A stretch of 64,000 bases of DNA from the NCBI RefSeq assembly GCF_026391055.1, contig NZ_JAPLET010000019.1, positions 186,001 through 250,000 on the forward strand. The letters are read 5' to 3'. The notes beneath the pieces are model-generated. The model saw only the letters and a program-made list of their open reading frames with translations. It made no database searches and was not told where the DNA came from. Below are positions 1-64,000 of the stretch, piece by piece. Each line of letters begins with the position of its first letter. The stretch's first letter is position 1. A program made the translations under genes and the position numbers. This DNA comes from Spirosoma sp. (GTDB lineage: Bacteria; Bacteroidota; Bacteroidia; Cytophagales; Spirosomataceae).

Positions 1-2403
1 ATGCGCCGGACCACCAAGCTGGCGGCTTCCATCGCACACATCAACGGACATGCGGTTGGAGGTGGCACGCCCGAAAACCCGCAGGTGGCGGGGGCGGAAG
101 CCTTCACCGGCGAACCCGAGTCGGCGCGCTGGCAGGAGTACCCTTTTGCTATGAAAGCCCTGGGCGACAAGATGTTCACGCAGGGGCTGAACAAGATTAT
201 TTTTCACCGATACGCGCACCAGCCCCACCCAACCGCCGTGCCGGGCATGACGATGGGGCCGTGGGGTATTCACTTCGACCGGACAACGACCTGGTGGAAT
301 CAGGGACGGTCGTGGCTGGATTACATTGCCCGTTGCCAGAGTTTGTTACAACAGGGGCTGTTTGTTGCCGATCTGGCCTATTTCACCGGTGAAGACGGTA
401 ATCAGTACACGAAAGTAGAGCCCCATGAATTAACGCCAACCCCGCCGGAGGGCTACGATTATGATGTTATCAATGCTGAAACGATCATAAAACGAGCCAG
501 CGTATCGAACGGAAACCTGACCCTGCCCGACGGCATGAGCTACCGGGTGCTGGTGATGCAGGACCATAAAGCGTTGAGTATCGAACTGGTTCGCAAACTG
601 CGGGAGCTGGTCAAAGGCGGGCTGATTCTGGTCGGTTCCAAACCCGCTACATCGCTGGGGTTACGGGCAAAAACGCAGGGAAATGATGAATTTCAACGGC
701 TGGTGAACGAAATCTGGGGAGCTGGTAACGGTACTGAAAATCGGTTGGGGAAGGGGCGTGTTTTCTCTAAGCAGCCTATTCAAACGGTGCTGTCGGCGCT
801 GGCCATCAAACCCGATTTCGAGGTCACGTCCCGCTCCGGCGACGCGCCCGTTACCTACATTCACCGGCGCATCGGGAAGACGCAGGTGTACTTTCTGGCC
901 AACCAGCGACGAAGCCCCGAAGACCTGGTTTGCACTTTCCGCGTCGACGGGATGCTGCCCGAACTGTGGGATGCGGCAACGGGTAAACAGACGCCGTTGC
1001 CCTTTTATACTATGGCCAATGGGCAGATGCAGGTGCCGATTCAACTCGATCCGGCTGGCTCTGCTTTTATCGTGTTCCGCTCGGCTGCAAAACCAAAACA
1101 ACTGCAATCGGTCAGCAATGGGAGCGGGCTTGTTCTGACGAATAAACCCTTTTCAACCCCCGCCCGGAAGCTGTATAAAGACGTTTCGAACAGCTTTGCC
1201 ATCAGCCTGTGGGCCAAGCCGGAGTCGAACATCATGCTATCGACGAGTGGGTTTCTCGACACGGTAAAAGGCTCCTGGACGGATTTTTACGCTATTTACC
1301 CTCCCGCCGGTACGGACTTGTACGGAGAGGGTCATGCTGCCTGCGGGCTAGCCATCGGGCGAAACGGCGTGGTAGTCTGGGAGCGTACAACCGGAAATCC
1401 CATTCTTAAACTGGCCGCCCCGGTAGATATAGCTGGCTGGTCGCATATTGCGCTGATATACGCCGATGGTATTCCGGCGGTGTATGTTAACGGCAAACTG
1501 ATTCAGCGCGGGAAAGCCGCCGGAAGCATCGTTCATCCCGGTTTGGGACAAGCGTACCTGCGTGATGGCGCGTCGTTCTACAACGGCGATCTGAGCGAAC
1601 CGCAGCTAATAGCGGAAGCCATAACGGAAGACCGCGTTCGGCAACTCGCCAGCCAGCTCCGGCCGCAACTCGAAACCATGCCCGTTGTGCAGCTGGCCAC
1701 GAATGGCGTGCCGGGTCTGCGCTTCTGGCAGAATGGCCGGTACACGCTGCAATACAGCGATGGCCGTAAGACGCCTATAACCGTTGCCGGAATTGCTCAG
1801 CCAAAGGAATTGACCGGTCCCTGGCAGGTCAGCTTCCCCCCAAATCTGGGTTCTCCGGCGCAGATTACCCTTCCCAAACTAATGTCGCTGAGCAGCCACG
1901 AGCAGGATGGGGTGAAGTATTTTTCGGGTACGGCCAGTTACCGTACAGCATTCACGGTGGCGGCCGGTTCGCTCGGGAAAGGAAAGAAACTCATGCTGGA
2001 TTTGGGTCGGGTAGAGGTGTTGGCGGGGGTCAGGGTCAACGGCAAGGATCTGGGTGTATTCTGGAAGCGTCCGTTCCTGGTCGATATCACCGATGCCGTA
2101 AAACCCGGTGCCAACACGCTGGAAATTGCCGTCACCAATCTATGGCCCAACCGCCTGATCGGTGACGAACAACTGCCCGATCCCGACAAGTTTACCCCCG
2201 GCGGTGGGTCCAGTGGCATTGCCAGCCTGAACAACGGAGCTATTGTGGAGCTACCCGCCTGGTACAAAGAAGGGAAGCCCAAACCCGCCGATGGCCGGGT
2301 GACGTTCACCACCTGGAAACACTACAAAAAAGACTCACCCCTACTGGATTCCGGCCTCATCGGTCCGGTGGTATTAAAAATGGCAGAAGAAATTGCGGTA
2401 TAA
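1..2403 (+). CDS. GH106-type alpha-L-rhamnosidase, 5' partial
   Basis: Probable extracytoplasmic glycoside hydrolase releasing alpha-L-rhamnose from plant polysaccharides or glycosides. Seen: an opening stretch with GAEAFTGE and FHRYAHQPHP, typical of the catalytic core of GH106 proteins; an inserted LamG/concanavalin-like domain at about residues 395-540 (FAISLWAKPE, YVNGKLI); and a C-terminal beta-sandwich of the GH2 sugar-binding type at about residues 640-790 (LDLGRV, VNGKDLG, NTLEIAVTNLWPNRLIGD). The frame is open from base 1 and the first visible residues already lie inside the catalytic region, with no signal peptide, so the true start is upstream and the ATG at base 1 is incidental. 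A GH3 gene follows 21 bp later, suggesting one degradative operon. Family assignment is fairly firm; the exact substrate is inferred. Confidence 0.82.
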   Translation: MRRTTKLAASIAHINGHAVGGGTPENPQVAGAEAFTGEPESARWQEYPFAMKALGDKMFTQGLNKIIFHRYAHQPHPTAVPGMTMGPWGIHFDRTTTWWNQGRSWLDYIARCQSLLQQGLFVADLAYFTGEDGNQYTKVEPHELTPTPPEGYDYDVINAETIIKRASVSNGNLTLPDGMSYRVLVMQDHKALSIELVRKLRELVKGGLILVGSKPATSLGLRAKTQGNDEFQRLVNEIWGAGNGTENRLGKGRVFSKQPIQTVLSALAIKPDFEVTSRSGDAPVTYIHRRIGKTQVYFLANQRRSPEDLVCTFRVDGMLPELWDAATGKQTPLPFYTMANGQMQVPIQLDPAGSAFIVFRSAAKPKQLQSVSNGSGLVLTNKPFSTPARKLYKDVSNSFAISLWAKPESNIMLSTSGFLDTVKGSWTDFYAIYPPAGTDLYGEGHAACGLAIGRNGVVVWERTTGNPILKLAAPVDIAGWSHIALIYADGIPAVYVNGKLIQRGKAAGSIVHPGLGQAYLRDGASFYNGDLSEPQLIAEAITEDRVRQLASQLRPQLETMPVVQLATNGVPGLRFWQNGRYTLQYSDGRKTPITVAGIAQPKELTGPWQVSFPPNLGSPAQITLPKLMSLSSHEQDGVKYFSGTASYRTAFTVAAGSLGKGKKLMLDLGRVEVLAGVRVNGKDLGVFWKRPFLVDITDAVKPGANTLEIAVTNLWPNRLIGDEQLPDPDKFTPGGGSSGIASLNNGAIVELPAWYKEGKPKPADGRVTFTTWKHYKKDSPLLDSGLIGPVVLKMAEEIAV

Positions 2404-2424
2404 GTGGATTAAGAATAACCAACT

Positions 2425-4764
2425 ATGAGAAAAAAGAGAATCAGTATCGGTTTACTCAGCCTGCTCACGGCCTCCGTTACCTTCGGTCAGAACTGGACCG
2501 AGACCAAGACGGGCAACTGGGTGAAAGTGACAAACAAAGGCGGTCAAACGCTCGGCTATTCGCCCACGTCGGGCGTGAAACTTCTGTCTGATAAAGGGTT
2601 TGCGTTTAAAGACCTGAACAAGAACGGGAAGCTGGATAAATACGAAGACTGGCGTTTGCCGGTCGAGGTGCGGGCCAAAGACCTGGCCACTAAACTAAGC
2701 GTCGAACAGATTGCCGGGTTGATGCTGTACAGCAAACACCAACCCATTCCGGCGGCTCCCGCAGGACCGTTTGTGGGCACCTATAACGGGAAAATCTTCG
2801 CGCAGAGCGGGGCCAACGTGTCGGATCTGTCGGACCAGCAGCGGGAGTTTCTGACGAAAGATAACCTCCGGCACGTCCTCATTACCTCGGTTCAAAGTCC
2901 GGAAGCGGCTGCCGCCTGGAACAACAACGCACAGGCACTGGTCGAAGGCCTCGGCATGGGTATTCCCATAAACAGCAGCTCCGACCCCCGGCACGGCACC
3001 CGCGCCGATGCCGAATATAATGCCGGAGCGGGTGGTGCTATTTCCATGTGGCCCGGCTCGCTGGGACTGGCCGCTACGTTCAACCCCAAACTGGTACAGA
3101 AATTCGGTCAGATTGCCGCTACGGAATACCGGGCGTTAGGCATTGCTACGGCCCTTTCGCCACAAGTCGACCTCGCCACCGACCCCCGCTGGAACCGGGC
3201 AAGTGGTACCTTTGGCGAAGACCCGAATCTGGCAACCGACATGGCTCGTGCGTATATCGACGGCTTTCAAACCTCAACCGGTGCCAATGAAATCACCGGC
3301 GGGTGGGGCTACGCCAGCGTCAACGCCATGGTAAAACACTGGCCGGGTGGCGGTTCGGGCGAAGGTGGCCGCGATGCACACTATGGCTACGGTAAATACG
3401 CGGTTTATCCCGGCAATAATTTCCAGACGCACTTCATGCCTTTTCTCAATGGAGCCTTCAAACTGAAAGGCAAAACGGGTATGGCGTCGGCTGTGATGCC
3501 GTACTACACCATCTCGTATAATCAGGACAAAAAGTACGGTGAAAACGTGGGTAATAGCTACAACAAATACATCATTCACGACCTGCTCCGGACGAAGTAC
3601 AAATACGACGGCGTCGTCTGCACCGACTGGCTCATCACCGCCGATGAAACGGCTGTCGATGTGTTCCTGACCGGCAAATCCTGGGGTGTCGAGAAGTTGT
3701 CCGTTGCCGAGCGGCATTACAAAATCCTGATGAACGGCGTCGATCAGTTTGGCGGAAACAACGAAGCGAAACCCGTAACCGACGCGTATCAGATGGGCGT
3801 TAAAGAGCATGGCGAATCGTTTATGCGCGCCCGATTCGAACAGTCGGCGGTGCGGTTGCTGAAGAACGTTTTCCGCGTCGGGCTTTTCGAAAATCCATAC
3901 CTGGACCCACAGGTAGCGCAGAAAGCCGTAGGTACGCCCGAGTTCATGAAAGCCGGGTATCAGGCGCAGCTGGAATCGGTGGTGATGCTCAAGAACAAGG
4001 CGAAGGCGTTACCCCTCACCAAAGGCAAGACCGTTTACATTCCAAAGCGGTTCACACCAGCGGGGCGTAATTTTCTGGGGATGCAAACGCCCGAGAAACT
4101 GGATTATCCGGTTAATCTGGCGGTCATCAAAAAATACTTTACCGTGACCGACAATCCGGCCGAAGCCGATTACGCACTTGTCTTTATCCAAAGTCCGAAC
4201 TCGGGGGGTGGGTACGATTCGGAACAGGCTAAAGCGGGCGGAACGGGCTACGTTCCGGTAAGTTTGCAGTACGGCGACTACACCGCTCAGGCTACCCGCA
4301 ACCCAAGTATTGCGGGTGGTGACCCGATGGAGACGTTCACCAACCGAACGTATGCCGGGAAAACAGCGAAAACCATCAACAGCAGCGACCTGACGATGGT
4401 TACCGAAACCTACGCCAAAATGAAGGGTAAGCCAGTCATTGTGGCCCTTCAGGTATCCAACCCAACGGTGGCCAAGGAGTTTGAAGCGCAGTCGAACGCG
4501 ATTCTGGCGCATTTTGGCGTGCAGGACCAGGCTTTGCTGGAGATCATGACGGGCGCTCACGAGCCCTCGGCCCTTTTGCCCATGCAATTCCCCGCCGACA
4601 TGAAAACGGTGGAGACCCAGGCGGAAGACGTCCCCCGCGACATGACCGCTTACAAAGACTCGGAAGGTAACACCTATGACTTTGGCTTCGGTCTGAACTG
4701 GAAAGGCGTGATTAAGGATGCCCGCACCGCTACCTACAAAAAGCCCGTTCTGAGTATGAAATAG
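2425..4764 (+). CDS. GH3 family beta-glycosidase, secreted
   Basis: Secreted family 3 glycoside hydrolase, probably a beta-glucosidase- or beta-xylosidase-like exo-enzyme. The N-terminus (MRKKRISIGLLSLLTASVTFGQ) is a signal peptide. An EF-hand-like loop DLNKNGKLDKYEDW follows at about residues 60-75, a possible calcium site. The GH3 TIM barrel has KHWPGGG and the VVCTDW signature whose Asp401 is the expected nucleophile. The second alpha/beta domain occupies roughly residues 490-740 and the C-terminus has the usual YDFGFGL motif. It lies 21 bp downstream of the GH106 gene, so both probably act on the same glycan. The 779-residue length fits GH3. Substrate cannot be read from sequence. Confidence 0.9.
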   Translation: MRKKRISIGLLSLLTASVTFGQNWTETKTGNWVKVTNKGGQTLGYSPTSGVKLLSDKGFAFKDLNKNGKLDKYEDWRLPVEVRAKDLATKLSVEQIAGLMLYSKHQPIPAAPAGPFVGTYNGKIFAQSGANVSDLSDQQREFLTKDNLRHVLITSVQSPEAAAAWNNNAQALVEGLGMGIPINSSSDPRHGTRADAEYNAGAGGAISMWPGSLGLAATFNPKLVQKFGQIAATEYRALGIATALSPQVDLATDPRWNRASGTFGEDPNLATDMARAYIDGFQTSTGANEITGGWGYASVNAMVKHWPGGGSGEGGRDAHYGYGKYAVYPGNNFQTHFMPFLNGAFKLKGKTGMASAVMPYYTISYNQDKKYGENVGNSYNKYIIHDLLRTKYKYDGVVCTDWLITADETAVDVFLTGKSWGVEKLSVAERHYKILMNGVDQFGGNNEAKPVTDAYQMGVKEHGESFMRARFEQSAVRLLKNVFRVGLFENPYLDPQVAQKAVGTPEFMKAGYQAQLESVVMLKNKAKALPLTKGKTVYIPKRFTPAGRNFLGMQTPEKLDYPVNLAVIKKYFTVTDNPAEADYALVFIQSPNSGGGYDSEQAKAGGTGYVPVSLQYGDYTAQATRNPSIAGGDPMETFTNRTYAGKTAKTINSSDLTMVTETYAKMKGKPVIVALQVSNPTVAKEFEAQSNAILAHFGVQDQALLEIMTGAHEPSALLPMQFPADMKTVETQAEDVPRDMTAYKDSEGNTYDFGFGLNWKGVIKDARTATYKKPVLSMK

Positions 4765-4795
4765 GCTATTTATGTGCGTTAGGCTGAAAAGCCTG

Positions 4796-4825
4796 ACAAA
4801 CGAGGTTTTAAGAAACCTCGTTTGT
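4796..4825 (+). terminator. Hairpin after GH3 gene, terminator-like repeat
   Basis: Perfect 13-bp arms (4796-4808 and 4813-4825, core CGAGGTTT/AAACCTCG) around a 4-nt loop, 31 bp after the GH3 stop. There is no T-run, so termination is uncertain. The core with its preceding CCTGACAA recurs near 13827, so this is probably part of a dispersed repeat family. Confidence 0.5.
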
Positions 4826-4840
4826 AACTACGCTCGGCAT

Positions 4841-4999
4841 AGTCTGTGACTATGTCGGTGTGTTATCCGGTCTCTGACCGGCTTGGTATATCTTATCAAG
4901 AAACGGAGAGGCTAATAGATGGTGTTAGATCCTCATACCTAACACCACTGAAGCTATACCGGTCAGAGACCGGATAACACCCGGCCGTAGTCACAGACT
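4841..4999. repeat. Nested palindrome with 41-bp imperfect arms
   Basis: Outer arms 4841-4881 and 4959-4999 match as inverted repeats at 37 of 41 positions, all mismatches falling in a 7-bp block. Each arm contains its own small palindromes (AGTC-TGT-GACT and CCGGTC-TCT-GACCGG). The interior carries a further stem, GGTGTTAG (4921-4928) with CTAACACC (4939-4946). The layout resembles a REP/BIME-type or small non-autonomous element rather than a simple terminator. Confidence 0.7.
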
Positions 5000-5035
5000 A
5001 TGGCCAACGCCGTGGAGAAGCGGGTGATACTAAAT

Positions 5036-5087
5036 TTTATAAACCAGAAATGGCGGGCTTTCCAGTCTGCCATTTCTGGTTTATAAA
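5036..5087. repeat. Perfect 19-bp inverted repeat
   Basis: Arms 5036-5054 and 5069-5087 are exact inverted repeats (TTTATAAACCAGAAATGGC) around a 14-nt loop. It lies 350 bp upstream of the FucP-type gene and could be a hairpin, operator or repeat remnant. No T-run follows. Confidence 0.7.
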
Positions 5088-5345
5088 CTGGTTGGTAGGA
5101 TGATCGACTTTGCTTAAGGAATAGCGAGAGTGCTTGCCAAATAGCCAGTCTTAGGCAATTAGGTATAGATGCTATGAATGGTTAGCCTGCCTCCTGGCAA
5201 TTGATAAGGTTTGACGCCCGATACTGAACGACTGAACTGGTTCGGTTGAAAGGTGAAGCAGATGGGGGCTCATGGTGAGAAATATACATCAACTGGCTTC
5301 TACCTTCTGGTATGAGGTTAATATCCCTTACTTATTGGATAATAA

Positions 5346-5376
5346 TTGCCATCATCCTTATTCGTAAATACTTTTC
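5346..5376 (+). promoter_or_regulatory. Putative promoter of the FucP-type gene
   Basis: TTG at 5346-5348 and TACTTTTC at 5369-5376 are separated by 20 bp, close to the Bacteroidota primary sigma consensus TTG / TAnnTTTG (last -7 base differs). It sits 60 bp before the start codon. Confidence 0.35.
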
Positions 5377-5436
5377 CTTTGTATTGTTCAATACGTGAGG
5401 TTGGCGTAAAACTGACCTTATTTCCGTACTACCTGT

Positions 5437-6690
5437 ATGTCTGATCGTAAGACCCGCCTTGCCATAATCCTGATCACCTCCCTGTTTTTTCTGTGGGGAT
5501 TTGCGCTCAACTTAAACCCGATTCTGATTCCACACCTCAAAAAAGCCTGTCAGCTCAGTGATCTGCAATCGGCCTTGATCGACTCAGCTTCGTACATCGC
5601 TTATTTTCTGATGGCGCTGCCTGCGGGCCTTTTCATGAAACGGTACGGCTACAAATCCGGGATTACACTCGGCCTGCTGCTTTTTGCCTTTGGAACCTTC
5701 CTCTTTTACCCAGCCGCCGAACAACGGATGTTCGGATTTTTTCTGGTTGCCCTGTTCATTATAGCCAGTGGACTCACGCTGCTGGAAACGGCTGCTAACC
5801 CTTACATTACCGTATTGGGCGATAGCGACACCGCTACGCAACGGCTGAACTTCGCGCAGTCGTTCAATGGACTGGCGGCTTTTCTGGCCCCGCTCATGGG
5901 TGGTACGTTTATCCTGTCGGGCAAAAACCTAACGGAGCAGGAGCAAACGGCCATGTCGCCGGGACAGCTCGACGCGTACCTGAGCGAAGAAGCCGCATCG
6001 GTCCAAGTGCCTTTCCTGATTATTGGCATTGTGGTCTTAATGGTCGCCATTGTGCTCTGGCGTACCCCGTTGCCGGATATTATTGACGAAGAAGACACGC
6101 CCGAACAGGCGACAGGCTCTATTCTGGGCGAGAAAAATCTGATTCTTGGCGTTGTCGCACAGTTTTTTTACGTGGGCGCTCAGGTGTGTATCAGTAGCTT
6201 CTTTATCCGGTTCTCCGACAAAGTAGCGGGAGTAGACGAAAAAACGGCGGCCCTGTATTTATCCGGGTCGTTGCTGGCCTTTATGATCGGGCGCTTTTTT
6301 GGAACCTACCTGATGCGCTTCATCGCACCACCCCGTCTGCTGGCTATTTACAGCATCATCAATGTAATTCTGCTGGCGTTCGCCATTGTCACGGAGGGCA
6401 TGGTGCCGATCTACGCGCTGGTGGGTGTCGAGTTCTTCATGTCGATCATGTTCCCAACCATTTTCGCGTTGAGCATCCGGGGGCTGGGGTCGAAAACGAA
6501 AATTGGCTCGTCGCTGGTTATCATGGCTATTGTGGGCGGGGCCGTTTTCCCGGTCATCATGGGCCGCATTTCGGATCTGACGACCATTCAGATCGCTTAT
6601 GTCGTACCGGCACTTTGCTTCCTTGTCGTTTTCTATTTCGCGCTGAAGAACAGCACGGTAACCAACGTGAAACTGGCGGTGTCGCATTAA
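5437..6690 (+). CDS. FucP-family sugar MFS transporter
   Basis: Inner-membrane sugar:proton symporter of the FHS (fucose-galactose-glucose) branch of the MFS, about 12 membrane helices over 417 residues. Seen: the family opening SLFFLWGFALNLNPILIPHL, PAGLFMKRYGYKSG, and GLTLLETAANPYITVLG, whose Glu matches Glu135 of E. coli FucP. Oddity: the FucP proton/sugar residue Asp46 (NNLNDIL) is replaced here by Pro28 (LNLNPIL), so coupling or substrate may differ from E. coli FucP. A dehydrogenase gene follows 64 bp later and rhamnosidase/GH3 genes precede it, so rhamnose, fucose or a related sugar is a plausible cargo. A specific substrate would be a guess, hence no symbol. Confidence 0.88.
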   Translation: MSDRKTRLAIILITSLFFLWGFALNLNPILIPHLKKACQLSDLQSALIDSASYIAYFLMALPAGLFMKRYGYKSGITLGLLLFAFGTFLFYPAAEQRMFGFFLVALFIIASGLTLLETAANPYITVLGDSDTATQRLNFAQSFNGLAAFLAPLMGGTFILSGKNLTEQEQTAMSPGQLDAYLSEEAASVQVPFLIIGIVVLMVAIVLWRTPLPDIIDEEDTPEQATGSILGEKNLILGVVAQFFYVGAQVCISSFFIRFSDKVAGVDEKTAALYLSGSLLAFMIGRFFGTYLMRFIAPPRLLAIYSIINVILLAFAIVTEGMVPIYALVGVEFFMSIMFPTIFALSIRGLGSKTKIGSSLVIMAIVGGAVFPVIMGRISDLTTIQIAYVVPALCFLVVFYFALKNSTVTNVKLAVSH

Positions 6691-6754
6691 TAAAGAGAGG
6701 GTAGTCGGGCGCTTCCGCTCGGGTTAATCCTTTTTTATAAATATTAAACCTGTT

Positions 6755-7774
6755 ATGATGGATTCAGTAGTGTGTGTAACGCCCCGACAACTGGCGTATC
6801 AACAAGTGCAAAAGCCAGACCTGAAGCCGGGACATGCCCTTCTCAAGATCAGACGAATTGGCATATGCGGCACCGATTTACACGCGTTTGAGGGCACACA
6901 GCCTTATTTTACGTACCCCCGTATTTTAGGACACGAACTGGCGGCCGATCTGGTCGATGCGGATGATGCCCCCGGTTTTTCGATAGGAGAGGCCGTTACC
7001 TTTTTGCCTTATTTCAACTGTGGGTATTGCATTGCCTGCCGTACCGGAAAGCCAAACTGCTGCGTCCGGTTGCAGACCGTTGGTGTTCATATCGACGGCG
7101 GTATGGTCGAGTATTATTCCGTTCCGGTGCACACCCTGGTGCATGGGCAGGGACTATCGCATGACGAACTGGCGCTTGTAGAACCCCTGTCGATTGGCGC
7201 GCATGGCGTTCGCCGGGCCGACATTCAGCCGGGCGAAAATGTGCTTGTCGTTGGTGCGGGGCCCATTGGCTTAGGAACGATGGAGTTCGCCCGGATTGCC
7301 GGTGGAACGGTTATCGCGATGGATATCAATGCCGGTCGGCTGGATTTTTGCCGTACGCAGTTGGGTGTTCATCACACCATCAATGCCCAGTCGCCGGATG
7401 TTATAGAGCAACTGGCGGCTATCACTAATGGCGATATGCCTACGGTGGTCATCGACGCTACTGGTAGTTTACGCGCCATCAATACAGCCTTTTCGTACCT
7501 GGCGCACACAGGTCGGTACGTGCTGGTGGGCTTGCAGAAAGGCGAAATCAGCGTGAGTCATCCGGAACTGCACAAGCGGGAAGCTACCCTCATGAGCAGC
7601 CGCAACGCCACCCGCGCCGATTTCGACCATGTTATTGCCAGCATGAAAGCCGGTCTGGTTAAACCAACAACCTACATTACTCACCGCGTTAGTTTCGACC
7701 AGATAGTACGTGAGTTCGATAGCTGGCTGGACCCCGGCAATGGCGTCATTAAAGCCATGGTGTCGCTTGGATAA
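6755..7774 (+). CDS. Zinc-dependent MDR-family polyol/sugar-acid dehydrogenase
   Basis: Cytosolic NAD(P)-dependent medium-chain dehydrogenase oxidising or reducing a sugar, polyol or aldonate. Catalytic zinc ligands are visible as Cys38 (GICGTD), His60 and Glu61 (LGHE). The structural zinc lobe has Cys89, Cys92, Cys95 and Cys103. A Rossmann GAGPIG motif is near residue 167. It resembles the L-galactonate/L-idonate dehydrogenase branch (LgoD-like) and follows the FucP-type porter closely, which fits breakdown of a 6-deoxy or acid sugar. Two ATGs are adjacent at 6755 and 6758 and either could be used. Family certain, substrate inferred. Confidence 0.88.
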   Translation: MMDSVVCVTPRQLAYQQVQKPDLKPGHALLKIRRIGICGTDLHAFEGTQPYFTYPRILGHELAADLVDADDAPGFSIGEAVTFLPYFNCGYCIACRTGKPNCCVRLQTVGVHIDGGMVEYYSVPVHTLVHGQGLSHDELALVEPLSIGAHGVRRADIQPGENVLVVGAGPIGLGTMEFARIAGGTVIAMDINAGRLDFCRTQLGVHHTINAQSPDVIEQLAAITNGDMPTVVIDATGSLRAINTAFSYLAHTGRYVLVGLQKGEISVSHPELHKREATLMSSRNATRADFDHVIASMKAGLVKPTTYITHRVSFDQIVREFDSWLDPGNGVIKAMVSLG

Positions 7775-7857
7775 CATTGCCTACTAACAGTTAAGTAAAT
7801 TTTGCGCTGAACTTCCTTAAACTAGAAGCTCGAATCGCAACAACCCAACAGCCCCGC

Positions 7858-8760
7858 ATGAAAAATAACCGCCGAGATTTTCTTCAACACGCTGCCGGAC
7901 TGCTGGCACTTGGCACCCTGAGTATCAGTGAAGTCCTCGCCAGTCATTTGGATTTAGCCAACAAACGGGCCGATAAACCGTATGTGGTATTCGTTACCGG
8001 CGACCATGAATACAGTGGCGAACTGACGCTGCCATACATTGCTGAGGAACTGGAAAAGAACTACGGTATGCGGACGAAAGTCCTGAAAGCCTATCCAGAC
8101 TACAATTCCGAAAAGGACATTCCCGGTCTGGAGGCTCTCAAAGAGGCTGATCTGGCGGTTTTTTTCCTTCGCTGGCGGCTGTTGCCCAAAGATCAACTTC
8201 AGTATATCGACGATTACCTGAAGTCGGGGAAGCCGGTCATGGGCTTTCGAACCACGACCCACGCGTTCAACTACCCCGATGGCGACGACCGTAAAAACTG
8301 GAATGCGTTCGGCGAGTTTGCGTTCGGGGCTCCTCCGGGCTGGGGTGGTAAGGCACAGCACACGCACTACGGCCACAAAAGCACGACCGACGTGACCATT
8401 ATACCCGAAGCCGCCAAAAATCCGATTCTAACGGGTGTGGCTCCTTCGTTTCATGTGGCTTCCTGGCTCTATCGTGTTTTACCCGATTATCCGGCGAAGG
8501 GAGCGGTGCCCCTGCTCATGGGTAAATCGGTTAACCCCGACAAAGCCGCTATCGACAACCCCGTTGCCTGGACCTGGAAAAATCAGTGGGGCGGCAAAGC
8601 CTTTATGACGACCCTGGGCCATCCCGAAGATTTTCAGGTGGAGTCGTTCCAGCGCCTGGTCATCAACGCCATTCACTGGGAGCTTGGTAAGCCAGTTCCC
8701 AAACGGTGGAAAGGTAAATTAGCGATCGACGTTCCTTATGGCCATCCCAGTAAATCCTAA
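7858..8760 (+). CDS. ThuA domain protein with Tat-like signal
   Basis: ThuA-like (trehalose-utilisation family, class I glutamine-amidotransferase-like fold) protein. The N-terminus NNRRDFLQHAAGLLALG is a Tat-type signal, so it is probably exported. The fold shows YVVFVTGDHEYSGELTLPYI at its start, a central GKPVMGFRTTTHAF, and a C-terminal WGGKAFMTTLGHP followed by the family-typical INAIHWELG. ThuA proteins are linked to 3-keto-sugar metabolism in rhizobia; a biochemical role in Bacteroidota is not settled. The next gene starts 5 bp after its stop, indicating an operon with the heme/propeller protein. Confidence 0.88.
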   Translation: MKNNRRDFLQHAAGLLALGTLSISEVLASHLDLANKRADKPYVVFVTGDHEYSGELTLPYIAEELEKNYGMRTKVLKAYPDYNSEKDIPGLEALKEADLAVFFLRWRLLPKDQLQYIDDYLKSGKPVMGFRTTTHAFNYPDGDDRKNWNAFGEFAFGAPPGWGGKAQHTHYGHKSTTDVTIIPEAAKNPILTGVAPSFHVASWLYRVLPDYPAKGAVPLLMGKSVNPDKAAIDNPVAWTWKNQWGGKAFMTTLGHPEDFQVESFQRLVINAIHWELGKPVPKRWKGKLAIDVPYGHPSKS

Positions 8761-8765
8761 CTTCT

Positions 8766-11700
8766 ATGAAAGCCTTTGTTAGCAGAAAAACCAATGTTTA
8801 CGCGTTGCTTGCCGTACTGGGCCTGTTAGGACTGGGCATCAGCGCATTCAAGTTTTATGCCTCGGATTCGCTGAAGCTCAAAAAAGAGGCCCATATCATG
8901 CTGATTGGCAACAATCTGGGGTCGAGGATGATGAACTACGACCAGTTTGAAACCGAGATGCAGGTTCGCTATCCGGACAGTATGCTGTATATCCGCAACA
9001 TGTGCGACCCCGGAGATACACCCGGTTTCAGACCCCGTTCGAGCCGGTTCTCCCCTTGGGCGTTTCCGGGTGCCGAGAAGTTCCAGACCGAGTACGCCAA
9101 TCCTTCTGATAGCCAGGGTGAGTTCGAATCGCCTGACCAGTGGCTGACCCGGCTTAAAACTGATATTATTATTTCCTTCTTTGGCTATAACGAATCCTTC
9201 CAGGGTCCCGCTGGTCTGGCCAACTACAAAGCCGAACTGGACGCGTTTATCAAACACACGCTGAGCCAGAAATACAACGGTAAAACCGCTCCGCAACTGG
9301 CTATCGTATCGCCCATTGCCTTCGAAGATTTATCGGCTACGCTCGATCTGCCTAATGGCAAGAAGGAAAACGCCAACATCTTGCTCTACACCAAAGCCAT
9401 GAAGGAAGTGGCCGAGCAGAACAAGGTGCTGTTTGTCGATGCCTTTACCCCATCGCAGCAGTGGTACAATACCACCAAAGAGCCGTTAACTATTGATGGT
9501 TCTCAATTGAATGCAGAAGGGTATAAAAAGCTGGGACTCCTTCTGGCCGATAAGGTCTTTGGCAAGGCGGCTCCTAAAGCGGAAGCCAACCGGAAGCTGG
9601 TGCATGAGGCCGTAATGGAGAAAAACTGGATGTGGCATAACGACTACAAAATCCCTAACGGCGTTCACGTCTACGGGCGTCGCTACAATCCGTTTGGCCC
9701 CGACAACTACCCGGCCGAAATCGAGAAGATCCGGCAGATGACCGCCATTCGGGATACGGCCGTCTGGCTGGCCGCTACCAAAGGGCAGACGATTGATATT
9801 GCCGCTGCCGATGCGCGTACCCGGAAACTGCCCGAGGTGAAAACCAATTTCAACCCTGAGAAAAACGGGAGTTTGACTTACCTGAGCGGAAAAGAAGCTT
9901 TGACTAAGTTAAAGGTGCCGCAGGGCTATAAAATTGAGCTTTTTGCATCGGAAGAGGAGTTTCCTGATCTGGCGAAACCCATGCAGATGTCGTTCGATAA
10001 CAAAGGACGTCTTTGGGTGGCGGCCATGCCCAGTTACCCGCACTACAAACCCGGCGACCCTAAGCCGAACGACAAAATCCTGATTCTGGAAGATACCAAC
10101 AACGACGGGAAAGCCGATAAGCAAACTGTTTTTGCCGACCATCTGCACCTGCCGCTCGGTTTCGAAATCGCCAAAGAAGGGGTCTATGTCTCGCAGGGAC
10201 CAAATTTCAAACTCTTCACTGATACGAACGGGGATGATAAAGCCGACAAGAGCGAGATCCTGATGAGCGGCTACGATGACCATGACACCCACCATAACAG
10301 TCACGCCTTTACCGTCGACCCATCGGGTGCTATTTACTCAGGCGAAGGTGTTTTCCTGCATACCAATGTCGAAACATCGTACGGGCCGGTTCGGGCGACA
10401 AATGGCGGTTTTTACCGGTATGCGCCCCAACTGCACAAACTGGAGCGGACGGCCCAGCTTTCGATCCCAAACCCGTGGGGAATTGCTTTCGACGATTGGG
10501 GGCAGCCCTTTTTTGCCGAAACATCCAGTCCCGACGTTCGGTGGATGATGCCCGGCACGGTGCTGCCCCGCTACGGGGAAGCCACCCACAAATCGGTGCA
10601 GTTAATTGAAGAAGCGCATCGTGTGCGTCCAACGTCGGGTCTGGAATTTGTTTCCAGCCGTCATTTCCCCGACGAGCTACAGGGCGATTTCCTGATCAAC
10701 AATACCATCGGGTTCCTGGGCATGAAAGAGCATACGCTGGTTGACGATGGTACGGGTTACAAAAGCAAGCACCGGATGGATCTGGTCGTGAGCGAAGACC
10801 GGAACTTCCGGCCCGTCGATATGGAGTTTGCCCCCGACGGGTCGCTGTTCCTCATCGACTGGCACAACATCCTCATCGGGCACATGCAGCACAACGCCCG
10901 CGACCCCCTGCGCGACCACTCGCGGGGTCGTGTGTACCGGATTACGTACCCTTCGCGCCCGCTCGTGACGCCCGCTAAAATTGACGGAGCCTCGGTAGAA
11001 ACCTTACTGGATAACCTCAAACTACCCGAATACCGCACCCGTTACCGCACCCGGCGCGAACTCCGGGGCCGCAATACGACCGAGGTGCTGGCCAAGCTGA
11101 AAACATGGGTGGCCGGACTGGATAAAAAAGACCCCCGCTACGAGCACCACCTGCTGGAAGGTCTCTGGGTGAGCTGGGGCATGGATAAAGTAGACCAGAC
11201 GCTGCTCCGCCAACTGCTGAAGGCGAAGGATTACCACGCCCGCGCGGCAGCTGTTCAGGTGGTTCGCTACACCGGGCACCAGGTGCCCGATCAGGCCGAT
11301 CTGCTGATGCAGGCCGCCCGCGACGAAAACAGCCGTGTGCGACTTGACGCTATCGTGGCCGCTTCCTGGATTGGTAAGGAAAAAGGATTGCCTATTTTAG
11401 CAGAAGCCGCCAAAAAGCCATTAGACGACTGGATGATTCACGCGCATAAAACGGCGGTGGCTCACCTGAAAGGTATGAACGTGCCAAAAGAAAAGGAAGT
11501 CCAGGAGGTATCATCACTGAAGGGGCAGGAACTGGCAATGTACAATCTGGGTAAGCAGATTTATGCCAAAGAAGGCTATTGTACCACCTGTCACCAGCCC
11601 GATGGAAAAGGACTGGCTGCTTCCGGATTTCCGCCCCTCAGCGGTACGCCCTGGGTAACAGGAAGCGAAGAGCGGCTGATTAAAATTGTGCTGAAAGGGG

Positions 11701-11972
11701 TGATGGGCCCGATTGAAGTGGCCGGTAAAAACTACCCCGGACAGGTGCCCATGACACCCTTTGGCGGGCTGTTGAAAGACAACGAAGTAGCCGCTGTGCT
11801 GACCTACGTCAGAAACGCCTTTGGCAACAAAGCGTCAGCGGTTAGCCCCGCTACGGTGAAAAAAGTTCGTGCTGCTACGGAACGGAAAGTGGATTTTTAT
11901 TCGCCAACGCAACTGCTCAAGGAGCACCCAATGGGCACTGAAGACGGCGTTAAGTCGGCCAGCACGAAATAG
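8766..11972 (+). CDS. PVC-type SGNH / beta-propeller / HEAT / cytochrome c protein
   Basis: A 1068-residue exported multidomain protein, probably a periplasmic or membrane-bound sugar dehydrogenase. Order: N-terminal membrane anchor (about 12-30); SGNH-hydrolase-like domain (about 40-270); NHL/sorbosone-dehydrogenase-like beta-propeller (about 375-740, with SFDNKGRLWVAAMPSYP); HEAT-like helical repeats (about 745-890); and a c-type cytochrome with CTTCH at residues 939-943 and a later Met-containing VPMTPFGG as likely axial-ligand region. The SGNH lobe looks catalytically dead: the GDS block reads IGNNLGSRM and the terminal DxxH block reads DGSQLN. It is coupled to the ThuA gene, suggesting joint oxidation of a carbohydrate with electrons passed to heme. 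Architecture clear; substrate unknown. Confidence 0.87.
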   Translation: MKAFVSRKTNVYALLAVLGLLGLGISAFKFYASDSLKLKKEAHIMLIGNNLGSRMMNYDQFETEMQVRYPDSMLYIRNMCDPGDTPGFRPRSSRFSPWAFPGAEKFQTEYANPSDSQGEFESPDQWLTRLKTDIIISFFGYNESFQGPAGLANYKAELDAFIKHTLSQKYNGKTAPQLAIVSPIAFEDLSATLDLPNGKKENANILLYTKAMKEVAEQNKVLFVDAFTPSQQWYNTTKEPLTIDGSQLNAEGYKKLGLLLADKVFGKAAPKAEANRKLVHEAVMEKNWMWHNDYKIPNGVHVYGRRYNPFGPDNYPAEIEKIRQMTAIRDTAVWLAATKGQTIDIAAADARTRKLPEVKTNFNPEKNGSLTYLSGKEALTKLKVPQGYKIELFASEEEFPDLAKPMQMSFDNKGRLWVAAMPSYPHYKPGDPKPNDKILILEDTNNDGKADKQTVFADHLHLPLGFEIAKEGVYVSQGPNFKLFTDTNGDDKADKSEILMSGYDDHDTHHNSHAFTVDPSGAIYSGEGVFLHTNVETSYGPVRATNGGFYRYAPQLHKLERTAQLSIPNPWGIAFDDWGQPFFAETSSPDVRWMMPGTVLPRYGEATHKSVQLIEEAHRVRPTSGLEFVSSRHFPDELQGDFLINNTIGFLGMKEHTLVDDGTGYKSKHRMDLVVSEDRNFRPVDMEFAPDGSLFLIDWHNILIGHMQHNARDPLRDHSRGRVYRITYPSRPLVTPAKIDGASVETLLDNLKLPEYRTRYRTRRELRGRNTTEVLAKLKTWVAGLDKKDPRYEHHLLEGLWVSWGMDKVDQTLLRQLLKAKDYHARAAAVQVVRYTGHQVPDQADLLMQAARDENSRVRLDAIVAASWIGKEKGLPILAEAAKKPLDDWMIHAHKTAVAHLKGMNVPKEKEVQEVSSLKGQELAMYNLGKQIYAKEGYCTTCHQPDGKGLAASGFPPLSGTPWVTGSEERLIKIVLKGVMGPIEVAGKNYPGQVPMTPFGGLLKDNEVAAVLTYVRNAFGNKASAVSPATVKKVRAATERKVDFYSPTQLLKEHPMGTEDGVKSASTK

Positions 11973-12058
11973 TAATCGGGTTGAGTAGTGAAGTAAGGGC
12001 AATCTGTTGAGTTGAGCTCTAGCGTTAACCGATTACCTACAATTAATAGCTTTATTTT

Positions 12059-12955
12059 ATGTCTTTATCGAACAATGCATCGGGTATGTCGGCGGGCCAG
12101 TGGGCACCAATTGGCTTCAATCTGTTAGTCTGGACGGCCGCCATATCCGAAGAAATGAACCCTATTGCCGAACGACTGAAAACGATTGGCTACGACGGCG
12201 TTGAATGTTTTATTGACCAGCAGGACGTTAGCGTCTATCAAAAATTTGGCGACCACCTGAAGCAGCTCGGGTTGCAAAGCACTTGTGTAACCGTGGTTGG
12301 GCCGGACGAGAATCCGGCCAGCGAATCGGCCAAAGTGCGCGAACAGGCGGTCGTTCAGTTGAAAGGGGTAGTCGACCGGGCGCATGCGCTGGGTGCAACG
12401 GTCATTTGCGGGCCGTTCCACTCCGCTTTTGCCACGTTCTCCCGACGCGAACCCCAACCCGACGAGTACGCTTACAGTGCCGAGGTGCTGCATGCCGTGG
12501 GCGATTACGCCAAACAGGCAAACATCGTCCTGGCACCCGAAGCCCTCAACCGGTTTGAGTGCTACCTCTGCAACACCATGAGCCAACTGGTCGAGCTGGT
12601 ACGGAGGGCCGATCACCCCAACGTACGAGCCATGTTCGACACCCACCACGCCAACATGGAAGAAAAACACTTTCCTGACGCTATCAGGACCATTGCCCCT
12701 GTGCTGGCCCACGTCCATATCAGCGAAAACGACCGGGGCACCCCTGGCGACGGACATATTCCCTGGGATGATACCTTCCGGACGCTCTCCGAACTGAATT
12801 ATTCCGGCTGGATGACCATTGAAGCGTTTACCCGCAACGACATCAATTTTGCCAATTCTATCAACGTCTGGCGGGAGTTCAGCAAACCGTGGGACATTGC
12901 CGAAAATGGTCTCAAGTTTATCAAAGCCATGCAGGCTAAATACACGAACGCATAA
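12059..12955 (+). CDS. TIM-barrel sugar isomerase/epimerase
   Basis: Xylose-isomerase-like TIM barrel (AP-endonuclease-2 superfamily), cytosolic, probably a keto-sugar epimerase or isomerase. The four metal ligands of the D-tagatose/D-psicose 3-epimerase group can be placed: Glu161 (APEALNRFE), Asp194 (MFDTHHAN), His220 (HVHISEND) and Glu255 (MTIEAF). The 298-residue length is normal. The next paralogous barrel begins 2 bp after the stop, so the two are co-translated. With the upstream ThuA and heme proteins they look like a 3-keto-sugar pathway, which is inference. A short leader with no clear Shine-Dalgarno precedes the start. Confidence 0.87.
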   Translation: MSLSNNASGMSAGQWAPIGFNLLVWTAAISEEMNPIAERLKTIGYDGVECFIDQQDVSVYQKFGDHLKQLGLQSTCVTVVGPDENPASESAKVREQAVVQLKGVVDRAHALGATVICGPFHSAFATFSRREPQPDEYAYSAEVLHAVGDYAKQANIVLAPEALNRFECYLCNTMSQLVELVRRADHPNVRAMFDTHHANMEEKHFPDAIRTIAPVLAHVHISENDRGTPGDGHIPWDDTFRTLSELNYSGWMTIEAFTRNDINFANSINVWREFSKPWDIAENGLKFIKAMQAKYTNA

Positions 12956-12957
12956 CT

Positions 12958-13782
12958 ATGCCTACACCTGTTTCTTTTCGCTTCGGCGCCGAAGCGTACA
13001 CCTGGTTCATGAACAACAATGGTCTGACCCATGCTAACCGGCTGGGGCACATGATCGACATTACGGCGCAGGCAGGCTTTGCGGGTATAGAACCCATTTT
13101 CAACTGGATGGGCGATTTGCCCGACCCGGAAAGTCTTGGTCAGAAACTAACCGAACAGGGCGTTGAACTAGCCGCAATTGCCCTCGCCCTCGACTGGAAC
13201 GGTATCGAAGAAACCGAACAGGAACGCTACGAAGCCGACCGGGCTATTAGTCTGCTGAAGCATTTTCCGGGGGCGCTGCTCTGCACCGTGCAGAAACCGA
13301 CGGGGCGGCATGATCTCGAAACCCGCCGACGGAATCTGGTCAACATCGTCAACCGCGTATCGCGCCGGGCGGTCGATCAGGGCGTGCCATGCAGCTTCCA
13401 CCCAAATTCACCTCATTCGTCCATTACGCGTACGGAAGAAGATTACCGTGTCATCATCGAATCATTGGATGCGTCGGTAACGGGCTGGACACCGGACGTG
13501 GGTCACCTCATCAACGGCGGCATGGACCCGCTCACCAAGATGAAAGAGTACGCGTCGCTCATCAATCTGGTGCATTACAAAGACTGGAACGGCGAGCCTG
13601 AGTTTGCCCTGCTTGGAAAAGGGAAAGTCGATTTCGTGAGCATCACCCAATGGTTGATCGAGCAGGAATACGATGGCTGGATCATCTGCGAAGACGAAGG
13701 CCCCGAAGCCATGGACGACCCGGACGGCGTAACCCTGCACGATGGACGCTGGGTGTACGAAACCCTGCTTCCATCGGTGTAG
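12958..13782 (+). CDS. TIM-barrel sugar isomerase/epimerase, second copy
   Basis: Second AP-endonuclease-2/xylose-isomerase-like barrel, 274 residues, directly after the first. Candidate metal-site segments are SFHPNSPHS (about 143-151), WTPDVGHLINGG (about 178-189), VHYKDWNG and WIICEDEG near the C-terminus. It is only distantly similar to its neighbour, so this is an operon of two different barrel enzymes rather than a recent duplication. Likely substrates are keto-sugars or inosose-like compounds. It ends just before a palindromic repeat element. Confidence 0.85.
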   Translation: MPTPVSFRFGAEAYTWFMNNNGLTHANRLGHMIDITAQAGFAGIEPIFNWMGDLPDPESLGQKLTEQGVELAAIALALDWNGIEETEQERYEADRAISLLKHFPGALLCTVQKPTGRHDLETRRRNLVNIVNRVSRRAVDQGVPCSFHPNSPHSSITRTEEDYRVIIESLDASVTGWTPDVGHLINGGMDPLTKMKEYASLINLVHYKDWNGEPEFALLGKGKVDFVSITQWLIEQEYDGWIICEDEGPEAMDDPDGVTLHDGRWVYETLLPSV

Positions 13783-13805
13783 TAGTTGAGTGGTTGATTA
13801 GAAGA

Positions 13806-13917
13806 GTGGTGTCAGGTGTGAGCACCTGACAAGCGAGGTTTCTCAAAACCTCGTTCTCTTCAATTTACGATCGGTTTTGAGAAACCTCACGTGTCGGTCT
13901 CATAAAACCGACACCAC
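13806..13917. repeat. 112-bp mosaic palindromic repeat element
   Basis: Bounded by terminal inverted repeats GTGGTGTC (13806-13813) and GACACCAC (13910-13917). Inside are the stem GTCAGGTG-TGAG-CACCTGAC, the stem CGAGGTTTCTCAAAACCTCG, and a long-range inverted match between GAGGTTTCTCAAAACC and GGTTTTGAGAAACCTC. The core CCTGACAA.CGAGGTTT also occurs at 4792-4808. It sits between the isomerase and hydrolase genes and may also act as a terminator. Confidence 0.7.
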
Positions 13918-13969
13918 ATCAACTATTCCCCCCATTTCATTCACTTCACAATTCCACTACTTATCGACT

Positions 13970-14773
13970 ATGCCTTACGTAGAAACCAACGGCATCAATT
14001 TATACTACGAAGAGCGGGGGAGTGGCGAGCCGCTGCTATTGATTATGGGCATCACCGCCCCCGGCTCCGTGTGGGCCAGACATGCTGATGACTGGCAGAA
14101 TCACTTTCGCTGTATTCTCGGCGATAACCGGGGCGTAGGTCGGTCTGATAAACCGGCTGGGCCGTACACGACTGCCCAAATGGCCGACGACTATGCCGGG
14201 CTTATTGATACCCTCGGACTGGGAAAAGTACGGGTTGCGGGGGTGTCGATGGGGAGCACCATTGCTCAGCAACTGGCGTTGCGGCATCCGGATAAAGTGC
14301 ACTCGCTGGTACTGCTCTGCCCCTGGGCCCGCTGCGACCGTACCGCCGAAGCTATCTTCCGGCATATGGCTACCATTAAGGCCCGGCTCCGTCCCGAAGA
14401 GTTTACCAACTATATTCAGTTCCTGATCTACGCCAAGCGTAGCTGGGATGATGACGCCACCTTTGCCGGGCTTTTGGAGGGACGGCAGCAGGCCGCTGTT
14501 GATGCAATGCCGCAGCCACTACATGGTTTGGAGGGTCAGGCTGAAGCCTGCATTACCCACAATACCCTGGCCGATTTACCGTCCATTGACAAGCCCTGTC
14601 TGGTTATTGGTGGCAGGAAGGATATTTTTACCCCTGTCTGGATGACCGAAGAAGTCGCGGGAGCTATTCCGAACAGCGAACTACATTTATATGAAGACGC
14701 TGGTCACGCCTTCCATTGGGAGTGTATTGACGACTTCAACCCGCGGGTGCGGGATTGGCTGCTGGCTCATTAA
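13970..14773 (+). CDS. Alpha/beta hydrolase
   Basis: Cytosolic alpha/beta-fold hydrolase of 267 residues, similar in layout to 3-oxoadipate enol-lactonases and related esterases. The nucleophile elbow is GVSMGS with Ser93. The acid is probably the Asp in IGGRKDIFTP and the His lies in EDAGHAFHWE. An oxyanion-side GDNRGVGRSDKP block is present. The frame stays open 31 codons further upstream to 13877, but that extension runs through the palindromic repeat and has low-complexity content; MPYVETNGINLYYEERG is the normal family start, so 13970 is chosen. Substrate unknown. Confidence 0.88.
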   Translation: MPYVETNGINLYYEERGSGEPLLLIMGITAPGSVWARHADDWQNHFRCILGDNRGVGRSDKPAGPYTTAQMADDYAGLIDTLGLGKVRVAGVSMGSTIAQQLALRHPDKVHSLVLLCPWARCDRTAEAIFRHMATIKARLRPEEFTNYIQFLIYAKRSWDDDATFAGLLEGRQQAAVDAMPQPLHGLEGQAEACITHNTLADLPSIDKPCLVIGGRKDIFTPVWMTEEVAGAIPNSELHLYEDAGHAFHWECIDDFNPRVRDWLLAH

Positions 14774-14791
14774 CAGTACCAAAAGCCAACG

Positions 14792-14983
14792 CTACTCGGG
14801 CCATTTTTCCAGGCCAGCGGCTATGCGTAATGCCCGTTGTACATCGTCCCAGTAAAGCCCGCTTTCGTAGCCGGTCGAGATTCGGTCGCAGGTTTCCAGG
14901 AAATCGTTGGCATTCTCAAGCCATTGTAGCTGGAGCGAGGGCTGGTTGTCTTCAGGAGATTGCTGAACGGATGGGTTTTCCAT
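14792..14983 (-). CDS. Small hypothetical protein (63 aa)
   Basis: A 63-residue acidic, Trp- and Leu-containing peptide (ends AAGLEKWPE) read convergently to the hydrolase, 18 bp after its stop. Composition looks like a real soluble protein rather than antisense noise, and no other gene covers the site. No family recognised; no promoter or ribosome site is evident. Confidence 0.45.
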   Translation of the reverse strand: MENPSVQQSPEDNQPSLQLQWLENANDFLETCDRISTGYESGLYWDDVQRALRIAAGLEKWPE

Positions 14984-15261
14984 GTGGCCAAAGGTATTAT
15001 TTTTCAGCTTGTCTGCCCAGAGAAATGTGTCTTTTCTATACCTGAAGACTCGTCCATATTTAACACGCTGACTAACAACCTGAGAATCTCTCTCTATGTT
15101 CTCATTGTAAAGTGTATGATATAGGTATATTATAACGTTTGGCTACTCATTTTGAGTAAATAAGCGTTTTAGAGCTGAACGTCTAAGTTTATTTCTAAAA
15201 ATAATAAACAAATGATGATGCTATCAGTTATATGATATAGATAAAACATACACTCAGCGCT

Positions 15262-15624
15262 ATGAAAATTGCAGTAGAGAAGGGTCAGGACAAGACCTTG
15301 CTGGAAGATGGTCGCCAGCAGGTTACCATTACAGATATTGAAGAGGGCACCAGTGAATATAAAGGTATTCCGTTCTTTGCGGTACGTTTTGAAAACGAAG
15401 ACGGCTATGTGTCACATCGATTCTATCAATCGCAGGCAGGCATGCCAGCCATTATCAGCCTTTTTGACATGGTCGGGATACCTGCCCAAGAGGGTAAAGA
15501 GCTTGATACGAAGCAACTAATTGGCAAAGAGCTGACCATTGAAGTAGGAGAGCGTTCCTACAATGACCCCGAGAATCATAACGAACGTGTGCTGAAACAG
15601 GCCGTTAATTTCCTGGCCAGCTAA
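15262..15624 (+). CDS. Conserved-looking hypothetical protein (120 aa)
   Basis: Small soluble acidic protein with alternating beta-like segments (TITDIEEG, GIPFFAVRFENEDGYVSHRFY, ELTIEVGER) suggesting a compact beta-barrel or OB-like fold. The pattern recalls small phage or single-strand-binding accessory proteins, but I do not recognise the family. It is monocistronic: an AT-rich region of about 280 bp precedes it and a perfect bidirectional terminator follows. Confidence 0.75.
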   Translation: MKIAVEKGQDKTLLEDGRQQVTITDIEEGTSEYKGIPFFAVRFENEDGYVSHRFYQSQAGMPAIISLFDMVGIPAQEGKELDTKQLIGKELTIEVGERSYNDPENHNERVLKQAVNFLAS

Positions 15625-15677
15625 CGATACCCATTACCGACTATTCCGTCCCTTTTCAGGTGAGCCAACCCTAAATG

Positions 15678-15726
15678 GCACTAAAAAGCGCCTTATCAAC
15701 TGTGTTGATAAGGCGCTTTTTAGTGC
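15678..15726. terminator. Strong bidirectional terminator
   Basis: Perfect 23-bp arms (15678-15700 and 15704-15726) with a 3-nt loop; the stem runs from GC-rich AGCGCCTTATCAAC out through A5/T5 tracts, so it works as an intrinsic terminator on both strands. It separates the convergent genes ending at 15624 and 15796. Confidence 0.88.
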
Positions 15727-15795
15727 CGGGTGCTCTATAATAAGTTAGTTGCCCATGTGCTAAACTCTTGCGCAGGTTAGTCAGAACCGTCTAAC

Positions 15796-16215
15796 TTACA
15801 TCAAGTTAAGGCTCATCATGCCGGACAAAAACTGTAGACAACCGTCTTTCACCCGGTTAAATTCGTTGATCACATTCGTGGCGTGTCGTTCAATAGTGGC
15901 CGACAGTCCATATCGGGTGTCTTTGCAGGACGCATTTTCCGAGTGGTAAATGCACTCATTACTTTCACAGATAATATTACGGCGAAGCTGATTAATATCA
16001 CCCTGAAGGTGATTCAGGGCGCGGTAGTAATCGACGGCATCGTAGCGAAGACTACGGCAGTTGTGTTGTTCCATCACGTCGTGCAGAAGAGACCGGAGCT
16101 GCAAAATTTCTTCCTCCTGCTGCCGAATGATCTGTTTCCAGTGCTGATTATCCTGATGACAGCCAGCGGTGGTGATGGGTGAACTTGTGGGAATGGGTTG
16201 GGCTGTAGGGGTCAT
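15796..16215 (-). CDS. Hypothetical coiled-coil protein
   Basis: 139 residues, unrecognised. After a Thr/Pro/Ser-rich N-terminus, residues about 25-50 (QHWKQIIRQQEEEILQLRSLL) have heptad character. The rest is helical and rich in Asn, His and Cys (seven Cys in all). No signal peptide or membrane segment. It starts 2 bp after the stop of the thioredoxin-like gene, so the two are a two-gene operon divergent from the histidine kinase. Function unknown. Confidence 0.7.
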   Translation of the reverse strand: MTPTAQPIPTSSPITTAGCHQDNQHWKQIIRQQEEEILQLRSLLHDVMEQHNCRSLRYDAVDYYRALNHLQGDINQLRRNIICESNECIYHSENASCKDTRYGLSATIERHATNVINEFNRVKDGCLQFLSGMMSLNLM

Positions 16216-16217
16216 AT

Positions 16218-16553
16218 TTATGAGCCTTTAGTGGTTTTATGAAGGATGATTTCGACCTGTTGATACAATTCGAGAAAAACATCGGGACTATCGATCTGAC
16301 CAGTGTGCCACCATAGTTCCTGCCCCTGTTGTAGTAAAACAAAAGCTGGTAAGGCACTGAAATTAAAACTGCGAACCACCTCCGGATGCGTGGTATCCGT
16401 AATTCGCATGATCTGAACTGCTGGATTTAATCCTGTCTGAATCGTCTCCATCACTTGGTCTACTTCGGCACGTTTTTTCGATTCCGAAGGTGTCACCACC
16501 AGCAGAACAGGCCGTTGAGATGCCGTTGTTGGCAGCGCAGAGTAAGTTACCAT
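16218..16553 (-). CDS. Thioredoxin-fold protein lacking the CXXC motif
   Basis: 111 residues with a thioredoxin layout: a first beta strand RPVLLVVTPSESKKR where the CXXC site should be, then VQIMRITDTTHPEVVRSFNFSALPAFVLLQQGQELWWHTG containing the cis-Pro of the fold. Both redox Cys are absent (the loop reads TPSESK), so it cannot be a classical oxidoreductase and more likely binds a partner. It is the first gene of a pair with the coiled-coil protein and is divergent from the PAS kinase/Crp-type regulator across 140 bp, suggesting shared control. Confidence 0.75.
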   Translation of the reverse strand: MVTYSALPTTASQRPVLLVVTPSESKKRAEVDQVMETIQTGLNPAVQIMRITDTTHPEVVRSFNFSALPAFVLLQQGQELWWHTGQIDSPDVFLELYQQVEIILHKTTKGS

Positions 16554-16693
16554 AACAATTTGCCGGTTGATGACTGTAAAATTGTTTGTTTTTAGAATGA
16601 GTGTTGTTGAGAGAGATCAACTCAAAAACTGATTTTACTCAGCTACGTAGCCTGACCAGGTACTTACTTTGCATTCAGAAATAATAAAACCGT

Positions 16694-17911
16694 ATGTCTG
16701 GCGACTCATTTGAGGCTGTTTTCTCGCATGCTACCATTGCCATCATTGTTTCTGATGAGCATGGGCGTATCATGTCGGCTAACCAGTATGCCCATAGTCT
16801 CTTTGGCTATGAGCAGGGTGAAATGAGCGGCCTCAGTATTGATGTGTTAGTGCCGGCAACCGTTACCGGTCGCCATAAACAGTTGCGGGCCTCTTTTATG
16901 GCTGATCCACAGGTTCGTGCGATGGGCCATGGTCGGGATCTATACGCCCGACGCAAAGACGATACCGTATTCCCGGCGGAGATAAGCTTAAGTTATTTCC
17001 GGCAGGTCAATACGTTGTACGTGGTAGCGTACATACTCGATATCACATTTAAAAAGGATGCCGAGTATGCCATGCTGGAGCAGAAAAGACGGATTGAGCA
17101 GCTTAATGGCGAACTGGAACAGAAAGTGGTCAACCGGACGCGCGCGCTCATGGCTACCCTCCACCAGCTCGAACAATCTAAAGATGAACTGGCAAAGGCA
17201 TTGGCTACCGAACGTGAACTGGGTGAATTGAAGTCGCGCTTTGTCTCTATGGCTTCGCACGAATTCAGAACGCCCCTTAGTGCCATTCTTACATCGGCAT
17301 CGCTTGTTGAGAAGTACCCGCACGTTGAGCATCAGGAAAAGCGACTTCGACACATTCAGCGAATTAGAATGTCCGTAAACCACCTGAATGATATTCTGGA
17401 AGAGTTTTTGTCGGTGGGCCGGCTGGAAGAAGGGCGTATTGAGGCCCGGAAATCGTGGGTTGAGCTACCCCAGATTGTCAATGAGGCAATGGCCGATCTA
17501 CAGGGTATGCTGAAAAATGGGCAGCAAATTCAGACGGAGTTCGACTGCCCGCAGCCCGTTTTAACGGATAAATCACTCCTGCGAAAGATAACGGTGAACC
17601 TGCTGTCCAATGCCATAAAGTATTCCGGCGAGAATAAGGTGGTTCAACTCAAGGTCCTGGTCCTGGATAAATTGATACAGATTATCGTCAGTGACGAAGG
17701 AATCGGTATATCGGAAGATGACCAGAAACGACTTTTTGAACGTTTTTTTCGCGCCAAAAACGCTACCAATTTTGAAGGTACCGGACTCGGCCTTCACATT
17801 GTTGCCAAATACATCGAACTGCTCAATGGGTCAATCGAACTGTCAAGCCGGTTAGGTGAAGGCACTACCGTAACTCTTTTACTACCTTATGAAAAATATT
17901 CTGTTAATTGA
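16694..17911 (+). CDS. Cytosolic PAS sensor histidine kinase
   Basis: 405-residue soluble sensor kinase with no membrane segments. Order: PAS domain about 1-125 (SANQYAHSLFGYEQGEMSG), coiled-coil linker about 125-180, HisKA with phospho-acceptor His189 in SMASHEFRTP, and HATPase about 285-403 with N box NLLSNAIKYS, G1 DEGIGIS and G2 GTGLGLHIV. The response-regulator gene overlaps its 3' end by 23 bp, so the two are a cognate, coupled pair. The PAS ligand is unknown; an internal redox or small-molecule signal is likely because the protein is cytosolic. Confidence 0.92.
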   Translation: MSGDSFEAVFSHATIAIIVSDEHGRIMSANQYAHSLFGYEQGEMSGLSIDVLVPATVTGRHKQLRASFMADPQVRAMGHGRDLYARRKDDTVFPAEISLSYFRQVNTLYVVAYILDITFKKDAEYAMLEQKRRIEQLNGELEQKVVNRTRALMATLHQLEQSKDELAKALATERELGELKSRFVSMASHEFRTPLSAILTSASLVEKYPHVEHQEKRLRHIQRIRMSVNHLNDILEEFLSVGRLEEGRIEARKSWVELPQIVNEAMADLQGMLKNGQQIQTEFDCPQPVLTDKSLLRKITVNLLSNAIKYSGENKVVQLKVLVLDKLIQIIVSDEGIGISEDDQKRLFERFFRAKNATNFEGTGLGLHIVAKYIELLNGSIELSSRLGEGTTVTLLLPYEKYSVN

Positions 17912-18941
17912 AGATAATGATATTATTCGGGAAAATACGGCAGAGATTCTGGAACTGTCCGGTTACCGGGTCACGACGGCCAACAACGGCAAAGCCGGAA
18001 TAGAACTCGCGCTGGTCGACCGGCCTGACCTTATTATCTGCGATATTATGATGCCGGTTCTGGATGGATATGGCGTCCTGCATATCGTCAATAAAAACCC
18101 CGCGCTTACCGGAATTCCTTTTATTTTTCTGACCGCCAAATCGGAACGGGACGATTTCCGGCGAGGTATGGAGTTGGGAGCCGACGATTACCTGACTAAA
18201 CCCTTTAGCGAAAGTGAACTCCTGAGTGCAATTGAAAGTCGCCTAAACCGATTTACAACCCTGCTTTCCGACAACAGCATAGGGGAGGAAGGACTGTCTC
18301 AGCCGTTTACGGATACGCAGTCGTCGGGCTGGTTTCAATCGCTGATCTCTGATCGTAAGCTGCACCGTGTACCCAAAAAACAATTCGTCTATAGCGATGG
18401 TGATGAGCCGACGCGGCTTTATTATCTGAAAAACGGACGGGTAAAAATTGTGCGGACCAGCCATGATGGTAAAGAGCTGGTGACCGACCTTTTGGGTCCG
18501 AACAGTTTCATCGGTTACCGTGCATTGCTGGAGAATACAAATTATACGGATTCGGCGGTTACGCTCGATGACTCGGAACTGATCTATATCCCTAAAAACG
18601 AATTTCTGCACATGTTGGGTACGCAGCCCGAAGCCGGTCGCCAGTTTGTTCATTTATTAGCGGGCCATATCAATGGTAAAGAAGAGCAGTTATTGAGTAT
18701 GGCTTACAGCTCCCTGCGCCGTCGGGTGGCCGATACACTACTCCGGCTAGGTACTTCGCCGGACGGTGAGCCGGTACCACCGATCCAACTGTCGCGCGAT
18801 GATCTAGCGGCCGTTATTGGTACGGCGACGGAATCACTGATCCGAATTCTGACCGAATTTAAACACGATGGCTTAATTGAAATGAGTAGCGCAGGTATCC
18901 GGCTTGTAGAGCCGGATAAACTACGACGAGCTAACTGGTAG
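17889..18941 (+). CDS. Receiver - cNMP-binding - HTH_Crp hybrid response regulator
   Basis: 350-residue regulator joining a CheY-like receiver (about 1-120; acidic pair Glu8/Asp9, phospho-acceptor Asp52, KPF lysine) to a Crp/Fnr cyclic-nucleotide-like beta-roll (about 150-260) and a C-terminal Crp winged helix (about 275-345, with RDDLAAVIGTATESLIRILTEF as the recognition region). It should be phosphorylated by the overlapping upstream kinase and then bind DNA as a Crp-type dimer. No conserved cAMP phosphate-cassette Arg/Ser is obvious, and no Cys cluster for Fe-S is seen, so the beta-roll may be structural or bind another ligand. Confidence 0.9.
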   Translation: MKNILLIEDNDIIRENTAEILELSGYRVTTANNGKAGIELALVDRPDLIICDIMMPVLDGYGVLHIVNKNPALTGIPFIFLTAKSERDDFRRGMELGADDYLTKPFSESELLSAIESRLNRFTTLLSDNSIGEEGLSQPFTDTQSSGWFQSLISDRKLHRVPKKQFVYSDGDEPTRLYYLKNGRVKIVRTSHDGKELVTDLLGPNSFIGYRALLENTNYTDSAVTLDDSELIYIPKNEFLHMLGTQPEAGRQFVHLLAGHINGKEEQLLSMAYSSLRRRVADTLLRLGTSPDGEPVPPIQLSRDDLAAVIGTATESLIRILTEFKHDGLIEMSSAGIRLVEPDKLRRANW

Positions 18942-19077
18942 TTGAATGGTCTGCTTTCCGGGCGGTTCAGAAGAAGTCCTGAGACAGGCGTTAGTTTAAA
19001 TTCTATCGTTCGGATATAGGCAGTAGATGATTCAACTGGCTAAGGTTGTAAATTAGCGTTCTTTAGGGAGCGGAATT

Positions 19078-20157
19078 GTGAAGCAGCCAGAAAATAGAAA
19101 AATTATTCACATTGACATGGATGCTTTTTATGCATCTGTTGAACAGCGGGATAATCCTGAATTACGAAATAAACCCCTGGCCGTTGGGGGGTCTCGGCAA
19201 CGGGGCGTGGTAGCTGCGGCCAGCTATGAAGCCCGCCAGTATGGCGTCCGGTCGGCTATGGCTTCGTCTATCGCCCTTCGAAAATGCCCTGATTTACTGT
19301 TTGTCAAACCCCGCTTTGACGTCTATAAAGCCGTTTCAGGTCAAATTCGGGCTATCTTCTCCCGCTACACTGATCTAATCGAACCGCTTTCGCTGGATGA
19401 AGCTTACCTGGATGTTACTGATACACTACCAGCCAACTCATCGGCTACCCAGATTGCCCAACTCATAAAAGAGCAAATTAAAGCGGAGACCCTGCTTACG
19501 GCATCAGCGGGTGTTTCATACAACAAATTCTTGGCTAAACTAGCATCTGATTATCGAAAGCCGGATGGATTGTATGTCATTAAGCCGCATCAGGGGCTTA
19601 GTTTCGTGGAGGGCTTAAAGGTCGGTCAGTTTCATGGCATCGGCCGTGTAACGGCCGAAAAGATGAACCAGCTTGGTATTTACACCGGTATGGATTTGCG
19701 GAAGCAGACAGAAGCCTTTCTTACCCGTCATTTTGGTAAAGTGGGCTTTTATTATTACTCCATCGCACGGGCTATTGACCATCGGCCCGTGACGCCCAAT
19801 CGAATTCGTAAATCGGTTGGGTCCGAAAATACTTTTGCAGATGATTTAATGGATCAGACCCAGCTAATTGATCAATTATTGCCGTTGGTCGATAGTGTAT
19901 GGAATTACTGCGAACGAACGTCTGTGCGCGGCAGAACCCTCACACTGAAAGTGAAGTATGCCGATTTTGAACAGATTACCCGCAGTCGCACATCGCTGAA
20001 TCTGCTTTCCAGTAAAACCACCCTGATGCAGATTGCCGCTGATTTGTTGGAGACTCTGTTTCCGCTCTCGAAAGGTATTCGATTGCTGGGCGTGTCGTTA
20101 TCGAATCTTCAGCCGGGCGAGCGGCCGGAAAATGGGCAGCTTACACTCGACTTATAA
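19078..20157 (+). CDS. dinB: DNA polymerase IV
   Basis: Y-family translesion polymerase, 359 residues. Catalytic acidic residues are Asp13 (IHIDMDAFYASVEQ) and Asp107/Glu108 (SLDEAYLDVT). The fingers/palm motif VVAAASYEARQYGVRSAM, thumb helix-hairpin-helix GIGRVTAEKMNQLGI and the little-finger region (RIRKSVGSENTF onward) are all present. The start is GTG at 19078, chosen because translation from it gives the usual short N-terminus before the first catalytic strand. No clear C-terminal beta-clamp motif beyond the terminal GQLTLDL, which could serve. No LexA-type operator recognised upstream. Confidence 0.95.
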   Translation: MKQPENRKIIHIDMDAFYASVEQRDNPELRNKPLAVGGSRQRGVVAAASYEARQYGVRSAMASSIALRKCPDLLFVKPRFDVYKAVSGQIRAIFSRYTDLIEPLSLDEAYLDVTDTLPANSSATQIAQLIKEQIKAETLLTASAGVSYNKFLAKLASDYRKPDGLYVIKPHQGLSFVEGLKVGQFHGIGRVTAEKMNQLGIYTGMDLRKQTEAFLTRHFGKVGFYYYSIARAIDHRPVTPNRIRKSVGSENTFADDLMDQTQLIDQLLPLVDSVWNYCERTSVRGRTLTLKVKYADFEQITRSRTSLNLLSSKTTLMQIAADLLETLFPLSKGIRLLGVSLSNLQPGERPENGQLTLDL

Positions 20158-20230
20158 ACTTGTTGTCTCGTTCTTACGCATCTTTTGCCACTAACGGGCT
20201 TATCGCAACGCTGATATAAAGAGGAAGTAT

Positions 20231-20392
20231 CTATAAATTGGAGTAGGAGTCGGAACCTATAAGGGTAGGCGTTATGGCCATTTCCCAGACTTTTCTTCTA
20301 TAACGAGCCAGTAATTGCTCAAATGCCAGGATGGTCAATTGCTGATTCCGATCAGAACAGACTTTATTGATTTTATACTTTCGCTTGCTCAT
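20231..20392 (-). CDS. Candidate small basic protein (53 aa)
   Basis: ATG-initiated 53-codon ORF. The product begins MSKRKYKINK and has an amphipathic helix-like stretch QLTILAFEQLLARYRRKVWEMA, so it is strongly basic and could bind nucleic acid or membrane. No homology recognised. It lies in an otherwise gene-free region, convergent with dinB. Confidence 0.35.
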   Translation of the reverse strand: MSKRKYKINKVCSDRNQQLTILAFEQLLARYRRKVWEMAITPTLIGSDSYSNL

Positions 20393-20791
20393 CAGTCTAT
20401 AAATGAAGCATATTATATTTGTTCAAATATATGGGGTAGTAGACACTAATTATGCTATATATTATCAAAACTGATTGTGTGGTAGATTTTACCCTATATA
20501 GTCTGTAGAAATATAAAAATATTTCAATTAAGCGGGTGGGTTATAAGAAAAGGCACCTTCTTGGCTGATTGCGCACAGCTCTGAACTGGTGAGCCGCTGT
20601 CCTTCAGAATTTAGTTGATGCGTACCAGAAGCGCACATTCTTACGGGTATCAAAAGGCGCAAAAAGGAGTTGCAACGGATGAGTTATGGAGTTGATGGAG
20701 GTATATATGGACAAGGATTGCCGTCTATACAAAAAAAGAAGAGTGGTCAGTTCTTTTGATTTACCTTTAACTACCGCCTAAAACTCCCTCT

Positions 20792-20953
20792 ATGGTATTT
20801 ATCATGCCTAAATCTTTGTCGATTACATTGCTCGTGGCTGGGATATTGATGCCATTTAGTATACTTGGATATATATATTCATTTTATCTGTATCCTATAT
20901 GTCTACTTATTTTACTATATCTAATGATCAGAAGGGCGCGCAACCGCAAATAA
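20792..20953 (+). CDS. Candidate small two-helix membrane protein (53 aa)
   Basis: ATG-initiated 53-codon ORF with an alternative in-frame ATG at 20804. Two hydrophobic segments, SITLLVAGILMPFSILGYIY and FYLYPICLLILLYLMI, are followed by a basic tail RRARNRK, which fits the positive-inside rule for a small hairpin membrane protein. The strong hydrophobic bias against the surrounding AT-rich sequence supports it. No family recognised and no Shine-Dalgarno is visible. Confidence 0.5.
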   Translation: MVFIMPKSLSITLLVAGILMPFSILGYIYSFYLYPICLLILLYLMIRRARNRK

Positions 20954-21090
20954 AATCGAACCCGTGTTGATTACGGATTGCTGCATTGTCGATCGAAAAA
21001 TACGCCCATTAGAAGTTCCACTGAGTCACTTACCAAAACATTTATATCCCCATTGAAGTAGTTTTGTAAACCTCGCTAACACTAATTTGC

Positions 21091-21462
21091 ATGGATGCAG
21101 TCTACGAGTGGCTACTTCACAGTACGGGTAACGAAGGCAATTTTTACACTATCCTTAATTCCCATCAGGCGGCTGGACAGGGAAGAGAAAAGGTGATAAC
21201 CGTTATGGCCAGACAACCCGATTTCAAGGTGGTGAACTTATTGATTACTCATAAGCACGCTAATGACGCTGACTCTTTCCTGACAGAGTGGTCGAAGGAG
21301 CATACCCAACAGCAGCAATTATCGTTTGCTGATCCAGCGGAGGTTATAGACTATCTGGCAACGGGGAAAGTGTCTGGCTCCGGGCTTGTTGACGGGAGCG
21401 TACAGGTGCTGGTAGGAACGCCTGCGGGTGAAGCCGGTACAATCACATTTGAACGGAACTAA
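21091..21462 (+). CDS. Hypothetical protein (123 aa)
   Basis: Soluble, acidic 123-residue protein with no recognised family, signal peptide or membrane segment. Features seen are a central beta-alpha pattern (KVVNLLITHKHANDADSFLTEWSKEH), a Gln run QQQQ at about residues 73-76, and a Gly-rich C-terminus GSGLVDGSVQVLVGTPAGEAG. It appears monocistronic, with a possible terminator behind. Confidence 0.65.
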   Translation: MDAVYEWLLHSTGNEGNFYTILNSHQAAGQGREKVITVMARQPDFKVVNLLITHKHANDADSFLTEWSKEHTQQQQLSFADPAEVIDYLATGKVSGSGLVDGSVQVLVGTPAGEAGTITFERN

Positions 21463-21800
21463 CAGGCGTCTGTTGAGTCATGTTTTAACAGGTATCACTC
21501 AGGTACTCAGGAATGAGCCCGGGTTGGTACCTTTTTTGTTTATTGCCTGGTAAACGGTCAGATTATGTATCTGCGTGTTATAAACGGGTATAACTGATTA
21601 ATTGAAGAAGTATTTGAGTAGGATTAATTTATTAAAAAATGTAATAAAATACATAAGCTATATTTTAAGTAGAAAATGGTCTGTATATAGGCGAGTTATA
21701 GATATTATTGTATGATGCTGGCTGTCCCGGTTGGTTTGACCAATGCCCTTTGCGGTTTACCAATTCAGGAGGTTTGCAGGCTATATTAAACTAACTCGCT
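21463..21800. other. SusC upstream region
   Basis: 338 bp. A weak terminator-like GGTAC...GTACC stem followed by TTTTTT lies near 21502-21537. The rest is AT-rich and presumably carries the SusC promoter, but I find no full TTG/TAnnTTTG match and no anti-sigma/sigma genes next to it. Confidence 0.4.
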
Positions 21801-24800
21801 ATGATGAATTCATTACTTGATTATGCCCGGAACAGACGCTGGAAATGGCTGCTTATCCCTCTCTTCTGCTTCATTGTCCAGTTTAGTTATGCCCAGTCGA
21901 CTATTACAGGTACCGTAACCGATGCTGCCACCGGAGAAGGTCTGGCCGGTACAACGATCCAGGTTAAAGGAACGAACGTTGGGGCGACGAGCGACGCCAG
22001 TGGAAAGTACCAGATTTCGTTGCCCGCTACGGGTAAAGTACTGATTTTTTCGTTCATCGGTTATCAACCTACAGAAGTTACGGTTGGCAACCGTAGCGTT
22101 GTCGATGCGAAACTGAGCAGTTCCGATAATGCCCTTAGCGAAGTGATTGTGGTGGGATACGGTGTGCAAAACCGACGCGACGTTACTACAGCCATTGGCT
22201 CTGTCAAAGCAAAAGATTTAGCTAATCAGCCGGTGGCCAGTTTTGATCAGGCACTGGCGGCAAAAATCGCCGGGGTGACCGTAACGCAAACATCGGGTGC
22301 GCCGGGTGCGGCTCTCTCCATTCGGGTGCGGGGTACGGGCTCTATCAGCGCCGGTAACGATCCGCTCTATGTCGTAGACGGAATTCCACTGTCGCGCGAT
22401 ACCAAGTTTGCAACGGGCGGTACCAACACGCAGTTTCCCGACAATCCAATCAACGTACTAAGCACGCTTAATACCGATGATATTGAGAGTATTGAAGTGC
22501 TCAAGGATGCCTCAGCAGCCGCTATTTATGGCTCCCGTGGTTCCAATGGGGTTGTTCTACTAACTACCAAGCGGGGTAAGGAAGGTAAAACGGTGGTGAG
22601 TTATGACTCCTACCTTGGCGTTCAGCAGGTGTCAAAGAAGATCGATATGCTCAATGCTTACGAGTATGCGCAGCTGAGCTACGAAGCCAAGAACAATGCC
22701 TATATCGACCGGAATCCAACCGGAAAACCAACCGATTCGAATGATATCCGGAATAAAGGGGTAGGAGCGCCCAGTACACTTATCCAACCCGAAATCGTGC
22801 CCTACCTTTCCGGGCAGCCGGGCCTGACGAATACTGACTGGCAGGATGCCATCTTCCGGTCGGCACCGATTCAGAATCACACCATTTCAGTTTCGGGTGG
22901 AAAAGAGAACGTGAAGTTCTACGTGTCGGGAAACTACCTCGATCAGCGCGGGGTGGTTATCAACTCGGGTTTCAAACGGTACAGCGCAAGGGCTAATGTC
23001 GATGTGAAAAGCGGACGGCTTACGGTAGGTGTCAACCTGAATCCAACCTATTCCTACCACGATCTCATTAAAGCCGAAGGTCCCTACCTGGGCGAAGGCG
23101 TAGTGGGTCTAGCGTTGCAGATGGCTCCGATCTTCCCGGTATATAACGCCGATGGCTCCTATAATTTCGGTAATAACGGCTGGGGGTACGGTGCTACATC
23201 GATTCTGAATCCGGTAGCTATTGCCAACCAGGTGAGCGACAAGCTGAGTCAGCTCCGGGTATTGGGTAATACGTATGCGCAGTACGATATTTTAAAAGGA
23301 TTATCGTACCGACTGAGCCTGGGGGCCGATGTCAACAGTTTTCAACGCGATTATTATCGGCCATCGACGCTTGAAATCCGCGACCGGAAGGGGCCATCCG
23401 TACCGACGGGCTTTTCCAGAGCCCAGAACTTTGTAAACTGGCTCGTCGAGAATACGCTGAACTACAACCGGTCGTTCGGGGTACACAATGTCTCGGCGCT
23501 GGCGGGTTTCTCGTCACAGAAGGATAGGCGGGTTGCCAATGAGTTAACGGCTACCAACTTCCCCAACGATTTGGTTCAGACGCTTAACGCCGGTCAGGTT
23601 TCGTCCGGGAGTTCGGATATTCAGGAATGGTCATTGCTCTCCTACATAGGTCGGGTTCAGTACGATTACAACGGTAAGTACCTACTGTCGGCGGCTATTC
23701 GGGCCGATGGGTCGTCGCGTTTCGGGAAAGATAACCGGTGGGGGTATTTCCCGTCGGTATCGGCAGGCTGGAACGTCTCACAGGAAACATTTCTGAAATC
23801 AGCTACCTGGCTGAGCGATTTGAAACTGCGAGCCAGCTACGGGCTGACTGGTAACTTCCAGATTCCAAACTACGGTTCGGTTAGTTTGCTCGGGTACCAG
23901 AACTACATTCTCGGCCCCGAAACCATTGTGAGCGGGTTGGCACCTACTAATTCGGCCAATGACAAACTGAAGTGGGAAAAAACGGCTATGTTCGATGTGG
24001 GCTTCGACGTGAGTTTCCTGCGCAACCGGCTGAATCTGACCTTCGATTATTACCACGCCAACACCTCCGATCTGCTCCTGAACGTTCCTGTTCCCCGCGC
24101 ATCAGGCTTTAGTACGGAGCTGCAAAACATTGGTAAAGTCAACAACCAGGGTATTGAACTCACACTGGGGACCCGTCAGACGTTCGGGCGTTTCCGCTGG
24201 GAGGCCAGTGCCAACATAGCCGCCAACCGCAACAAAGTGATCGCGCTCGGACCCTCCGGCGACCCGATCATTGTGGCCGGTGGCGTAGCGGGTGCTCAGT
24301 TCATTACCCAGATCGGCCGCCCTATTGGCGAGTACTACACGATGATCAACGACGGTGTATTTAAGAATCAGGCCGAAATAGACGCCTATCCGCATACTAC
24401 AACCACCCGCCCCGGCGATTTTAAATTCAGGGATAACAACGGCGACGGTAAGATTGACTTTAGCAGCGACCGGGCCGTTACGGGCAGTTACTTTCCCAAG
24501 TTCACCTTTGGGTTTACCAACAACTTCGCCTACCGAGGCTTCGATCTGGGCGTTGCCATTCAGGGCGTTCAGGGACATAAAATCCTGAACCTGATCCGGC
24601 GCTACATTTACAACATGGAGGGCAACGGCAACCTGTTCCGGGGAGCGCTGGACCGCTGGCAGTCGCCCGATAATCCGGGTAACGGGCTGGTTAACCGCGC
24701 TAATCGTCTGGCTTCCGGCTCCAATGGGGAAATCTCTACCTGGCACATCGAAAGTGGATCGTACGTGCGTATCCGCACCATTACACTCGGGTATGCGCTG

Positions 24801-25001
24801 CCAACGGCACTGCTTCAAAAAATTCGCCTGAGCCGCGCCCGCCTGTATGTGACTACCCAGAACCCGTTCACGTTTACCAAATACCTCGGCTACAATCCGG
24901 AGGTAAACAGCCGCCCCGACAGCGCCCTGTCATCGGGTGAGGATTATGGCACCTACCCATTACCCCGCACAACCTCGGTCGGCATCAACCTATCCTTCTA
25001 G
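21801..25001 (+). CDS. SusC/RagA-type TonB-dependent outer-membrane transporter
   Basis: 1066-residue outer-membrane transporter taking up oligosaccharides or other large nutrients with TonB energy. Order: signal peptide ending FSYAQ, carboxypeptidase-regulatory-like domain (about 35-105, TITGTVTDAATGEGLAGTTIQVKG), TonB-box-like VIVVGYG, plug (about 120-235, ending SNGVVLLTTKRGK) and a 22-strand barrel to the terminal GINLSF with C-terminal Phe. The partner SusD gene follows 8 bp later. There is no N-terminal STN domain, so no sigma/anti-sigma signalling role is expected. No glycosidase sits beside it, so the substrate is open. Confidence 0.95.
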   Translation: MMNSLLDYARNRRWKWLLIPLFCFIVQFSYAQSTITGTVTDAATGEGLAGTTIQVKGTNVGATSDASGKYQISLPATGKVLIFSFIGYQPTEVTVGNRSVVDAKLSSSDNALSEVIVVGYGVQNRRDVTTAIGSVKAKDLANQPVASFDQALAAKIAGVTVTQTSGAPGAALSIRVRGTGSISAGNDPLYVVDGIPLSRDTKFATGGTNTQFPDNPINVLSTLNTDDIESIEVLKDASAAAIYGSRGSNGVVLLTTKRGKEGKTVVSYDSYLGVQQVSKKIDMLNAYEYAQLSYEAKNNAYIDRNPTGKPTDSNDIRNKGVGAPSTLIQPEIVPYLSGQPGLTNTDWQDAIFRSAPIQNHTISVSGGKENVKFYVSGNYLDQRGVVINSGFKRYSARANVDVKSGRLTVGVNLNPTYSYHDLIKAEGPYLGEGVVGLALQMAPIFPVYNADGSYNFGNNGWGYGATSILNPVAIANQVSDKLSQLRVLGNTYAQYDILKGLSYRLSLGADVNSFQRDYYRPSTLEIRDRKGPSVPTGFSRAQNFVNWLVENTLNYNRSFGVHNVSALAGFSSQKDRRVANELTATNFPNDLVQTLNAGQVSSGSSDIQEWSLLSYIGRVQYDYNGKYLLSAAIRADGSSRFGKDNRWGYFPSVSAGWNVSQETFLKSATWLSDLKLRASYGLTGNFQIPNYGSVSLLGYQNYILGPETIVSGLAPTNSANDKLKWEKTAMFDVGFDVSFLRNRLNLTFDYYHANTSDLLLNVPVPRASGFSTELQNIGKVNNQGIELTLGTRQTFGRFRWEASANIAANRNKVIALGPSGDPIIVAGGVAGAQFITQIGRPIGEYYTMINDGVFKNQAEIDAYPHTTTTRPGDFKFRDNNGDGKIDFSSDRAVTGSYFPKFTFGFTNNFAYRGFDLGVAIQGVQGHKILNLIRRYIYNMEGNGNLFRGALDRWQSPDNPGNGLVNRANRLASGSNGEISTWHIESGSYVRIRTITLGYALPTALLQKIRLSRARLYVTTQNPFTFTKYLGYNPEVNSRPDSALSSGEDYGTYPLPRTTSVGINLSF

Positions 25002-25009
25002 CACTAGTT

Positions 25010-26392
25010 ATGAAAAAGATAACCGTTTTACTAGCCTGCGTAATTGGGCTTTCGGCTTGCCAAAAAGACTTTTTGGACTTAAAGCCTTTATCGCAGCCAA
25101 ACGCCGATAATTTTTACAAGACCGCCAACGACTTCGGCAACGCGGTCAATGGTGCCTACGATGCGCTTCAGAGTGCGAGTCAATACGGGGGTGATTACAA
25201 CACCATCGTGGAGGCCAGAAGTGATAACGTTCTGGATAACGACCCCTCGTCGAGTGCCGGGTTGCGTTACAACATCGACCGGTTTATTGAACCAACCACC
25301 AACTCGGTCCTGCGGGATACGTGGGGGAGTTTGTACACCGGTATTAACCGTTGCAACCTGATTCTGGACAAGATCGATGCCGTGTCGATGGACGCGACCC
25401 TGAAAGCCCGTTACAAAGGGGAGGCTCAATTTATCCGGGCGTTGTCGTATTTCAATCTGGTTCGGTTGTGGGGGCGGGTGCCGCTCGTGCTCAAAGCCGG
25501 TTCAACAACCGAAGCCCGGTCGTTTGTACGAAACGAGGTAACCGAAATCTACGCAGCCATTGAAAAAGACCTGACCGATGCGGCTGCCGGTTTACCAGCC
25601 ACCTACACGGGTGTAGACGTTGGCCGGGCTACGTCCGGTGCCGCCAAAGGCTTGCTGGGGAAGGTGTATGTGACCGAGAAAAAGTACGACCTGGCCGTAT
25701 CGACCCTGCGTGACGTAGTGAACGGAACTACTTTTCGGCTGCTGCCGAATGTAGCCGATGTTTTTCTGGTCAGCAACAAGAACAATGCGGAGATACTGTT
25801 CGCGGTAAAGTTCAAAAAAGGTGGTTTGCAGGGCGAAGGGCACGGTTCCTGGTACGGCACCAGCATTGGCGACAACATTGAACCCTCGCTCCGGGCGGCT
25901 TATTTGCCAACCGATAAGCGGCTTCCGCTGACGGTTCAGGTGCCGGTACCAACCAGTATCAATGCCGTACCCCGCAAGTTTTACGATGAACTGTCGGGTA
26001 CGAACGACGTGGGCAACGACTTTCCGGTGCTGCGCTTTGCCGATGTATTGCTGTTATATGCCGAAGCGCTGAACGAAGTGGGTTATCAGGCCGATGGAGA
26101 GGCATTCCGGACGCTCAACCTGGTCCGGACGCGGGCAGGTGTGCCTACGTACGCCAGTGCGCAACTGGCCACTAAAGAGGCCTTTCGTACGGCGATCATC
26201 AACGAGCGCCGGTTGGAACTGGCGCTGGAGAACGACCGCTGGTTCGATCTGATTCGCACTGGTACGGCCGTAGAGGCCATCAAGGTAACGGGCATCACCA
26301 TGCCTGCTTACCGGACGTTGTACCCTATTCCGCAGTCAGAAATCGATACGTATAACAACAAAACAACCTTCCCGCAAAATCAGGGGTATTGA
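25010..26392 (+). CDS. SusD/RagB-type nutrient-binding lipoprotein
   Basis: 460-residue surface lipoprotein forming the lid of the SusC transporter. A lipoprotein signal with Cys17 (GLSACQKD) is followed by the SusD opening FLDLKPLSQPNADNFYKT, TPR-type helical segments, the mid-protein ALSYFNLVRLWGRVPLV and the C-terminal NERRLELALENDRWFDLIRTG plus LYPIPQSEID block. The gene is 8 bp downstream of susC-like and certainly co-transcribed. It is followed by a large hairpin that probably ends the operon. Confidence 0.95.
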   Translation: MKKITVLLACVIGLSACQKDFLDLKPLSQPNADNFYKTANDFGNAVNGAYDALQSASQYGGDYNTIVEARSDNVLDNDPSSSAGLRYNIDRFIEPTTNSVLRDTWGSLYTGINRCNLILDKIDAVSMDATLKARYKGEAQFIRALSYFNLVRLWGRVPLVLKAGSTTEARSFVRNEVTEIYAAIEKDLTDAAAGLPATYTGVDVGRATSGAAKGLLGKVYVTEKKYDLAVSTLRDVVNGTTFRLLPNVADVFLVSNKNNAEILFAVKFKKGGLQGEGHGSWYGTSIGDNIEPSLRAAYLPTDKRLPLTVQVPVPTSINAVPRKFYDELSGTNDVGNDFPVLRFADVLLLYAEALNEVGYQADGEAFRTLNLVRTRAGVPTYASAQLATKEAFRTAIINERRLELALENDRWFDLIRTGTAVEAIKVTGITMPAYRTLYPIPQSEIDTYNNKTTFPQNQGY

Positions 26393-26403
26393 GGAAAGTT
26401 AGT

Positions 26404-26466
26404 AACCACAGAGGCACAAAGGCCACAGAGGATTGAGTTCTCTGTGGCTTTTGTGCCTCTGTGGTT
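26404..26466. terminator. 27-bp-arm hairpin of the CACAGAG repeat type
   Basis: Arms 26404-26430 and 26440-26466 pair at 26 of 27 positions (the other is a G-U wobble) around a 9-nt loop, followed by AAAAATTT. The core ACCACAGAGGCACAAAG resembles a repeat I recall from many Bacteroidota and other genomes. It lies 11 bp after the SusD stop and may terminate the operon. Confidence 0.7.
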
Positions 26467-26538
26467 AAAAATTTAACGTGAATTCGGGTTAGCCTGTTTG
26501 TCAGTTCTCTTGCACCTCTTTAATAATCATTTAGCTAA

Positions 26539-27303
26539 TTACTTCATCGACGGGTTTCCGGCTCTTTCCTTGCGTAACGCTTGCCATACCTGACTTGCTG
26601 CGGCCCCTTCCTTTTCGCCAATGCTGGTTTGAATGATGGAAACCAGCTGCGTTAGTTCTCCCTCACTCAGCCCATTATGCAAGCCGATGTTCAGATGACT
26701 GCGTAACTGACTGTCAACACCACCCAGACTGGCTAGCGCCGAAATGGTGGCCAGTTCGCGCGTTTTCCAGTCGAGGTTGTCCCGTCCGAAAATGTCACCA
26801 AACAGGTGTTCTTTTAGAAACTGGTCAATAGCCGGGGCAAACTCAAAAATTCCCCCTTTTATGGGCATTCCGATGAGCTTCGTCTGGTTATCTGTTCCAA
26901 ACTGTCGTCTGTTTCGATCCGCTGGCAGGAGCGACGGTTCTTTGCCGGCCGGATCGTTTATACCCCGTTGCTTACGTTCTTTCAGCACATCCATAAAAGC
27001 TTGCAGAGCGTTCAGGCTGCGGGGAAATCCGGCATAGGCGTACAGTTGTACCAAAATTTCTTTGATCTCGCTGACCGTCAAACCAGCATCCAGACCAGCA
27101 TTCAGTGCTTTCGTCAACTGAGGTATAGTTCCCTGTGCCGTGAAGGCCGAAATGGTGACGATAGCTTGCTGACTTTGCGTCAATCGAGGGTCGGTTTGCA
27201 TCGTTTGTTCAGGAACTGCTTTCGCTGGTTGTTTTGCTTGTAAGTCGCTGCCTGTACAGGCCAGCAAAATGCCCATTGCCAATGCTGTTCGACGTAGAAT
27301 CAT
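26539..27303 (-). CDS. Exported double carboxymuconolactone-decarboxylase-family protein
   Basis: 254 residues with an N-terminal export signal (ALAMGILLACTGSDLQA; Cys after LLA suggests a lipoprotein). Two CMD/AhpD-like helical repeats follow, about 40-110 (RLTQSQQAIVTISAFTAQG...LNAGLDAGLTVSEIKEILVQLYAYAGFPRSLNA) and about 165-245 (DWKTRELATISALASLGG...HLNIGLHNGLSEGELTQLV). No CXXC peroxidatic pair of AhpD is visible, so alkylhydroperoxidase activity is unlikely. It is followed in the same direction by nothing close, and its upstream neighbour on the same strand is the aldo/keto reductase 81 bp away, so the two may share a transcript. Confidence 0.85.
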   Translation of the reverse strand: MILRRTALAMGILLACTGSDLQAKQPAKAVPEQTMQTDPRLTQSQQAIVTISAFTAQGTIPQLTKALNAGLDAGLTVSEIKEILVQLYAYAGFPRSLNALQAFMDVLKERKQRGINDPAGKEPSLLPADRNRRQFGTDNQTKLIGMPIKGGIFEFAPAIDQFLKEHLFGDIFGRDNLDWKTRELATISALASLGGVDSQLRSHLNIGLHNGLSEGELTQLVSIIQTSIGEKEGAAASQVWQALRKERAGNPSMK

Positions 27304-27384
27304 GCGGAAGCTGTTTGTTTAGGATGAATGTGAATGGCTAAGTAAACTGTAAGGGCTTTATCTTCACCCAAAGGTCTGTGTAGC

Positions 27385-28383
<999 letters not shown>

Positions 28384-28499
28384 TTAAATTAATGACTTAA
28401 ATTCAACAAGGTTCGCTGGAAAACAGTCGTTTTCAAACATGATCTGTCTTCTGCACCTTTCTCGTTGTACAAAGGTCTTTACTTCTATCTCACCGGATA

Positions 28500-28546
28500 G
28501 TATACAGATTACGGGTTATACTACCAATATTACTGGTTCTGGCAGG
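28500..28546. promoter_or_regulatory. Candidate operator shared with 39302-39348
   Basis: Matches 39302-39348 at 34 of 47 ungapped positions (32 of the first 41), including GTATACA, ATTACGG, CTACCA and TTAC. It ends 6 bp before the -33 region of the predicted AraC promoter, the usual place for an AraC-type activator site. Confidence 0.55.
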
Positions 28547-28552
28547 ATCAGG

Positions 28553-28582
28553 CTGCAAAACCCACGCAATGCACTAATTTTG
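28553..28582 (+). promoter_or_regulatory. Putative promoter of AraC-family gene
   Basis: A perfect -7 element TAATTTTG (28575-28582; consensus TAnnTTTG) with CTG (28553-28555) 19 bp upstream in the -33 position. The start codon is 23 bp downstream. Confidence 0.45.
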
Positions 28583-28605
28583 AACTTGTTAAAACAAACC
28601 GTGCT

Positions 28606-29508
28606 ATGGACCTTTTGCGACGATTTGAGACTGTCAATGAGTACAATATTTTCAACAATACAGAAACACGTCACCCGCTGGTGAGTGTGATTGATATGTC
28701 GAAGGCTAACCCAAGGCAAATTTCGACTATGCATTATGGGTTATACGCTATCTTATTAAAAGACGTCAAATGCGGTGATCTTCGTTACGGTCGGCATACC
28801 TACGATTATCAGGAAGGCACGCTGGTATTTATTGCACCCGGGCAGGTAATCAGCGTTGAAAATGCCGGAGAAGTTTATCAACCCAAAGGGTATGCAGTTG
28901 TTTTTCATCCTAATCTGATCCATGGTACTGCTCTGGGACGGCATATTCAGGATTACTCCTTCTTCGGGTATCAATCGAATGAGGCCCTGCATTTGTCTGA
29001 ACGGGAAAGGAAAATTGTACTGGACTGTTTTTCGAAAATCGATTATGAATTAGAACATGCCGTCGACAAGCACAGTAAGCGATTGATTGTCTCCAACATC
29101 GAGCTGTTATTAGATTACTGTGTCCGTTTTTACGACCGGCAGTTTATCACCCGTGATACCGTGCATCAGGGTGTTCTGGAACGGTTCGAGGCCTTGCTGA
29201 ACGCGTATTATCAGACCGATAAGCCCTTCACAATTGGGTTGCCTTCGGTAGCCTGGTGCGCTGGAGAATTGAACCTGTCGGCCAACTATTTTGGCGATCT
29301 GGTGAAAAAAGAATCAGGAAAAACAGCGCAGGAGTATATTCAGTCGAAAGTGATGGATGTAGCTAAAGCGCGACTCTTTGAACCCGACAAATCCATTAGT
29401 CAAATCGCTTATGAGCTGGGTTTTAAATACCCTCAACATTTCAACCGATTGTTTAAACAGCGGGTTGGTCAATCGCCCAATGAGTACCGGATGCTACAGC
29501 AGAATTGA
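28606..29508 (+). CDS. AraC-family transcriptional regulator
   Basis: 300 residues: an N-terminal cupin-like sensing domain (about 35-130, YDYQEGTLVFIAPGQVISV) and a C-terminal AraC double helix-turn-helix (about 200-298, LNLSANYFGDLVKKESGKTAQEYI and ISQIAYELGFKYPQHFNRLFKQ). It is a close paralogue in layout of the regulator at 33297. Divergent from the aldo/keto reductase and slightly upstream of a monooxygenase-like gene, it probably controls both. ATG at 28606 follows a good -7 element. Confidence 0.93.
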   Translation: MDLLRRFETVNEYNIFNNTETRHPLVSVIDMSKANPRQISTMHYGLYAILLKDVKCGDLRYGRHTYDYQEGTLVFIAPGQVISVENAGEVYQPKGYAVVFHPNLIHGTALGRHIQDYSFFGYQSNEALHLSERERKIVLDCFSKIDYELEHAVDKHSKRLIVSNIELLLDYCVRFYDRQFITRDTVHQGVLERFEALLNAYYQTDKPFTIGLPSVAWCAGELNLSANYFGDLVKKESGKTAQEYIQSKVMDVAKARLFEPDKSISQIAYELGFKYPQHFNRLFKQRVGQSPNEYRMLQQN

Positions 29509-29570
29509 GCGATATTAAGAACAGCATTACCATGACAGAAAACCTCTTAACTGTTAAAAGCTACCTAATT

Positions 29571-29966
29571 ATGATTCGTTTCAGCCGATTGTGGCAGCTG
29601 ATGACGGCTGGTCTGCTGCTTATGCTATCGGCTGGTCATACATTCAGTCAACCCAAACCGCAAATGGTGCGAATGGCCAAAATCGTTGTCGACCCAGCTC
29701 AACTGGAGGCTTACAAAGCGGCTCTCAAGGAGGAAATCGAAGCCTCTGTGCGCCTTGAGCCCGGTGTCCTGACGTTATATGCCATGACAGAAAAGGACAA
29801 TCCCACGCACATCACAATTCTGGAGATTTATGCGAATACCGATGCCTACAAGGCGCATATTCAGACACCCCATTTCCTGAAATACAAAACCGGCACCAAG
29901 GACATGGTGAAGGCACTGGAACTGGTGGAGACGGTTCCGCTCGTACCCGACATGAAGATTAAATAG
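29571..29966 (+). CDS. Exported ABM-family (quinol monooxygenase-like) protein
   Basis: 131 residues from ATG 29571: a signal peptide (LWQLMTAGLLLMLSAGHTFSQ) and an antibiotic-biosynthesis-monooxygenase dimeric alpha/beta-barrel (MVRMAKIVVDPAQLEAYKAAL, GVLTLYAM, PTHITILEIYANTDAYKAHIQTPHF). Such proteins act on quinols or aromatic substrates without cofactor, or are inactive. The frame extends upstream to a TTG overlapping the AraC stop, but the internal ATG is preferred because it places the signal peptide at the N-terminus. It is probably co-transcribed with the AraC gene. Confidence 0.82.
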   Translation: MIRFSRLWQLMTAGLLLMLSAGHTFSQPKPQMVRMAKIVVDPAQLEAYKAALKEEIEASVRLEPGVLTLYAMTEKDNPTHITILEIYANTDAYKAHIQTPHFLKYKTGTKDMVKALELVETVPLVPDMKIK

Positions 29967-30109
29967 CGGTGCTGAACATGAGTGTATATAGGCTAATAAC
30001 CACCTTCGGGCTACCCATCCGGGGCAGAACAAATGAATGCGTCAGTCAGAATCTGCCCCATACCTAAATTGACTATCTTTAGGCGGTATCTATTGACCAG
30101 CACCTACAC

Positions 30110-32152
30110 ATGACAAACTGTAACAGTATCGTTTACGTCTCTCTAATGCTATTGTTGGCAGTTGCCTGTCAGCGAGCGGCCACACCAACAACAACTATTC
30201 CGACAACGAAACGCGTCGTTATAACAGGAATCGACCCGTCTAAAAAACCCGGCGATGATTTTTTTAAATACGCCAATGGCATCTGGACTGATACTGCCCG
30301 AATACCCGAAAGTCAGGCCGGTGTAGGAGCGTATTCGTTCATGAATTACCCGCAGCGCATCCGGCTGCAAGGCATTCTGGACAGTGTTTCGTCCAGGCAA
30401 TTTCCAGCAGGGAGTATTGAACAAAAGGTGGGCGATTTCTATGCGTCAGGCATGGATGTAACCGCCATTGACAAACGCGGGTATGAACCCATTAAGCCCC
30501 TGCTCACTCGAATCGACGCGCTGACCGATGTACCTGGGGTATTGAAGCTGGTGGCTGAAGAACAAAAGGCAGGAGATCGGTCCATCATTGGTTTTTACGT
30601 TGGCCCCGATAACAAGCGAAGTTCGATCAATATTGCGCAGTTCAGCCAAACCGGAATAGGCCTGCCTGAACGGGATTACTACTTTAAGACCGATTCATCG
30701 ACCAGCTTGATTCAGAAAGCGTACCGAAACTACCTCACGCGCCTGTTTGAACTCACCGGCACTGATGCAAATACGGCCCGAAAAAATGCATCCGTTACCT
30801 ACGACATCGAAAAACAACTGGCCACCGCGCATCGAACGAACATCGAACGTCGGGACGTAAAGGCAAACTATAATAAACTGGCGATTGCTGACCTTGCCCA
30901 AAAACAGCCTACTCTAAACTGGCCGACGTTATTATCTAACTTAGGCGTACAGGCTGATTCTGTCAACGTAGCACAGCCGGGATATTACGACAAGCTGAAC
31001 ACGATGTTAACGTCCGTTTCCATCGAAGACTGGAAGGTCTATTTGAAAGCCCATGCCCTGACCAACTATGCCGGTTACCTGAGTCAACCATTTGTGGACG
31101 AGTCGTTTGCATATTCGAAGATTCTGACCGGACAGGCGGCTAAAAAAACAAGGGCAGAGGAAATGACACAGGTGGTCGATGGATCGCTCGGCGAGGCACT
31201 GGCCCAGATATACGTAAAAAAATACTTTCCGGAAGAAGCCAAAAAACGGATAACGGCTTTGGTAAACAATCTCAAAAAGGCTTTTGAAGCCCGGATCAAT
31301 AAGCTCGATTGGATGAGCGATTCGACCAAAAGCCGGGCGAAAGAAAAACTGTACGCCTTTACCGAGAAAATCGGCTATCCCGACAAATGGCGGGATTACT
31401 CGACGGTGGACGTAAAACGAGATGCTTACTTTGAAAACCGTTTGTCGGCAAACAAAAATGATTATCTCCAAAGCGTCGCCAAAGTAGGGAAGCCGGTCGA
31501 CCGTACGGAATGGCATACCACTCCACCCACAGTAACGGCCTATAATAATCCTCCACTTAATGAAATCGTTTTTCCGGCGGGTATCTTGCAGCCGCCCTAC
31601 TTCGATGTGAATGCCGACGACGCGCTGAACTACGGCGGTGTCGGTATGGTGATTGGTCACGAAATAACCCACTCGTTCGACGATCAGGGCGCGCAATTCG
31701 ACAAAGTCGGCAACGTAACGAACTGGTGGACCAAAGATGATTACGCCAAATTTAAAGCCAGAACAAACCAGGTAATCGATCAATACAACAAGTTTACCGT
31801 GCTGGACTCGGTACACGTAAAAGGGGCGTTAACGGTAGGTGAAAACACGGCCGACATTGCCGGGGTGGCTATTGCCTACGATGCCTTCAAACTGACCGAG
31901 CAGGGAAAGAGCACAGCGAAACTCGATGGCTTTACGCCCGATCAACGGTTCTTCATCTCGATCGCCCGAATTTGGCGCGTAAAAACCAGAGATGCTTACA
32001 TGGGCATGTACGTCAATACGAACCCGCACTCACCCGCCAAGTGGCGCGTAAACGGTCCGCTGATGAACTTCACGCCGTTTTACAACGCCTTCGATGTGAA
32101 ACCTGGCGATAAGATGTACAAACCTGAAAAGGACAGGATTGTCGTTTGGTAA
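30110..32152 (+). CDS. M13-family zinc metallopeptidase (PepO/neprilysin-like) lipoprotein
   Basis: 680-residue exported endopeptidase. A lipoprotein-type signal (SLMLLLAVACQRAA) leads to the M13 N-terminal helical domain (DPSKKPGDDFFKYANGIW) and the catalytic domain. Zinc ligands are His517 and His521 in GHEITH with catalytic Glu518, and third ligand Glu578 in ENTADIAG. The substrate-binding NAYY/F block reads TAYNNP, a mild variant, and the C-terminal KMYKPEKDRIVVW is close to the usual end (W where CxxW occurs). Monocistronic with its own terminator. Confidence 0.95.
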   Translation: MTNCNSIVYVSLMLLLAVACQRAATPTTTIPTTKRVVITGIDPSKKPGDDFFKYANGIWTDTARIPESQAGVGAYSFMNYPQRIRLQGILDSVSSRQFPAGSIEQKVGDFYASGMDVTAIDKRGYEPIKPLLTRIDALTDVPGVLKLVAEEQKAGDRSIIGFYVGPDNKRSSINIAQFSQTGIGLPERDYYFKTDSSTSLIQKAYRNYLTRLFELTGTDANTARKNASVTYDIEKQLATAHRTNIERRDVKANYNKLAIADLAQKQPTLNWPTLLSNLGVQADSVNVAQPGYYDKLNTMLTSVSIEDWKVYLKAHALTNYAGYLSQPFVDESFAYSKILTGQAAKKTRAEEMTQVVDGSLGEALAQIYVKKYFPEEAKKRITALVNNLKKAFEARINKLDWMSDSTKSRAKEKLYAFTEKIGYPDKWRDYSTVDVKRDAYFENRLSANKNDYLQSVAKVGKPVDRTEWHTTPPTVTAYNNPPLNEIVFPAGILQPPYFDVNADDALNYGGVGMVIGHEITHSFDDQGAQFDKVGNVTNWWTKDDYAKFKARTNQVIDQYNKFTVLDSVHVKGALTVGENTADIAGVAIAYDAFKLTEQGKSTAKLDGFTPDQRFFISIARIWRVKTRDAYMGMYVNTNPHSPAKWRVNGPLMNFTPFYNAFDVKPGDKMYKPEKDRIVVW

Positions 32153-32170
32153 AAATAGGTCTGACACATA

Positions 32171-32203
32171 AAAATGGGAACCGCGACAAACGGTTCCCAT
32201 TTT
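32171..32203 (+). terminator. Terminator after M13 peptidase gene
   Basis: Perfect 13-bp arms AAAATGGGAACCG (32171-32183) and its complement (32191-32203) around a 7-nt loop, the 3' arm ending in TTTT, 18 bp after the stop. Confidence 0.8.
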
Positions 32204-32257
32204 GACTACAAATACCCTCAATTAGACTACAGGCAGCGAATGGCAGGTTTCGACCTT

Positions 32258-32299
32258 TGATGTATCATTAACAAGTAAGGTATACGACATGATACATCA
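32258..32299. promoter_or_regulatory. 11-bp inverted repeat, candidate operator for SDR gene
   Basis: Perfect arms TGATGTATCAT (32258-32268) and ATGATACATCA (32289-32299) separated by 20 bp. The right arm contains an ATG, which argues that translation starts at the next in-frame ATG (32307). It could be a dimeric regulator site or an mRNA hairpin. Confidence 0.5.
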
Positions 32300-32306
32300 C
32301 AACGAA

Positions 32307-33170
32307 ATGGCAAGCAGTCAACCTGCGCTGACGCCTGTAGCATCTACTAAAGTCTGGTTCATTACAGGTACTTCGCGCGGATTTGGACGCGTTTGGGCCG
32401 AAGCTGCCCTTAAGCGTGGCGACAAAGTAGCGGCAACCGCCCGCAAGCTGGAAAGCATTGCCGACCTGAACGATACATACGGCAATAATGTACTGACACT
32501 CGCGCTCGACGTAACCCAGCCCGAACAAGTTAAAGCGGCCGTAACGCAAGCTCACGCTCACTTTGGCAAGCTTGATATTGTGTTTAATAATGCCGGGTAT
32601 TCACTGGTTGGCACCATTGAGGAAGCCAGCGCAGATGATATTCGCGCTCTTTACGAGACGAATGTTATCGGGCCGGTTTCTGTCATTCAGGCGGCCTTGC
32701 CCTTATTGAGAGAGCAGGGTGGCGGTCACATTCTTGGTACATCGAGCAACCTAGGCCATGTAACCTTACCGGTGATTGGCTACTATTGCTCGTCAAAATG
32801 GGCATTTGAAGCAATTCATGAAAGTCTGGCTACGGAGGTTAAGCCGTTTGGCATCAACGTAACAATTATTGAACCGGGGGCCTATGCCACCGAATTTGGA
32901 AGTCAGGAATCGCTGAAGTTTGCTCAGGGACTCGACATCTACGCTGATTTCAAAGCCCATTTTTTCGGGAGTTTAGGCTCCCAGGAAAGAGGTGATCCAA
33001 CGGCAACACCCGAAGCACTTTTTGCCGTTGTCGATGCCGAAAACCCTCCACTACGGTTCTTTCTGGGCAGTCATAATTTGCCCTCGGTACGCACGGCCTA
33101 TGCGGAGCGACTGGCAACATGGGAAGAATGGGCGGAGGTTTCCAACTCAGCTCAGGATAGGGCCAATTAG
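32307..33170 (+). CDS. Short-chain dehydrogenase/reductase
   Basis: 287-residue classical SDR. Rossmann motif FITGTSRGFGR, NNAG at the fourth strand, and the active-site YCSSK (YxxxK) preceded by a Ser in GTSSNLG. A 20-residue disordered leader precedes the first strand. An in-frame ATG at 32289 lies inside the right arm of an inverted repeat, so 32307 (MASSQP) is preferred. The gene sits upstream of a parallel AraC regulator and behaves as one of the redox genes of this region. Substrate unknown. Confidence 0.9.
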   Translation: MASSQPALTPVASTKVWFITGTSRGFGRVWAEAALKRGDKVAATARKLESIADLNDTYGNNVLTLALDVTQPEQVKAAVTQAHAHFGKLDIVFNNAGYSLVGTIEEASADDIRALYETNVIGPVSVIQAALPLLREQGGGHILGTSSNLGHVTLPVIGYYCSSKWAFEAIHESLATEVKPFGINVTIIEPGAYATEFGSQESLKFAQGLDIYADFKAHFFGSLGSQERGDPTATPEALFAVVDAENPPLRFFLGSHNLPSVRTAYAERLATWEEWAEVSNSAQDRAN

Positions 33171-33178
33171 GGAAGTAC

Positions 33179-33210
33179 CTCCTCGGTCTGCCAAGACCCA
33201 GACCGAGGAG
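33179..33210 (+). terminator. Terminator after SDR gene
   Basis: Perfect 12-bp arms CTCCTCGGTCTG (33179-33190) and its complement (33199-33210), 8-nt loop, followed by ACAATTTTGTTTT. Eight bases after the SDR stop. Confidence 0.75.
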
Positions 33211-33251
33211 ACAATTTTGTTTTGTCGGCAAAAAAGCCGCTGAGTAAACGT

Positions 33252-33282
33252 TTGCACATCTTTCCAGTATCGATTATCTTTT
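33252..33282 (+). promoter_or_regulatory. Putative promoter of second AraC gene
   Basis: TTG (33252-33254) and TATCTTTT (33275-33282), spacing 20 bp, matching the Bacteroidota TTG/TAnnTTTG pattern except the final base. The ATG is 15 bp further on, so the leader would be very short. Confidence 0.4.
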
Positions 33283-33296
33283 TTGCATACTAAGCC

Positions 33297-34217
33297 ATGA
33301 AAAAAGAAGAAAACGGCCCTTATAAAATCGAATCGCTGGCCGATGCGCACCGCGCCTTTGGTTTGCCAACCCCTAAGCATCCGTTGGTTAGCCTCATCAA
33401 TGGTGCCCATCACCCTGTAGCCATGAATGCAATCCCAGGTGCTCATGTGCTGGGATTCTACAAACTATCGTATAAACCAAAACTCAGTGGTCGGTTGAAG
33501 TACGGCCAGAGTTATTACGATTTTGATGAAGGTGGCTTATTATTCGCTTCGCCCGGACAGGTAATCGGCAGCAATCACGACGATGGGAGCATCTGTTCGC
33601 AGTATACGTTGCTCATTCATCCGGATTTCTTTTTAGGTTATCCGCTGGCCAAAACCATCAGTCAATATGGCTTCTTCTCGTATTCGACCAATGAAACGCT
33701 GCATCTTTCGGAAGATGAAAAAGCAACGATCATGGATCTCTTTAAAATGATCGAAAAGGAATTAAATAGCCGAATCGACGATTTTAGCCAGGACGTTATT
33801 ATTGCTCAAATCGAGTTGATGATGAACTATGCAAATCGCTTTTACAAACGTCAGTTCATCACCCGTAAAGCCATAAACCATGATCTGTTACAAAAGCTGG
33901 AAGAGCTGTTGAATCACTATTTTACCGACGAAACGTCATTACGTCAGGGCTTGCCGACTGTCGCCTATCTCGCTGACCAGTTAAACCTGTCGCCTAGTTA
34001 TTTAAGCGATATGCTACGGTCATTGATCGGGCAGAATGCCCAGCAGTATATTCACGACAAAGTAATCTCGACCGCAAAAGAAAAACTATCTACCACAAAT
34101 TTGTCAGTAACCGAAGTGGCGTATGCATTGGGATTCGAGCACTCACAATCATTCAGCAAACTCTTTAAAACAAAAACCCAGCTGTCTCCCCTGGAATTCA
34201 GACGGTCGTTCAATTGA
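33297..34217 (+). CDS. AraC-family transcriptional regulator, second copy
   Basis: 306 residues with the same layout as the protein at 28606: cupin-like domain (YYDFDEGGLLFASPGQVIG) and C-terminal AraC HTH (LNLSPSYLSDMLRSLIGQNAQQYIHDKV, VTEVAYALGFEHSQSFSKLFKTK). Shared stretches such as FYKRQFITRKAIN versus FYDRQFITRDTVH mark the two as paralogues. It lies between an SDR gene and another AraC gene and likely controls one of the neighbouring oxidoreductases. Confidence 0.92.
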   Translation: MKKEENGPYKIESLADAHRAFGLPTPKHPLVSLINGAHHPVAMNAIPGAHVLGFYKLSYKPKLSGRLKYGQSYYDFDEGGLLFASPGQVIGSNHDDGSICSQYTLLIHPDFFLGYPLAKTISQYGFFSYSTNETLHLSEDEKATIMDLFKMIEKELNSRIDDFSQDVIIAQIELMMNYANRFYKRQFITRKAINHDLLQKLEELLNHYFTDETSLRQGLPTVAYLADQLNLSPSYLSDMLRSLIGQNAQQYIHDKVISTAKEKLSTTNLSVTEVAYALGFEHSQSFSKLFKTKTQLSPLEFRRSFN

Positions 34218-34299
34218 ACAGACTATTGCATAACCTGCTTTTTCTGCTGACTAGCTTTAAGCCTACTTACAAAGCGCTTATTTCCATTACTCTTAACCT

Positions 34300-35157
34300 A
34301 TGCAGCCCATCGAATCAGCGCTTACGCTCCATAGACAAAATAATAAACTTGCTATCCGTATTATTTCGCCCACGTTCGGACATCTTCCTCCCGAAATCGC
34401 CCAACAATATGGCCTGACGCACCGTAAACCGCATTACTTTTTTCTTTTTATGTTTGATGGGCAATCCCGACATGGTGTGGATCTCCAGCAATTCGATGTA
34501 AAGGCTAACGAACTCCTCTTTATCTTGCCTCATCAAATCCACCGCTTACCGGCCAGCAAAGAAGATACGAACTATGTCAAGCTGGGTTTTGATGACAACT
34601 GCCTTTCTCTATTACCCAAACAATATCCCTTTCTTATCAACCCGTTCAACACCCAAAAAATACAATTTACGGCATTGGCGGCTGCCCGATTAAAATCCAT
34701 TTTCGATGTACTGCTCAATTTATTAAGTGCCCCAGAAACAGAACCTGAGCTTATCCTGGCCCACCTTAACAGCCTGCTAACCGAAATTAATTTGGCTTAT
34801 TTTGCCACCGGCAAAAGTCTAGCCACCGACAAACTTTCTGTATACATCCGCTTCAAACTCTTTGTGGAAGATAACCTCACCGATCATATAAGCATCCACG
34901 AAATTGCCCGGCAACTCGCTCTCAACACCAATAGTTTATATACCATCGTTAAGCATTACTCCGGATTGTCACCCAAAGAATACATTACCAACCGGCTCAT
35001 TCTGGAAGCCAAACGTCGTCTTTACTATGCGGAGAGTTCCATCAAAGAACTAGCCTACGACCTTGGTTTCAATGATCCTGATTACTTCTCCCGCTTGTTT
35101 AAAAAAGTGTCGGGTCAAACCATAGCGGCCTTCGTTCAGGATTTGTCAGGGAACTAA
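34300..35157 (+). CDS. AraC-family transcriptional regulator, third copy
   Basis: 285 residues. The N-terminal cupin (GQSRHGVDLQQFDVKANELLFILPHQIHRL) differs from the two neighbouring AraC proteins; the C-terminal HTH is standard (SIHEIARQLALNTNSLYTIVKHYSGLSPKEYITNRL, IKELAYDLGFNDPDYFSRLFKKVSG). It is followed 63 bp later by an aldo/keto reductase in the same direction, so the pair is probably one transcription unit. The start ATG (MQPIESALTLH) gives the usual cupin N-terminus. Confidence 0.9.
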   Translation: MQPIESALTLHRQNNKLAIRIISPTFGHLPPEIAQQYGLTHRKPHYFFLFMFDGQSRHGVDLQQFDVKANELLFILPHQIHRLPASKEDTNYVKLGFDDNCLSLLPKQYPFLINPFNTQKIQFTALAAARLKSIFDVLLNLLSAPETEPELILAHLNSLLTEINLAYFATGKSLATDKLSVYIRFKLFVEDNLTDHISIHEIARQLALNTNSLYTIVKHYSGLSPKEYITNRLILEAKRRLYYAESSIKELAYDLGFNDPDYFSRLFKKVSGQTIAAFVQDLSGN

Positions 35158-35220
35158 TGCGTTTTGTCCAGTTCACGGCCTGACGTTCTCAAGACCTTTG
35201 TTCGCATACTAACAAGCAAG

Positions 35221-36213
35221 ATGATGAACAGAAAACTAGGAACAAATGGCCCGCTCGTATCGGCCATCGGGTTAGGTTGCATGGGCATGTCGGGCGCTTA
35301 CGGAGAGTCCGACGAAAAAGAAGCCATTGCCACCATCGAAAGAGCCCTCGAACAGGGACACAACGTTTTAGATACGGCCGATTATTACGGGGCAGGCCAT
35401 AATGAGGAGTTGATTTCCAAGGCCATCAGTGGTAAACGCGACAAAGCGTTTCTCTCGGTAAAAACGGGTCAGTTATATACGCCCGGACCTAACGGGGCTA
35501 TGGGCCCGGGTCCGGTAAGTGGTCATCCTAACTACCTTCGCAACGCCGTTTTTTATAGCCTCCGCCGTCTTAAAACGGACTACATCGATCTCTACACACC
35601 GGCGCGGGTTGATCCGGCAATTCCTATTGAAGAAACGGTCGGTGCACTCGCCGATCTGGCTCAAAAAGGGGTGATTCGTTACATTGGCCTTTCGGAAGCA
35701 TCGGCCGATTCTATTCGTAAGGCCGCTACAGTACATGCCATCACCGCCTTACAGATCGAGTACTCACTCTGGAGCCGCGACATTGAAGCTCAAATTATGC
35801 CAACAATTCGGGAATTGGGCATCGGATTAGTCGCCTATGCCCCGCTAAGTAGAGGTTTTTTAAGCGGTGAAATAAGAACACCGGACGATCTCAAGGATAG
35901 TCGTGTCAACATGCCCCGCTACCAGGGAGAGAATTTCTATAAAAATCTGGAATTAGTGGAAACGATTAAAAGGCTGGCTATTGAAAAGAGCTGCACTGCA
36001 TCTCAGTTAGCGATTGCCTGGGTGCTCGCTCAGGGAGACGATATCATTACCATCCCCGGCTCCAAACGCATTAACCATCTGGAGGAAAATATCGCTTCCA
36101 AAAATGTAAAACTCACCCAGGTCGACCTGCAACGCATTGAAGAGATTATGCCAGCAGGAGTCGTATCCGGCACCCGCTACCCCGAACGATACATGAATGC
36201 CCTGAATCGGTAA
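35221..36213 (+). CDS. Aldo/keto reductase, second copy
   Basis: 330-residue NADPH-type aldo/keto reductase. Asp/Tyr lie in VLDTADYYGAGHNEELIS and Lys in FLSVKTG. The position of the usual catalytic His is DLYTPARVDP: the common YQHR is replaced by YTPAR, so the catalytic His is missing and activity may be altered. The cofactor loop ITIPGSKRINHLEENI is normal. Two ATGs at 35221 and 35224 start the usual MNRKLGTNG; the open frame to a TTG at 35164 is not needed. It is paired with the AraC gene upstream. Confidence 0.9.
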   Translation: MMNRKLGTNGPLVSAIGLGCMGMSGAYGESDEKEAIATIERALEQGHNVLDTADYYGAGHNEELISKAISGKRDKAFLSVKTGQLYTPGPNGAMGPGPVSGHPNYLRNAVFYSLRRLKTDYIDLYTPARVDPAIPIEETVGALADLAQKGVIRYIGLSEASADSIRKAATVHAITALQIEYSLWSRDIEAQIMPTIRELGIGLVAYAPLSRGFLSGEIRTPDDLKDSRVNMPRYQGENFYKNLELVETIKRLAIEKSCTASQLAIAWVLAQGDDIITIPGSKRINHLEENIASKNVKLTQVDLQRIEEIMPAGVVSGTRYPERYMNALNR

Positions 36214-36238
36214 ACGATTCTTTCTGTGCACAGCGATA

Positions 36239-36298
36239 TACATCATCAGTAGCCGACGATACGGCAAAAAAACGTTAACGTCGGCTACTGATGATGTA
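36239..36298. terminator. Inverted repeat between convergent genes
   Basis: Perfect 19-bp arms (36239-36257 and 36280-36298, core CATCAGTAGCCGAC) with a 22-nt loop containing AAAAAAA. It lies between the convergent aldo/keto reductase and molybdenum-hydroxylase genes and probably terminates both. Confidence 0.75.
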
Positions 36299-36314
36299 CC
36301 CAAATCGGTGCTGC

Positions 36315-38567
36315 CTAAATCCGCTTTTCCGGGTCGGCCTTGAAAGGCTGATTGTACTGCCGTTTGCCCGTGGTTTTATACAACGCATTGGCCACCGCAC
36401 CAAATACCGGTGGGAAAGGCGGTTCGCCTAAGCCGGTTGGGTCGATGTCGTTTTCGACAAAGTGAACGTCGATCTGTTTTGGTGCTTCGTTATGGCGAAT
36501 GAGCCGGTAATTATGAAAATTGCTTTGCTCAGGTGCCCCGTTTTTATGCGTCAACGCTCCGTAAAACGCATTACCAATCCCGTCGACAACCGCACCCTGC
36601 ACCATGTTTTTGGCTGAATCGGGGTTTACCACGATACCGCAGTCGATGACACTGAATACCCGCTCCACGTACGGCTGACCATCGCGGGTCACCATATCAA
36701 CCACGTGAGCCGCGTAGGAGTTGTGGCAGAAATAAGCCGCCACGCCCCGATGGTACTTCTCGTTGCCTCCCTTGTTCCAGTTCGATTTATCCCGTACCAG
36801 GGTGAGTACTCCAGCGTATCGGTCGGGGTCATACTCGTTGTTTTTACCGACTGGATTTTCCTTTGCCCGTTTCAATAGCTCCAACCGCAACTCGATGGGG
36901 TCTTTTCCCATAGCCTCGGCCACTTCATCCAGGAATGATTGCTCGGCGGCTGCGTTGAAGTTGGAACGCGGTGCCCGGAACGCTCCAATCGTGATATTGG
37001 ACGGAATCTCCCAGCCCTCGGCCAGGTAATTGTCCACGGCTCCGGCCGGAAACCGGTTGGCATGTACCGGATGTTCGGGTATGCCGCCACCTTTGACATG
37101 GAAACCGATCAGGTTTTTATTGGCATCCAAAGCGGCCCGATACGTTGCCGTGTACATCGGGCGGTAAATGCCATAAGTCATATCATCTTCGCGGGTGTAG
37201 ATCAGTTTGATCGGCGCTTTGACTTTTTTCGAGATCAGAGCCGCTTCGGTCATGTAATGCGCATACGCCCGACGGCCAAAGCCGCCACCCATCCGCGTCA
37301 TCTGAATCTCGATCTTGTCGGCGGGAAGGTTAAGAACTTTTGATAAGGTGGGTTCTACCCAACCCGGTGCCTGTAGCGGTCCGACAAATACCGCTTTGTC
37401 ATCCGTGACATGGGCAAAGAAATTCATCGGCTCCATCGTATTATGGGCCAGAAACGGGGCATTGTAGGTACGTTCGATAATCTGAGCCGCATTCTTGAAC
37501 GCCGTTTCGGGGTCGCCGTCTTTCCGTAATAGCTGCGCTGGTTTTTTAGCCATCTCCTGCATTTTTTCGAGTTGGGCGCTTGTACTTTCGAGCCCACCCG
37601 GAATGGTGACCTCGCGTTTGCCGTCCCGTCCCGCCATCGTATCTTTGCTATCGCCGGTCGGCTCCCATTGGACAAGTAGCTTTTTGCGGGCATTCATGAC
37701 TTCCCAGGTCGATTTGCCCACCACAACCAGCAGATCGTTGAAGGTACGGGTATCGAAACCGCCCTGTACAAAACCGTCTTCGTATAATTTCAGGCTGAAA
37801 ACGTCTTTGATGCCCGGCATTTTCAGAGTTTGCGATGCATCGAACGATTTCAGTTTCATGCCAAAAGCCGGTGGGTGCTGAATCATGGCGATCAACATCC
37901 CGTCCGCCCGATAATCCAGCCCGAACAGCGGCTTGCCGGTAATTACCTTGAGACCCTCGACGTTTTTCTTCGAGTTTCGAACAATGGTAAAATCTTTCGG
38001 AGATTTTAGTTTCATGCCTTTGGGCACGGCAACAGTAGCGGCTTTGGTGGCCATTTCGCCATACTTGGCCGACTTCCCGCTCGAATGCGAAAGTACGCCT
38101 GCTTTGGCGGCTACCTCACCGACTGGCACATTCCACGTTTGGGCGGCTGCTTCGCACAGCATTTGGCGGGCGGCTGCACCGGCTTCGCGGAGGGGTTTCC
38201 AGTACATACGCACCGAATTACTGCCTCCCGTAAATTGGGGGCCTAATTTGGTATTGTCGTGCGGCCCCATTTCAACGACCACATTTTTCCAGTCGGCGTC
38301 CAGTTCTTCGGCCAGCATCATGGGCAAGGACGTCATCACATTCTGGCCAAATTCGGGGTTTGGGCACAGAAGTCTGATTACGTTGTCGGGGGTAATCTGA
38401 ATATAGCCGTTCAGCTCGACCCATTGACCGGGCACGTTCAGAGCCTCCAGTTTGTCGGCCGCTTTAGCGCTTGACAACCAGCTAACGCTGAGCATCATAC
38501 CGCCACCTGCGAGCATCGACGCTTTTAAAAAAGAACGCCTGTTATAAGTGGTTTTAGTCGTTTTCAT
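36315..38567 (-). CDS. Molybdopterin-binding subunit of an IorB-type aldehyde/isoquinoline oxidoreductase
   Basis: 750-residue large subunit of an exported xanthine-oxidase-family hydroxylase. A Tat signal (YNRRSFLKASMLAGGG) directs the folded molybdenum protein to the periplasm. Molybdopterin-binding motifs are present (GGGFGRRAY, GAFRAPRSNFNAAAEQSF), and the catalytic Glu is expected in GLGEPPFPPVFGAVANALY near the C-terminus. It acts with the small 2Fe-2S subunit encoded 85 bp upstream. No separate FAD subunit is present, which is normal for the IorAB type that passes electrons to a cytochrome. Likely substrates are aldehydes or N-heterocycles. Confidence 0.92.
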   Translation of the reverse strand: MKTTKTTYNRRSFLKASMLAGGGMMLSVSWLSSAKAADKLEALNVPGQWVELNGYIQITPDNVIRLLCPNPEFGQNVMTSLPMMLAEELDADWKNVVVEMGPHDNTKLGPQFTGGSNSVRMYWKPLREAGAAARQMLCEAAAQTWNVPVGEVAAKAGVLSHSSGKSAKYGEMATKAATVAVPKGMKLKSPKDFTIVRNSKKNVEGLKVITGKPLFGLDYRADGMLIAMIQHPPAFGMKLKSFDASQTLKMPGIKDVFSLKLYEDGFVQGGFDTRTFNDLLVVVGKSTWEVMNARKKLLVQWEPTGDSKDTMAGRDGKREVTIPGGLESTSAQLEKMQEMAKKPAQLLRKDGDPETAFKNAAQIIERTYNAPFLAHNTMEPMNFFAHVTDDKAVFVGPLQAPGWVEPTLSKVLNLPADKIEIQMTRMGGGFGRRAYAHYMTEAALISKKVKAPIKLIYTREDDMTYGIYRPMYTATYRAALDANKNLIGFHVKGGGIPEHPVHANRFPAGAVDNYLAEGWEIPSNITIGAFRAPRSNFNAAAEQSFLDEVAEAMGKDPIELRLELLKRAKENPVGKNNEYDPDRYAGVLTLVRDKSNWNKGGNEKYHRGVAAYFCHNSYAAHVVDMVTRDGQPYVERVFSVIDCGIVVNPDSAKNMVQGAVVDGIGNAFYGALTHKNGAPEQSNFHNYRLIRHNEAPKQIDVHFVENDIDPTGLGEPPFPPVFGAVANALYKTTGKRQYNQPFKADPEKRI

Positions 38568-38652
38568 GTCAGTAAGGGATAATGGAAAATGTAAAATGAG
38601 TAATGTAAAATGGCTGATAACCAGTAGTTAATTGTCCATTATTCATTATTCG

Positions 38653-39114
38653 CTATCCATTATTGGTTGAGGCTGATTTGATGGCTTCTTTGATACGCAG
38701 GTACGTACCACAACGACAAATGTTGCCACTCATGGCAGCATCGATGTCGGCATCGGTTGGTTTCGGATTGCTTTTCAGCAGAGAAGCCGCGCTCATAATC
38801 TGTCCCGCCTGGCAGTAGCCGCACTGCGCCACGTCGTGTTCCAGCCAGGCTTTCTGAACCGGGTGGTCGCCTTTGGCCGATAGCCCTTCGATGGTGGTGA
38901 TGGCTTCTTTGCCAACAGCTGATACGGGTAGTTGACAGGAGCGAACCGCCGTATCGCCGAGGTGAACGGTGCAGGCGCCACACTGTGCCATGCCACAACC
39001 ATATTTGGTACCAGGTAAATCCAGATGATCGCGGAGTACCCAAAGGATAGGTGTGGATGGGTCAACGTCCACTAGCCTGATTTTTCCGTTAATTTTTAAG
39101 TTATACTTTGCCAA
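38653..39114 (-). CDS. 2Fe-2S subunit of IorA-type oxidoreductase
   Basis: 153-residue small subunit with two 2Fe-2S clusters: a plant-ferredoxin-type N-terminal domain ([14 protein letters not shown] plus a later RSCQLP Cys) and the C-terminal helical domain ([10 protein letters not shown] and [11 protein letters not shown]). It transfers electrons from the molybdenum subunit encoded directly downstream. No signal peptide of its own, as expected if it is co-exported with the Tat partner. A motif shared with the AraC/aldo-keto-reductase region lies about 190-235 bp upstream. Confidence 0.93.
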
Positions 39115-39443
39115 GGTGTAAATGGGTTAAGGATATCTACAAAACGTTTACGTAGACGGCTATCTGTCAATAATTTCCCTTAAACGCTTGCCGGTACGGC
39201 TACAGAGATACCGCCCAGGCTAATTCCTGCCGGGAGCTAATCAACAGTGGTTAAACTAGAAAGGGAATGTACAAAGATCTGATTGATAGCTAAAAGAGAC
39301 GGTATACAAATTACGGATGTTCCTACCATTTTTACGGATTCTACGGGGGTTAGGATGTCCGGAACCGCGCAGCTAAGGCAATGGGGCAGCACCCGGTAAA
39401 TTTACTTTACCAATCCCAGAAGTCTAGACTATAGATTATACCC
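39115..39443. other. Upstream region of the IorAB operon
   Basis: 329 bp between the 2Fe-2S gene start and the end of the FHA gene, both on the minus strand. It contains the candidate operator at 39302-39348. No convincing TAnnTTTG promoter is seen on the minus strand and no gene is visible. Confidence 0.5.
39302..39348. promoter_or_regulatory. Candidate operator shared with 28500-28546
   Basis: Ungapped match to the site upstream of the first AraC gene (34 of 47; GTATACA, ATTACGG, CTACCA, TTAC, TTCT blocks). It lies 188-234 bp upstream of the 2Fe-2S subunit start, suggesting the same AraC-type regulator controls the molybdenum hydroxylase. Confidence 0.5.
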
Positions 39444-40322
39444 TCAATGAATTTCAAAGAGAAGCGTCACTTCGCCCCCCAGTTCGATCTGGTCGCCATG
39501 TTGCAGCGGGTAACCCATACCGAGAATATCGGCGCGATCCAGGCTGCCGTCCGGGTGGAAAATCTTGGTTTTGTTACCACTGGCCGGAAGTCCGCCGGGG
39601 TCGGCCAGCAGCGAATATTGCCGTCGGGCTGCATCGTAGCGGAGGGTCGCGTGTGCCCGGCTGACGGCCCCGTTGCCCGCCCCCCGTTCGGCATCGTAGC
39701 CGGGATCATGGTCGTTCAATATAACAATGTCATTTGTTCGAACATGCCCCGAAGCCGTTTGGGTCGAATGCCCCCGGCCAATGCAGTAGCTGTTCTTTCG
39801 AGTAGGATCGAGCGAATAGGCATCCTGCTCCATCTGCCCTTTCACCGCAACAAGACGAGCCAGCAGGGGCGAGGTATTTGGTCTGGTCTTGTCAGGAATT
39901 AGCAGGCCCAGGTTACCTTCCCGGTATGTACAGTCTGGGAGCGCATCAGAATAAAATGTATAAGCCAAACGCCAGTTGGCGGGAAGCTGAATGTAATTGT
40001 CGGCTAGTTGCCGGGCAAGTTCACTTCGAAATTTACCCTGCTGACTGGCCCATAGGGCAACGTTGTACACATCCTCCTCCTCGGCATTCGAGCAGAGAAT
40101 ACACAGGTCGAGGGCCGAAGGGGCTGTTTCGGGCTCGTTTTGATACGGTCGTAATTTATCGATGATAAACCTTAGCAGGCGGTCGCGCTGCTGCCCGGCG
40201 GGGGGAAGTCCCTTCGAAACGGGCTTCGGGATTTCTGAAGCTGGCTCCGATGCGGGTTCCGATTTAACGGCTTGAGCGGGTGTAAACCCGAATAAGTTTT
40301 TGACGCTATCCAGCAGGCTCAT
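39444..40322 (-). CDS. FHA-domain protein, last gene of the cell-wall signalling cluster
   Basis: 292 residues. The C-terminal FHA domain (about 175-292) has the phospho-Thr-binding pattern: YCIGRG with a ...TNDIVI strand, GAVSRAHATLRY for the Ser/His contact motif, LLADPGG, NKTKIF, and LQHGDQIELGGEVTLLFEI. The N-terminal 160 residues hold a Pro/Ser/Glu-rich linker and a helical region (LRFIIDKLRPYQNEPETAPSALDLCIL) resembling no family I know. FHA proteins bind Thr-phosphorylated partners; the nearby kinases are the obvious source. It starts 59 bp after the SEDS-PBP gene and ends the run of minus-strand genes. Confidence 0.88.
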   Translation of the reverse strand: MSLLDSVKNLFGFTPAQAVKSEPASEPASEIPKPVSKGLPPAGQQRDRLLRFIIDKLRPYQNEPETAPSALDLCILCSNAEEEDVYNVALWASQQGKFRSELARQLADNYIQLPANWRLAYTFYSDALPDCTYREGNLGLLIPDKTRPNTSPLLARLVAVKGQMEQDAYSLDPTRKNSYCIGRGHSTQTASGHVRTNDIVILNDHDPGYDAERGAGNGAVSRAHATLRYDAARRQYSLLADPGGLPASGNKTKIFHPDGSLDRADILGMGYPLQHGDQIELGGEVTLLFEIH

Positions 40323-40381
40323 AGTTTTTCAGTGTAGTGGCATACCATCCATTTCCGTTTGAGGGAAACCAAAAGTAGCCG

Positions 40382-43300
40382 TTAAAAACTCCCTAAATAC
40401 CCCTGTTGTTTCAGGATTGGGGCCACAATGCTGTTGGCAAGCTGAACGGCTTCTGCCGATGATTCGCCTAATTCAATGCGAACACTAACCACCGTATGTG
40501 ACCGGCCATCGGGCGTTGGCGCGAAGAAAACATACCAGCCGTCATTCCGCCGAATGCCCTGTACGATGCGCTCCGGCGTACCGGTTTTACCTGCCACTCG
40601 CGCCACGCTGATTTTAGACCGGCCTTCCGACGGATTCGACTGGTCGATCATGAATGATTCCAATTGTTTCGCGTAGTCGGCTTGTTTGGCTACCGGCTGT
40701 CCACCTAATACGGGCTGGGGCTTTCCGGCCAGGTCCAGCACATACCGCGAGGGCTGTAGTATACCCTGATTGGCAATGGCTCCCGCCATACGTGCCAGAG
40801 CCGCCGGGGTGGATGTTAGCTGGCCCTGCCCCCAGGCTAAACCCGAAAACTCACTGCGGTATCGTCGGGGGTATTGGGCGCTGTTGTAGAGGTTCCGGCG
40901 AATGACGAACGATGAGTCGCGCCAGTGCTCGCGTATGGCGCTGCATTCGGGGTCGGTACGAGTGTCGGAGAAGGAGTAGCCCCCTACAAAGTCGATGTTC
41001 ATGCCCGTGGCCAGATAGAGATCGGCCAGTTGGTTGTCCAGCTTGTGGTCGTTGGCAGTGCGGATAAAATACACGTTACTCGAGCGGACAATGGCCTTCC
41101 GCATATCCACTGTTTCGTTACAGGGTTCAGATTCCCGCGTACCCCGTCGAATAATTTCCTCGCACGAGATCCGGTAACTAACATCCGAAGCCGATGAGCC
41201 TAGTTTATTGAATGCGGCCATAGCCGTCAATATTTTGGCCGTTGAACCGGGTGCCGTGGGGTAGGTCATGCCCAGGTCCCGCTCGGTTACAAGATACGGT
41301 AGTTTTTGCCGGTCCCGGTCCGACAGCAGCATGGCGTCGGGGGTTTGCAGATTGGGAAGCGGATGCACGGCCGAGGTGAGCACATCGCCCGAAGCGGCAT
41401 CCAGCACTACTACCGAGATACGCTTGTTCCGAAAACTGGATTTGGCCAGCGCATTCTGAATGGCCACCTGTAACTCGGCATTCACGCTGAGGTGAATATC
41501 GCGGTTTTTGGCTTTCCGTTCGGCTACTTCGCGGCTATCGAGTCCGGCGCGTAAAGCCGGGGCCAGTTCGCTGTAATCATAGACCGACAACGTTCGTGTT
41601 TGCTGTACCGACGGACTGAATCGGTCGGCCCGGAAATCGGTGGTGACCAGGTCTGTTTTACGGGGGCGGCTGTTGAAGCCTCGTAACTCGCTGAGGTGGG
41701 CAGCTTCGGCATAATACCCATTGCTCTGGCCCCAGAAGAGTTGCGTATTAAGATCGCCTACCCAGAAGAAAAGCTGGTTGCCAAATGGATAATACCGCTG
41801 TAGACGCTTCTTTGTCAGTCCCTCAACGACATCTCCTTTCAAGCCACTTTCCCGGAGCTTTTCGAGTTGCCGGGTCACAACATCCGGTGCGCTTGCCGCC
41901 AGAACGAGCCCGTTGCGGTCGTAAATGGTACCGGCAGCTATGGCTCGTGTGAGTCGTTCGATGCGGGGATTGTAGCTGTACACCGGGTCGCCGTTGCGCG
42001 TAATGACCCTGGCGGGCCGGATGATGTACTCACGACCCCGCCAACTGATGATCGGGAGTAAATGCCCAATCAGCACCACAACGCCCGCCAGGAATCCGAC
42101 GATACCGGCCATCAGCACGATGTCGTAATGTTTTTCGAGGTATTCGCGCTGTTCGGCCTGCCCCGGTCGATGGGCCACGCTGAAGACGGCACCCATTGCC
42201 GTGAGGTTGATAATGAGGGAAATTTTGCCATAGCTCAGAAATGGCACGCTGATTCCCGTGAGTGGCAATAAGCCAATTGAACCGCCCGCAATGATCAAAA
42301 ACTGTGTTCCGGTGGCGATGGCGATACCAGCAACCAGGAAAAAACTAAACGGCTGCCCCGCCCGGCGTGCGTGCAGGAACATTCGGTGGAGTAATATGCC
42401 AAAGAGCAGAAACACACACACGACACCCAAACCACCCAACTCTTCGCCTAAACTCGGCAGGATCATGTCGGTATGAGCGGCAGGAATGGAATTAGCAAAC
42501 GCCTTGCCCAGGCCCTGCCCCGACCAGCCTCCCGATGCCAGCGCCCAGTAGCCATGTGCCAGATGGTCGCCCCCGTACACATCGTTGTTCCAGGGATTGA
42601 GCCACATGGCTTTTCGATCGGCAAGGCGGTCGCCAACGGATGGTAACTTGTCGCCAAAGGCAAACATAGCCATCACCAGCAGCAGCAAGATAGGAGCCTC
42701 GGCCAGGAGAGCTGCCCAACCCAACCCGGTTTTCGATCGGGCATCACCTTTGACGAACAAGTATGCAACGACAGCGCCCAGACTAAGAAGGGTAGCGAGC
42801 CAGCCCGGCAAGAGCCACAACGTCAAGCCGTAGCCTACCCCCGTTGCCAGCGTTAGCGGGAGATTTCCGCGGGCAATGCTGTAGAAAAGAAGGAAGGTAA
42901 AGCAGACAACCAGCGCCGGTCCCATATCGCCCAGCAATAGGTACAGTAGCATGAGTAATCCGGCACCAGCCAATGCACCAAAGCTCACAGCAAACCGCCA
43001 CTGTAAATCGGGAAGTTGCCGAAGTTGCTGCTCGTTGGCCGCAAAGAAACCCGCAAAGAAGAGCAGGAGCAAGTATTTGGTTATTTCGCTGGGCTGGAAT
43101 GTGAGGCCAAGAAAAGACAAATTGACGCGTACGCCACTGCCTTCTGGTCCCGACCCTAGCAGCAGGGTAAACGCGGCCAGCCCAGCGGCCAGTACCAGCC
43201 ACGTCCAGCCCGAAAGCCTCACGGCGTTATGATTTCGGTACGAAAAAAGCCAGTCGTACTGCCAGGTAGCGTAGAAACGGCCAATGTTGAGTTGGGATAA

Positions 43301-44353
43301 AACGGTCATCCCTAGCAGGCCAAGTGCAATGCCCTGTACCGTTTGTCCAGCGTACAGCATGTCCTGCAAAGGGTCCTGAATGGCGAGTAGTGTCAGGACC
43401 GATAAGCCGGTCAGCAACATCAGAATGGGCAACAATAGCGGATCGGGCCGGAAACGGCGGATTGTCCAGAACAACTGTACGGCCCAGAAAGCCAGTAGAA
43501 ACCCGCCCACAATGATCCACAACTGCCGGATAAAGGTATCTGGGTTACGAACAGTAAGTGCATGGTCGGTTTTTAACTGGCTGTATACGGTCGACCCAAT
43601 CAGCCGGAGCTGATGCGCACGTGCGGTGAAGCGCACATCCTGATTGCCGCTGAGGTTTGATGCGCCTTTGCGGCTGCCGAACTCAAATCCAGGCTTCAAC
43701 GGTACAACACTATAGCCTGACCCCGCCTTCAAGCCGGTAAAGGTGAATTTTCCGTCGGCATCGGTGCGGGCGTAAATGTATCGGTCGGCCAGGGTATCTG
43801 GCTGGGCAGTGGCGGGGTGGCGTTTCAACTGAACCAGCACGCCCGGCATTGGTTCGTCGTCGTGGGTAACTTTTCCACTGAAAGCTGCCGAACCGTTGCC
43901 GGTGTTTACACTGGACGGGTAGGTTTTGGGGTTCGTTAGCTCCCGGTTGTACAATACGGAGTCGAATCCCATTTGCTGCCGGGATAGCCGAAGGCGGCTT
44001 TGAAAGTCGGCCCCGCCAATGCGGCTACGCCATTTTACAGGGGCTACTACCGAAAATTGACGCTTGTTTATAGCCCCCAGATTATCGAGTGTCTGGTTCT
44101 GCGCCAGTTTGGCAGGGAGCGAGTCGGCAACGAGGGTAACATCTTTCGGGTCTGCGTAATAATTACCAGTGGTCAGAAGCTGTTTAATAGCCGTCGATTT
44201 CAGGCCTGTTGTCAGGTTGAGTGCCTGCCCGTTGGCATACGCTTGTTTTGCCTGATCAAGGGCTGGCCGGAAGTTGGTGTACAGCCGATAGAACAGCAGC
44301 AACAACATGACCGATGCGATAGGCAAATACAAGCGTTCGGTAAGTGATTTCAT
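40382..44353 (-). CDS. SEDS glycosyltransferase - class B PBP fusion
   Basis: 1323-residue inner-membrane protein combining two normally separate peptidoglycan synthases. Order: TM helix about 10-28; periplasmic stretch with a carboxypeptidase-regulatory-like domain about 150-245 (FSGKVTHDDEPMPGVLVQLKR); SEDS core about 280-745 with GDMGPAL and the signature GGWSGQGLGKAF...AAHTDMILPSLGEELG, whose Asp629 is the expected catalytic residue; a further TM near 755-780; a PBP dimerisation/pedestal region about 790-985; and the transpeptidase with S1037-T-A-K1040, S1091-S-N1093 and K1256-T-G. It should both polymerise lipid II and crosslink it. It lies 31 bp after a Ser/Thr kinase gene. Confidence 0.93.
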   Translation of the reverse strand: MKSLTERLYLPIASVMLLLLFYRLYTNFRPALDQAKQAYANGQALNLTTGLKSTAIKQLLTTGNYYADPKDVTLVADSLPAKLAQNQTLDNLGAINKRQFSVVAPVKWRSRIGGADFQSRLRLSRQQMGFDSVLYNRELTNPKTYPSSVNTGNGSAAFSGKVTHDDEPMPGVLVQLKRHPATAQPDTLADRYIYARTDADGKFTFTGLKAGSGYSVVPLKPGFEFGSRKGASNLSGNQDVRFTARAHQLRLIGSTVYSQLKTDHALTVRNPDTFIRQLWIIVGGFLLAFWAVQLFWTIRRFRPDPLLLPILMLLTGLSVLTLLAIQDPLQDMLYAGQTVQGIALGLLGMTVLSQLNIGRFYATWQYDWLFSYRNHNAVRLSGWTWLVLAAGLAAFTLLLGSGPEGSGVRVNLSFLGLTFQPSEITKYLLLLFFAGFFAANEQQLRQLPDLQWRFAVSFGALAGAGLLMLLYLLLGDMGPALVVCFTFLLFYSIARGNLPLTLATGVGYGLTLWLLPGWLATLLSLGAVVAYLFVKGDARSKTGLGWAALLAEAPILLLLVMAMFAFGDKLPSVGDRLADRKAMWLNPWNNDVYGGDHLAHGYWALASGGWSGQGLGKAFANSIPAAHTDMILPSLGEELGGLGVVCVFLLFGILLHRMFLHARRAGQPFSFFLVAGIAIATGTQFLIIAGGSIGLLPLTGISVPFLSYGKISLIINLTAMGAVFSVAHRPGQAEQREYLEKHYDIVLMAGIVGFLAGVVVLIGHLLPIISWRGREYIIRPARVITRNGDPVYSYNPRIERLTRAIAAGTIYDRNGLVLAASAPDVVTRQLEKLRESGLKGDVVEGLTKKRLQRYYPFGNQLFFWVGDLNTQLFWGQSNGYYAEAAHLSELRGFNSRPRKTDLVTTDFRADRFSPSVQQTRTLSVYDYSELAPALRAGLDSREVAERKAKNRDIHLSVNAELQVAIQNALAKSSFRNKRISVVVLDAASGDVLTSAVHPLPNLQTPDAMLLSDRDRQKLPYLVTERDLGMTYPTAPGSTAKILTAMAAFNKLGSSASDVSYRISCEEIIRRGTRESEPCNETVDMRKAIVRSSNVYFIRTANDHKLDNQLADLYLATGMNIDFVGGYSFSDTRTDPECSAIREHWRDSSFVIRRNLYNSAQYPRRYRSEFSGLAWGQGQLTSTPAALARMAGAIANQGILQPSRYVLDLAGKPQPVLGGQPVAKQADYAKQLESFMIDQSNPSEGRSKISVARVAGKTGTPERIVQGIRRNDGWYVFFAPTPDGRSHTVVSVRIELGESSAEAVQLANSIVAPILKQQGYLGSF

Positions 44354-44384
44354 GCAGTAATGGTTAGTAGACAGGGGGGAGTAC

Positions 44385-45674
44385 CTACCGTATTGAGTCC
44401 TGAACGGCCGTCGAATCGGGCGTAGCCGTTGAGCCGCTATTGGGCGTTGCTGCCGGCGGTACTGGCGTGATTTCTACCGAATCTGTCGTTGTTTCTTCTT
44501 CTGATTCCGGCTCTGTTGTGGTTGCCGAGTCTCTCCGAGGTGCAAAATCTTCGGTTTTCAGCGAATCCCGGTCAAGGGCGGTCGAATCAACCAATGTTGA
44601 GGCTGGCGTCTCTTTGTCGCGTTCTTTATAGTAAATAGCAAAGCCGATAATTAACCCGGCTACCACAACGGCCAGCGCAATCAGCCAGGTGTTTGACTGG
44701 GCAGCAGGCTCATAGTCGGGAGTGGATTCGTAGGTTTCGGCTGGCTGCGCTACTGGTATGGGTGCGGCCATCGTCTGCGACCGGGGTATGGGTATGGGTG
44801 CCTGCCGAATACCGGATCGGTTAGCCTGTAGCAACTCAACGTTGGCCTGGCCGAGTAGTAACGCCAGCTCGGTAATCTCGCTCAGCCGTTGAGCCGGGTC
44901 TTTTACGAGTGTCCAGTCAATGAGGGTTTTCAGGCTTGGCGGCAGGTATTGGCCCGATGGCAGTACCAGAGCAGGTGGTTCTGTTCGCAGTACCTGCCCC
45001 ATAAAGGTGGCGATCCCGGCGCTGTCGGCCATTGAGAATGGTACTTTACCCATCAGGCATTCATAAAAAACGACGCCCAGCGAATAATAATCCGTGGCTA
45101 CATCTACCCCCCTGGGGTTGTCGAACTGCTCGGGCGAGGCATATTCATAGGTCATCAGCGACTGCCCCGTCATGGTTTGGGTTTGTTCCCGTAGTCGGGC
45201 TACGCCAAAATCGGTCAGTAAAAAATGCAGTTCACCACTGGGCAGGGGCCGGTACAGGATATTCTCCGGTTTTATGTCGCGGTGGATAATCCCCTGCGGG
45301 TGAATGGCGTGGAACGCTTCGGACATCTGCAAACCTAACCGAATGGTGGTGGCAACCGGTAACTGACCTTGTTCCTGAATGAGCGTCCGCAGGTTACCGC
45401 CTTCTACCCACTCCATCACAATAAACGGGAGGGGCATATCCAGTTGCACTTCTCGTACCCGCACAACATTAGGGTGACGGATACTGGTCATAATTTCGGA
45501 TTCGACCCGAAACCGACGAAGGGTTTCCGGGTCGGTATTCAGGGTAAAATGCTTGATGGCTACTAAATCGCCCGAGTCCAGATGCCGCGCTTTCAGTACG
45601 CGGGCATTGGATCGACCGAGTTCGCCTATGATCTCGTAACCCGGGAAATGGGTGTTGACGCTTACAGTTGGCAT
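44385..45674 (-). CDS. Membrane Ser/Thr protein kinase A
   Basis: 429 residues. Hanks-type kinase domain about 13-290 with Lys41 (VAIKHF), Glu58, catalytic Asp133 (IIHRDIKPEN) and Asp155 (TDFGVAR), followed by YEYASPEQF. The glycine-rich loop reads LGRSNARVLKA: only the first Gly of GxGxxG remains. A TM helix (about 328-350, LIALAVVVAGLIIGFAIYY) leads to an acidic, Thr/Ser/Pro-rich extracytoplasmic tail of about 75 residues without recognisable PASTA repeats. It starts 10 bp after its paralogue and precedes the SEDS-PBP gene by 31 bp, so wall-synthesis enzymes or the FHA proteins are likely targets. Confidence 0.93.
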   Translation of the reverse strand: MPTVSVNTHFPGYEIIGELGRSNARVLKARHLDSGDLVAIKHFTLNTDPETLRRFRVESEIMTSIRHPNVVRVREVQLDMPLPFIVMEWVEGGNLRTLIQEQGQLPVATTIRLGLQMSEAFHAIHPQGIIHRDIKPENILYRPLPSGELHFLLTDFGVARLREQTQTMTGQSLMTYEYASPEQFDNPRGVDVATDYYSLGVVFYECLMGKVPFSMADSAGIATFMGQVLRTEPPALVLPSGQYLPPSLKTLIDWTLVKDPAQRLSEITELALLLGQANVELLQANRSGIRQAPIPIPRSQTMAAPIPVAQPAETYESTPDYEPAAQSNTWLIALAVVVAGLIIGFAIYYKERDKETPASTLVDSTALDRDSLKTEDFAPRRDSATTTEPESEEETTTDSVEITPVPPAATPNSGSTATPDSTAVQDSIR

Positions 45675-45684
45675 TGGTATTTTA

Positions 45685-47238
45685 TTAAAACAACTCAGAT
45701 TGGGATGAAGTCAGGGAATCGGTAGCCGGAGGAATATCCGGCGACTCGTAACTCGTAACTTTACAGGATACGCGCGTTCCTCGGTCACTGTCCGGAGCCG
45801 ACTTGGATGGTGATGAATTTGGCTCCACCAGATTGAAATACACTTTTTCGCTTTTATACAGACCACCGTTCTCCTTGTAATAGTTCACCTGAACTACTAC
45901 GTAAGTAAACGATAATCGGGTTGGATTAGTCAATTGAACCTGCAAATGTTTGATGCCGCCAAACAAGCCGACCTTAAAATCAGTTGCTTTTGCCCGAACG
46001 CTTCTCACCGCCCTAAGCGCTTCCTTACGAAGTTGCTCTTGCCGACGAGCTTCCTCTTCCTGTTGTCTGATTCGGGCGGCAGCGGTGTCTAAAGTGGTTG
46101 TTGCGGCAGGATTTCGGGTGGTAGCTGGTTCGGCCTGAAAGGAGTTGCTTTCCGGCTTAGGGTCGCGTTTCGCCGTGATGTAATACACTCCCGCCAGGAT
46201 CAGAACCACTAAGGCAGCGAAGGCCAGAATCCGGCTGTTACCAATCTTCTTTGAAGGGCTAGGCTCCGGTCGGGGAGAAACATGGGCTGTCTCTAGAGAG
46301 GGCGCTGACGGGCCGGGTTTATTCAAGACGTCCGGTTTGGAAGCCGCTACAACTGGGGGTGCTGCGGCAGACCGGTTCGACCGGCCAGCTTCCAGATAAG
46401 CCAGTTCGGCCTGTTTGAGTAGCCAGGTCAACTCATCCGGGTCATTCAGCCGGTCGGCGGGGTTCTTCCTGAGCAGACTCTCCAGTACGGGCGTAAACAG
46501 ACCCAGCGACTGGCTATTCGCCGAGACGGTCAACGGGGGTGGGGCATCGGTGAGTACCTTGTTCATGAAGGTAACTATACCTGAATGGTCGCTCATGACA
46601 AACGGGACTTTACCCGTCAGGCCTTCGTACAGTACCACGCCCAGCGAGTAGTAATCCGTGGCGGTGTTGACGCCTTTGGGGTTGTTAAACTGCTCTGGAG
46701 AAGCATATTCGTAGGTCATTAGTGACTGCCCCGTGAGCGTGTTTGACTGTTCGTGCAAACGAGCCACGCCAAAATCAGTCAGCAGAAAATGCAGTTCACC
46801 GCTGGGCAGGGGCCGGTAAAGAATGTTATCCGGTTTTATGTCACGGTGGATAATTCCCTTCGGATGAATGGCCCTGAACGCGCTGGCCATTTGCAGTCCG
46901 AGCCGAATAGTGGTTGGGATGTCGAGGTGCCCCTGTGCTTTGAGAAGGTCGCAGACGCTGCCGCCTTCGATCAGCTCCATAACAATAAAAGGCAGCTCAG
47001 CCTCCAACTGCACCTCCCGGACTTTCACAATATTTGGGTGGGCAATGCTGGTCATAATGGCCGATTCCCGCTGAAATCGACGGAGGGTTTCGGCATCGGT
47101 ATTCAGTGCGAAGTGTTTGATAGCGACCAACTCGCCCGTATCCAGGTGACGTGCCTTGAGAATTCGGGCATTGCTGCGGCCCAGTTCACTCAAAATTTCG
47201 TAGCCTGGAAACTGGGTGTTAAAGCGCACGGTAGTCAT
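45685..47238 (-). CDS. Membrane Ser/Thr protein kinase B
   Basis: 517 residues, paralogue of the downstream kinase: Lys41, Glu58, Asp133 (IIHRDIKPDN) and Asp155 (TDFGVAR) fall at identical positions, and the glycine loop is degenerate in the same way (LGRSNARILKA). A TM helix lies near 338-358 (ILAFAALVVLILAGVYYIT). The extracytoplasmic part starts with a coiled-coil stretch RIRQQEEEARRQEQLRKEA and continues as a beta-rich domain ending in a Ser-rich tail; it does not resemble kinase A's tail, so the two may sense different inputs. Its ATG shares one base with the phosphatase stop codon (TGATG), giving translational coupling. Confidence 0.93.
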   Translation of the reverse strand: MTTVRFNTQFPGYEILSELGRSNARILKARHLDTGELVAIKHFALNTDAETLRRFQRESAIMTSIAHPNIVKVREVQLEAELPFIVMELIEGGSVCDLLKAQGHLDIPTTIRLGLQMASAFRAIHPKGIIHRDIKPDNILYRPLPSGELHFLLTDFGVARLHEQSNTLTGQSLMTYEYASPEQFNNPKGVNTATDYYSLGVVLYEGLTGKVPFVMSDHSGIVTFMNKVLTDAPPPLTVSANSQSLGLFTPVLESLLRKNPADRLNDPDELTWLLKQAELAYLEAGRSNRSAAAPPVVAASKPDVLNKPGPSAPSLETAHVSPRPEPSPSKKIGNSRILAFAALVVLILAGVYYITAKRDPKPESNSFQAEPATTRNPAATTTLDTAAARIRQQEEEARRQEQLRKEALRAVRSVRAKATDFKVGLFGGIKHLQVQLTNPTRLSFTYVVVQVNYYKENGGLYKSEKVYFNLVEPNSSPSKSAPDSDRGTRVSCKVTSYESPDIPPATDSLTSSQSELF

Positions 47239-48686
47239 CAGGGACGCAGGGGTTTAGTCGGAGCCGGAACGGGAATCGATTGCTTCTGTACAGAAACCGT
47301 AATGATGGTGTTCAGGCAGGTATCCTGCCGGATAGCCGCCCGAACGGGTACACCGACTTGCTTGAAATATACGTTTTTTAGTTGAAGGATCGCGTTGCCA
47401 TCTGTCTCAATACCGGTATCGAAACCGCTGATAACCAGATTGTCGAGGCTGATAGCACCGTGCCGGCTCACGCGCATGGCTACCGTGGCGTTGGCTGTAT
47501 CGGCAGGTATAAGAACGGTCAGCCGGTTACTTCCCAACACCGCCACCAATGAATCGGTGAGCAAGAGCGGTTGGTTGATGCGAAGTGTGTCATCGGTCAG
47601 TACCAGCCGATGATCAGTGCTTCGGTAGGCCGCCTGCACCAGGGAGTCGATTTTAGGGGTGACTGGCACGGTCAAGTCAACCGTATCGGCCGTTAATTCG
47701 GCAGTGTTCAGGCTATCGGAGGGGATGAAGGTGGTTTTCGATGGCCAGGATTGATACCAGTAAATGCCACCCGCCAAACACAGTAGGACAATGATCATAG
47801 CAAGCCAACGGCCCGTCGACGACTGCCTGACCGGCTCTGGTTTTACGGGTTCTGCAGCCGGAGATACAGTTGGTTTATCGGCTCTGGCCGGGTGAATGGC
47901 AGCGCTCGCTTCGGCAGCCGCGGGCTCATTCGCCGGTGTGGTGTTGCGGGCCAGTACAACGGTAATGTTATCGTTGCCGCCCTGCTGATTGGCTACCCGG
48001 ATTAATTCGGATAATTGCTTGTCTAACGAAACGTTTTGATTCAGGACCGCTTTTATCTGAGCCTGAGTAATCATATCCGTAAGGCCGTCGCTGCACAATA
48101 ACAGTTGATCGCCCGGTAGAAACGTTGTTTCACCCGATTCCAGAAAATCAGGATCATCGACCCGGTGCGTAGCCAAACCCACTTCGCGCAGAATTTCGTT
48201 ACGGCGGGGGTGAGCCATCGCTTCGGCTTCGGTCAATTCATTAGCGTCTTCCCGAACGCCCACCAGGGAGTGGTCATGCGTGAGTTTGGTCAGCTCACCC
48301 CGCCGGTAGCGATACAGCCGCGTATCGCCCACGTGAGCATAGTACAGTTTATTGGTACTGGTATCAGCCAGAGCGGCTGTTAGTACGCAGCACATCTGCC
48401 CCAGTTTAAGGTCTTGCTGGCGTTGTTCGTTGATCTGGTTATTAGCAAACACAACCGCTTCGCGTAGCATGGACAAAGGGTCTCCATTGGGTGTTGCCAT
48501 GTAGCGCTCAATGGCTTCCCGGGCAATGGCGGCAGCCCGGTCGCCCCCGGCATAACCGCCCACACCATCGATTACGGCCAGTAATGCGTTCGACTCTGAC
48601 CAGAGTGGTGTGCAGATAAAGGTGTCTTGATTGTCCTTTCTGCGTTGGCCAACATCCGTTAAGCCGGCGATTAGTAAGTCATTCAT
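47238..48686 (-). CDS. Membrane-anchored PP2C-type Ser/Thr phosphatase
   Basis: 482 residues. PP2C domain about 5-245 with the metal-binding motifs DNQD, VIDGVGGYAGG, HVGDTRLYRYR, LLLCSDGLTDM and GGNDNITVVL all intact. A Pro/Ala/Glu linker, TM helix (about 292-312, LAMIIVLLCLAGGIYWY) and a beta-rich extracytoplasmic domain of about 165 residues follow; it may form a beta-helix-like fold (repeated LxLxD-type strands). Such phosphatases reverse Hanks-kinase phosphorylation. Coupled by overlap to kinase B. The overall plan matches the actinobacterial PstP. Confidence 0.92.
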   Translation of the reverse strand: MNDLLIAGLTDVGQRRKDNQDTFICTPLWSESNALLAVIDGVGGYAGGDRAAAIAREAIERYMATPNGDPLSMLREAVVFANNQINEQRQQDLKLGQMCCVLTAALADTSTNKLYYAHVGDTRLYRYRRGELTKLTHDHSLVGVREDANELTEAEAMAHPRRNEILREVGLATHRVDDPDFLESGETTFLPGDQLLLCSDGLTDMITQAQIKAVLNQNVSLDKQLSELIRVANQQGGNDNITVVLARNTTPANEPAAAEASAAIHPARADKPTVSPAAEPVKPEPVRQSSTGRWLAMIIVLLCLAGGIYWYQSWPSKTTFIPSDSLNTAELTADTVDLTVPVTPKIDSLVQAAYRSTDHRLVLTDDTLRINQPLLLTDSLVAVLGSNRLTVLIPADTANATVAMRVSRHGAISLDNLVISGFDTGIETDGNAILQLKNVYFKQVGVPVRAAIRQDTCLNTIITVSVQKQSIPVPAPTKPLRP

Positions 48687-48757
48687 TCGAAACGAAAAAA
48701 GAGTCAGATATGTAATTCAGTGCTACTACAACTCTCCCAATACCGGTTGGTTTGGTT

Positions 48758-48841
48758 TTAACGGGGTAAGTCCTGAAAATGCCTGAACACCAGATAAAGG
48801 ACGAACACAAACAGGAGTAGGACAAGCAGAAAATCGATCAT
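48758..48841 (-). CDS. 27-residue single-TM micropeptide
   Basis: 28-codon ORF beginning 4 bp after the stop of the FHA-like gene and ending 71 bp before the phosphatase gene, all on the minus strand. The product starts MIDF, has a 16-residue run of Leu/Val/Phe/Tyr and ends in RHFQDLPR, i.e. a single TM helix with a charged tail. Its tight intercistronic position and fully hydrophobic composition argue it is translated. It could stabilise or regulate one of the membrane partners; function unknown. Confidence 0.6.
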   Translation of the reverse strand: MIDFLLVLLLFVFVLYLVFRHFQDLPR

Positions 48842-48845
48842 GGCG

Positions 48846-49859
48846 TCAGAAGTTGCGCTGGAAATGAAGGGTTACCATGCTGTTGAGCAGAATCTGGGCT
48901 TTATCGGGTAAGTCAAGCCATTGAGGATTAGCCGGTTCGCTTCGGGCGATAAGATGCTCGTTGACCCGGGTTTCGTTGCGGCTGAAAGAGGCAATCTGAA
49001 ACGAGTGTGTCGAGTCGTTATACCGGATTCGGGCATGTGGGTTAGACACGTAGGCCGATTCAAGCAGCAGGTAGTTCGGGAAGTGTTGATTGTCGGGTTC
49101 TTTACGGGCAACCACAATTTCCCGATCACGCATTAGATAGGTGTCTTCCTTATTCAGCTCGGCAATGTAAAAGCTAATCTGCGCCAATCCCGCATCGATA
49201 CTACGGGGCAGAGGAGCGGCTGCTGGGGCACCCCGCAATGGTACGCTGACCGGTGCCTGCGCGGCAATAGTTACCGGGCTGTCGAAATTGAATTTCACCA
49301 CAAAGGCGCCGGGCTCACGGAAATCAATATGCTGAAAAGCATGAATATCGACGTCAACTTTTTCGTACCGGTTTGTTTGTTTTACCCGGCGGGTTACATT
49401 CACTTTTTCGGCAGCGACACCGGCAGGGCCATTACCGGGCAGAATACCCGTTAATGCGCCAATAACTTTCAACTCGGTAGGGCCAACCGGCTCGCCGTTG
49501 AATTCCTGACCGGCACCAAACTTGAAAAACCAGCTCGATGCCACCGGCGACACCCGGCCATACTGACTCTTGTGCGAATCAATAATGGCTTTAAATGCCT
49601 CAACCGCTTCGTTAACCACGACAGGAAAGGCGTTTTGCCGCTCTTCATAGATGTCGGGGTGCATAATAATCAGGAAATGAGCATTGAACAGTAAACTTGT
49701 TCCGAAAGACTCCCGGTGCAATGAGTCTTCGAAGCTGGCGATTAGTTCGTCCAGAATGCGTTTGTTAGTAACGGTAGATGTGGAACGGGTATCGGTTTGG
49801 CTGGGTGGTATTATCAGGCTACTCAATTTACCGAGCCAACCACCGGGCTTATTTGCCAT
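48846..49859 (-). CDS. FHA-like protein with extra N-terminal domain, first gene of cluster
   Basis: 337 residues. The C-terminal part (about 235-337) shows an FHA pattern: REIVVARKEP, YVSNPHARIRYNDSTHSFQIASFSRNETRVNEHLI, and WLDLPDKAQILLNSMVTLHFQ. The canonical Ser-x-x-His contact is present as SNPHA. The N-terminal 150 residues (ILDELIASFEDSLHRESFG...HFLIIMHPDIYEERQNAFPVVVNEAVEAFKAII) are a separate alpha/beta domain that recalls the N-terminal domain of actinobacterial FhaA, though I cannot prove homology. No membrane segment. First of the seven-gene run; 255 bp separate it from the GH20 gene. Confidence 0.78.
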   Translation of the reverse strand: MANKPGGWLGKLSSLIIPPSQTDTRSTSTVTNKRILDELIASFEDSLHRESFGTSLLFNAHFLIIMHPDIYEERQNAFPVVVNEAVEAFKAIIDSHKSQYGRVSPVASSWFFKFGAGQEFNGEPVGPTELKVIGALTGILPGNGPAGVAAEKVNVTRRVKQTNRYEKVDVDIHAFQHIDFREPGAFVVKFNFDSPVTIAAQAPVSVPLRGAPAAAPLPRSIDAGLAQISFYIAELNKEDTYLMRDREIVVARKEPDNQHFPNYLLLESAYVSNPHARIRYNDSTHSFQIASFSRNETRVNEHLIARSEPANPQWLDLPDKAQILLNSMVTLHFQRNF

Positions 49860-50026
49860 GTGCAGACTGTTTTTGGGAGGGATTGTCTTTTTATAAACGT
49901 CAACTAGGGTGGCTTTCTTTAGTTTGGCTGTCGGAAAATTTATTACTTATGCGCTTGCCGGAGTATGCCCACCTAATTCTGAGCTATCCGAGTAGAGATA
50001 CCTGCTTTATTTTTTGAAACAATAAG

Positions 50027-50080
50027 ATAACGTGAATAATGGCTGTAATCTCGATCGATTCAAGCCACTATTCACGTTAT
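50027..50080 (-). terminator. Hairpin downstream of GH20 gene
   Basis: Arms 50027-50044 and 50063-50080 pair at 17 of 18 positions (core CGTGAATA/TATTCACG) with an 18-nt loop. It lies 34 bp past the GH20 stop on the minus strand and separates that gene from the cell-wall signalling cluster. Confidence 0.6.
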
Positions 50081-50113
50081 TGAGCGATTTAATGTCGTTT
50101 GATATTAATTTAG

Positions 50114-52672
50114 TTACTTAGTTATAGTTACCGTTTGCCCAGCGCGGCCAGCGGCAGTGAAGGCTTTAAATTTAACGTTACCGGTTTGGGTAACCGGTTC
50201 ACTGTAAACTTCGCTTTTGGCGGTAGGCTCCGTTCCGTCGGTGGTGTAGCGAATAATCAGCCCAGGAAACTGGACGTTAGCGGATACTTTGCCATTACTA
50301 ACTTTAGCACCCACAGCAGGTATCCGGTATTGATACCCTCCGGCAAAAACATCCAGGCGCGGAAGCTCCCGTTTCCCGACAACATGTACGAACTCAGACC
50401 AGGCCTGGTTGTAAAGCTGATCACTTTTTGCATCGTCTTTCTCACGCGCCCAGGCAGGATCTTTAGCCCAGGCTCGTTCGGCAACGGCGAGCAATTTTGG
50501 CAAAAGTTTGTATTCGAATTGCTGGGGGGTTCGGTTTGTTTCGGACCAGAGGGGGGCCTCGATACCGACCAGATTTGCCTTCCCGGCTTCGGTGACAGCT
50601 TCCCGGCTTTTAATCATGGAGGGAGCAATGCGTTTTCGGGTGAAGTCGTCTTTCAGATTTCTCAGGTAATTGTAGGGAATAAACGAAAAGGGTTTGTCAG
50701 TATCGACATATCCGCCCCAGTACTGGCCTGGCTCTTCCGAAGAGGGGTTGTAGGCGAGGTCAAGATACATATGGGTCACGCCGGTCAGAATGACTTTATA
50801 TCCGGCGTTGGCCATTCGATAGGCAAGGTCTTCCGCCCCGGAACCCGGACTGTTTTTCCAGACGTTGACCCGGAAGTTTTCGGAGGCAAAAGCCTGGTTT
50901 GGTACCCAGGTGACTTTGCCATTTTGAGTAACCTTTTTCAAGCCAATTTCCTCCCAGCCTGACAAAAACAGACCGCGACTTTTTACTATCTGGTTGATTT
51001 TCCCGAAATAGTAATACCATAAATCGTCGGTCGTTTTTACGGCAGGATTGCCCGCCATCAGCTTCTGCACAGCAGGCGATTTCTGCCAGACGCCTTCCGG
51101 AACTTCATCGCCACCAAAATGGATGGTTTTCAGTGGAGCATCTGCTTCTTTATACATAACCCGCAAATCGTCGACTACTCGCTCCATAAACGTATATGTT
51201 GATGGTAACGACACATTGATAACGTTGTCGTTCCAGCCCTGTACCGACCGATAGACCGATTTATCGGCCACATCTCGCAATAAGTAGCGCTCGGCCTCGG
51301 CCTTGTTTCCTGCCTTCAGTAGTTTATCATAGCGAGCATCCATCGCTTTTATGGCAGCTCGGGCATGTCCCGGCGATTCTATTTCCGGAATTACGTCAAT
51401 ATGCCGGTCACGAGCATATTTCAGAATTTCTATGAAATCGGCTTTACTATAGAAACCGGTTCCTGATGTATTGCTGGTCGACGGGCCGGAGCCATAGGAG
51501 GGAATCAGGTTCTTCTGCTCGTCGGTTGTATGGGCCCGTTTGGCACCAACTTCAGTAAGTTCTGGTAAAGAGGGCATCTCGACCCGCCAACCTTCGTCTT
51601 CACTAAAGTGGAAATGAAAGGTGTTCAGTTTGTACAGGGCCATGACGTCCAGCACTTTAAGGATTTCGGCTTTAGGCTGGAAGTTTCGGGCTATGTCTAC
51701 CATCAAGGCTCGGTAGGGAAAGCGGGGTGCATCGGATACCACAATCCCCGGAATGGTAATAGACCCTGTTTTGCCAATGAGAGCAGCCGCTGGTATCAGC
51801 GTTTGTAGTGACTGAATGCCGTAAAACATACCCGCCCGCGTTGTTGCTGACAGGCGAATGCCGTCCTGATTAACCGTTAATTCATACGCTTCGGCACCGA
51901 GCCCGGCTTTCTTCTGAAGAAAGATGGCTTTTCCAGAACCCTGCTCCTGAAGAACTAGCTTAGTACCTAAAATCGGCGTTAAAGCAGTAGCCAGAAACTC
52001 GGCTTCGGGTCTGAATTCTTTTTCGGCGGCAATGACCATCTGATCGGTTAGGACAAAAGGTGTTCCCTGCTTCTGATACGAAACGGGCGTTGGAAACACA
52101 GTTGGTAACCGATCCTCTGGAATAGTCTGTATCTTCTGGTTTTCTGTGAATAGCGTCTCGGCCAGGCTACGATCCGATTTCTCGAATATTTTACCGGAAT
52201 TGATAGCTACTTCGACTGGGAAAGCCTGCTCCGGGTTTTTGTCGAGAACGAGGTAGAACCCAACCGGGAAATCGGTCTTATTGCGGATCTTTCCTGCTAA
52301 AACCTCCAGTCTGGTTGATTGTCCGGGAGGGAGCGCTTTGAAAGCAGGACCGGGGCTTATGTAATGCAAATCGCCATTGAACAGCGTTACTTTCGCTATT
52401 GTAGAATCGAAAGTAGCGGGCGCTCCGCCATTGAAAAATAACTTCCAACCTGTTACGGGGAGTTCTTCATCACCTGTATTCGTCAGGGTTAATACCGATC
52501 GTGAGCGAGCCTGGTTTTGGTAGTTATTGTCAATTAGTTCCAGCGAAATTTTCAGCCGTTTGGGCGCTTCATCAGCAACTGCAGATTCGGATTTATCTGA
52601 ATCGGAAGACTTCGAGCAACTGAAAAGCAGGGATATACATAAAAGCAGGAGAGAGAGGGAACGCGTTCTCAT
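50114..52672 (-). CDS. GH20 beta-N-acetylhexosaminidase lipoprotein
   Basis: 852 residues from ATG 52672. A lipoprotein signal (SLLLLCISLLFSCSKS) leads to a chitobiase-type N-terminal carbohydrate-binding domain (about 30-170), GH20b (about 190-330), the GH20 TIM barrel (about 335-690; catalytic pair Asp522-Glu523 in HFGGDEVPEGVW) and a C-terminal chitobiase/hexosaminidase-like domain (IIRYTTDGTEPTAKS). It releases terminal GlcNAc/GalNAc from chitin-like or peptidoglycan-related oligosaccharides at the cell surface. The frame extends 25 codons upstream, but the lipoprotein signal fixes the start. Monocistronic. Confidence 0.94.
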   Translation of the reverse strand: MRTRSLSLLLLCISLLFSCSKSSDSDKSESAVADEAPKRLKISLELIDNNYQNQARSRSVLTLTNTGDEELPVTGWKLFFNGGAPATFDSTIAKVTLFNGDLHYISPGPAFKALPPGQSTRLEVLAGKIRNKTDFPVGFYLVLDKNPEQAFPVEVAINSGKIFEKSDRSLAETLFTENQKIQTIPEDRLPTVFPTPVSYQKQGTPFVLTDQMVIAAEKEFRPEAEFLATALTPILGTKLVLQEQGSGKAIFLQKKAGLGAEAYELTVNQDGIRLSATTRAGMFYGIQSLQTLIPAAALIGKTGSITIPGIVVSDAPRFPYRALMVDIARNFQPKAEILKVLDVMALYKLNTFHFHFSEDEGWRVEMPSLPELTEVGAKRAHTTDEQKNLIPSYGSGPSTSNTSGTGFYSKADFIEILKYARDRHIDVIPEIESPGHARAAIKAMDARYDKLLKAGNKAEAERYLLRDVADKSVYRSVQGWNDNVINVSLPSTYTFMERVVDDLRVMYKEADAPLKTIHFGGDEVPEGVWQKSPAVQKLMAGNPAVKTTDDLWYYYFGKINQIVKSRGLFLSGWEEIGLKKVTQNGKVTWVPNQAFASENFRVNVWKNSPGSGAEDLAYRMANAGYKVILTGVTHMYLDLAYNPSSEEPGQYWGGYVDTDKPFSFIPYNYLRNLKDDFTRKRIAPSMIKSREAVTEAGKANLVGIEAPLWSETNRTPQQFEYKLLPKLLAVAERAWAKDPAWAREKDDAKSDQLYNQAWSEFVHVVGKRELPRLDVFAGGYQYRIPAVGAKVSNGKVSANVQFPGLIIRYTTDGTEPTAKSEVYSEPVTQTGNVKFKAFTAAGRAGQTVTITK

Positions 52673-52881
52673 AATGTCAGGGTCGGTTGCAATATAACAG
52701 ATACAAAGGCGGGTAGAGTTATGTACCAGTGATCTTGCACCATACATAACTCTACCCGTGGAAAGGCAAGTTAATCAAAAAATCAACGTACTTTCTTTAT
52801 TTCCTGCATAGCAGGCAACTGGTGCCCGAACTTTAGCAGCGGATTTGATTCTTCTGCCACTCGTAGTGGTGTAACAGGAAG

Positions 52882-53331
52882 TTATTCGATTGCGTCTTCT
52901 TTGTAGTGCCGTATGTCTAACAGGGTTACTGTTTCGTACCAATAGGTTCTTAAGTTACTAAGGTACATTTTCCAATCTGCGTAGCTGAACGGCTTTATAG
53001 TAAATGAAGAAGCGCCAAAGGAGTAAGCACGCTCTACCAACGTGGGCGTTTTGTTTGCCGAAAGCATTACTACCGGTAGTACTCTTCCTTTGGGGTGGGC
53101 ACGTAGCAATGCCAAAAAATCTAATCCATCGACTTTATCCTGAAGGTCGATATCGAGCAATACTATTTTGGGCCCTTTACCCTGTAGTCCTTCAATATAC
53201 GTTTTCGCTTCCTCAAAACTGCTGACATGTATAAAGATTGCTTCCGGAAAGTTACTTTGTGAAGCTCGCTGGAGTACATCGGCAATTAATGGATCATCGT
53301 CTACTAAAAGGATTGGAAATGGATGAGACAT
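52882..53331 (-). CDS. Stand-alone response-regulator receiver
   Basis: 149-residue single-domain CheY-like receiver. Acidic pocket Asp11/Asp12, phospho-acceptor Asp60 (VLLDIDLQ), Ser in LSANK and Lys in TIKPF are all present, so it should be phosphorylatable. No output domain; a 25-residue tail ends it. No kinase is adjacent, so it probably receives phosphate from a hybrid kinase elsewhere or relays to a partner. Confidence 0.9.
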   Translation of the reverse strand: MSHPFPILLVDDDPLIADVLQRASQSNFPEAIFIHVSSFEEAKTYIEGLQGKGPKIVLLDIDLQDKVDGLDFLALLRAHPKGRVLPVVMLSANKTPTLVERAYSFGASSFTIKPFSYADWKMYLSNLRTYWYETVTLLDIRHYKEDAIE

Positions 53332-53838
53332 GTTTTTTTTTGGCAGTTCTAAAGCTTAATGTGATGAATGTGAACGGAGTGAGGTGCTTGTTGATCCAGA
53401 CACCTTCATACTACATTGTCTCAGAAAAATAACTGACCTATTCAGCTGAGTCGTTTGAAATTGGGTATACAAGTGAGTTAATTTTTAACCGCTAGGTCTG
53501 CTGTTTATCGACAAGGCTGGCCTTATACCCGAGGAAGGATTGACAAGCTTAGTTTTACAGTCTAAAAATAGCTTTAGTTCCTGAAGTGGCCTAATTATCG
53601 GCCAAAATTAGTTTTGAGTAGTCATATATACTTATTAGTACACTGTTAAGTTAATTAATAGTATAAACTTTTGATGCTGTTAATCAGGTAAATATGTATA
53701 TAAAAGTTTAACAGAATTAAGCTATTATAAAAAATTAATATGTTTACGTATTTAGTTAGCAGCCATCGCTGGTCAAAAAAGGAGTAAATCTGGAGAAAGC
53801 TACTGCGTGAGCACTGCTGACTGATGGTAACTACTAAT
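53332..53838. other. AT-rich intergenic region
   Basis: 507 bp between two minus-strand regulator genes. Very AT-rich from 53620 to 53750. No gene, repeat or clear terminator seen. It should hold the promoter of the stand-alone receiver. Confidence 0.5.
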
Positions 53839-54567
53839 TTAAGTAGATTTCTCTTCTCTATTAGGCGTCAATAAGGGTACCAGGTTCTTACGATAAGCTC
53901 TTCCAAGTGGTATAATATCTTTATCGATCAATACGGTATTAGTTGAGATAGCTTTAAGAAAATCTGTATTGACGATATAGCTGTTGTGAATTCGTAGAAA
54001 TCGTTTATCTAAGTCTTCCTGCATTTTACTAAGCGAGCGTTTGATGGTGAAACGCCCCTGAACGGTTTTAATGAAAGTGTAATTTCGCTCGGAGTAAAGG
54101 AACAGGATTTCGCTTAAATCAACCCGTATCTGTTTATTCTGAGCACCGCGGATAAATAAGTGCGAACTGGGCTGGAGAGAAGTTTGAGAGGGGACAGGGC
54201 TGAGGATATTATCCAGTAAAGAACGGAGGGTAAGCGGGTGAAATGGCTTGATCAGGTGTCCTCCTACACCAAGTGCCCGTGTTTGTTCATACAGCTTATT
54301 CTCGTGGGAATTTGTTGTCATTATGAATTGCTTACTTAATGTTGAGAATTGATTAAGTAAGATTAATCCATCCGGCCTACCATCGAAAAACAGATCACAA
54401 ATCATTATCTGTGGACGTTGATCCCTAATTATACTCGCTGCGGAATCTATATCGTGCGTTAAATAAGGCGATGTGAAGCCCATGTTCACCAGCACTTGGT
54501 TCAACCAGGACGCATCAATTAAATTGTCTTCAATAATAAGAATAGAGGGAGTTCTATAGCTATCCAT
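53839..54567 (-). CDS. LytTR-family response regulator
   Basis: 242 residues: receiver (about 8-125; Glu13/Asp14, phospho-acceptor Asp58, LIKPF lysine) followed by a LytTR DNA-binding domain (about 145-235, IRVDLSEILFLYSERNYTFIKTVQGRFTIKRSL, RIHNSYIVN). LytTR regulators bind direct repeats upstream of their targets, often controlling envelope or extracellular functions. No histidine kinase is adjacent. Large AT-rich regions flank it on both sides. Confidence 0.93.
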   Translation of the reverse strand: MDSYRTPSILIIEDNLIDASWLNQVLVNMGFTSPYLTHDIDSAASIIRDQRPQIMICDLFFDGRPDGLILLNQFSTLSKQFIMTTNSHENKLYEQTRALGVGGHLIKPFHPLTLRSLLDNILSPVPSQTSLQPSSHLFIRGAQNKQIRVDLSEILFLYSERNYTFIKTVQGRFTIKRSLSKMQEDLDKRFLRIHNSYIVNTDFLKAISTNTVLIDKDIIPLGRAYRKNLVPLLTPNREEKST

Positions 54568-55457
54568 ATAATTCTAAAGAGGTCAACTTTTACATGAAGT
54601 GTATGGCTGTGAAAGTGCATTGAGGTGCTAATACACTATCAAAGGACAGTTTTGGGAATACTGTTCTCATATACTAGTCATCAACCAGCGCAAGTATTTA
54701 GTTAATACGAGATACCCGCCGAAAAGTCACACCTGTTAATATACAATTTGCCGTCAGCGGATACTTGGCTAAGATACGTTCACTAGAAAATCACACATAT
54801 TGTCATTTGTGTTTGTGAAGTCTACTCTGTGTAAGGTTAAACTATGAGTTACTGTATCGTATGTAGGGTGTATTCCTAGTGTTAAGACAAGCGTTTCTGA
54901 AGGATACAAAAATTTGAGTATCTAAACGTTTTAATTGACCAACTGAATAAGTAAGCGATATAGACTGTTCATTTTTTACTGTATAAAATGATATATAAAT
55001 ATGAGTAAGTAAAACTCTACGTATGCCTGAGCATTACGCTTATTATTTAGTCGAAATAAATGCTGAATGTTTACCAATATTGGTTGATTGTCCTCAGAGT
55101 ACTTCTCTTTCAAGACGTTATCCCCACCATTGAAAATAACTTGTTTATATTTCACTGTCAAATGCCAGTTTAGCTGAACGTAAGCTAGTTGTGTGTGTAC
55201 AATCAAGTTGTAAAGTAGCAGGTACATAAAATTATACACAATTAATTACTTGACAGATATAGATCGTTTTGACGGTTAAATTATATGATCTAATGTAACA
55301 CCTTATTAGGTACCGAAAGTCAGGTGTATTTGCTATTGAACAAATGTTAAGTAGACCACTTTTTATGGTTTAAGCTTAAGCATGGCACGAGGAGAATTTT
55401 AGTAACTTAAGAATCTAATATTTATTACCCATCCGTACTTACCACTTAATCAAGAAT
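54568..55457. other. Long AT-rich intergenic region
   Basis: 890 bp between divergently transcribed LytTR and ECF sigma genes. Strongly AT-rich. A minus-strand frame at 54976-55239 encodes 87 residues rich in Tyr/Leu/Ile, but its composition fits AT-driven noise and I do not call it a gene. No stem-loop recognised. It must carry both promoters. Confidence 0.5.
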
Positions 55458-56009
55458 ATGAATACGACTTTATCTGACGAAGACATGATTCGTCACTATC
55501 TGCCCCATGAGCCGAATAGTTGTTTCGAAGTATTGTATAAGCGTTACGAGGCTAAAGTATATCGTCATTGTTTGTCAATGATAAAAGATGCCGATCAGGC
55601 TCAGGACTTTACGCACGATATATTTCTAAAAGTTTTTGTTAAACTTAATGCTTTTCAGGAGCGCTCCAGTTTTTCGACTTGGTTATACACAATTGTAAGT
55701 AATCATTGCCTGGATCAGATTAGAATAGCCAAACGTTTAAGCTTAAGCTCAATTGATGATGATTCTCAACTAAATGTACCCGACTCAAATTGGGCGCATA
55801 TTCAGGAAGATAAACTTCAACTTTTAAAGATGGCTATGAATTCACTGGCTGTTAAAGAACAAACATTACTGCGATTAAAATATGAACAGGGGCTGAGCAT
55901 TGATGACATTGCCAAATTGTACGCTATTACATCAAGTGCTGTTAAAATGCGTCTTAAACGCAGCCGAGAAAAAGTACAGTTAATGTACGCTCAGCAAAGC
56001 AAACTTTAA
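55458..56009 (+). CDS. ECF-type RNA polymerase sigma factor
   Basis: 183-residue sigma-70 family factor with region 2 (about 20-95, FEVLYKRYEAKVYRHCLSMIKDADQAQDFTHDIFLKVFVKL and SSFSTWLYTIVSNHCLDQIR) and region 4 (about 125-178, LAVKEQTLLRLKYEQGLSIDDIAKLYAITSSAVKMRLKRSREKV). No anti-sigma gene is adjacent and it is followed by a terminator, so it stands alone. The 890-bp AT-rich upstream region is unusual. Target promoters unknown. Confidence 0.93.
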   Translation: MNTTLSDEDMIRHYLPHEPNSCFEVLYKRYEAKVYRHCLSMIKDADQAQDFTHDIFLKVFVKLNAFQERSSFSTWLYTIVSNHCLDQIRIAKRLSLSSIDDDSQLNVPDSNWAHIQEDKLQLLKMAMNSLAVKEQTLLRLKYEQGLSIDDIAKLYAITSSAVKMRLKRSREKVQLMYAQQSKL

Positions 56010-56057
56010 CTAAACGAAGATAAGTTTACTTAAAGTACTCAGTTTTTCTTCTAAATT

Positions 56058-56095
56058 CCGAAGCCTGGCCATTTATTAATTAGATCAGGCTTCGG
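56058..56095 (+). terminator. Terminator after sigma factor gene
   Basis: Perfect 10-bp arms CCGAAGCCTG (56058-56067) and CAGGCTTCGG (56086-56095), 18-nt loop, followed by TATTATTTTTT; 48 bp after the stop. Confidence 0.75.
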
Positions 56096-56225
56096 TATTA
56101 TTTTTTATGTTTTCTTTAAGACAAACTATTGATAAGGGGTATACTTTTTTGCAGTAGGTAACCTGAAATAGGTAAGTCAAATGCTAGAAGTTTTTAATAT
56201 AAATATGAAATTTCTAGGTCATGAC

Positions 56226-57173
56226 TTACGTAGAATAATGAGTATATAATTCATCTACCAGTGTACGAATCATTACTTTCAGCGAGTTGGGTTGCTCGAC
56301 TTGAACTTGATTGCCATACATAATTAGCCAGCGGGCCAGCCCTTCGGCATAGGGTGTTTGAAAGTGTATACGGACAAGGTCTCCAAGATCTTCTTCGTGC
56401 TGAAAACCATAGGCATACTTTTGCTCCTGCATGTACCGGGTAGCTAGTTTCTGAAAAACAACCGTAGCTGCCATAACGGGCAAATCTTGCTTGCCAACAC
56501 GGTCGAGGTATTCCTGTAACGATAGATGCTCCCGTCGCGAAAAACGTTCGTCTGTATCGGTAAGTTGGCGAATGCGATCTACGCGAAAGTCCCGGTAATC
56601 CTGCCGGATTTGACAAAAGGCAATCAAGTGCCAGTTCATGCGGTAATGATACAGCCCCACCGGTTCAACTCGGCGCTGGGTTTCGGCGTTGTTATAATGC
56701 GAGTGGTATCGAAGATTCAGCACATGCTGTTGCGCAATAGCGTGCTGAATCTTATTGAGTGAACCTTCTCCTTCGGTTGCTGGGTTTAAAGGCTTCGCAA
56801 TGTTGATATGGGCCTCCAGACTATCTAGATATTCCTGATCGGGACGTTTCAAAACGGATTTTATTTTATATAAGGCCGATTCGAACTCTGTCCGAACGGA
56901 TTGATCCGTCCATTTCTCAATTAGTTTGCCTCCTAAAAGCAGGGCACTCGCTTCGGCGTTTGTAAACATGACCGGAGGCAGGTGATAATCGGTAAGAAAA
57001 TAACCGACGCCTGCTTCAGCCCCGATAGGAACGCCCGCTTCTTCCAATGATCGGATATCGCGGTAAACCGTACGAAGGCTGATACCGAACCGGTCGGCCA
57101 ATTCCTGGGCGCGAATAACTCGCTTGGTTTGCAGATGAATCAGGATAGCCGTTAAGCGGTCGAGACGGTTCAT
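56226..57173 (-). CDS. WYL-domain transcriptional regulator (YafY type)
   Basis: 315 residues. N-terminal DeoR/HTH_11 winged helix (about 1-60, RLTAILIHLQTKRVIRAQELADRFGISLRTVYRDIRSLEEAGVPI), WYL domain (about 140-210, LRYHSHYN...EPVGLYHYRMNWHLIAFCQIRQDYRDFRVDRI) and a WCX C-terminal extension (about 230-310). WYL proteins usually repress or activate in response to a small ligand or nucleic acid. Divergent from the GNAT gene; the two would even share a CATG if the acetyltransferase began at its furthest ATG, so auto-control of the pair is likely. Confidence 0.93.
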   Translation of the reverse strand: MNRLDRLTAILIHLQTKRVIRAQELADRFGISLRTVYRDIRSLEEAGVPIGAEAGVGYFLTDYHLPPVMFTNAEASALLLGGKLIEKWTDQSVRTEFESALYKIKSVLKRPDQEYLDSLEAHINIAKPLNPATEGEGSLNKIQHAIAQQHVLNLRYHSHYNNAETQRRVEPVGLYHYRMNWHLIAFCQIRQDYRDFRVDRIRQLTDTDERFSRREHLSLQEYLDRVGKQDLPVMAATVVFQKLATRYMQEQKYAYGFQHEEDLGDLVRIHFQTPYAEGLARWLIMYGNQVQVEQPNSLKVMIRTLVDELYTHYST

Positions 57174-57261
57174 GGCGACGGAAAGAGTGATCTCGCTCGC
57201 AAATTACAATCCTTCATTTGAACAAGTCGGCATTTTTTTGTGTAGAATGGCTAATAAACGT

Positions 57262-57576
57262 ATGAACAAAATGAAAGATCTCCGTATCAAGAATAACACG
57301 CACCGTCATCAGTTTGAACTGGAAACCGATGGCAAACTGTCTATCGTCGCGTATCAACAGGTAGACGACGAAACACTGGCATTAACGCACACGGAGGTCG
57401 ATCCTGCTTTAGAGGGGCATGGCGTTGGCTCCCAACTGGTTGACGAAGTGTTGCAGTATATCGAAGAGAATAAGCTTAAAATCGTACCACTCTGTCCGTT
57501 TGTTGATGTGTACATAAAACGTCATCCTGCTTGGAGCCGGGTGGTCTCGACTGCATATAACACCAGCGATTTCTGA
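57262..57576 (+). CDS. GNAT-family N-acetyltransferase (YjdJ/Gcn5-like short type)
   Basis: 104 residues from ATG 57262. The short GNAT_2-type fold shows a beta strand KLSIVAYQQVDDETLALTHTEVDPALEGHGVGSQLVDEVLQYIEENKLKIVPLCPFVDVYIKRHPAW, broken here as motif A GHGVGSQLV (acetyl-CoA pyrophosphate loop) and the conserved PLCPFV...YI..HP end. Three in-frame ATGs (57247, 57262, 57271) and one at 57172 are possible; 57262 or 57271 fits the family N-terminus. The 57172 start would overlap the divergent regulator's start codon and is unlikely. A small hairpin covers the stop codon. Confidence 0.85.
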   Translation: MNKMKDLRIKNNTHRHQFELETDGKLSIVAYQQVDDETLALTHTEVDPALEGHGVGSQLVDEVLQYIEENKLKIVPLCPFVDVYIKRHPAWSRVVSTAYNTSDF

Positions 57577-57584
57577 ATCGCTGG
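57563..57584 (+). terminator. Hairpin overlapping GNAT stop codon
   Basis: Arms CCAGCGATT (57563-57571) and AATCGCTGG (57576-57584) with a 4-nt loop containing part of the TGA stop. No T-run, so termination is uncertain. Confidence 0.4.
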
Positions 57585-57674
57585 ATAAATAGCTTACTGG
57601 TAATGATCTAGTCTGGTTACTGAAGTACTCAGGATTAACGCTTTCATAAAGCAGGGATACTTCAGGATCTGGTT

Positions 57675-58385
57675 TTATTTTTTGTCGGTGGGCCGAGCTT
57701 TGGGTGGGTGTAGAGGGGAAATGCGGTCTCCTTTTCTCACCCATCGCCAGATGTCCAGAGGCAGAGCCGGATAAATGGAAATGCCAATGCTGTAGTAACT
57801 TCCGTTGAAATTCTGGTCAATATCGGTCTGGAAAACTGAAACCCGGTACCCAATCTGTGCCGTAAGACCAACCCAGCGTGTGGCCTTCCACTGGGTATAG
57901 GCACCCGCCTGAAGAGGTACAAAAAAACTCCGGCGCGAACGGTCAATGGGGTAGTCTTTTGTCAGATTTAACGGAATTGCATAGGCTACGCCACCCCCAA
58001 GCTCGACCGGAAAACTAACCATCCATCGCTTGTTGTTGATCAAGTTCCACCAATACTGCGTACTAACGAACCATAAATCGGTGCGGGTGTAATAAGTGAG
58101 ATTAATTCGTTGGGCTGCGTCGCGTCGCCAGTCGATCAGTCGTAAATACGTTGCATAATTGATCCAATAATACCCGATGGTTAACTGATGCCGCTTGGGA
58201 CCAAATTCAATACCAGCGTTGATACCCCATACGTTAACGTGCTGCTTCTCAAGAAATGAATCGCGAAAGTCGAGGTTAAACGCGGGCTTAATCCGAAAGT
58301 GAAGTGGCCGAGTAGTATCGGCCGACACAACCGTATCGGACTGGGTGGTGAGTAACGAAAGAGTAAGTAAATAAGCCGCCACCAT
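57675..58385 (-). CDS. Predicted outer-membrane beta-barrel protein, unrecognised
   Basis: 236 residues with an N-terminal hydrophobic export segment (VAAYLLTLSLLTTQ) and then alternating amphipathic strands rich in Tyr/Trp (INAGIEFGPKRHQLTIGYYWINYATYLRL, DLWFVSTQYWWNL, GLTAQIGYRVSVFQTDIDQNFNGSYYSIGISIYP), the pattern of a small barrel. It ends in a Lys/Pro-rich tail rather than an aromatic residue, which is atypical. No family recognised. Same strand as the degenerate-receiver regulator upstream, 98 bp apart, so it may be co-regulated. Confidence 0.7.
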   Translation of the reverse strand: MVAAYLLTLSLLTTQSDTVVSADTTRPLHFRIKPAFNLDFRDSFLEKQHVNVWGINAGIEFGPKRHQLTIGYYWINYATYLRLIDWRRDAAQRINLTYYTRTDLWFVSTQYWWNLINNKRWMVSFPVELGGGVAYAIPLNLTKDYPIDRSRRSFFVPLQAGAYTQWKATRWVGLTAQIGYRVSVFQTDIDQNFNGSYYSIGISIYPALPLDIWRWVRKGDRISPLHPPKARPTDKK

Positions 58386-58483
58386 GTTGATTTCCTGGCC
58401 AAAAATCGTCCCGAAGGGTAGATAAGTTATATGATCGATTACAGAACGCGAAAAAAAGGATCATACCACCAATATCATACCGT

Positions 58484-59164
58484 TTAAGCTCCTGATCGGA
58501 GTAGATAGCCAACTCCCATAGCCGTGTGAATTAATTTATGATCGAAGTCGCGGTCAATTTTCTTGCGCAGAAAATTGATGTACACTTCTACTTTATTGGT
58601 ACTGCTAACGGTTGGATTATCCCACACTTTTTCGAGTATCTGCGCTTTTGTAACAACGCGTCCCGCATTTTTGATTAGAAATTCGAGCAACTGAAACTCC
58701 CGCGCCGTCAATCGAATGCGCTGATTGGCCCGGTAGGCTACTTTTTCCGCTATGTTAAGCTCAAGGTTATCGACGGTAAGTATAGAAGGTGCGTTAAAGC
58801 CCCCCGTTCGTCGGCGATGCAGGGCATAAATGCGGGCTAGTAATTCGTCGGAGTCACATGGCCGAACAAGGTAATCGTCGGCACCCGCATAAAGACCTCT
58901 GGCTTTATCGGCCGACTCTCCGAAACGAGACAATAATAAAACCGGGGTTGAATCATTTTCCTGCCTAAGCCTCCTGATCACATCAAGACCATTCATTCGG
59001 GGCAGGTGCGTATCGAGCACAATCATGTCAAAACGGGCGTGCAGCCCCATTGCCAGACCGCTGTATCCGTCGCTTGCCAGTTCGAGAGTATACTGTCGTT
59101 CGGATAGCGTTCGGTGGAGGACATCGAGGTAATCTGCATCACTTTGAATAAGAAGAATTTTCAT
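58484..59164 (-). CDS. OmpR-family regulator with degenerate receiver pocket
   Basis: 226 residues: receiver (about 1-118) and OmpR/PhoB winged helix (about 130-224, RIRLTAREFQLLEFLIKNAGRVVTKAQILEKVW). The phospho-acceptor Asp51 (IVLDTHLP) is present, but the acidic metal pair normally ED is Gln7-Ser8 (LLIQSDAD) and the invariant Lys is Arg101 (YLVRPCD). It may therefore work without classical phosphorylation. No kinase is adjacent. It is divergent from a TolC-type gene and the intergenic region has two 11-bp-phased repeat arrays, a likely binding target. Confidence 0.92.
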   Translation of the reverse strand: MKILLIQSDADYLDVLHRTLSERQYTLELASDGYSGLAMGLHARFDMIVLDTHLPRMNGLDVIRRLRQENDSTPVLLLSRFGESADKARGLYAGADDYLVRPCDSDELLARIYALHRRRTGGFNAPSILTVDNLELNIAEKVAYRANQRIRLTAREFQLLEFLIKNAGRVVTKAQILEKVWDNPTVSSTNKVEVYINFLRKKIDRDFDHKLIHTAMGVGYLLRSGA

Positions 59165-59213
59165 GCGCCCGTTGAAGTTAGTTGGAATTCAACAGCAAAA
59201 GTGAGTACCCGAC

Positions 59214-59252
59214 TTTAAAGCTGGTTTAAAGTTCAATTAAAACTTCTTTAAA
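59214..59252. promoter_or_regulatory. 11-bp-phased TTTAAA array, regulator-proximal
   Basis: TTTAAA at 59214 and 59225, ATTAAA at 59236 and TTTAAA at 59247: four repeats at exactly 11-bp spacing, the arrangement OmpR/PhoB-family regulators bind. It lies 50 bp upstream of the degenerate-receiver regulator gene. Confidence 0.65.
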
Positions 59253-59300
59253 ATTCAACTCAACCAAATCAGAATGTTCCTGACAAGAGCCACCTGTTTT

Positions 59301-59339
59301 TTTAAGACCTTATTAATTAGACTTTAACAACACCTTAAC
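59301..59339. promoter_or_regulatory. 11-bp-phased TTAA array, tolC-proximal
   Basis: TTTAAG at 59301, ATTAAT at 59312, TTTAAC at 59323 and CTTAAC at 59334: four more TTAA-centred repeats at exact 11-bp spacing. It lies 61 bp upstream of the TolC-type start and 54 bp from the last repeat of the first array. Confidence 0.6.
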
Positions 59340-59399
59340 AAACGCGTTGCTATTTGCCCCCGAAATCAGCCGGGCAGGTTTTCCGGCATGCATTGTTCT

Positions 59400-60728
59400 A
59401 TGAATCGGTTACGCTTAACTACATGTTCCGCTTTTGCACTCCTTGCCTTTTGGCTGTGCACATTGTCTTCTTTGCTGGCGCAAACACCGGTAGCCGGTGC
59501 TTTACCGGATACCATCCGGCAAAGTCTCCCACAACTCGAACAGCAGTTTCTGGAGAGAAATTTTCAGCTTATTGCTCAGCGTTATCAAATTAATATTGCC
59601 GATGCAGCCATTACACAGGCAGGGTTGCGGCCTAATCCAAATTTATGGTTTCAGGGTAACCTTTTTAACCCTAACACGGGCAAGGTGTTACCGTATGGGC
59701 CGCCAACCCAGGCTGATAAAAATGCCGGAATTTACAATAGCGGCTATTATGCCGTTCAAATACAACAGGTTATCTTGCTGGCTGGTAAACGCAGTAAACT
59801 GGTTTCTCTTGCCGAAAGTAACAAGTCTTTGTCCCGGTTGGCATTTCAGGATGTCATGCGGACACTCCACTACCAGCTATACACTACTTACGCCAATTTA
59901 TATTATGACTTACAGGTTCTACGTCTGTTTGACGATGAACTGGCTCGACAGCAGCGGCTACTTGAATCATATCGAATTGTTCTCCGAACCGGAGGTGTAC
60001 CAGCGTATGAAGTGACCCGACTGGAAGTGGCTATCCGTGATTTGCAGGCCAACAGTGCTAATTACCGCACACAAATTGCTGATGAGCAGGCTACGCTGCG
60101 GGTTTTGTTGCGTCAGCCTGCCGGTACGTTCATTCTGCCAACCGAACTGCCTCCCTTAAAGACCACGCTCCCGGTTCTGGCAACGGCGCTCGACTCTGCT
60201 CTGACGAATCGACCCGACATTGGCCTGTCGCAGGAGCAGATCAATAATGCCGAACGAAGCCTTGCGCTCGAAAAAGCCCGCCGGACGCCAGACCTGACGA
60301 CTGGACTGTTATTTGAAAAGTATGGGAATGCCTATAATAACTTTACCGGCTTTCAGCTAGCTATGGATTTACCAGTTCGGAACCGCAATCAGGGGGCTAT
60401 CCGATCGGCGGAGACGACCCTGAAAAGCGTGACGGGTGGATTGGAGAATCAGCAAACGATTGTTCAAAGTGATGTATTGAATGCCTTTGATAAACTGAAA
60501 ACCTATTATGAGCAACTCAATACCCAGCCTGAAGGGTATCTTGACCGAATCCGGAATATTTCGGTAGAAGCTACGAAAGCCTACAACGCACGAACCATTG
60601 GTTTGCTGGATTATCTGGACAAAATCAGAACGTATCAGCAGGCACAACTGAATAACATTAACCTGCTCAACAACTTGTACAATACCCAGCAGTTGGTTAA
60701 TTACACCACCAGCACCCGCTTCTTTTAG
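59400..60728 (+). CDS. TolC-family outer-membrane efflux protein
   Basis: 442 residues from ATG 59400: signal peptide (LTTCSAFALLAFWLCTLSSLLAQ) and two outer-membrane efflux (OEP) repeats (about 35-215 and 235-440) with long coiled-coil helices, e.g. RSKLVSLAESNKSLSRLAFQDVM and LNNINLLNNLYNTQQLVNY. It resembles the CzcC/CusC metal-efflux branch. An upstream in-frame ATG at 59388 would add only four residues before the signal; 59400 is preferred. No adaptor or RND pump gene follows, the next gene being convergent, so it is an orphan channel or its partners are elsewhere. Confidence 0.9.
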   Translation: MNRLRLTTCSAFALLAFWLCTLSSLLAQTPVAGALPDTIRQSLPQLEQQFLERNFQLIAQRYQINIADAAITQAGLRPNPNLWFQGNLFNPNTGKVLPYGPPTQADKNAGIYNSGYYAVQIQQVILLAGKRSKLVSLAESNKSLSRLAFQDVMRTLHYQLYTTYANLYYDLQVLRLFDDELARQQRLLESYRIVLRTGGVPAYEVTRLEVAIRDLQANSANYRTQIADEQATLRVLLRQPAGTFILPTELPPLKTTLPVLATALDSALTNRPDIGLSQEQINNAERSLALEKARRTPDLTTGLLFEKYGNAYNNFTGFQLAMDLPVRNRNQGAIRSAETTLKSVTGGLENQQTIVQSDVLNAFDKLKTYYEQLNTQPEGYLDRIRNISVEATKAYNARTIGLLDYLDKIRTYQQAQLNNINLLNNLYNTQQLVNYTTSTRFF

Positions 60729-60791
60729 CGTAGAAAGGTTTTTGCTGATTGGTCCAGCTTTGCGTGTAACCGTACAAGCCAACCGAAAATA

Positions 60792-61688
60792 CTATAGAGA
60801 AGGGGCTCTCTCCTGTGCCGGGACAGACGCGGATTTCTGCCTAAGTTGTTTGGTCGTTTTTCGGGAGCCATCATGACTCCAGCCCGGTGGGCCGAAGATA
60901 TATCCCAACGCAGCTCGTATCGACGGTGCACGTTGAAGATCCTGACCGATGGATACCCATTCGTGAAAGGCAATTCGAACGGGGTTGTGTGAATGGATAT
61001 TGGTGGTTAGCCCATAAGTTGGTCGGCTTTGCTCTTGGGCAAAGGTGTCGAAGATGCGGTCCCAGATGATGAGGACACCCGCATGGTTTTTATCCAGGTA
61101 ATGGAGGTCCGAACCGTGGTGTACCCGATGATGTGAGGGGGTATTGAAAATAAATTCAATAGGAGCTGGCAACTTGTTGATGTGCTCTGTATGAATCCAG
61201 AATTGATACAACAGACTTATGGATTGCATGGTCATAACCGCCACCGGCGAAAAGCCGACGAGGGGCAGCCATAACCAGAACACAAAGGCACCTGTTATGT
61301 TACCTGTCCAGGTTTGGCGGAGTGCCGTACCCAGGTTATACTTCATTGAGGAGTGATGCACCACGTGCGATGCCCAAAAATACCGGCTGCTATGGCTGAT
61401 CCGGTGAAACCAGTAGTAGCTGAAATCATCCGCAAAAAACAGGATCACCCAGGCCCACCATAGGGTTAAATCGATTGTGTATAACCGAAACTGATAGATT
61501 AGCGAAAGGGCGCTAAATACAATAGCCTTGCCGACAAACCCGATGATGACATTCCCTATCCCCATGCTCAGGCTACTGAACGTATCCTTCCGGTCATAGT
61601 AATCCTTATGCTGAATTGCCGTTAGAATAACTTCGGTAACAAGCAGAATTATGAATCCGGGAATGGCGTATTGGATTAGATCACGCAT
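60792..61688 (-). CDS. Sterol desaturase / fatty acid hydroxylase family membrane enzyme
   Basis: 298-residue integral membrane di-iron oxidase with about five hydrophobic segments. The His cluster is complete: HRISH, HVVHH, and HRVHH (in TPSHHRVHHGSD). It hydroxylates or desaturates a lipid (sterol, hopanoid, fatty acid or carotenoid cannot be told apart here). Convergent with the TolC-type gene with 63 bp between them; upstream is the rho terminator. It has a basic C-terminal tail after the last His block. Confidence 0.9.
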   Translation of the reverse strand: MRDLIQYAIPGFIILLVTEVILTAIQHKDYYDRKDTFSSLSMGIGNVIIGFVGKAIVFSALSLIYQFRLYTIDLTLWWAWVILFFADDFSYYWFHRISHSSRYFWASHVVHHSSMKYNLGTALRQTWTGNITGAFVFWLWLPLVGFSPVAVMTMQSISLLYQFWIHTEHINKLPAPIEFIFNTPSHHRVHHGSDLHYLDKNHAGVLIIWDRIFDTFAQEQSRPTYGLTTNIHSHNPVRIAFHEWVSIGQDLQRAPSIRAALGYIFGPPGWSHDGSRKTTKQLRQKSASVPAQERAPSL

Positions 61689-61761
61689 AAAATACCTGTA
61701 TATAATGCAATTTAAGCATTAATCATCGCTTCTACGTTTATTTTTTTGTGAGCGGTATGAA

Positions 61762-61807
61762 AAAGGCCCGGCAGACAGAGTGTAAGATTTCTGTTTGCCG
61801 GGCCTTT
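61762..61807 (-). terminator. Terminator after rho
   Basis: Arms 61762-61778 and 61791-61807 pair over 17 positions with one G-U wobble (core AAAGGCCCGGCA), 12-nt loop. On the minus strand the 3' arm ends GCCTTTTT. It lies 17 bp past the rho stop. Confidence 0.82.
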
Positions 61808-61824
61808 GATCCTGATTAAAAGAA

Positions 61825-64000
61825 CTATCGGTTCATTGAGATTAAAAACTCTTCATTGCTACGCGTACCTTTCATATGGCCTAGCAGAAAATCCATGCTT
61901 TCCATAGGATTCATGTCTGCCATATGCTTACGAAGAATCCAGACACGCTGCAATGTCTCTTTATCCAGTAACAGGTCTTCACGGCGCGTACCCGAAGCCA
62001 TAACATCGATAGCCGGATAAACGCGTTTGTTAGCCAGTTTGCGGTCGAGCTGAAGTTCCATGTTGCCGGTACCTTTGAACTCCTCAAAGATAACCTCGTC
62101 CATTTTAGAACCCGTATCAATCAATGCTGTAGCGATGATGGTAAGTGAACCGCCATTCTCAACATTTCGGGCCGCACCAAAGAAACGCTTAGGCCGATGC
62201 AGTGCATTCGCGTCGACACCACCCGACAGAATCTTGCCCGACGATGGAACGACGGTGTTATAAGCCCGCGCCAGACGTGTAATCGAATCCAATAAGATAA
62301 CTACATCATGACCACACTCAACCATCCGTTTCGCTTTTTCAAGAACCATGCTCGATACCTTCACATGCCGGTCGGCCTGCTCGTCGAAGGTTGATGAAAT
62401 CACTTCGGCGTTTACACTGCGCGCCATGTCGGTCACTTCCTCGGGACGTTCGTCAATCAGTAGTACGATGAGGTAAACCTCCGGGTGATTTTTCGTGATG
62501 GCGTTGGCAATTTCTTTAAGAAGAACTGTTTTACCAGTTTTGGGCTGGGCGACAATCATACCGCGCTGTCCTTTACCGATAGGAGCAAACAAGTCCAGGA
62601 CACGAGAGGAGTAGTTCTCCGGGCGGTTGCTCAAATGTAGTTGTTCTTCGGGGAAAAGTGGGGTCAGGTACTCAAACGGAATCCGATCCCGGATTTCCTC
62701 CGTCGTTTTGCCGTTAACCGTCGATACGCGAAGCAGTGCAAAATACTTTTCGCCTTCTTTTGGCGGACGAATGGCACCCCGTACGGTATCACCGGTTTTT
62801 AAGCCAAAGAGCTTGATCTGCGAAGGAGATACATAAATATCATCGGGGCTGGCTAAGTAGTTGTAGTCGGCAGAGCGTAGAAAGCCGTAGCCGCCATCCT
62901 GCATGATTTCCAGTACGCCTTCGTTGTCGATGATACCATCAAATTCGCGAATATGCTGGTTATACTGCCGCCTTATCCGATTCTGGTATTCCTGAGCTTC
63001 CCGCAAAGGTTGCGAAAGCTGAGGTTGAGCAGGTTGGTCGCTCTGACCGGATTCCGACTGAGGCTGCCCTTCCTGCGATTCGGCCGGTGCTCCTGCGGGC
63101 TCGACGACGGCGGTTGTTTCTGCGGCAACTGGCTGGCCTGATGGCTGCATGTTTGCCGCGTTGTCTTCCGTTACAACCGTCGGTGTCATGAACTCCTCAT
63201 CGGCCTGACCACCATAGTTCAGGCCCGACTCATCGGTTACAATACGCTGGGTACGGGGCCGTTGATCCCGGCGTTGAGAATTATCGCGTGGGCTATCGCT
63301 ACCATTTCGGTCGCGGTTCGCATCAAAACGAGGGCGGGCATCCCGTGGGCCTTGCGACGAGCCATCTGGCCGCGGGTTGCGCTGCTGGTTTAAATCCGGA
63401 CGGCCATTGCCGTTGCGGTCACTACGGGGTGGGGGTGTCCGGAAATTACGGTCAGATGATGAGCCATCACCTTCGTTGCGATTGCGAACGGGTTGGTTAA
63501 ACGAATTAGGCCGTTGCCCGGGATTCACAATGCGTTCCCGATTTTCACGGGGTTGACGTACCGGTTGGGGAGTCTCAGGCGCTGGTTCAGCGGTTGTGTT
63601 TTCGCTGGATGAAACTGGAGCCACAGCCGGAGTAGATGTTGTCTGCTCTGTAGCGGGCGAGGCTGTTATAGCGTTCACATCTGTAGACTTCTCTTCTGCC
63701 ACTGTGGGTTCGGAGACTGTCACCACTTCCGCTGCATCACGCTCGCGACGACCCCGCTGACGGGGTTTGGCAAGCTCGGGAGAGGGTGTTTCTGTGGCAG
63801 AAATCGTCGTTGTGTTTTCTACCGCTGTATTTTCTACAGGAAGGCTAACCGGGGCTGCATCGGCTGATGGAACGGCCTTTGTACGACGTCCACGACGCGG
63901 AGCTTCTTCTACTGAAGGCGTTTCCTCAACAGCCACCGGGCTTTCAGACTGTTGCTTTATGATTTCGTAAACGAGTTTTTCTTTTGTGAATTTGCTGATA
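61825..64000 (-). CDS. rho: Transcription termination factor Rho, 5' partial
   Basis: ATP-dependent RNA helicase that ends transcription. Seen: at the right edge the frame reads [15 protein letters not shown], part of the Rho_N domain; then an unusually long disordered region (roughly the next 300 residues) rich in Pro, Glu, Arg, Asn, Asp and Gly; the RNA-binding cold-shock-like domain ([41 protein letters not shown]); the P-loop AQPKTGKT and the Walker [10 protein letters not shown]; and the R-loop/Q-loop region. The frame is open to the window end; a GTG at 63936 is internal, so the true start is outside. Confidence 0.95.

Follow-up and report, generated by a model that had tools for sequence, protein, structure and literature searches.

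Does the seven-gene cluster of a Spirosoma genome, in which two FHA proteins, a phosphatase and two Ser/Thr kinases accompany a SEDS-PBP wall synthase, share its origin with the actinobacterial fhaA-fhaB-pstP-rodA-pbpA-pknA-pknB locus, or has a similar set of genes been assembled independently, and what may be its function? Phosphorylation control of wall synthesis via such loci has been studied mainly in Actinobacteria and Firmicutes. Analysis of the window (i.e. the whole 64,000-nt stretch of DNA considered here) and of its relatives suggests, with a probability of about two in three, that the cluster encodes a third, accessory SEDS-PBP synthase together with a phospho-control circuit of its own, homologous to the actinobacterial locus in its SEDS half and, through a chain of comparisons, in the relationship of FHA1 to FhaA.

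Organization of the locus

The original prediction of seven tightly spaced genes on one strand was borne out by the ORF check, which placed all seven at the expected positions within 39444..49859 (Table 1). The recomputed gaps agree with those given originally and are, in the order of transcription from FHA1, 4, 71, -1, 10, 31 and 59 nt. A scan for promoter-like (14 versus 8.6 expected) and terminator-like sites (17 versus 12.9 expected) was uninformative.

Table 1. Genes of the locus, in the order of transcription (positions in the window)
Gene	Position	Strand	Features
FHA1	48846..49859	-	337 aa; N-terminal domain and C-terminal FHA domain
Micropeptide	48758..48841	-	27 aa; single-helix membrane peptide
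PP2C Ser/Thr phosphatase	47238..48686	-	Stp1/IreP-like; one hydrophobic helix (about 290-313)
STK1, Hanks-type kinase	45685..47238	-	one helix (about 331-358)
STK2, Hanks-type kinase	44385..45674	-	one helix (about 324-351); short tail of low complexity
SEDS-PBP fusion	40382..44353	-	1323 aa; N-terminal helix, extra stretch, SEDS polymerase, class B PBP
FHA2	39444..40322	-	292 aa; C-terminal FHA domain preceded by an uncharacterised N-terminal part

Kinases, phosphatase, FHA proteins and micropeptide

STK1 and STK2 match the Pfam Pkinase model (146.2 and 158.7 bits, respectively) and are close paralogues (67% in the kinase domain). Like the PASTA kinases PknB, PrkC and Stk1, they combine a Hanks-type kinase with one helix and a C-terminal part beyond it, which in STK1 is presumed to be extracytoplasmic. 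Unlike them, they possess no PASTA domain, as originally predicted: none is among the Pfam families listed for the two kinases of the window and for eight relatives (for the deep locus L144, among the best 25 of 63 families), and with the NCBIfam PASTA-kinase model, whose cut-off is 450 bits, the window kinases score 194.7 and 186.5. In the kinase tree most kinases of the module fall into a separate clade, and a sister relationship to PknA or PknB is not resolved; this tree rules out the identification of STK1 and STK2 with PknA and PknB, the pair being a lineage-specific duplication. The phosphatase is matched by Pfam PP2C_2 (53.5 bits) and, below the cut-off of 230, by the NCBIfam Stp1/IreP model NF033484 (195.4 bits). 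It exhibits all five metal-site motifs that were looked for and extends for about 170 aa beyond its hydrophobic helix.

The FHA domains of the window proteins score 20.6 (FHA1) and 15.8 bits (FHA2), both under the Pfam cut-off of 20.7, and in the search of the genome FHA1 scored 23.2. With E up to 1 allowed, the FHA model matched 43/43 FHA2 and 20/42 FHA1 alignment members (window included), and the elements GR, SRxH and N of the FHA2 domain are invariant in 43 rows. Searches of PDB sequences with the FHA1 and FHA2 profiles revealed weak FHA-domain matches only (best E 0.22 and 0.99, respectively).

The least expected component of the locus is the micropeptide. A one-helix peptide follows FHA1 in 67 of 72 loci and its ORF is under purifying selection; window-type micropeptides have the tail HF..LPR in common, and those of the deepest loci are matched by position and character only. 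Fusion of the micropeptide to PP2C in the Pedobacter loci that lack it was considered and ruled out, as PP2C has no such extension there.

Conservation and distribution

The original prediction implied that the genes are conserved together, and both FHA proteins, PP2C, a kinase and the SEDS-PBP fusion were indeed found in 65 of the 68 untruncated loci among the 80 fetched from relatives. This co-conservation spans many genera, and the gene set is beyond chance, because all genes lie on a single strand in 69/69 complete relatives. The fusion occurs in 46 of 200 genomes of the family, and FHA1 is present in all 46 of these and in 1 of the remaining 154; in one genome (G140) FHA1 lies ~79 kb away from the fusion, and in another (G056) the two are on different contigs. 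Across the phylum, the module was identified in 15/392 genomes and 8/173 genera (own genome counted), a patchy distribution from which it follows that the module is dispensable there. One copy is plasmid-borne. One genome of the genus has a second copy (L048), and the SEDS, PBP, kinase and PP2C trees alike place it with the Sphingobacteriaceae-type copies, which is what transfer of the module in one piece would produce.

The order FHA1-PP2C-SEDS-PBP is uninterrupted in 31 of 69 complete loci, and the deep locus L143 exhibits the same arrangement. In window-type loci two kinases are inserted ahead of the synthase, with the order fhaA, pstP, rodA, pbpA otherwise intact, and the position of the kinases varies between lineages. 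The rearrangement proposed originally concerns the placement of the kinases and of FHA2, but not the core, whose order is intact in the 31 complete loci. In L144, PP2C, SEDS and PBP constitute one protein with the motifs of each present. Three further deep loci (L140, L141 and L151) retain FHA1-micropeptide-fusion-FHA2, and neither a kinase nor a PP2C was found in the ~20 kb fetched around them.

The SEDS-PBP fusion

Pfam identifies both a SEDS (141.4 bits) and a transpeptidase domain (84 bits) in the fusion. In 14 aligned fusions HTD (627-629), S1037/K1040, S1091/N1093 and K1256/G1258 are invariant, and T1257 is replaced by S in one. Judged from the alignment, the single ORF thus comprises both domains with the active-site motifs of both halves intact. 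A carboxypeptidase-regulatory-like domain before SEDS scores below the cut-off in the window fusion and above it in L140 and L143. Natural single-ORF SEDS-PBP fusions exist according to a published account, which cites the Rhodococcus RHA1 genome (PMC10449877), and engineered E. coli RodA-PBP2 fusions are described as active in two papers (PMC6207328, PMC10449877). In these, as here, SEDS precedes PBP in a single polypeptide; the Bacteroidota fusion differs in the extra N-terminal part, in its FHA-kinase-phosphatase context and in forming its own clade among the compared rows (Rhodococcus not among them).

The Spirosoma genome also contains separate RodA-PBP2-type and FtsW-FtsI-type genes. With two canonical pairs already present and a module that the phylum can dispense with, the fusion could build a wall layer that is specialised or induced by stress, or mainly serve as a scaffold, rather than contribute to general wall growth. 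We regard this sub-case of the main reading, which does not exclude it, as unlikely; against a pure scaffold speaks the conservation of the active-site residues in both halves of the 14 aligned fusions.

Relationship to the actinobacterial locus

In the SEDS tree, the fusions and the locus-type SEDS proteins fall into one clade (support 100/99.9), a grouping defined after the first tree had been seen. It comprises 24 rows, i.e. 18 fusions, 4 SEDS proteins of actinobacterial loci, 1 from Embleya (whose gene neighbourhood was not looked at) and 1 from Monoglobus, with 18 rows outside. Grouping of the fusion SEDS with five Bacteroidota FtsW rows (AU 0.0020) or with five Bacteroidota RodA rows (AU 0.0019) was rejected. 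By these tree-based criteria the SEDS half groups with the actinobacterial locus and is not derived from the sampled Bacteroidota RodA or FtsW. The fusion-SEDS profile gives some SEDS proteins of Bacillota plasmids 126.9-128.6 bits, in the range of actinobacterial SEDS; the tree places them outside the clade. The PBP half was dropped as proof of common origin: the fusion and the PbpA of the locus are not united in the PBP tree, and the transpeptidase-only AU test yielded 0.15 with the locus PBPs versus 0.238 with PBP2. This test included a Streptomyces PBP nested in the group, which had been omitted from an earlier one (fusion with locus PBPs, rejected, p 5e-5), and its tree was built after removal of one short PBP row.

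The N-terminus of FHA1 appears to be linked to FhaA_N only through a chain of comparisons via deep relatives. The window FHA1 has no direct FhaA_N match. FhaA_N (DUF3662) is found above the cut-off in the deep FHA1 of L140 (E 4.9e-6) and below it in those of L143 (E 0.0011) and L144 (E 0.0052), and window-type and deep FHA1 are related at 1.2e-16 over the full length (FHA domain included) and at 1.7e-5 for the N-terminus alone. Direct profile comparison of FHA1 with FhaA_N gave 0.018, as one of nine pairs tried. For the N-terminus of FHA2, profile comparison showed no relationship with either FhaA_N (0.053) or the N-terminus of deep FHA1 (0.055).

Five actinobacterial loci were compared for gene order, and their core order matches (the Arthrobacter SEDS is split into two frames in the record). 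Two Nonomuraea regions, picked by PP2C and by kinase, were not the locus; another region was. Both systems have an FHA gene first (FhaA-type in Actinobacteria and probably so here), a PP2C, SEDS before PBP, and kinases, with a SEDS clade common to both. In contrast to the actinobacterial locus, the Bacteroidota one has SEDS and PBP fused, with the extra N-terminal part, a conserved micropeptide, independently duplicated kinases without PASTA, and FHA2 downstream of the synthase (292 aa versus 158 aa for FhaB of Actinomyces oris); in the window no small FhaB lies between FHA1 and PP2C, where the micropeptide stands alone. The clostridial FHA-SEDS-PBP trio of Monoglobus (L193) likewise has an FHA gene immediately ahead of SEDS and PBP, and a SEDS of the same clade, but no fusion and neither kinase nor phosphatase; the PASTA kinase and PP2C of this strain adjoin rlmN and rsgA on another record.

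The original prediction left the choice between ancient transfer with remodelling and convergence. The SEDS clade, the FHA1-FhaA_N chain and the common core order favour an old shared ancestry followed by remodelling rather than convergence, and on the best reading of these sequence comparisons the locus would represent a remodelled branch, within Bacteroidota, of the fhaA-pstP-rodA-pbpA-pkn locus of Actinobacteria. The predicted resemblance to the actinobacterial locus survives in these three respects; it fails for the kinase pair, and the PBP half could not be joined to it. The proposed trees with actinobacterial proteins agree, as the SEDS joins the locus clade and the kinases are not PknA/PknB. 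Convergent assembly from the RodA/FtsW, PBP, kinase and FHA genes of Bacteroidota themselves would fit the separate, PASTA-less clade of most module kinases and a PBP tree compatible with a PBP2 link, but is quite unlikely given the rejected derivation of SEDS from the sampled FtsW or RodA, FhaA_N in one deep FHA1 relative and the gene order in common. Recent lateral transfer from an actinobacterium, followed by fusion, would agree with the patchy distribution, the plasmid-borne copy and the transfer of the whole module inside the phylum (L048). We find it very improbable, as 18/18 sampled fusions fall into a single long-stemmed clade, whose first splits set apart the four rows that come from other classes within the phylum (the grouping of these four is weak in the SEDS tree, 73/23).

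Predicted function

Least probable of all is that the genes are mere neighbours, with kinases and PP2C acting on other targets, for which the three deep loci with no kinase or PP2C found nearby and the shifting kinase position may speak, and against which stand the co-conservation in many genera, the transfer as a unit and the single PP2C-SEDS-PBP protein. This last protein suggests the polymerase itself as the site at which the phosphatase acts.

For the preferred accessory synthase with its own phospho-control circuit, the most likely role would be that of a synthase switched by Thr phosphorylation. Through outer domains that can be exchanged, the membrane kinases would sense the envelope, and they would phosphorylate Thr residues of their own and of the synthase complex. 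Binding of phospho-Thr by FHA1 and FHA2 would recruit the fused synthase or switch it, and the membrane PP2C would reset the phosphorylation state. The one-helix micropeptide may be an additional regulatory subunit, packed against the helices of SEDS. Or perhaps the FHA-linked SEDS-PBP represents a third ancient wall system governed by Thr phosphorylation beside the elongasome and divisome, common to Bacteroidota, Actinobacteria and Clostridia, to which Bacteroidota added a micropeptide regulating the SEDS polymerase inside the membrane, and in which one lineage fused the phosphatase to the polymerase? We put this forward tentatively, at somewhat less than even odds.

The fused synthase fixes which SEDS pairs with which PBP, and the micropeptide is a candidate minimal SEDS regulator. 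As a Gram-negative, accessory branch in soil and water bacteria, the system has a wiring that is open to dissection by deletions.

Gene content and catalytic motifs

The seven genes of the module lie on one strand, separated from FHA1 to FHA2 by 4, 71, -1, 10, 31 and 59 nt, and the ORFs and their Pfam domains bear out the tightly spaced set of the original prediction.

Seven genes of the module in the window
Gene	Position	Strand	Evidence
FHA1	48846-49859	minus	ORF
Micropeptide, 27 aa	48758-48841	minus	ORF
PP2C	47238-48686	minus	ORF, Pfam PP2C above cut-off
STK1	45685-47238	minus	ORF, Pfam Pkinase above cut-off
STK2	44385-45674	minus	ORF, Pfam Pkinase above cut-off
SEDS-PBP fusion, 1323 aa	40382-44353	minus	ORF, Pfam SEDS and transpeptidase above cut-offs
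FHA2	39444-40322	minus	ORF

The FHA domains of FHA1 and FHA2 in the window both score below the Pfam cut-off (that of FHA1 is slightly above it when the whole genome is searched). With E up to 1 and the window counted, the domain was matched in 43 of 43 FHA2 and 20 of 42 FHA1 sequences aligned, and the GR, SRxH and N residues of FHA2 are invariant in all 43 rows. The Pfam matches of STK1 and STK2 include no PASTA domain, as had been predicted, and both kinases possess VAIK, HRD and DFG. The aligned module kinases of the Sphingobacteriaceae type exhibit HGD with the catalytic Asp retained; HGD replaces HRD in the kinases of L099, L100, L108, L125 and L048 (L numbers denote locus regions fetched from relatives), which keep the catalytic Asp, Lys and DFG. 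All five PP2C motifs were found in each of the 13 module phosphatases checked. Among 14 aligned fusions (the 13 others are 41-78% identical to that of the window), the HTD motif of the SEDS half is invariant, including D629, which we take to be the counterpart of D262 in E. coli RodA, and so are S1037/K1040, S1091/N1093 and K1256/G1258 of the PBP half, with KSG for KTG in one protein. The D262A substitution is reported to abolish polymerisation by E. coli RodA (PMC6207328).

The module is flanked (50114-52747 and 36315-39114) by a GH20 hexosaminidase gene and a molybdopterin oxidoreductase gene; the latter has a weak TAT signal and a partner resembling, by eye, a 2Fe-2S subunit. In the same genome, FHA, PP2C-like and kinase genes also lie together in two other places (contigs C18, ~192-208 kb, and C7, ~153-160 kb); one of the kinase ORFs there is ~1777 aa long.

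Conservation, distribution and gene order

A scan of named genome contigs gave 207 relatives of the fusion, the best 80 of which were used; they come from Spirosoma, Larkinella, Fibrisoma, Fibrella, Rudanella, Arsenicibacter, Niastella, Flavihumibacter, Pedobacter, Mucilaginibacter and others, and some of these genomes recur in the surveys below. Twelve of the 80 loci were classed as truncated, having <6.5 kb of sequence upstream of the fusion or <2 kb downstream of it. The check proposed with the original prediction, co-conservation in relatives, came out in its favour: FHA1, PP2C, kinase, fusion and FHA2 are all present in 65 of the 68 untruncated loci, and the 69 complete loci (65 untruncated, 4 truncated) all have them on one strand. 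The exceptions are L055 (genome G140), where FHA1 lies on the same contig as the fusion, ~79 kb apart, L073 (genome G056), with the two on separate contigs, and L071. L071 (recorded as Flavobacterium sp. SUN052) has a fusion 63% identical to that of the window and an FHA2 ~8 kb off; the remaining module genes were not found within 10 kb either side of the fusion. In L046 the kinases and the fusion are ~3.5 kb apart.

In a survey of 200 genomes of the family (the window's own counted), a full or near-full length fusion was found in 46 and FHA1 in 47, including all 46 with the fusion; in the sole FHA1 genome without it (G119), FHA1 lies ~1.1 kb from the contig start, on the side where the other module genes would be expected. 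This co-occurrence counts as support but yields no probability, because related genomes are not independent. Across the phylum, a match at E 1e-60 was obtained in 15 of 392 genomes (8 of 173 genera). G136, a genome of the window's genus, carries two copies of the module (L047 and L048), the second of which clusters with rows of the Sphingobacteriaceae type in each of four trees, and in Spirosoma oryzicola the whole module resides on a 137-kb plasmid (L006, NZ_CP089545.1).

The order of the window, FHA1-PP2C-STK(-STK)-fusion-FHA2, is found in 37 of the 69 complete loci and in one frameshifted copy; 31 of the 69, chiefly from Pedobacter and Mucilaginibacter, exhibit FHA1-PP2C-fusion-FHA2 with at least one kinase outside. 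Five actinobacterial loci (Actinomyces oris, Tsukamurella, Nocardia, Nonomuraea, Arthrobacter) have FhaA-FhaB-PP2C-SEDS-PBP-PknA-PknB, and the clostridial locus of Monoglobus has FHA-SEDS-PBP.

The micropeptide

Of 72 loci, the window counted, 67 have a hydrophobic micro-ORF after FHA1. On re-examination of 16 loci it was found in ten (L006, L048, L049, L050, L146, L140, L141, L151, L143, L144); the other six are the five loci that lacked it before and L037, from the same genome as L085. Under a stricter rule, the micropeptide occurs in 61 of 62 FHA1-PP2C gaps >60 nt (controls: 0/62 on the reverse strand, 1/75 other module gaps, 3/1240 shuffles). Its length ranges from 22 to 33 aa, and the tails define two clear sequence types, HF..LPR and HF.DIK. 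Since the HF motif is absent from the micro-ORFs of L049, L050, L146 and the deep loci (L140, L141, L143, L144, L151), kinship is there judged by position and character. For 31 distinct 27-aa forms, picked for the HF motif and the LPR end, pN/pS is 0.33, with a high pS of 0.74; variation is lowest at codon position 2 (0.09 vs 0.33 and 0.41).

In one Flavihumibacter locus and three from Pedobacter (L100, L106, L112) the micropeptide is absent, and FHA1 is separated from PP2C by 0-13 nt; the Pedobacter loci keep FHA1, PP2C, kinase, fusion and FHA2, a natural deletion. No micropeptide was found after FHA1 in Arsenicibacter. In Spirosoma oryzicola it is present in the DNA and not among the features of the record, which itself states that its table is incomplete. 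The role of a one-helix regulator is plausible for the micropeptide, because the single helix of PBP2 is reported to stimulate RodA (PMC10449877).

Origin of the components

The SEDS tree united 18 fusions, four SEDS proteins of actinobacterial loci, Monoglobus and Embleya (included irrespective of gene neighbourhood) against 18 others (support 100/99.9). Placement of the fusions with five Bacteroidota FtsW (AU 0.0020), five RodA rows (0.0019) or all FtsW-type rows (0.0047) was rejected, the groups having been defined once the first tree had been seen. The fusion-SEDS profile scored 138.5 bits with Monoglobus, 119-136 with the actinobacterial locus (one broken copy lower), 127-129 with two SEDS from Bacillota plasmids, 107 with E. 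coli FtsW and 61-88 with Bacteroidota RodA or FtsW.

FhaA_N was not matched in FHA1 of the window, and the direct profile comparison gave 0.018, as one of nine pairs tried. FHA1 of L140 does match it (E 4.9e-6, 27.4 bits, cut-off 25), with hits below the cut-off in L143 (E 0.0011) and L144 (E 0.0052). Full-length window-type FHA1, FHA domain counted in, matched the five deep FHA1 at 1.2e-16 and its N-terminus did so at 1.7e-5, and the deep N-terminus matched five actinobacterial FhaA N-termini at 2.4e-4 (0.055 with FHA2, 0.24 with the fusion N-terminus). Because of the L140 match and this chain of comparisons, FHA1 is most likely a homolog of FhaA. The profile comparison with the deep FHA1 N-terminus revealed no link of FHA2 to FhaA; FHA2 of L143 (11435-12805) and L144 (11979-13253) carries an N-terminal HEPN_Swt1 domain.

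For the PBP half, neither placement with the locus PBPs (AU 0.15) nor placement with PBP2 (0.238) was rejected; in a longer alignment, the grouping with Bacteroidota PBP2 gave AU 0.037. The 13 module PP2Cs form one clade and the actinobacterial PP2Cs another, the tree giving no supported relation between the two. In the kinase tree, 18 of 21 module kinases fall into a single clade (98/92); L049_STKb, L146_STKup and the long-branched L142_STK are placed outside it, beside other kinases of the window's genome. STK1 and STK2 share a clade of seven rows (100/100) with kinases that occur singly in Arsenicibacter, Niastella and Pollutibacter, therefore the doubling is local. The choice originally offered between ancient transfer with remodelling and convergent assembly is thus narrowed to a probable common ancestry of ancient date for SEDS and, through a series of comparisons, for FhaA; the PBP half supports neither placement, and the kinases are remodelled locally.

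Possible function

The outer parts of the module kinases vary by lineage, with Sel1 repeats in Arsenicibacter and a WD40 propeller in L144. Judged by eye, the kinases of L108 and L048 have an SH3-like end and that of Niastella a jelly-roll-like region; Pfam, run on L108 and L078, matched nothing in these regions. The outer part of PP2C resembles beta-helix repeats by eye, again with no Pfam match. A paired kinase and phosphatase whose outer domains can be exchanged would fit a role in envelope sensing.

The strongest hint that the phosphatase acts at the synthase is the fusion in L144, from a single-contig genome (G378), where one 1384-aa ORF (7762-11916) comprises PP2C, SEDS and PBP in that order, keeps the five PP2C motifs, the SEDS HTD/HSD motif, GSTxK and KTGT, and sits between FHA1 with its hydrophobic micro-ORF and FHA2. 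The WD40 kinase lies ~4 kb upstream of this ORF.

Among the open-licence papers listed, judged mostly on titles and the beginnings of abstracts, none fitted a Bacteroidota version of the locus. One paper, whose main text does not contain the word 'bacteroidetes', describes the pstP cluster as a conserved feature of Actinobacteria and notes that pknB and fhaA are linked in some Firmicutes (PMC6554272). Mutations in pknB and rodA are reported to suppress DivIVA loss in Streptomyces (PMC13432765), and RagB is described as a RodA regulator (PMC12457691). Given the genes present, the fusion of PP2C to the synthase and what is known of the actinobacterial locus, we infer that the fused synthase of these Bacteroidota may be under phospho-control.
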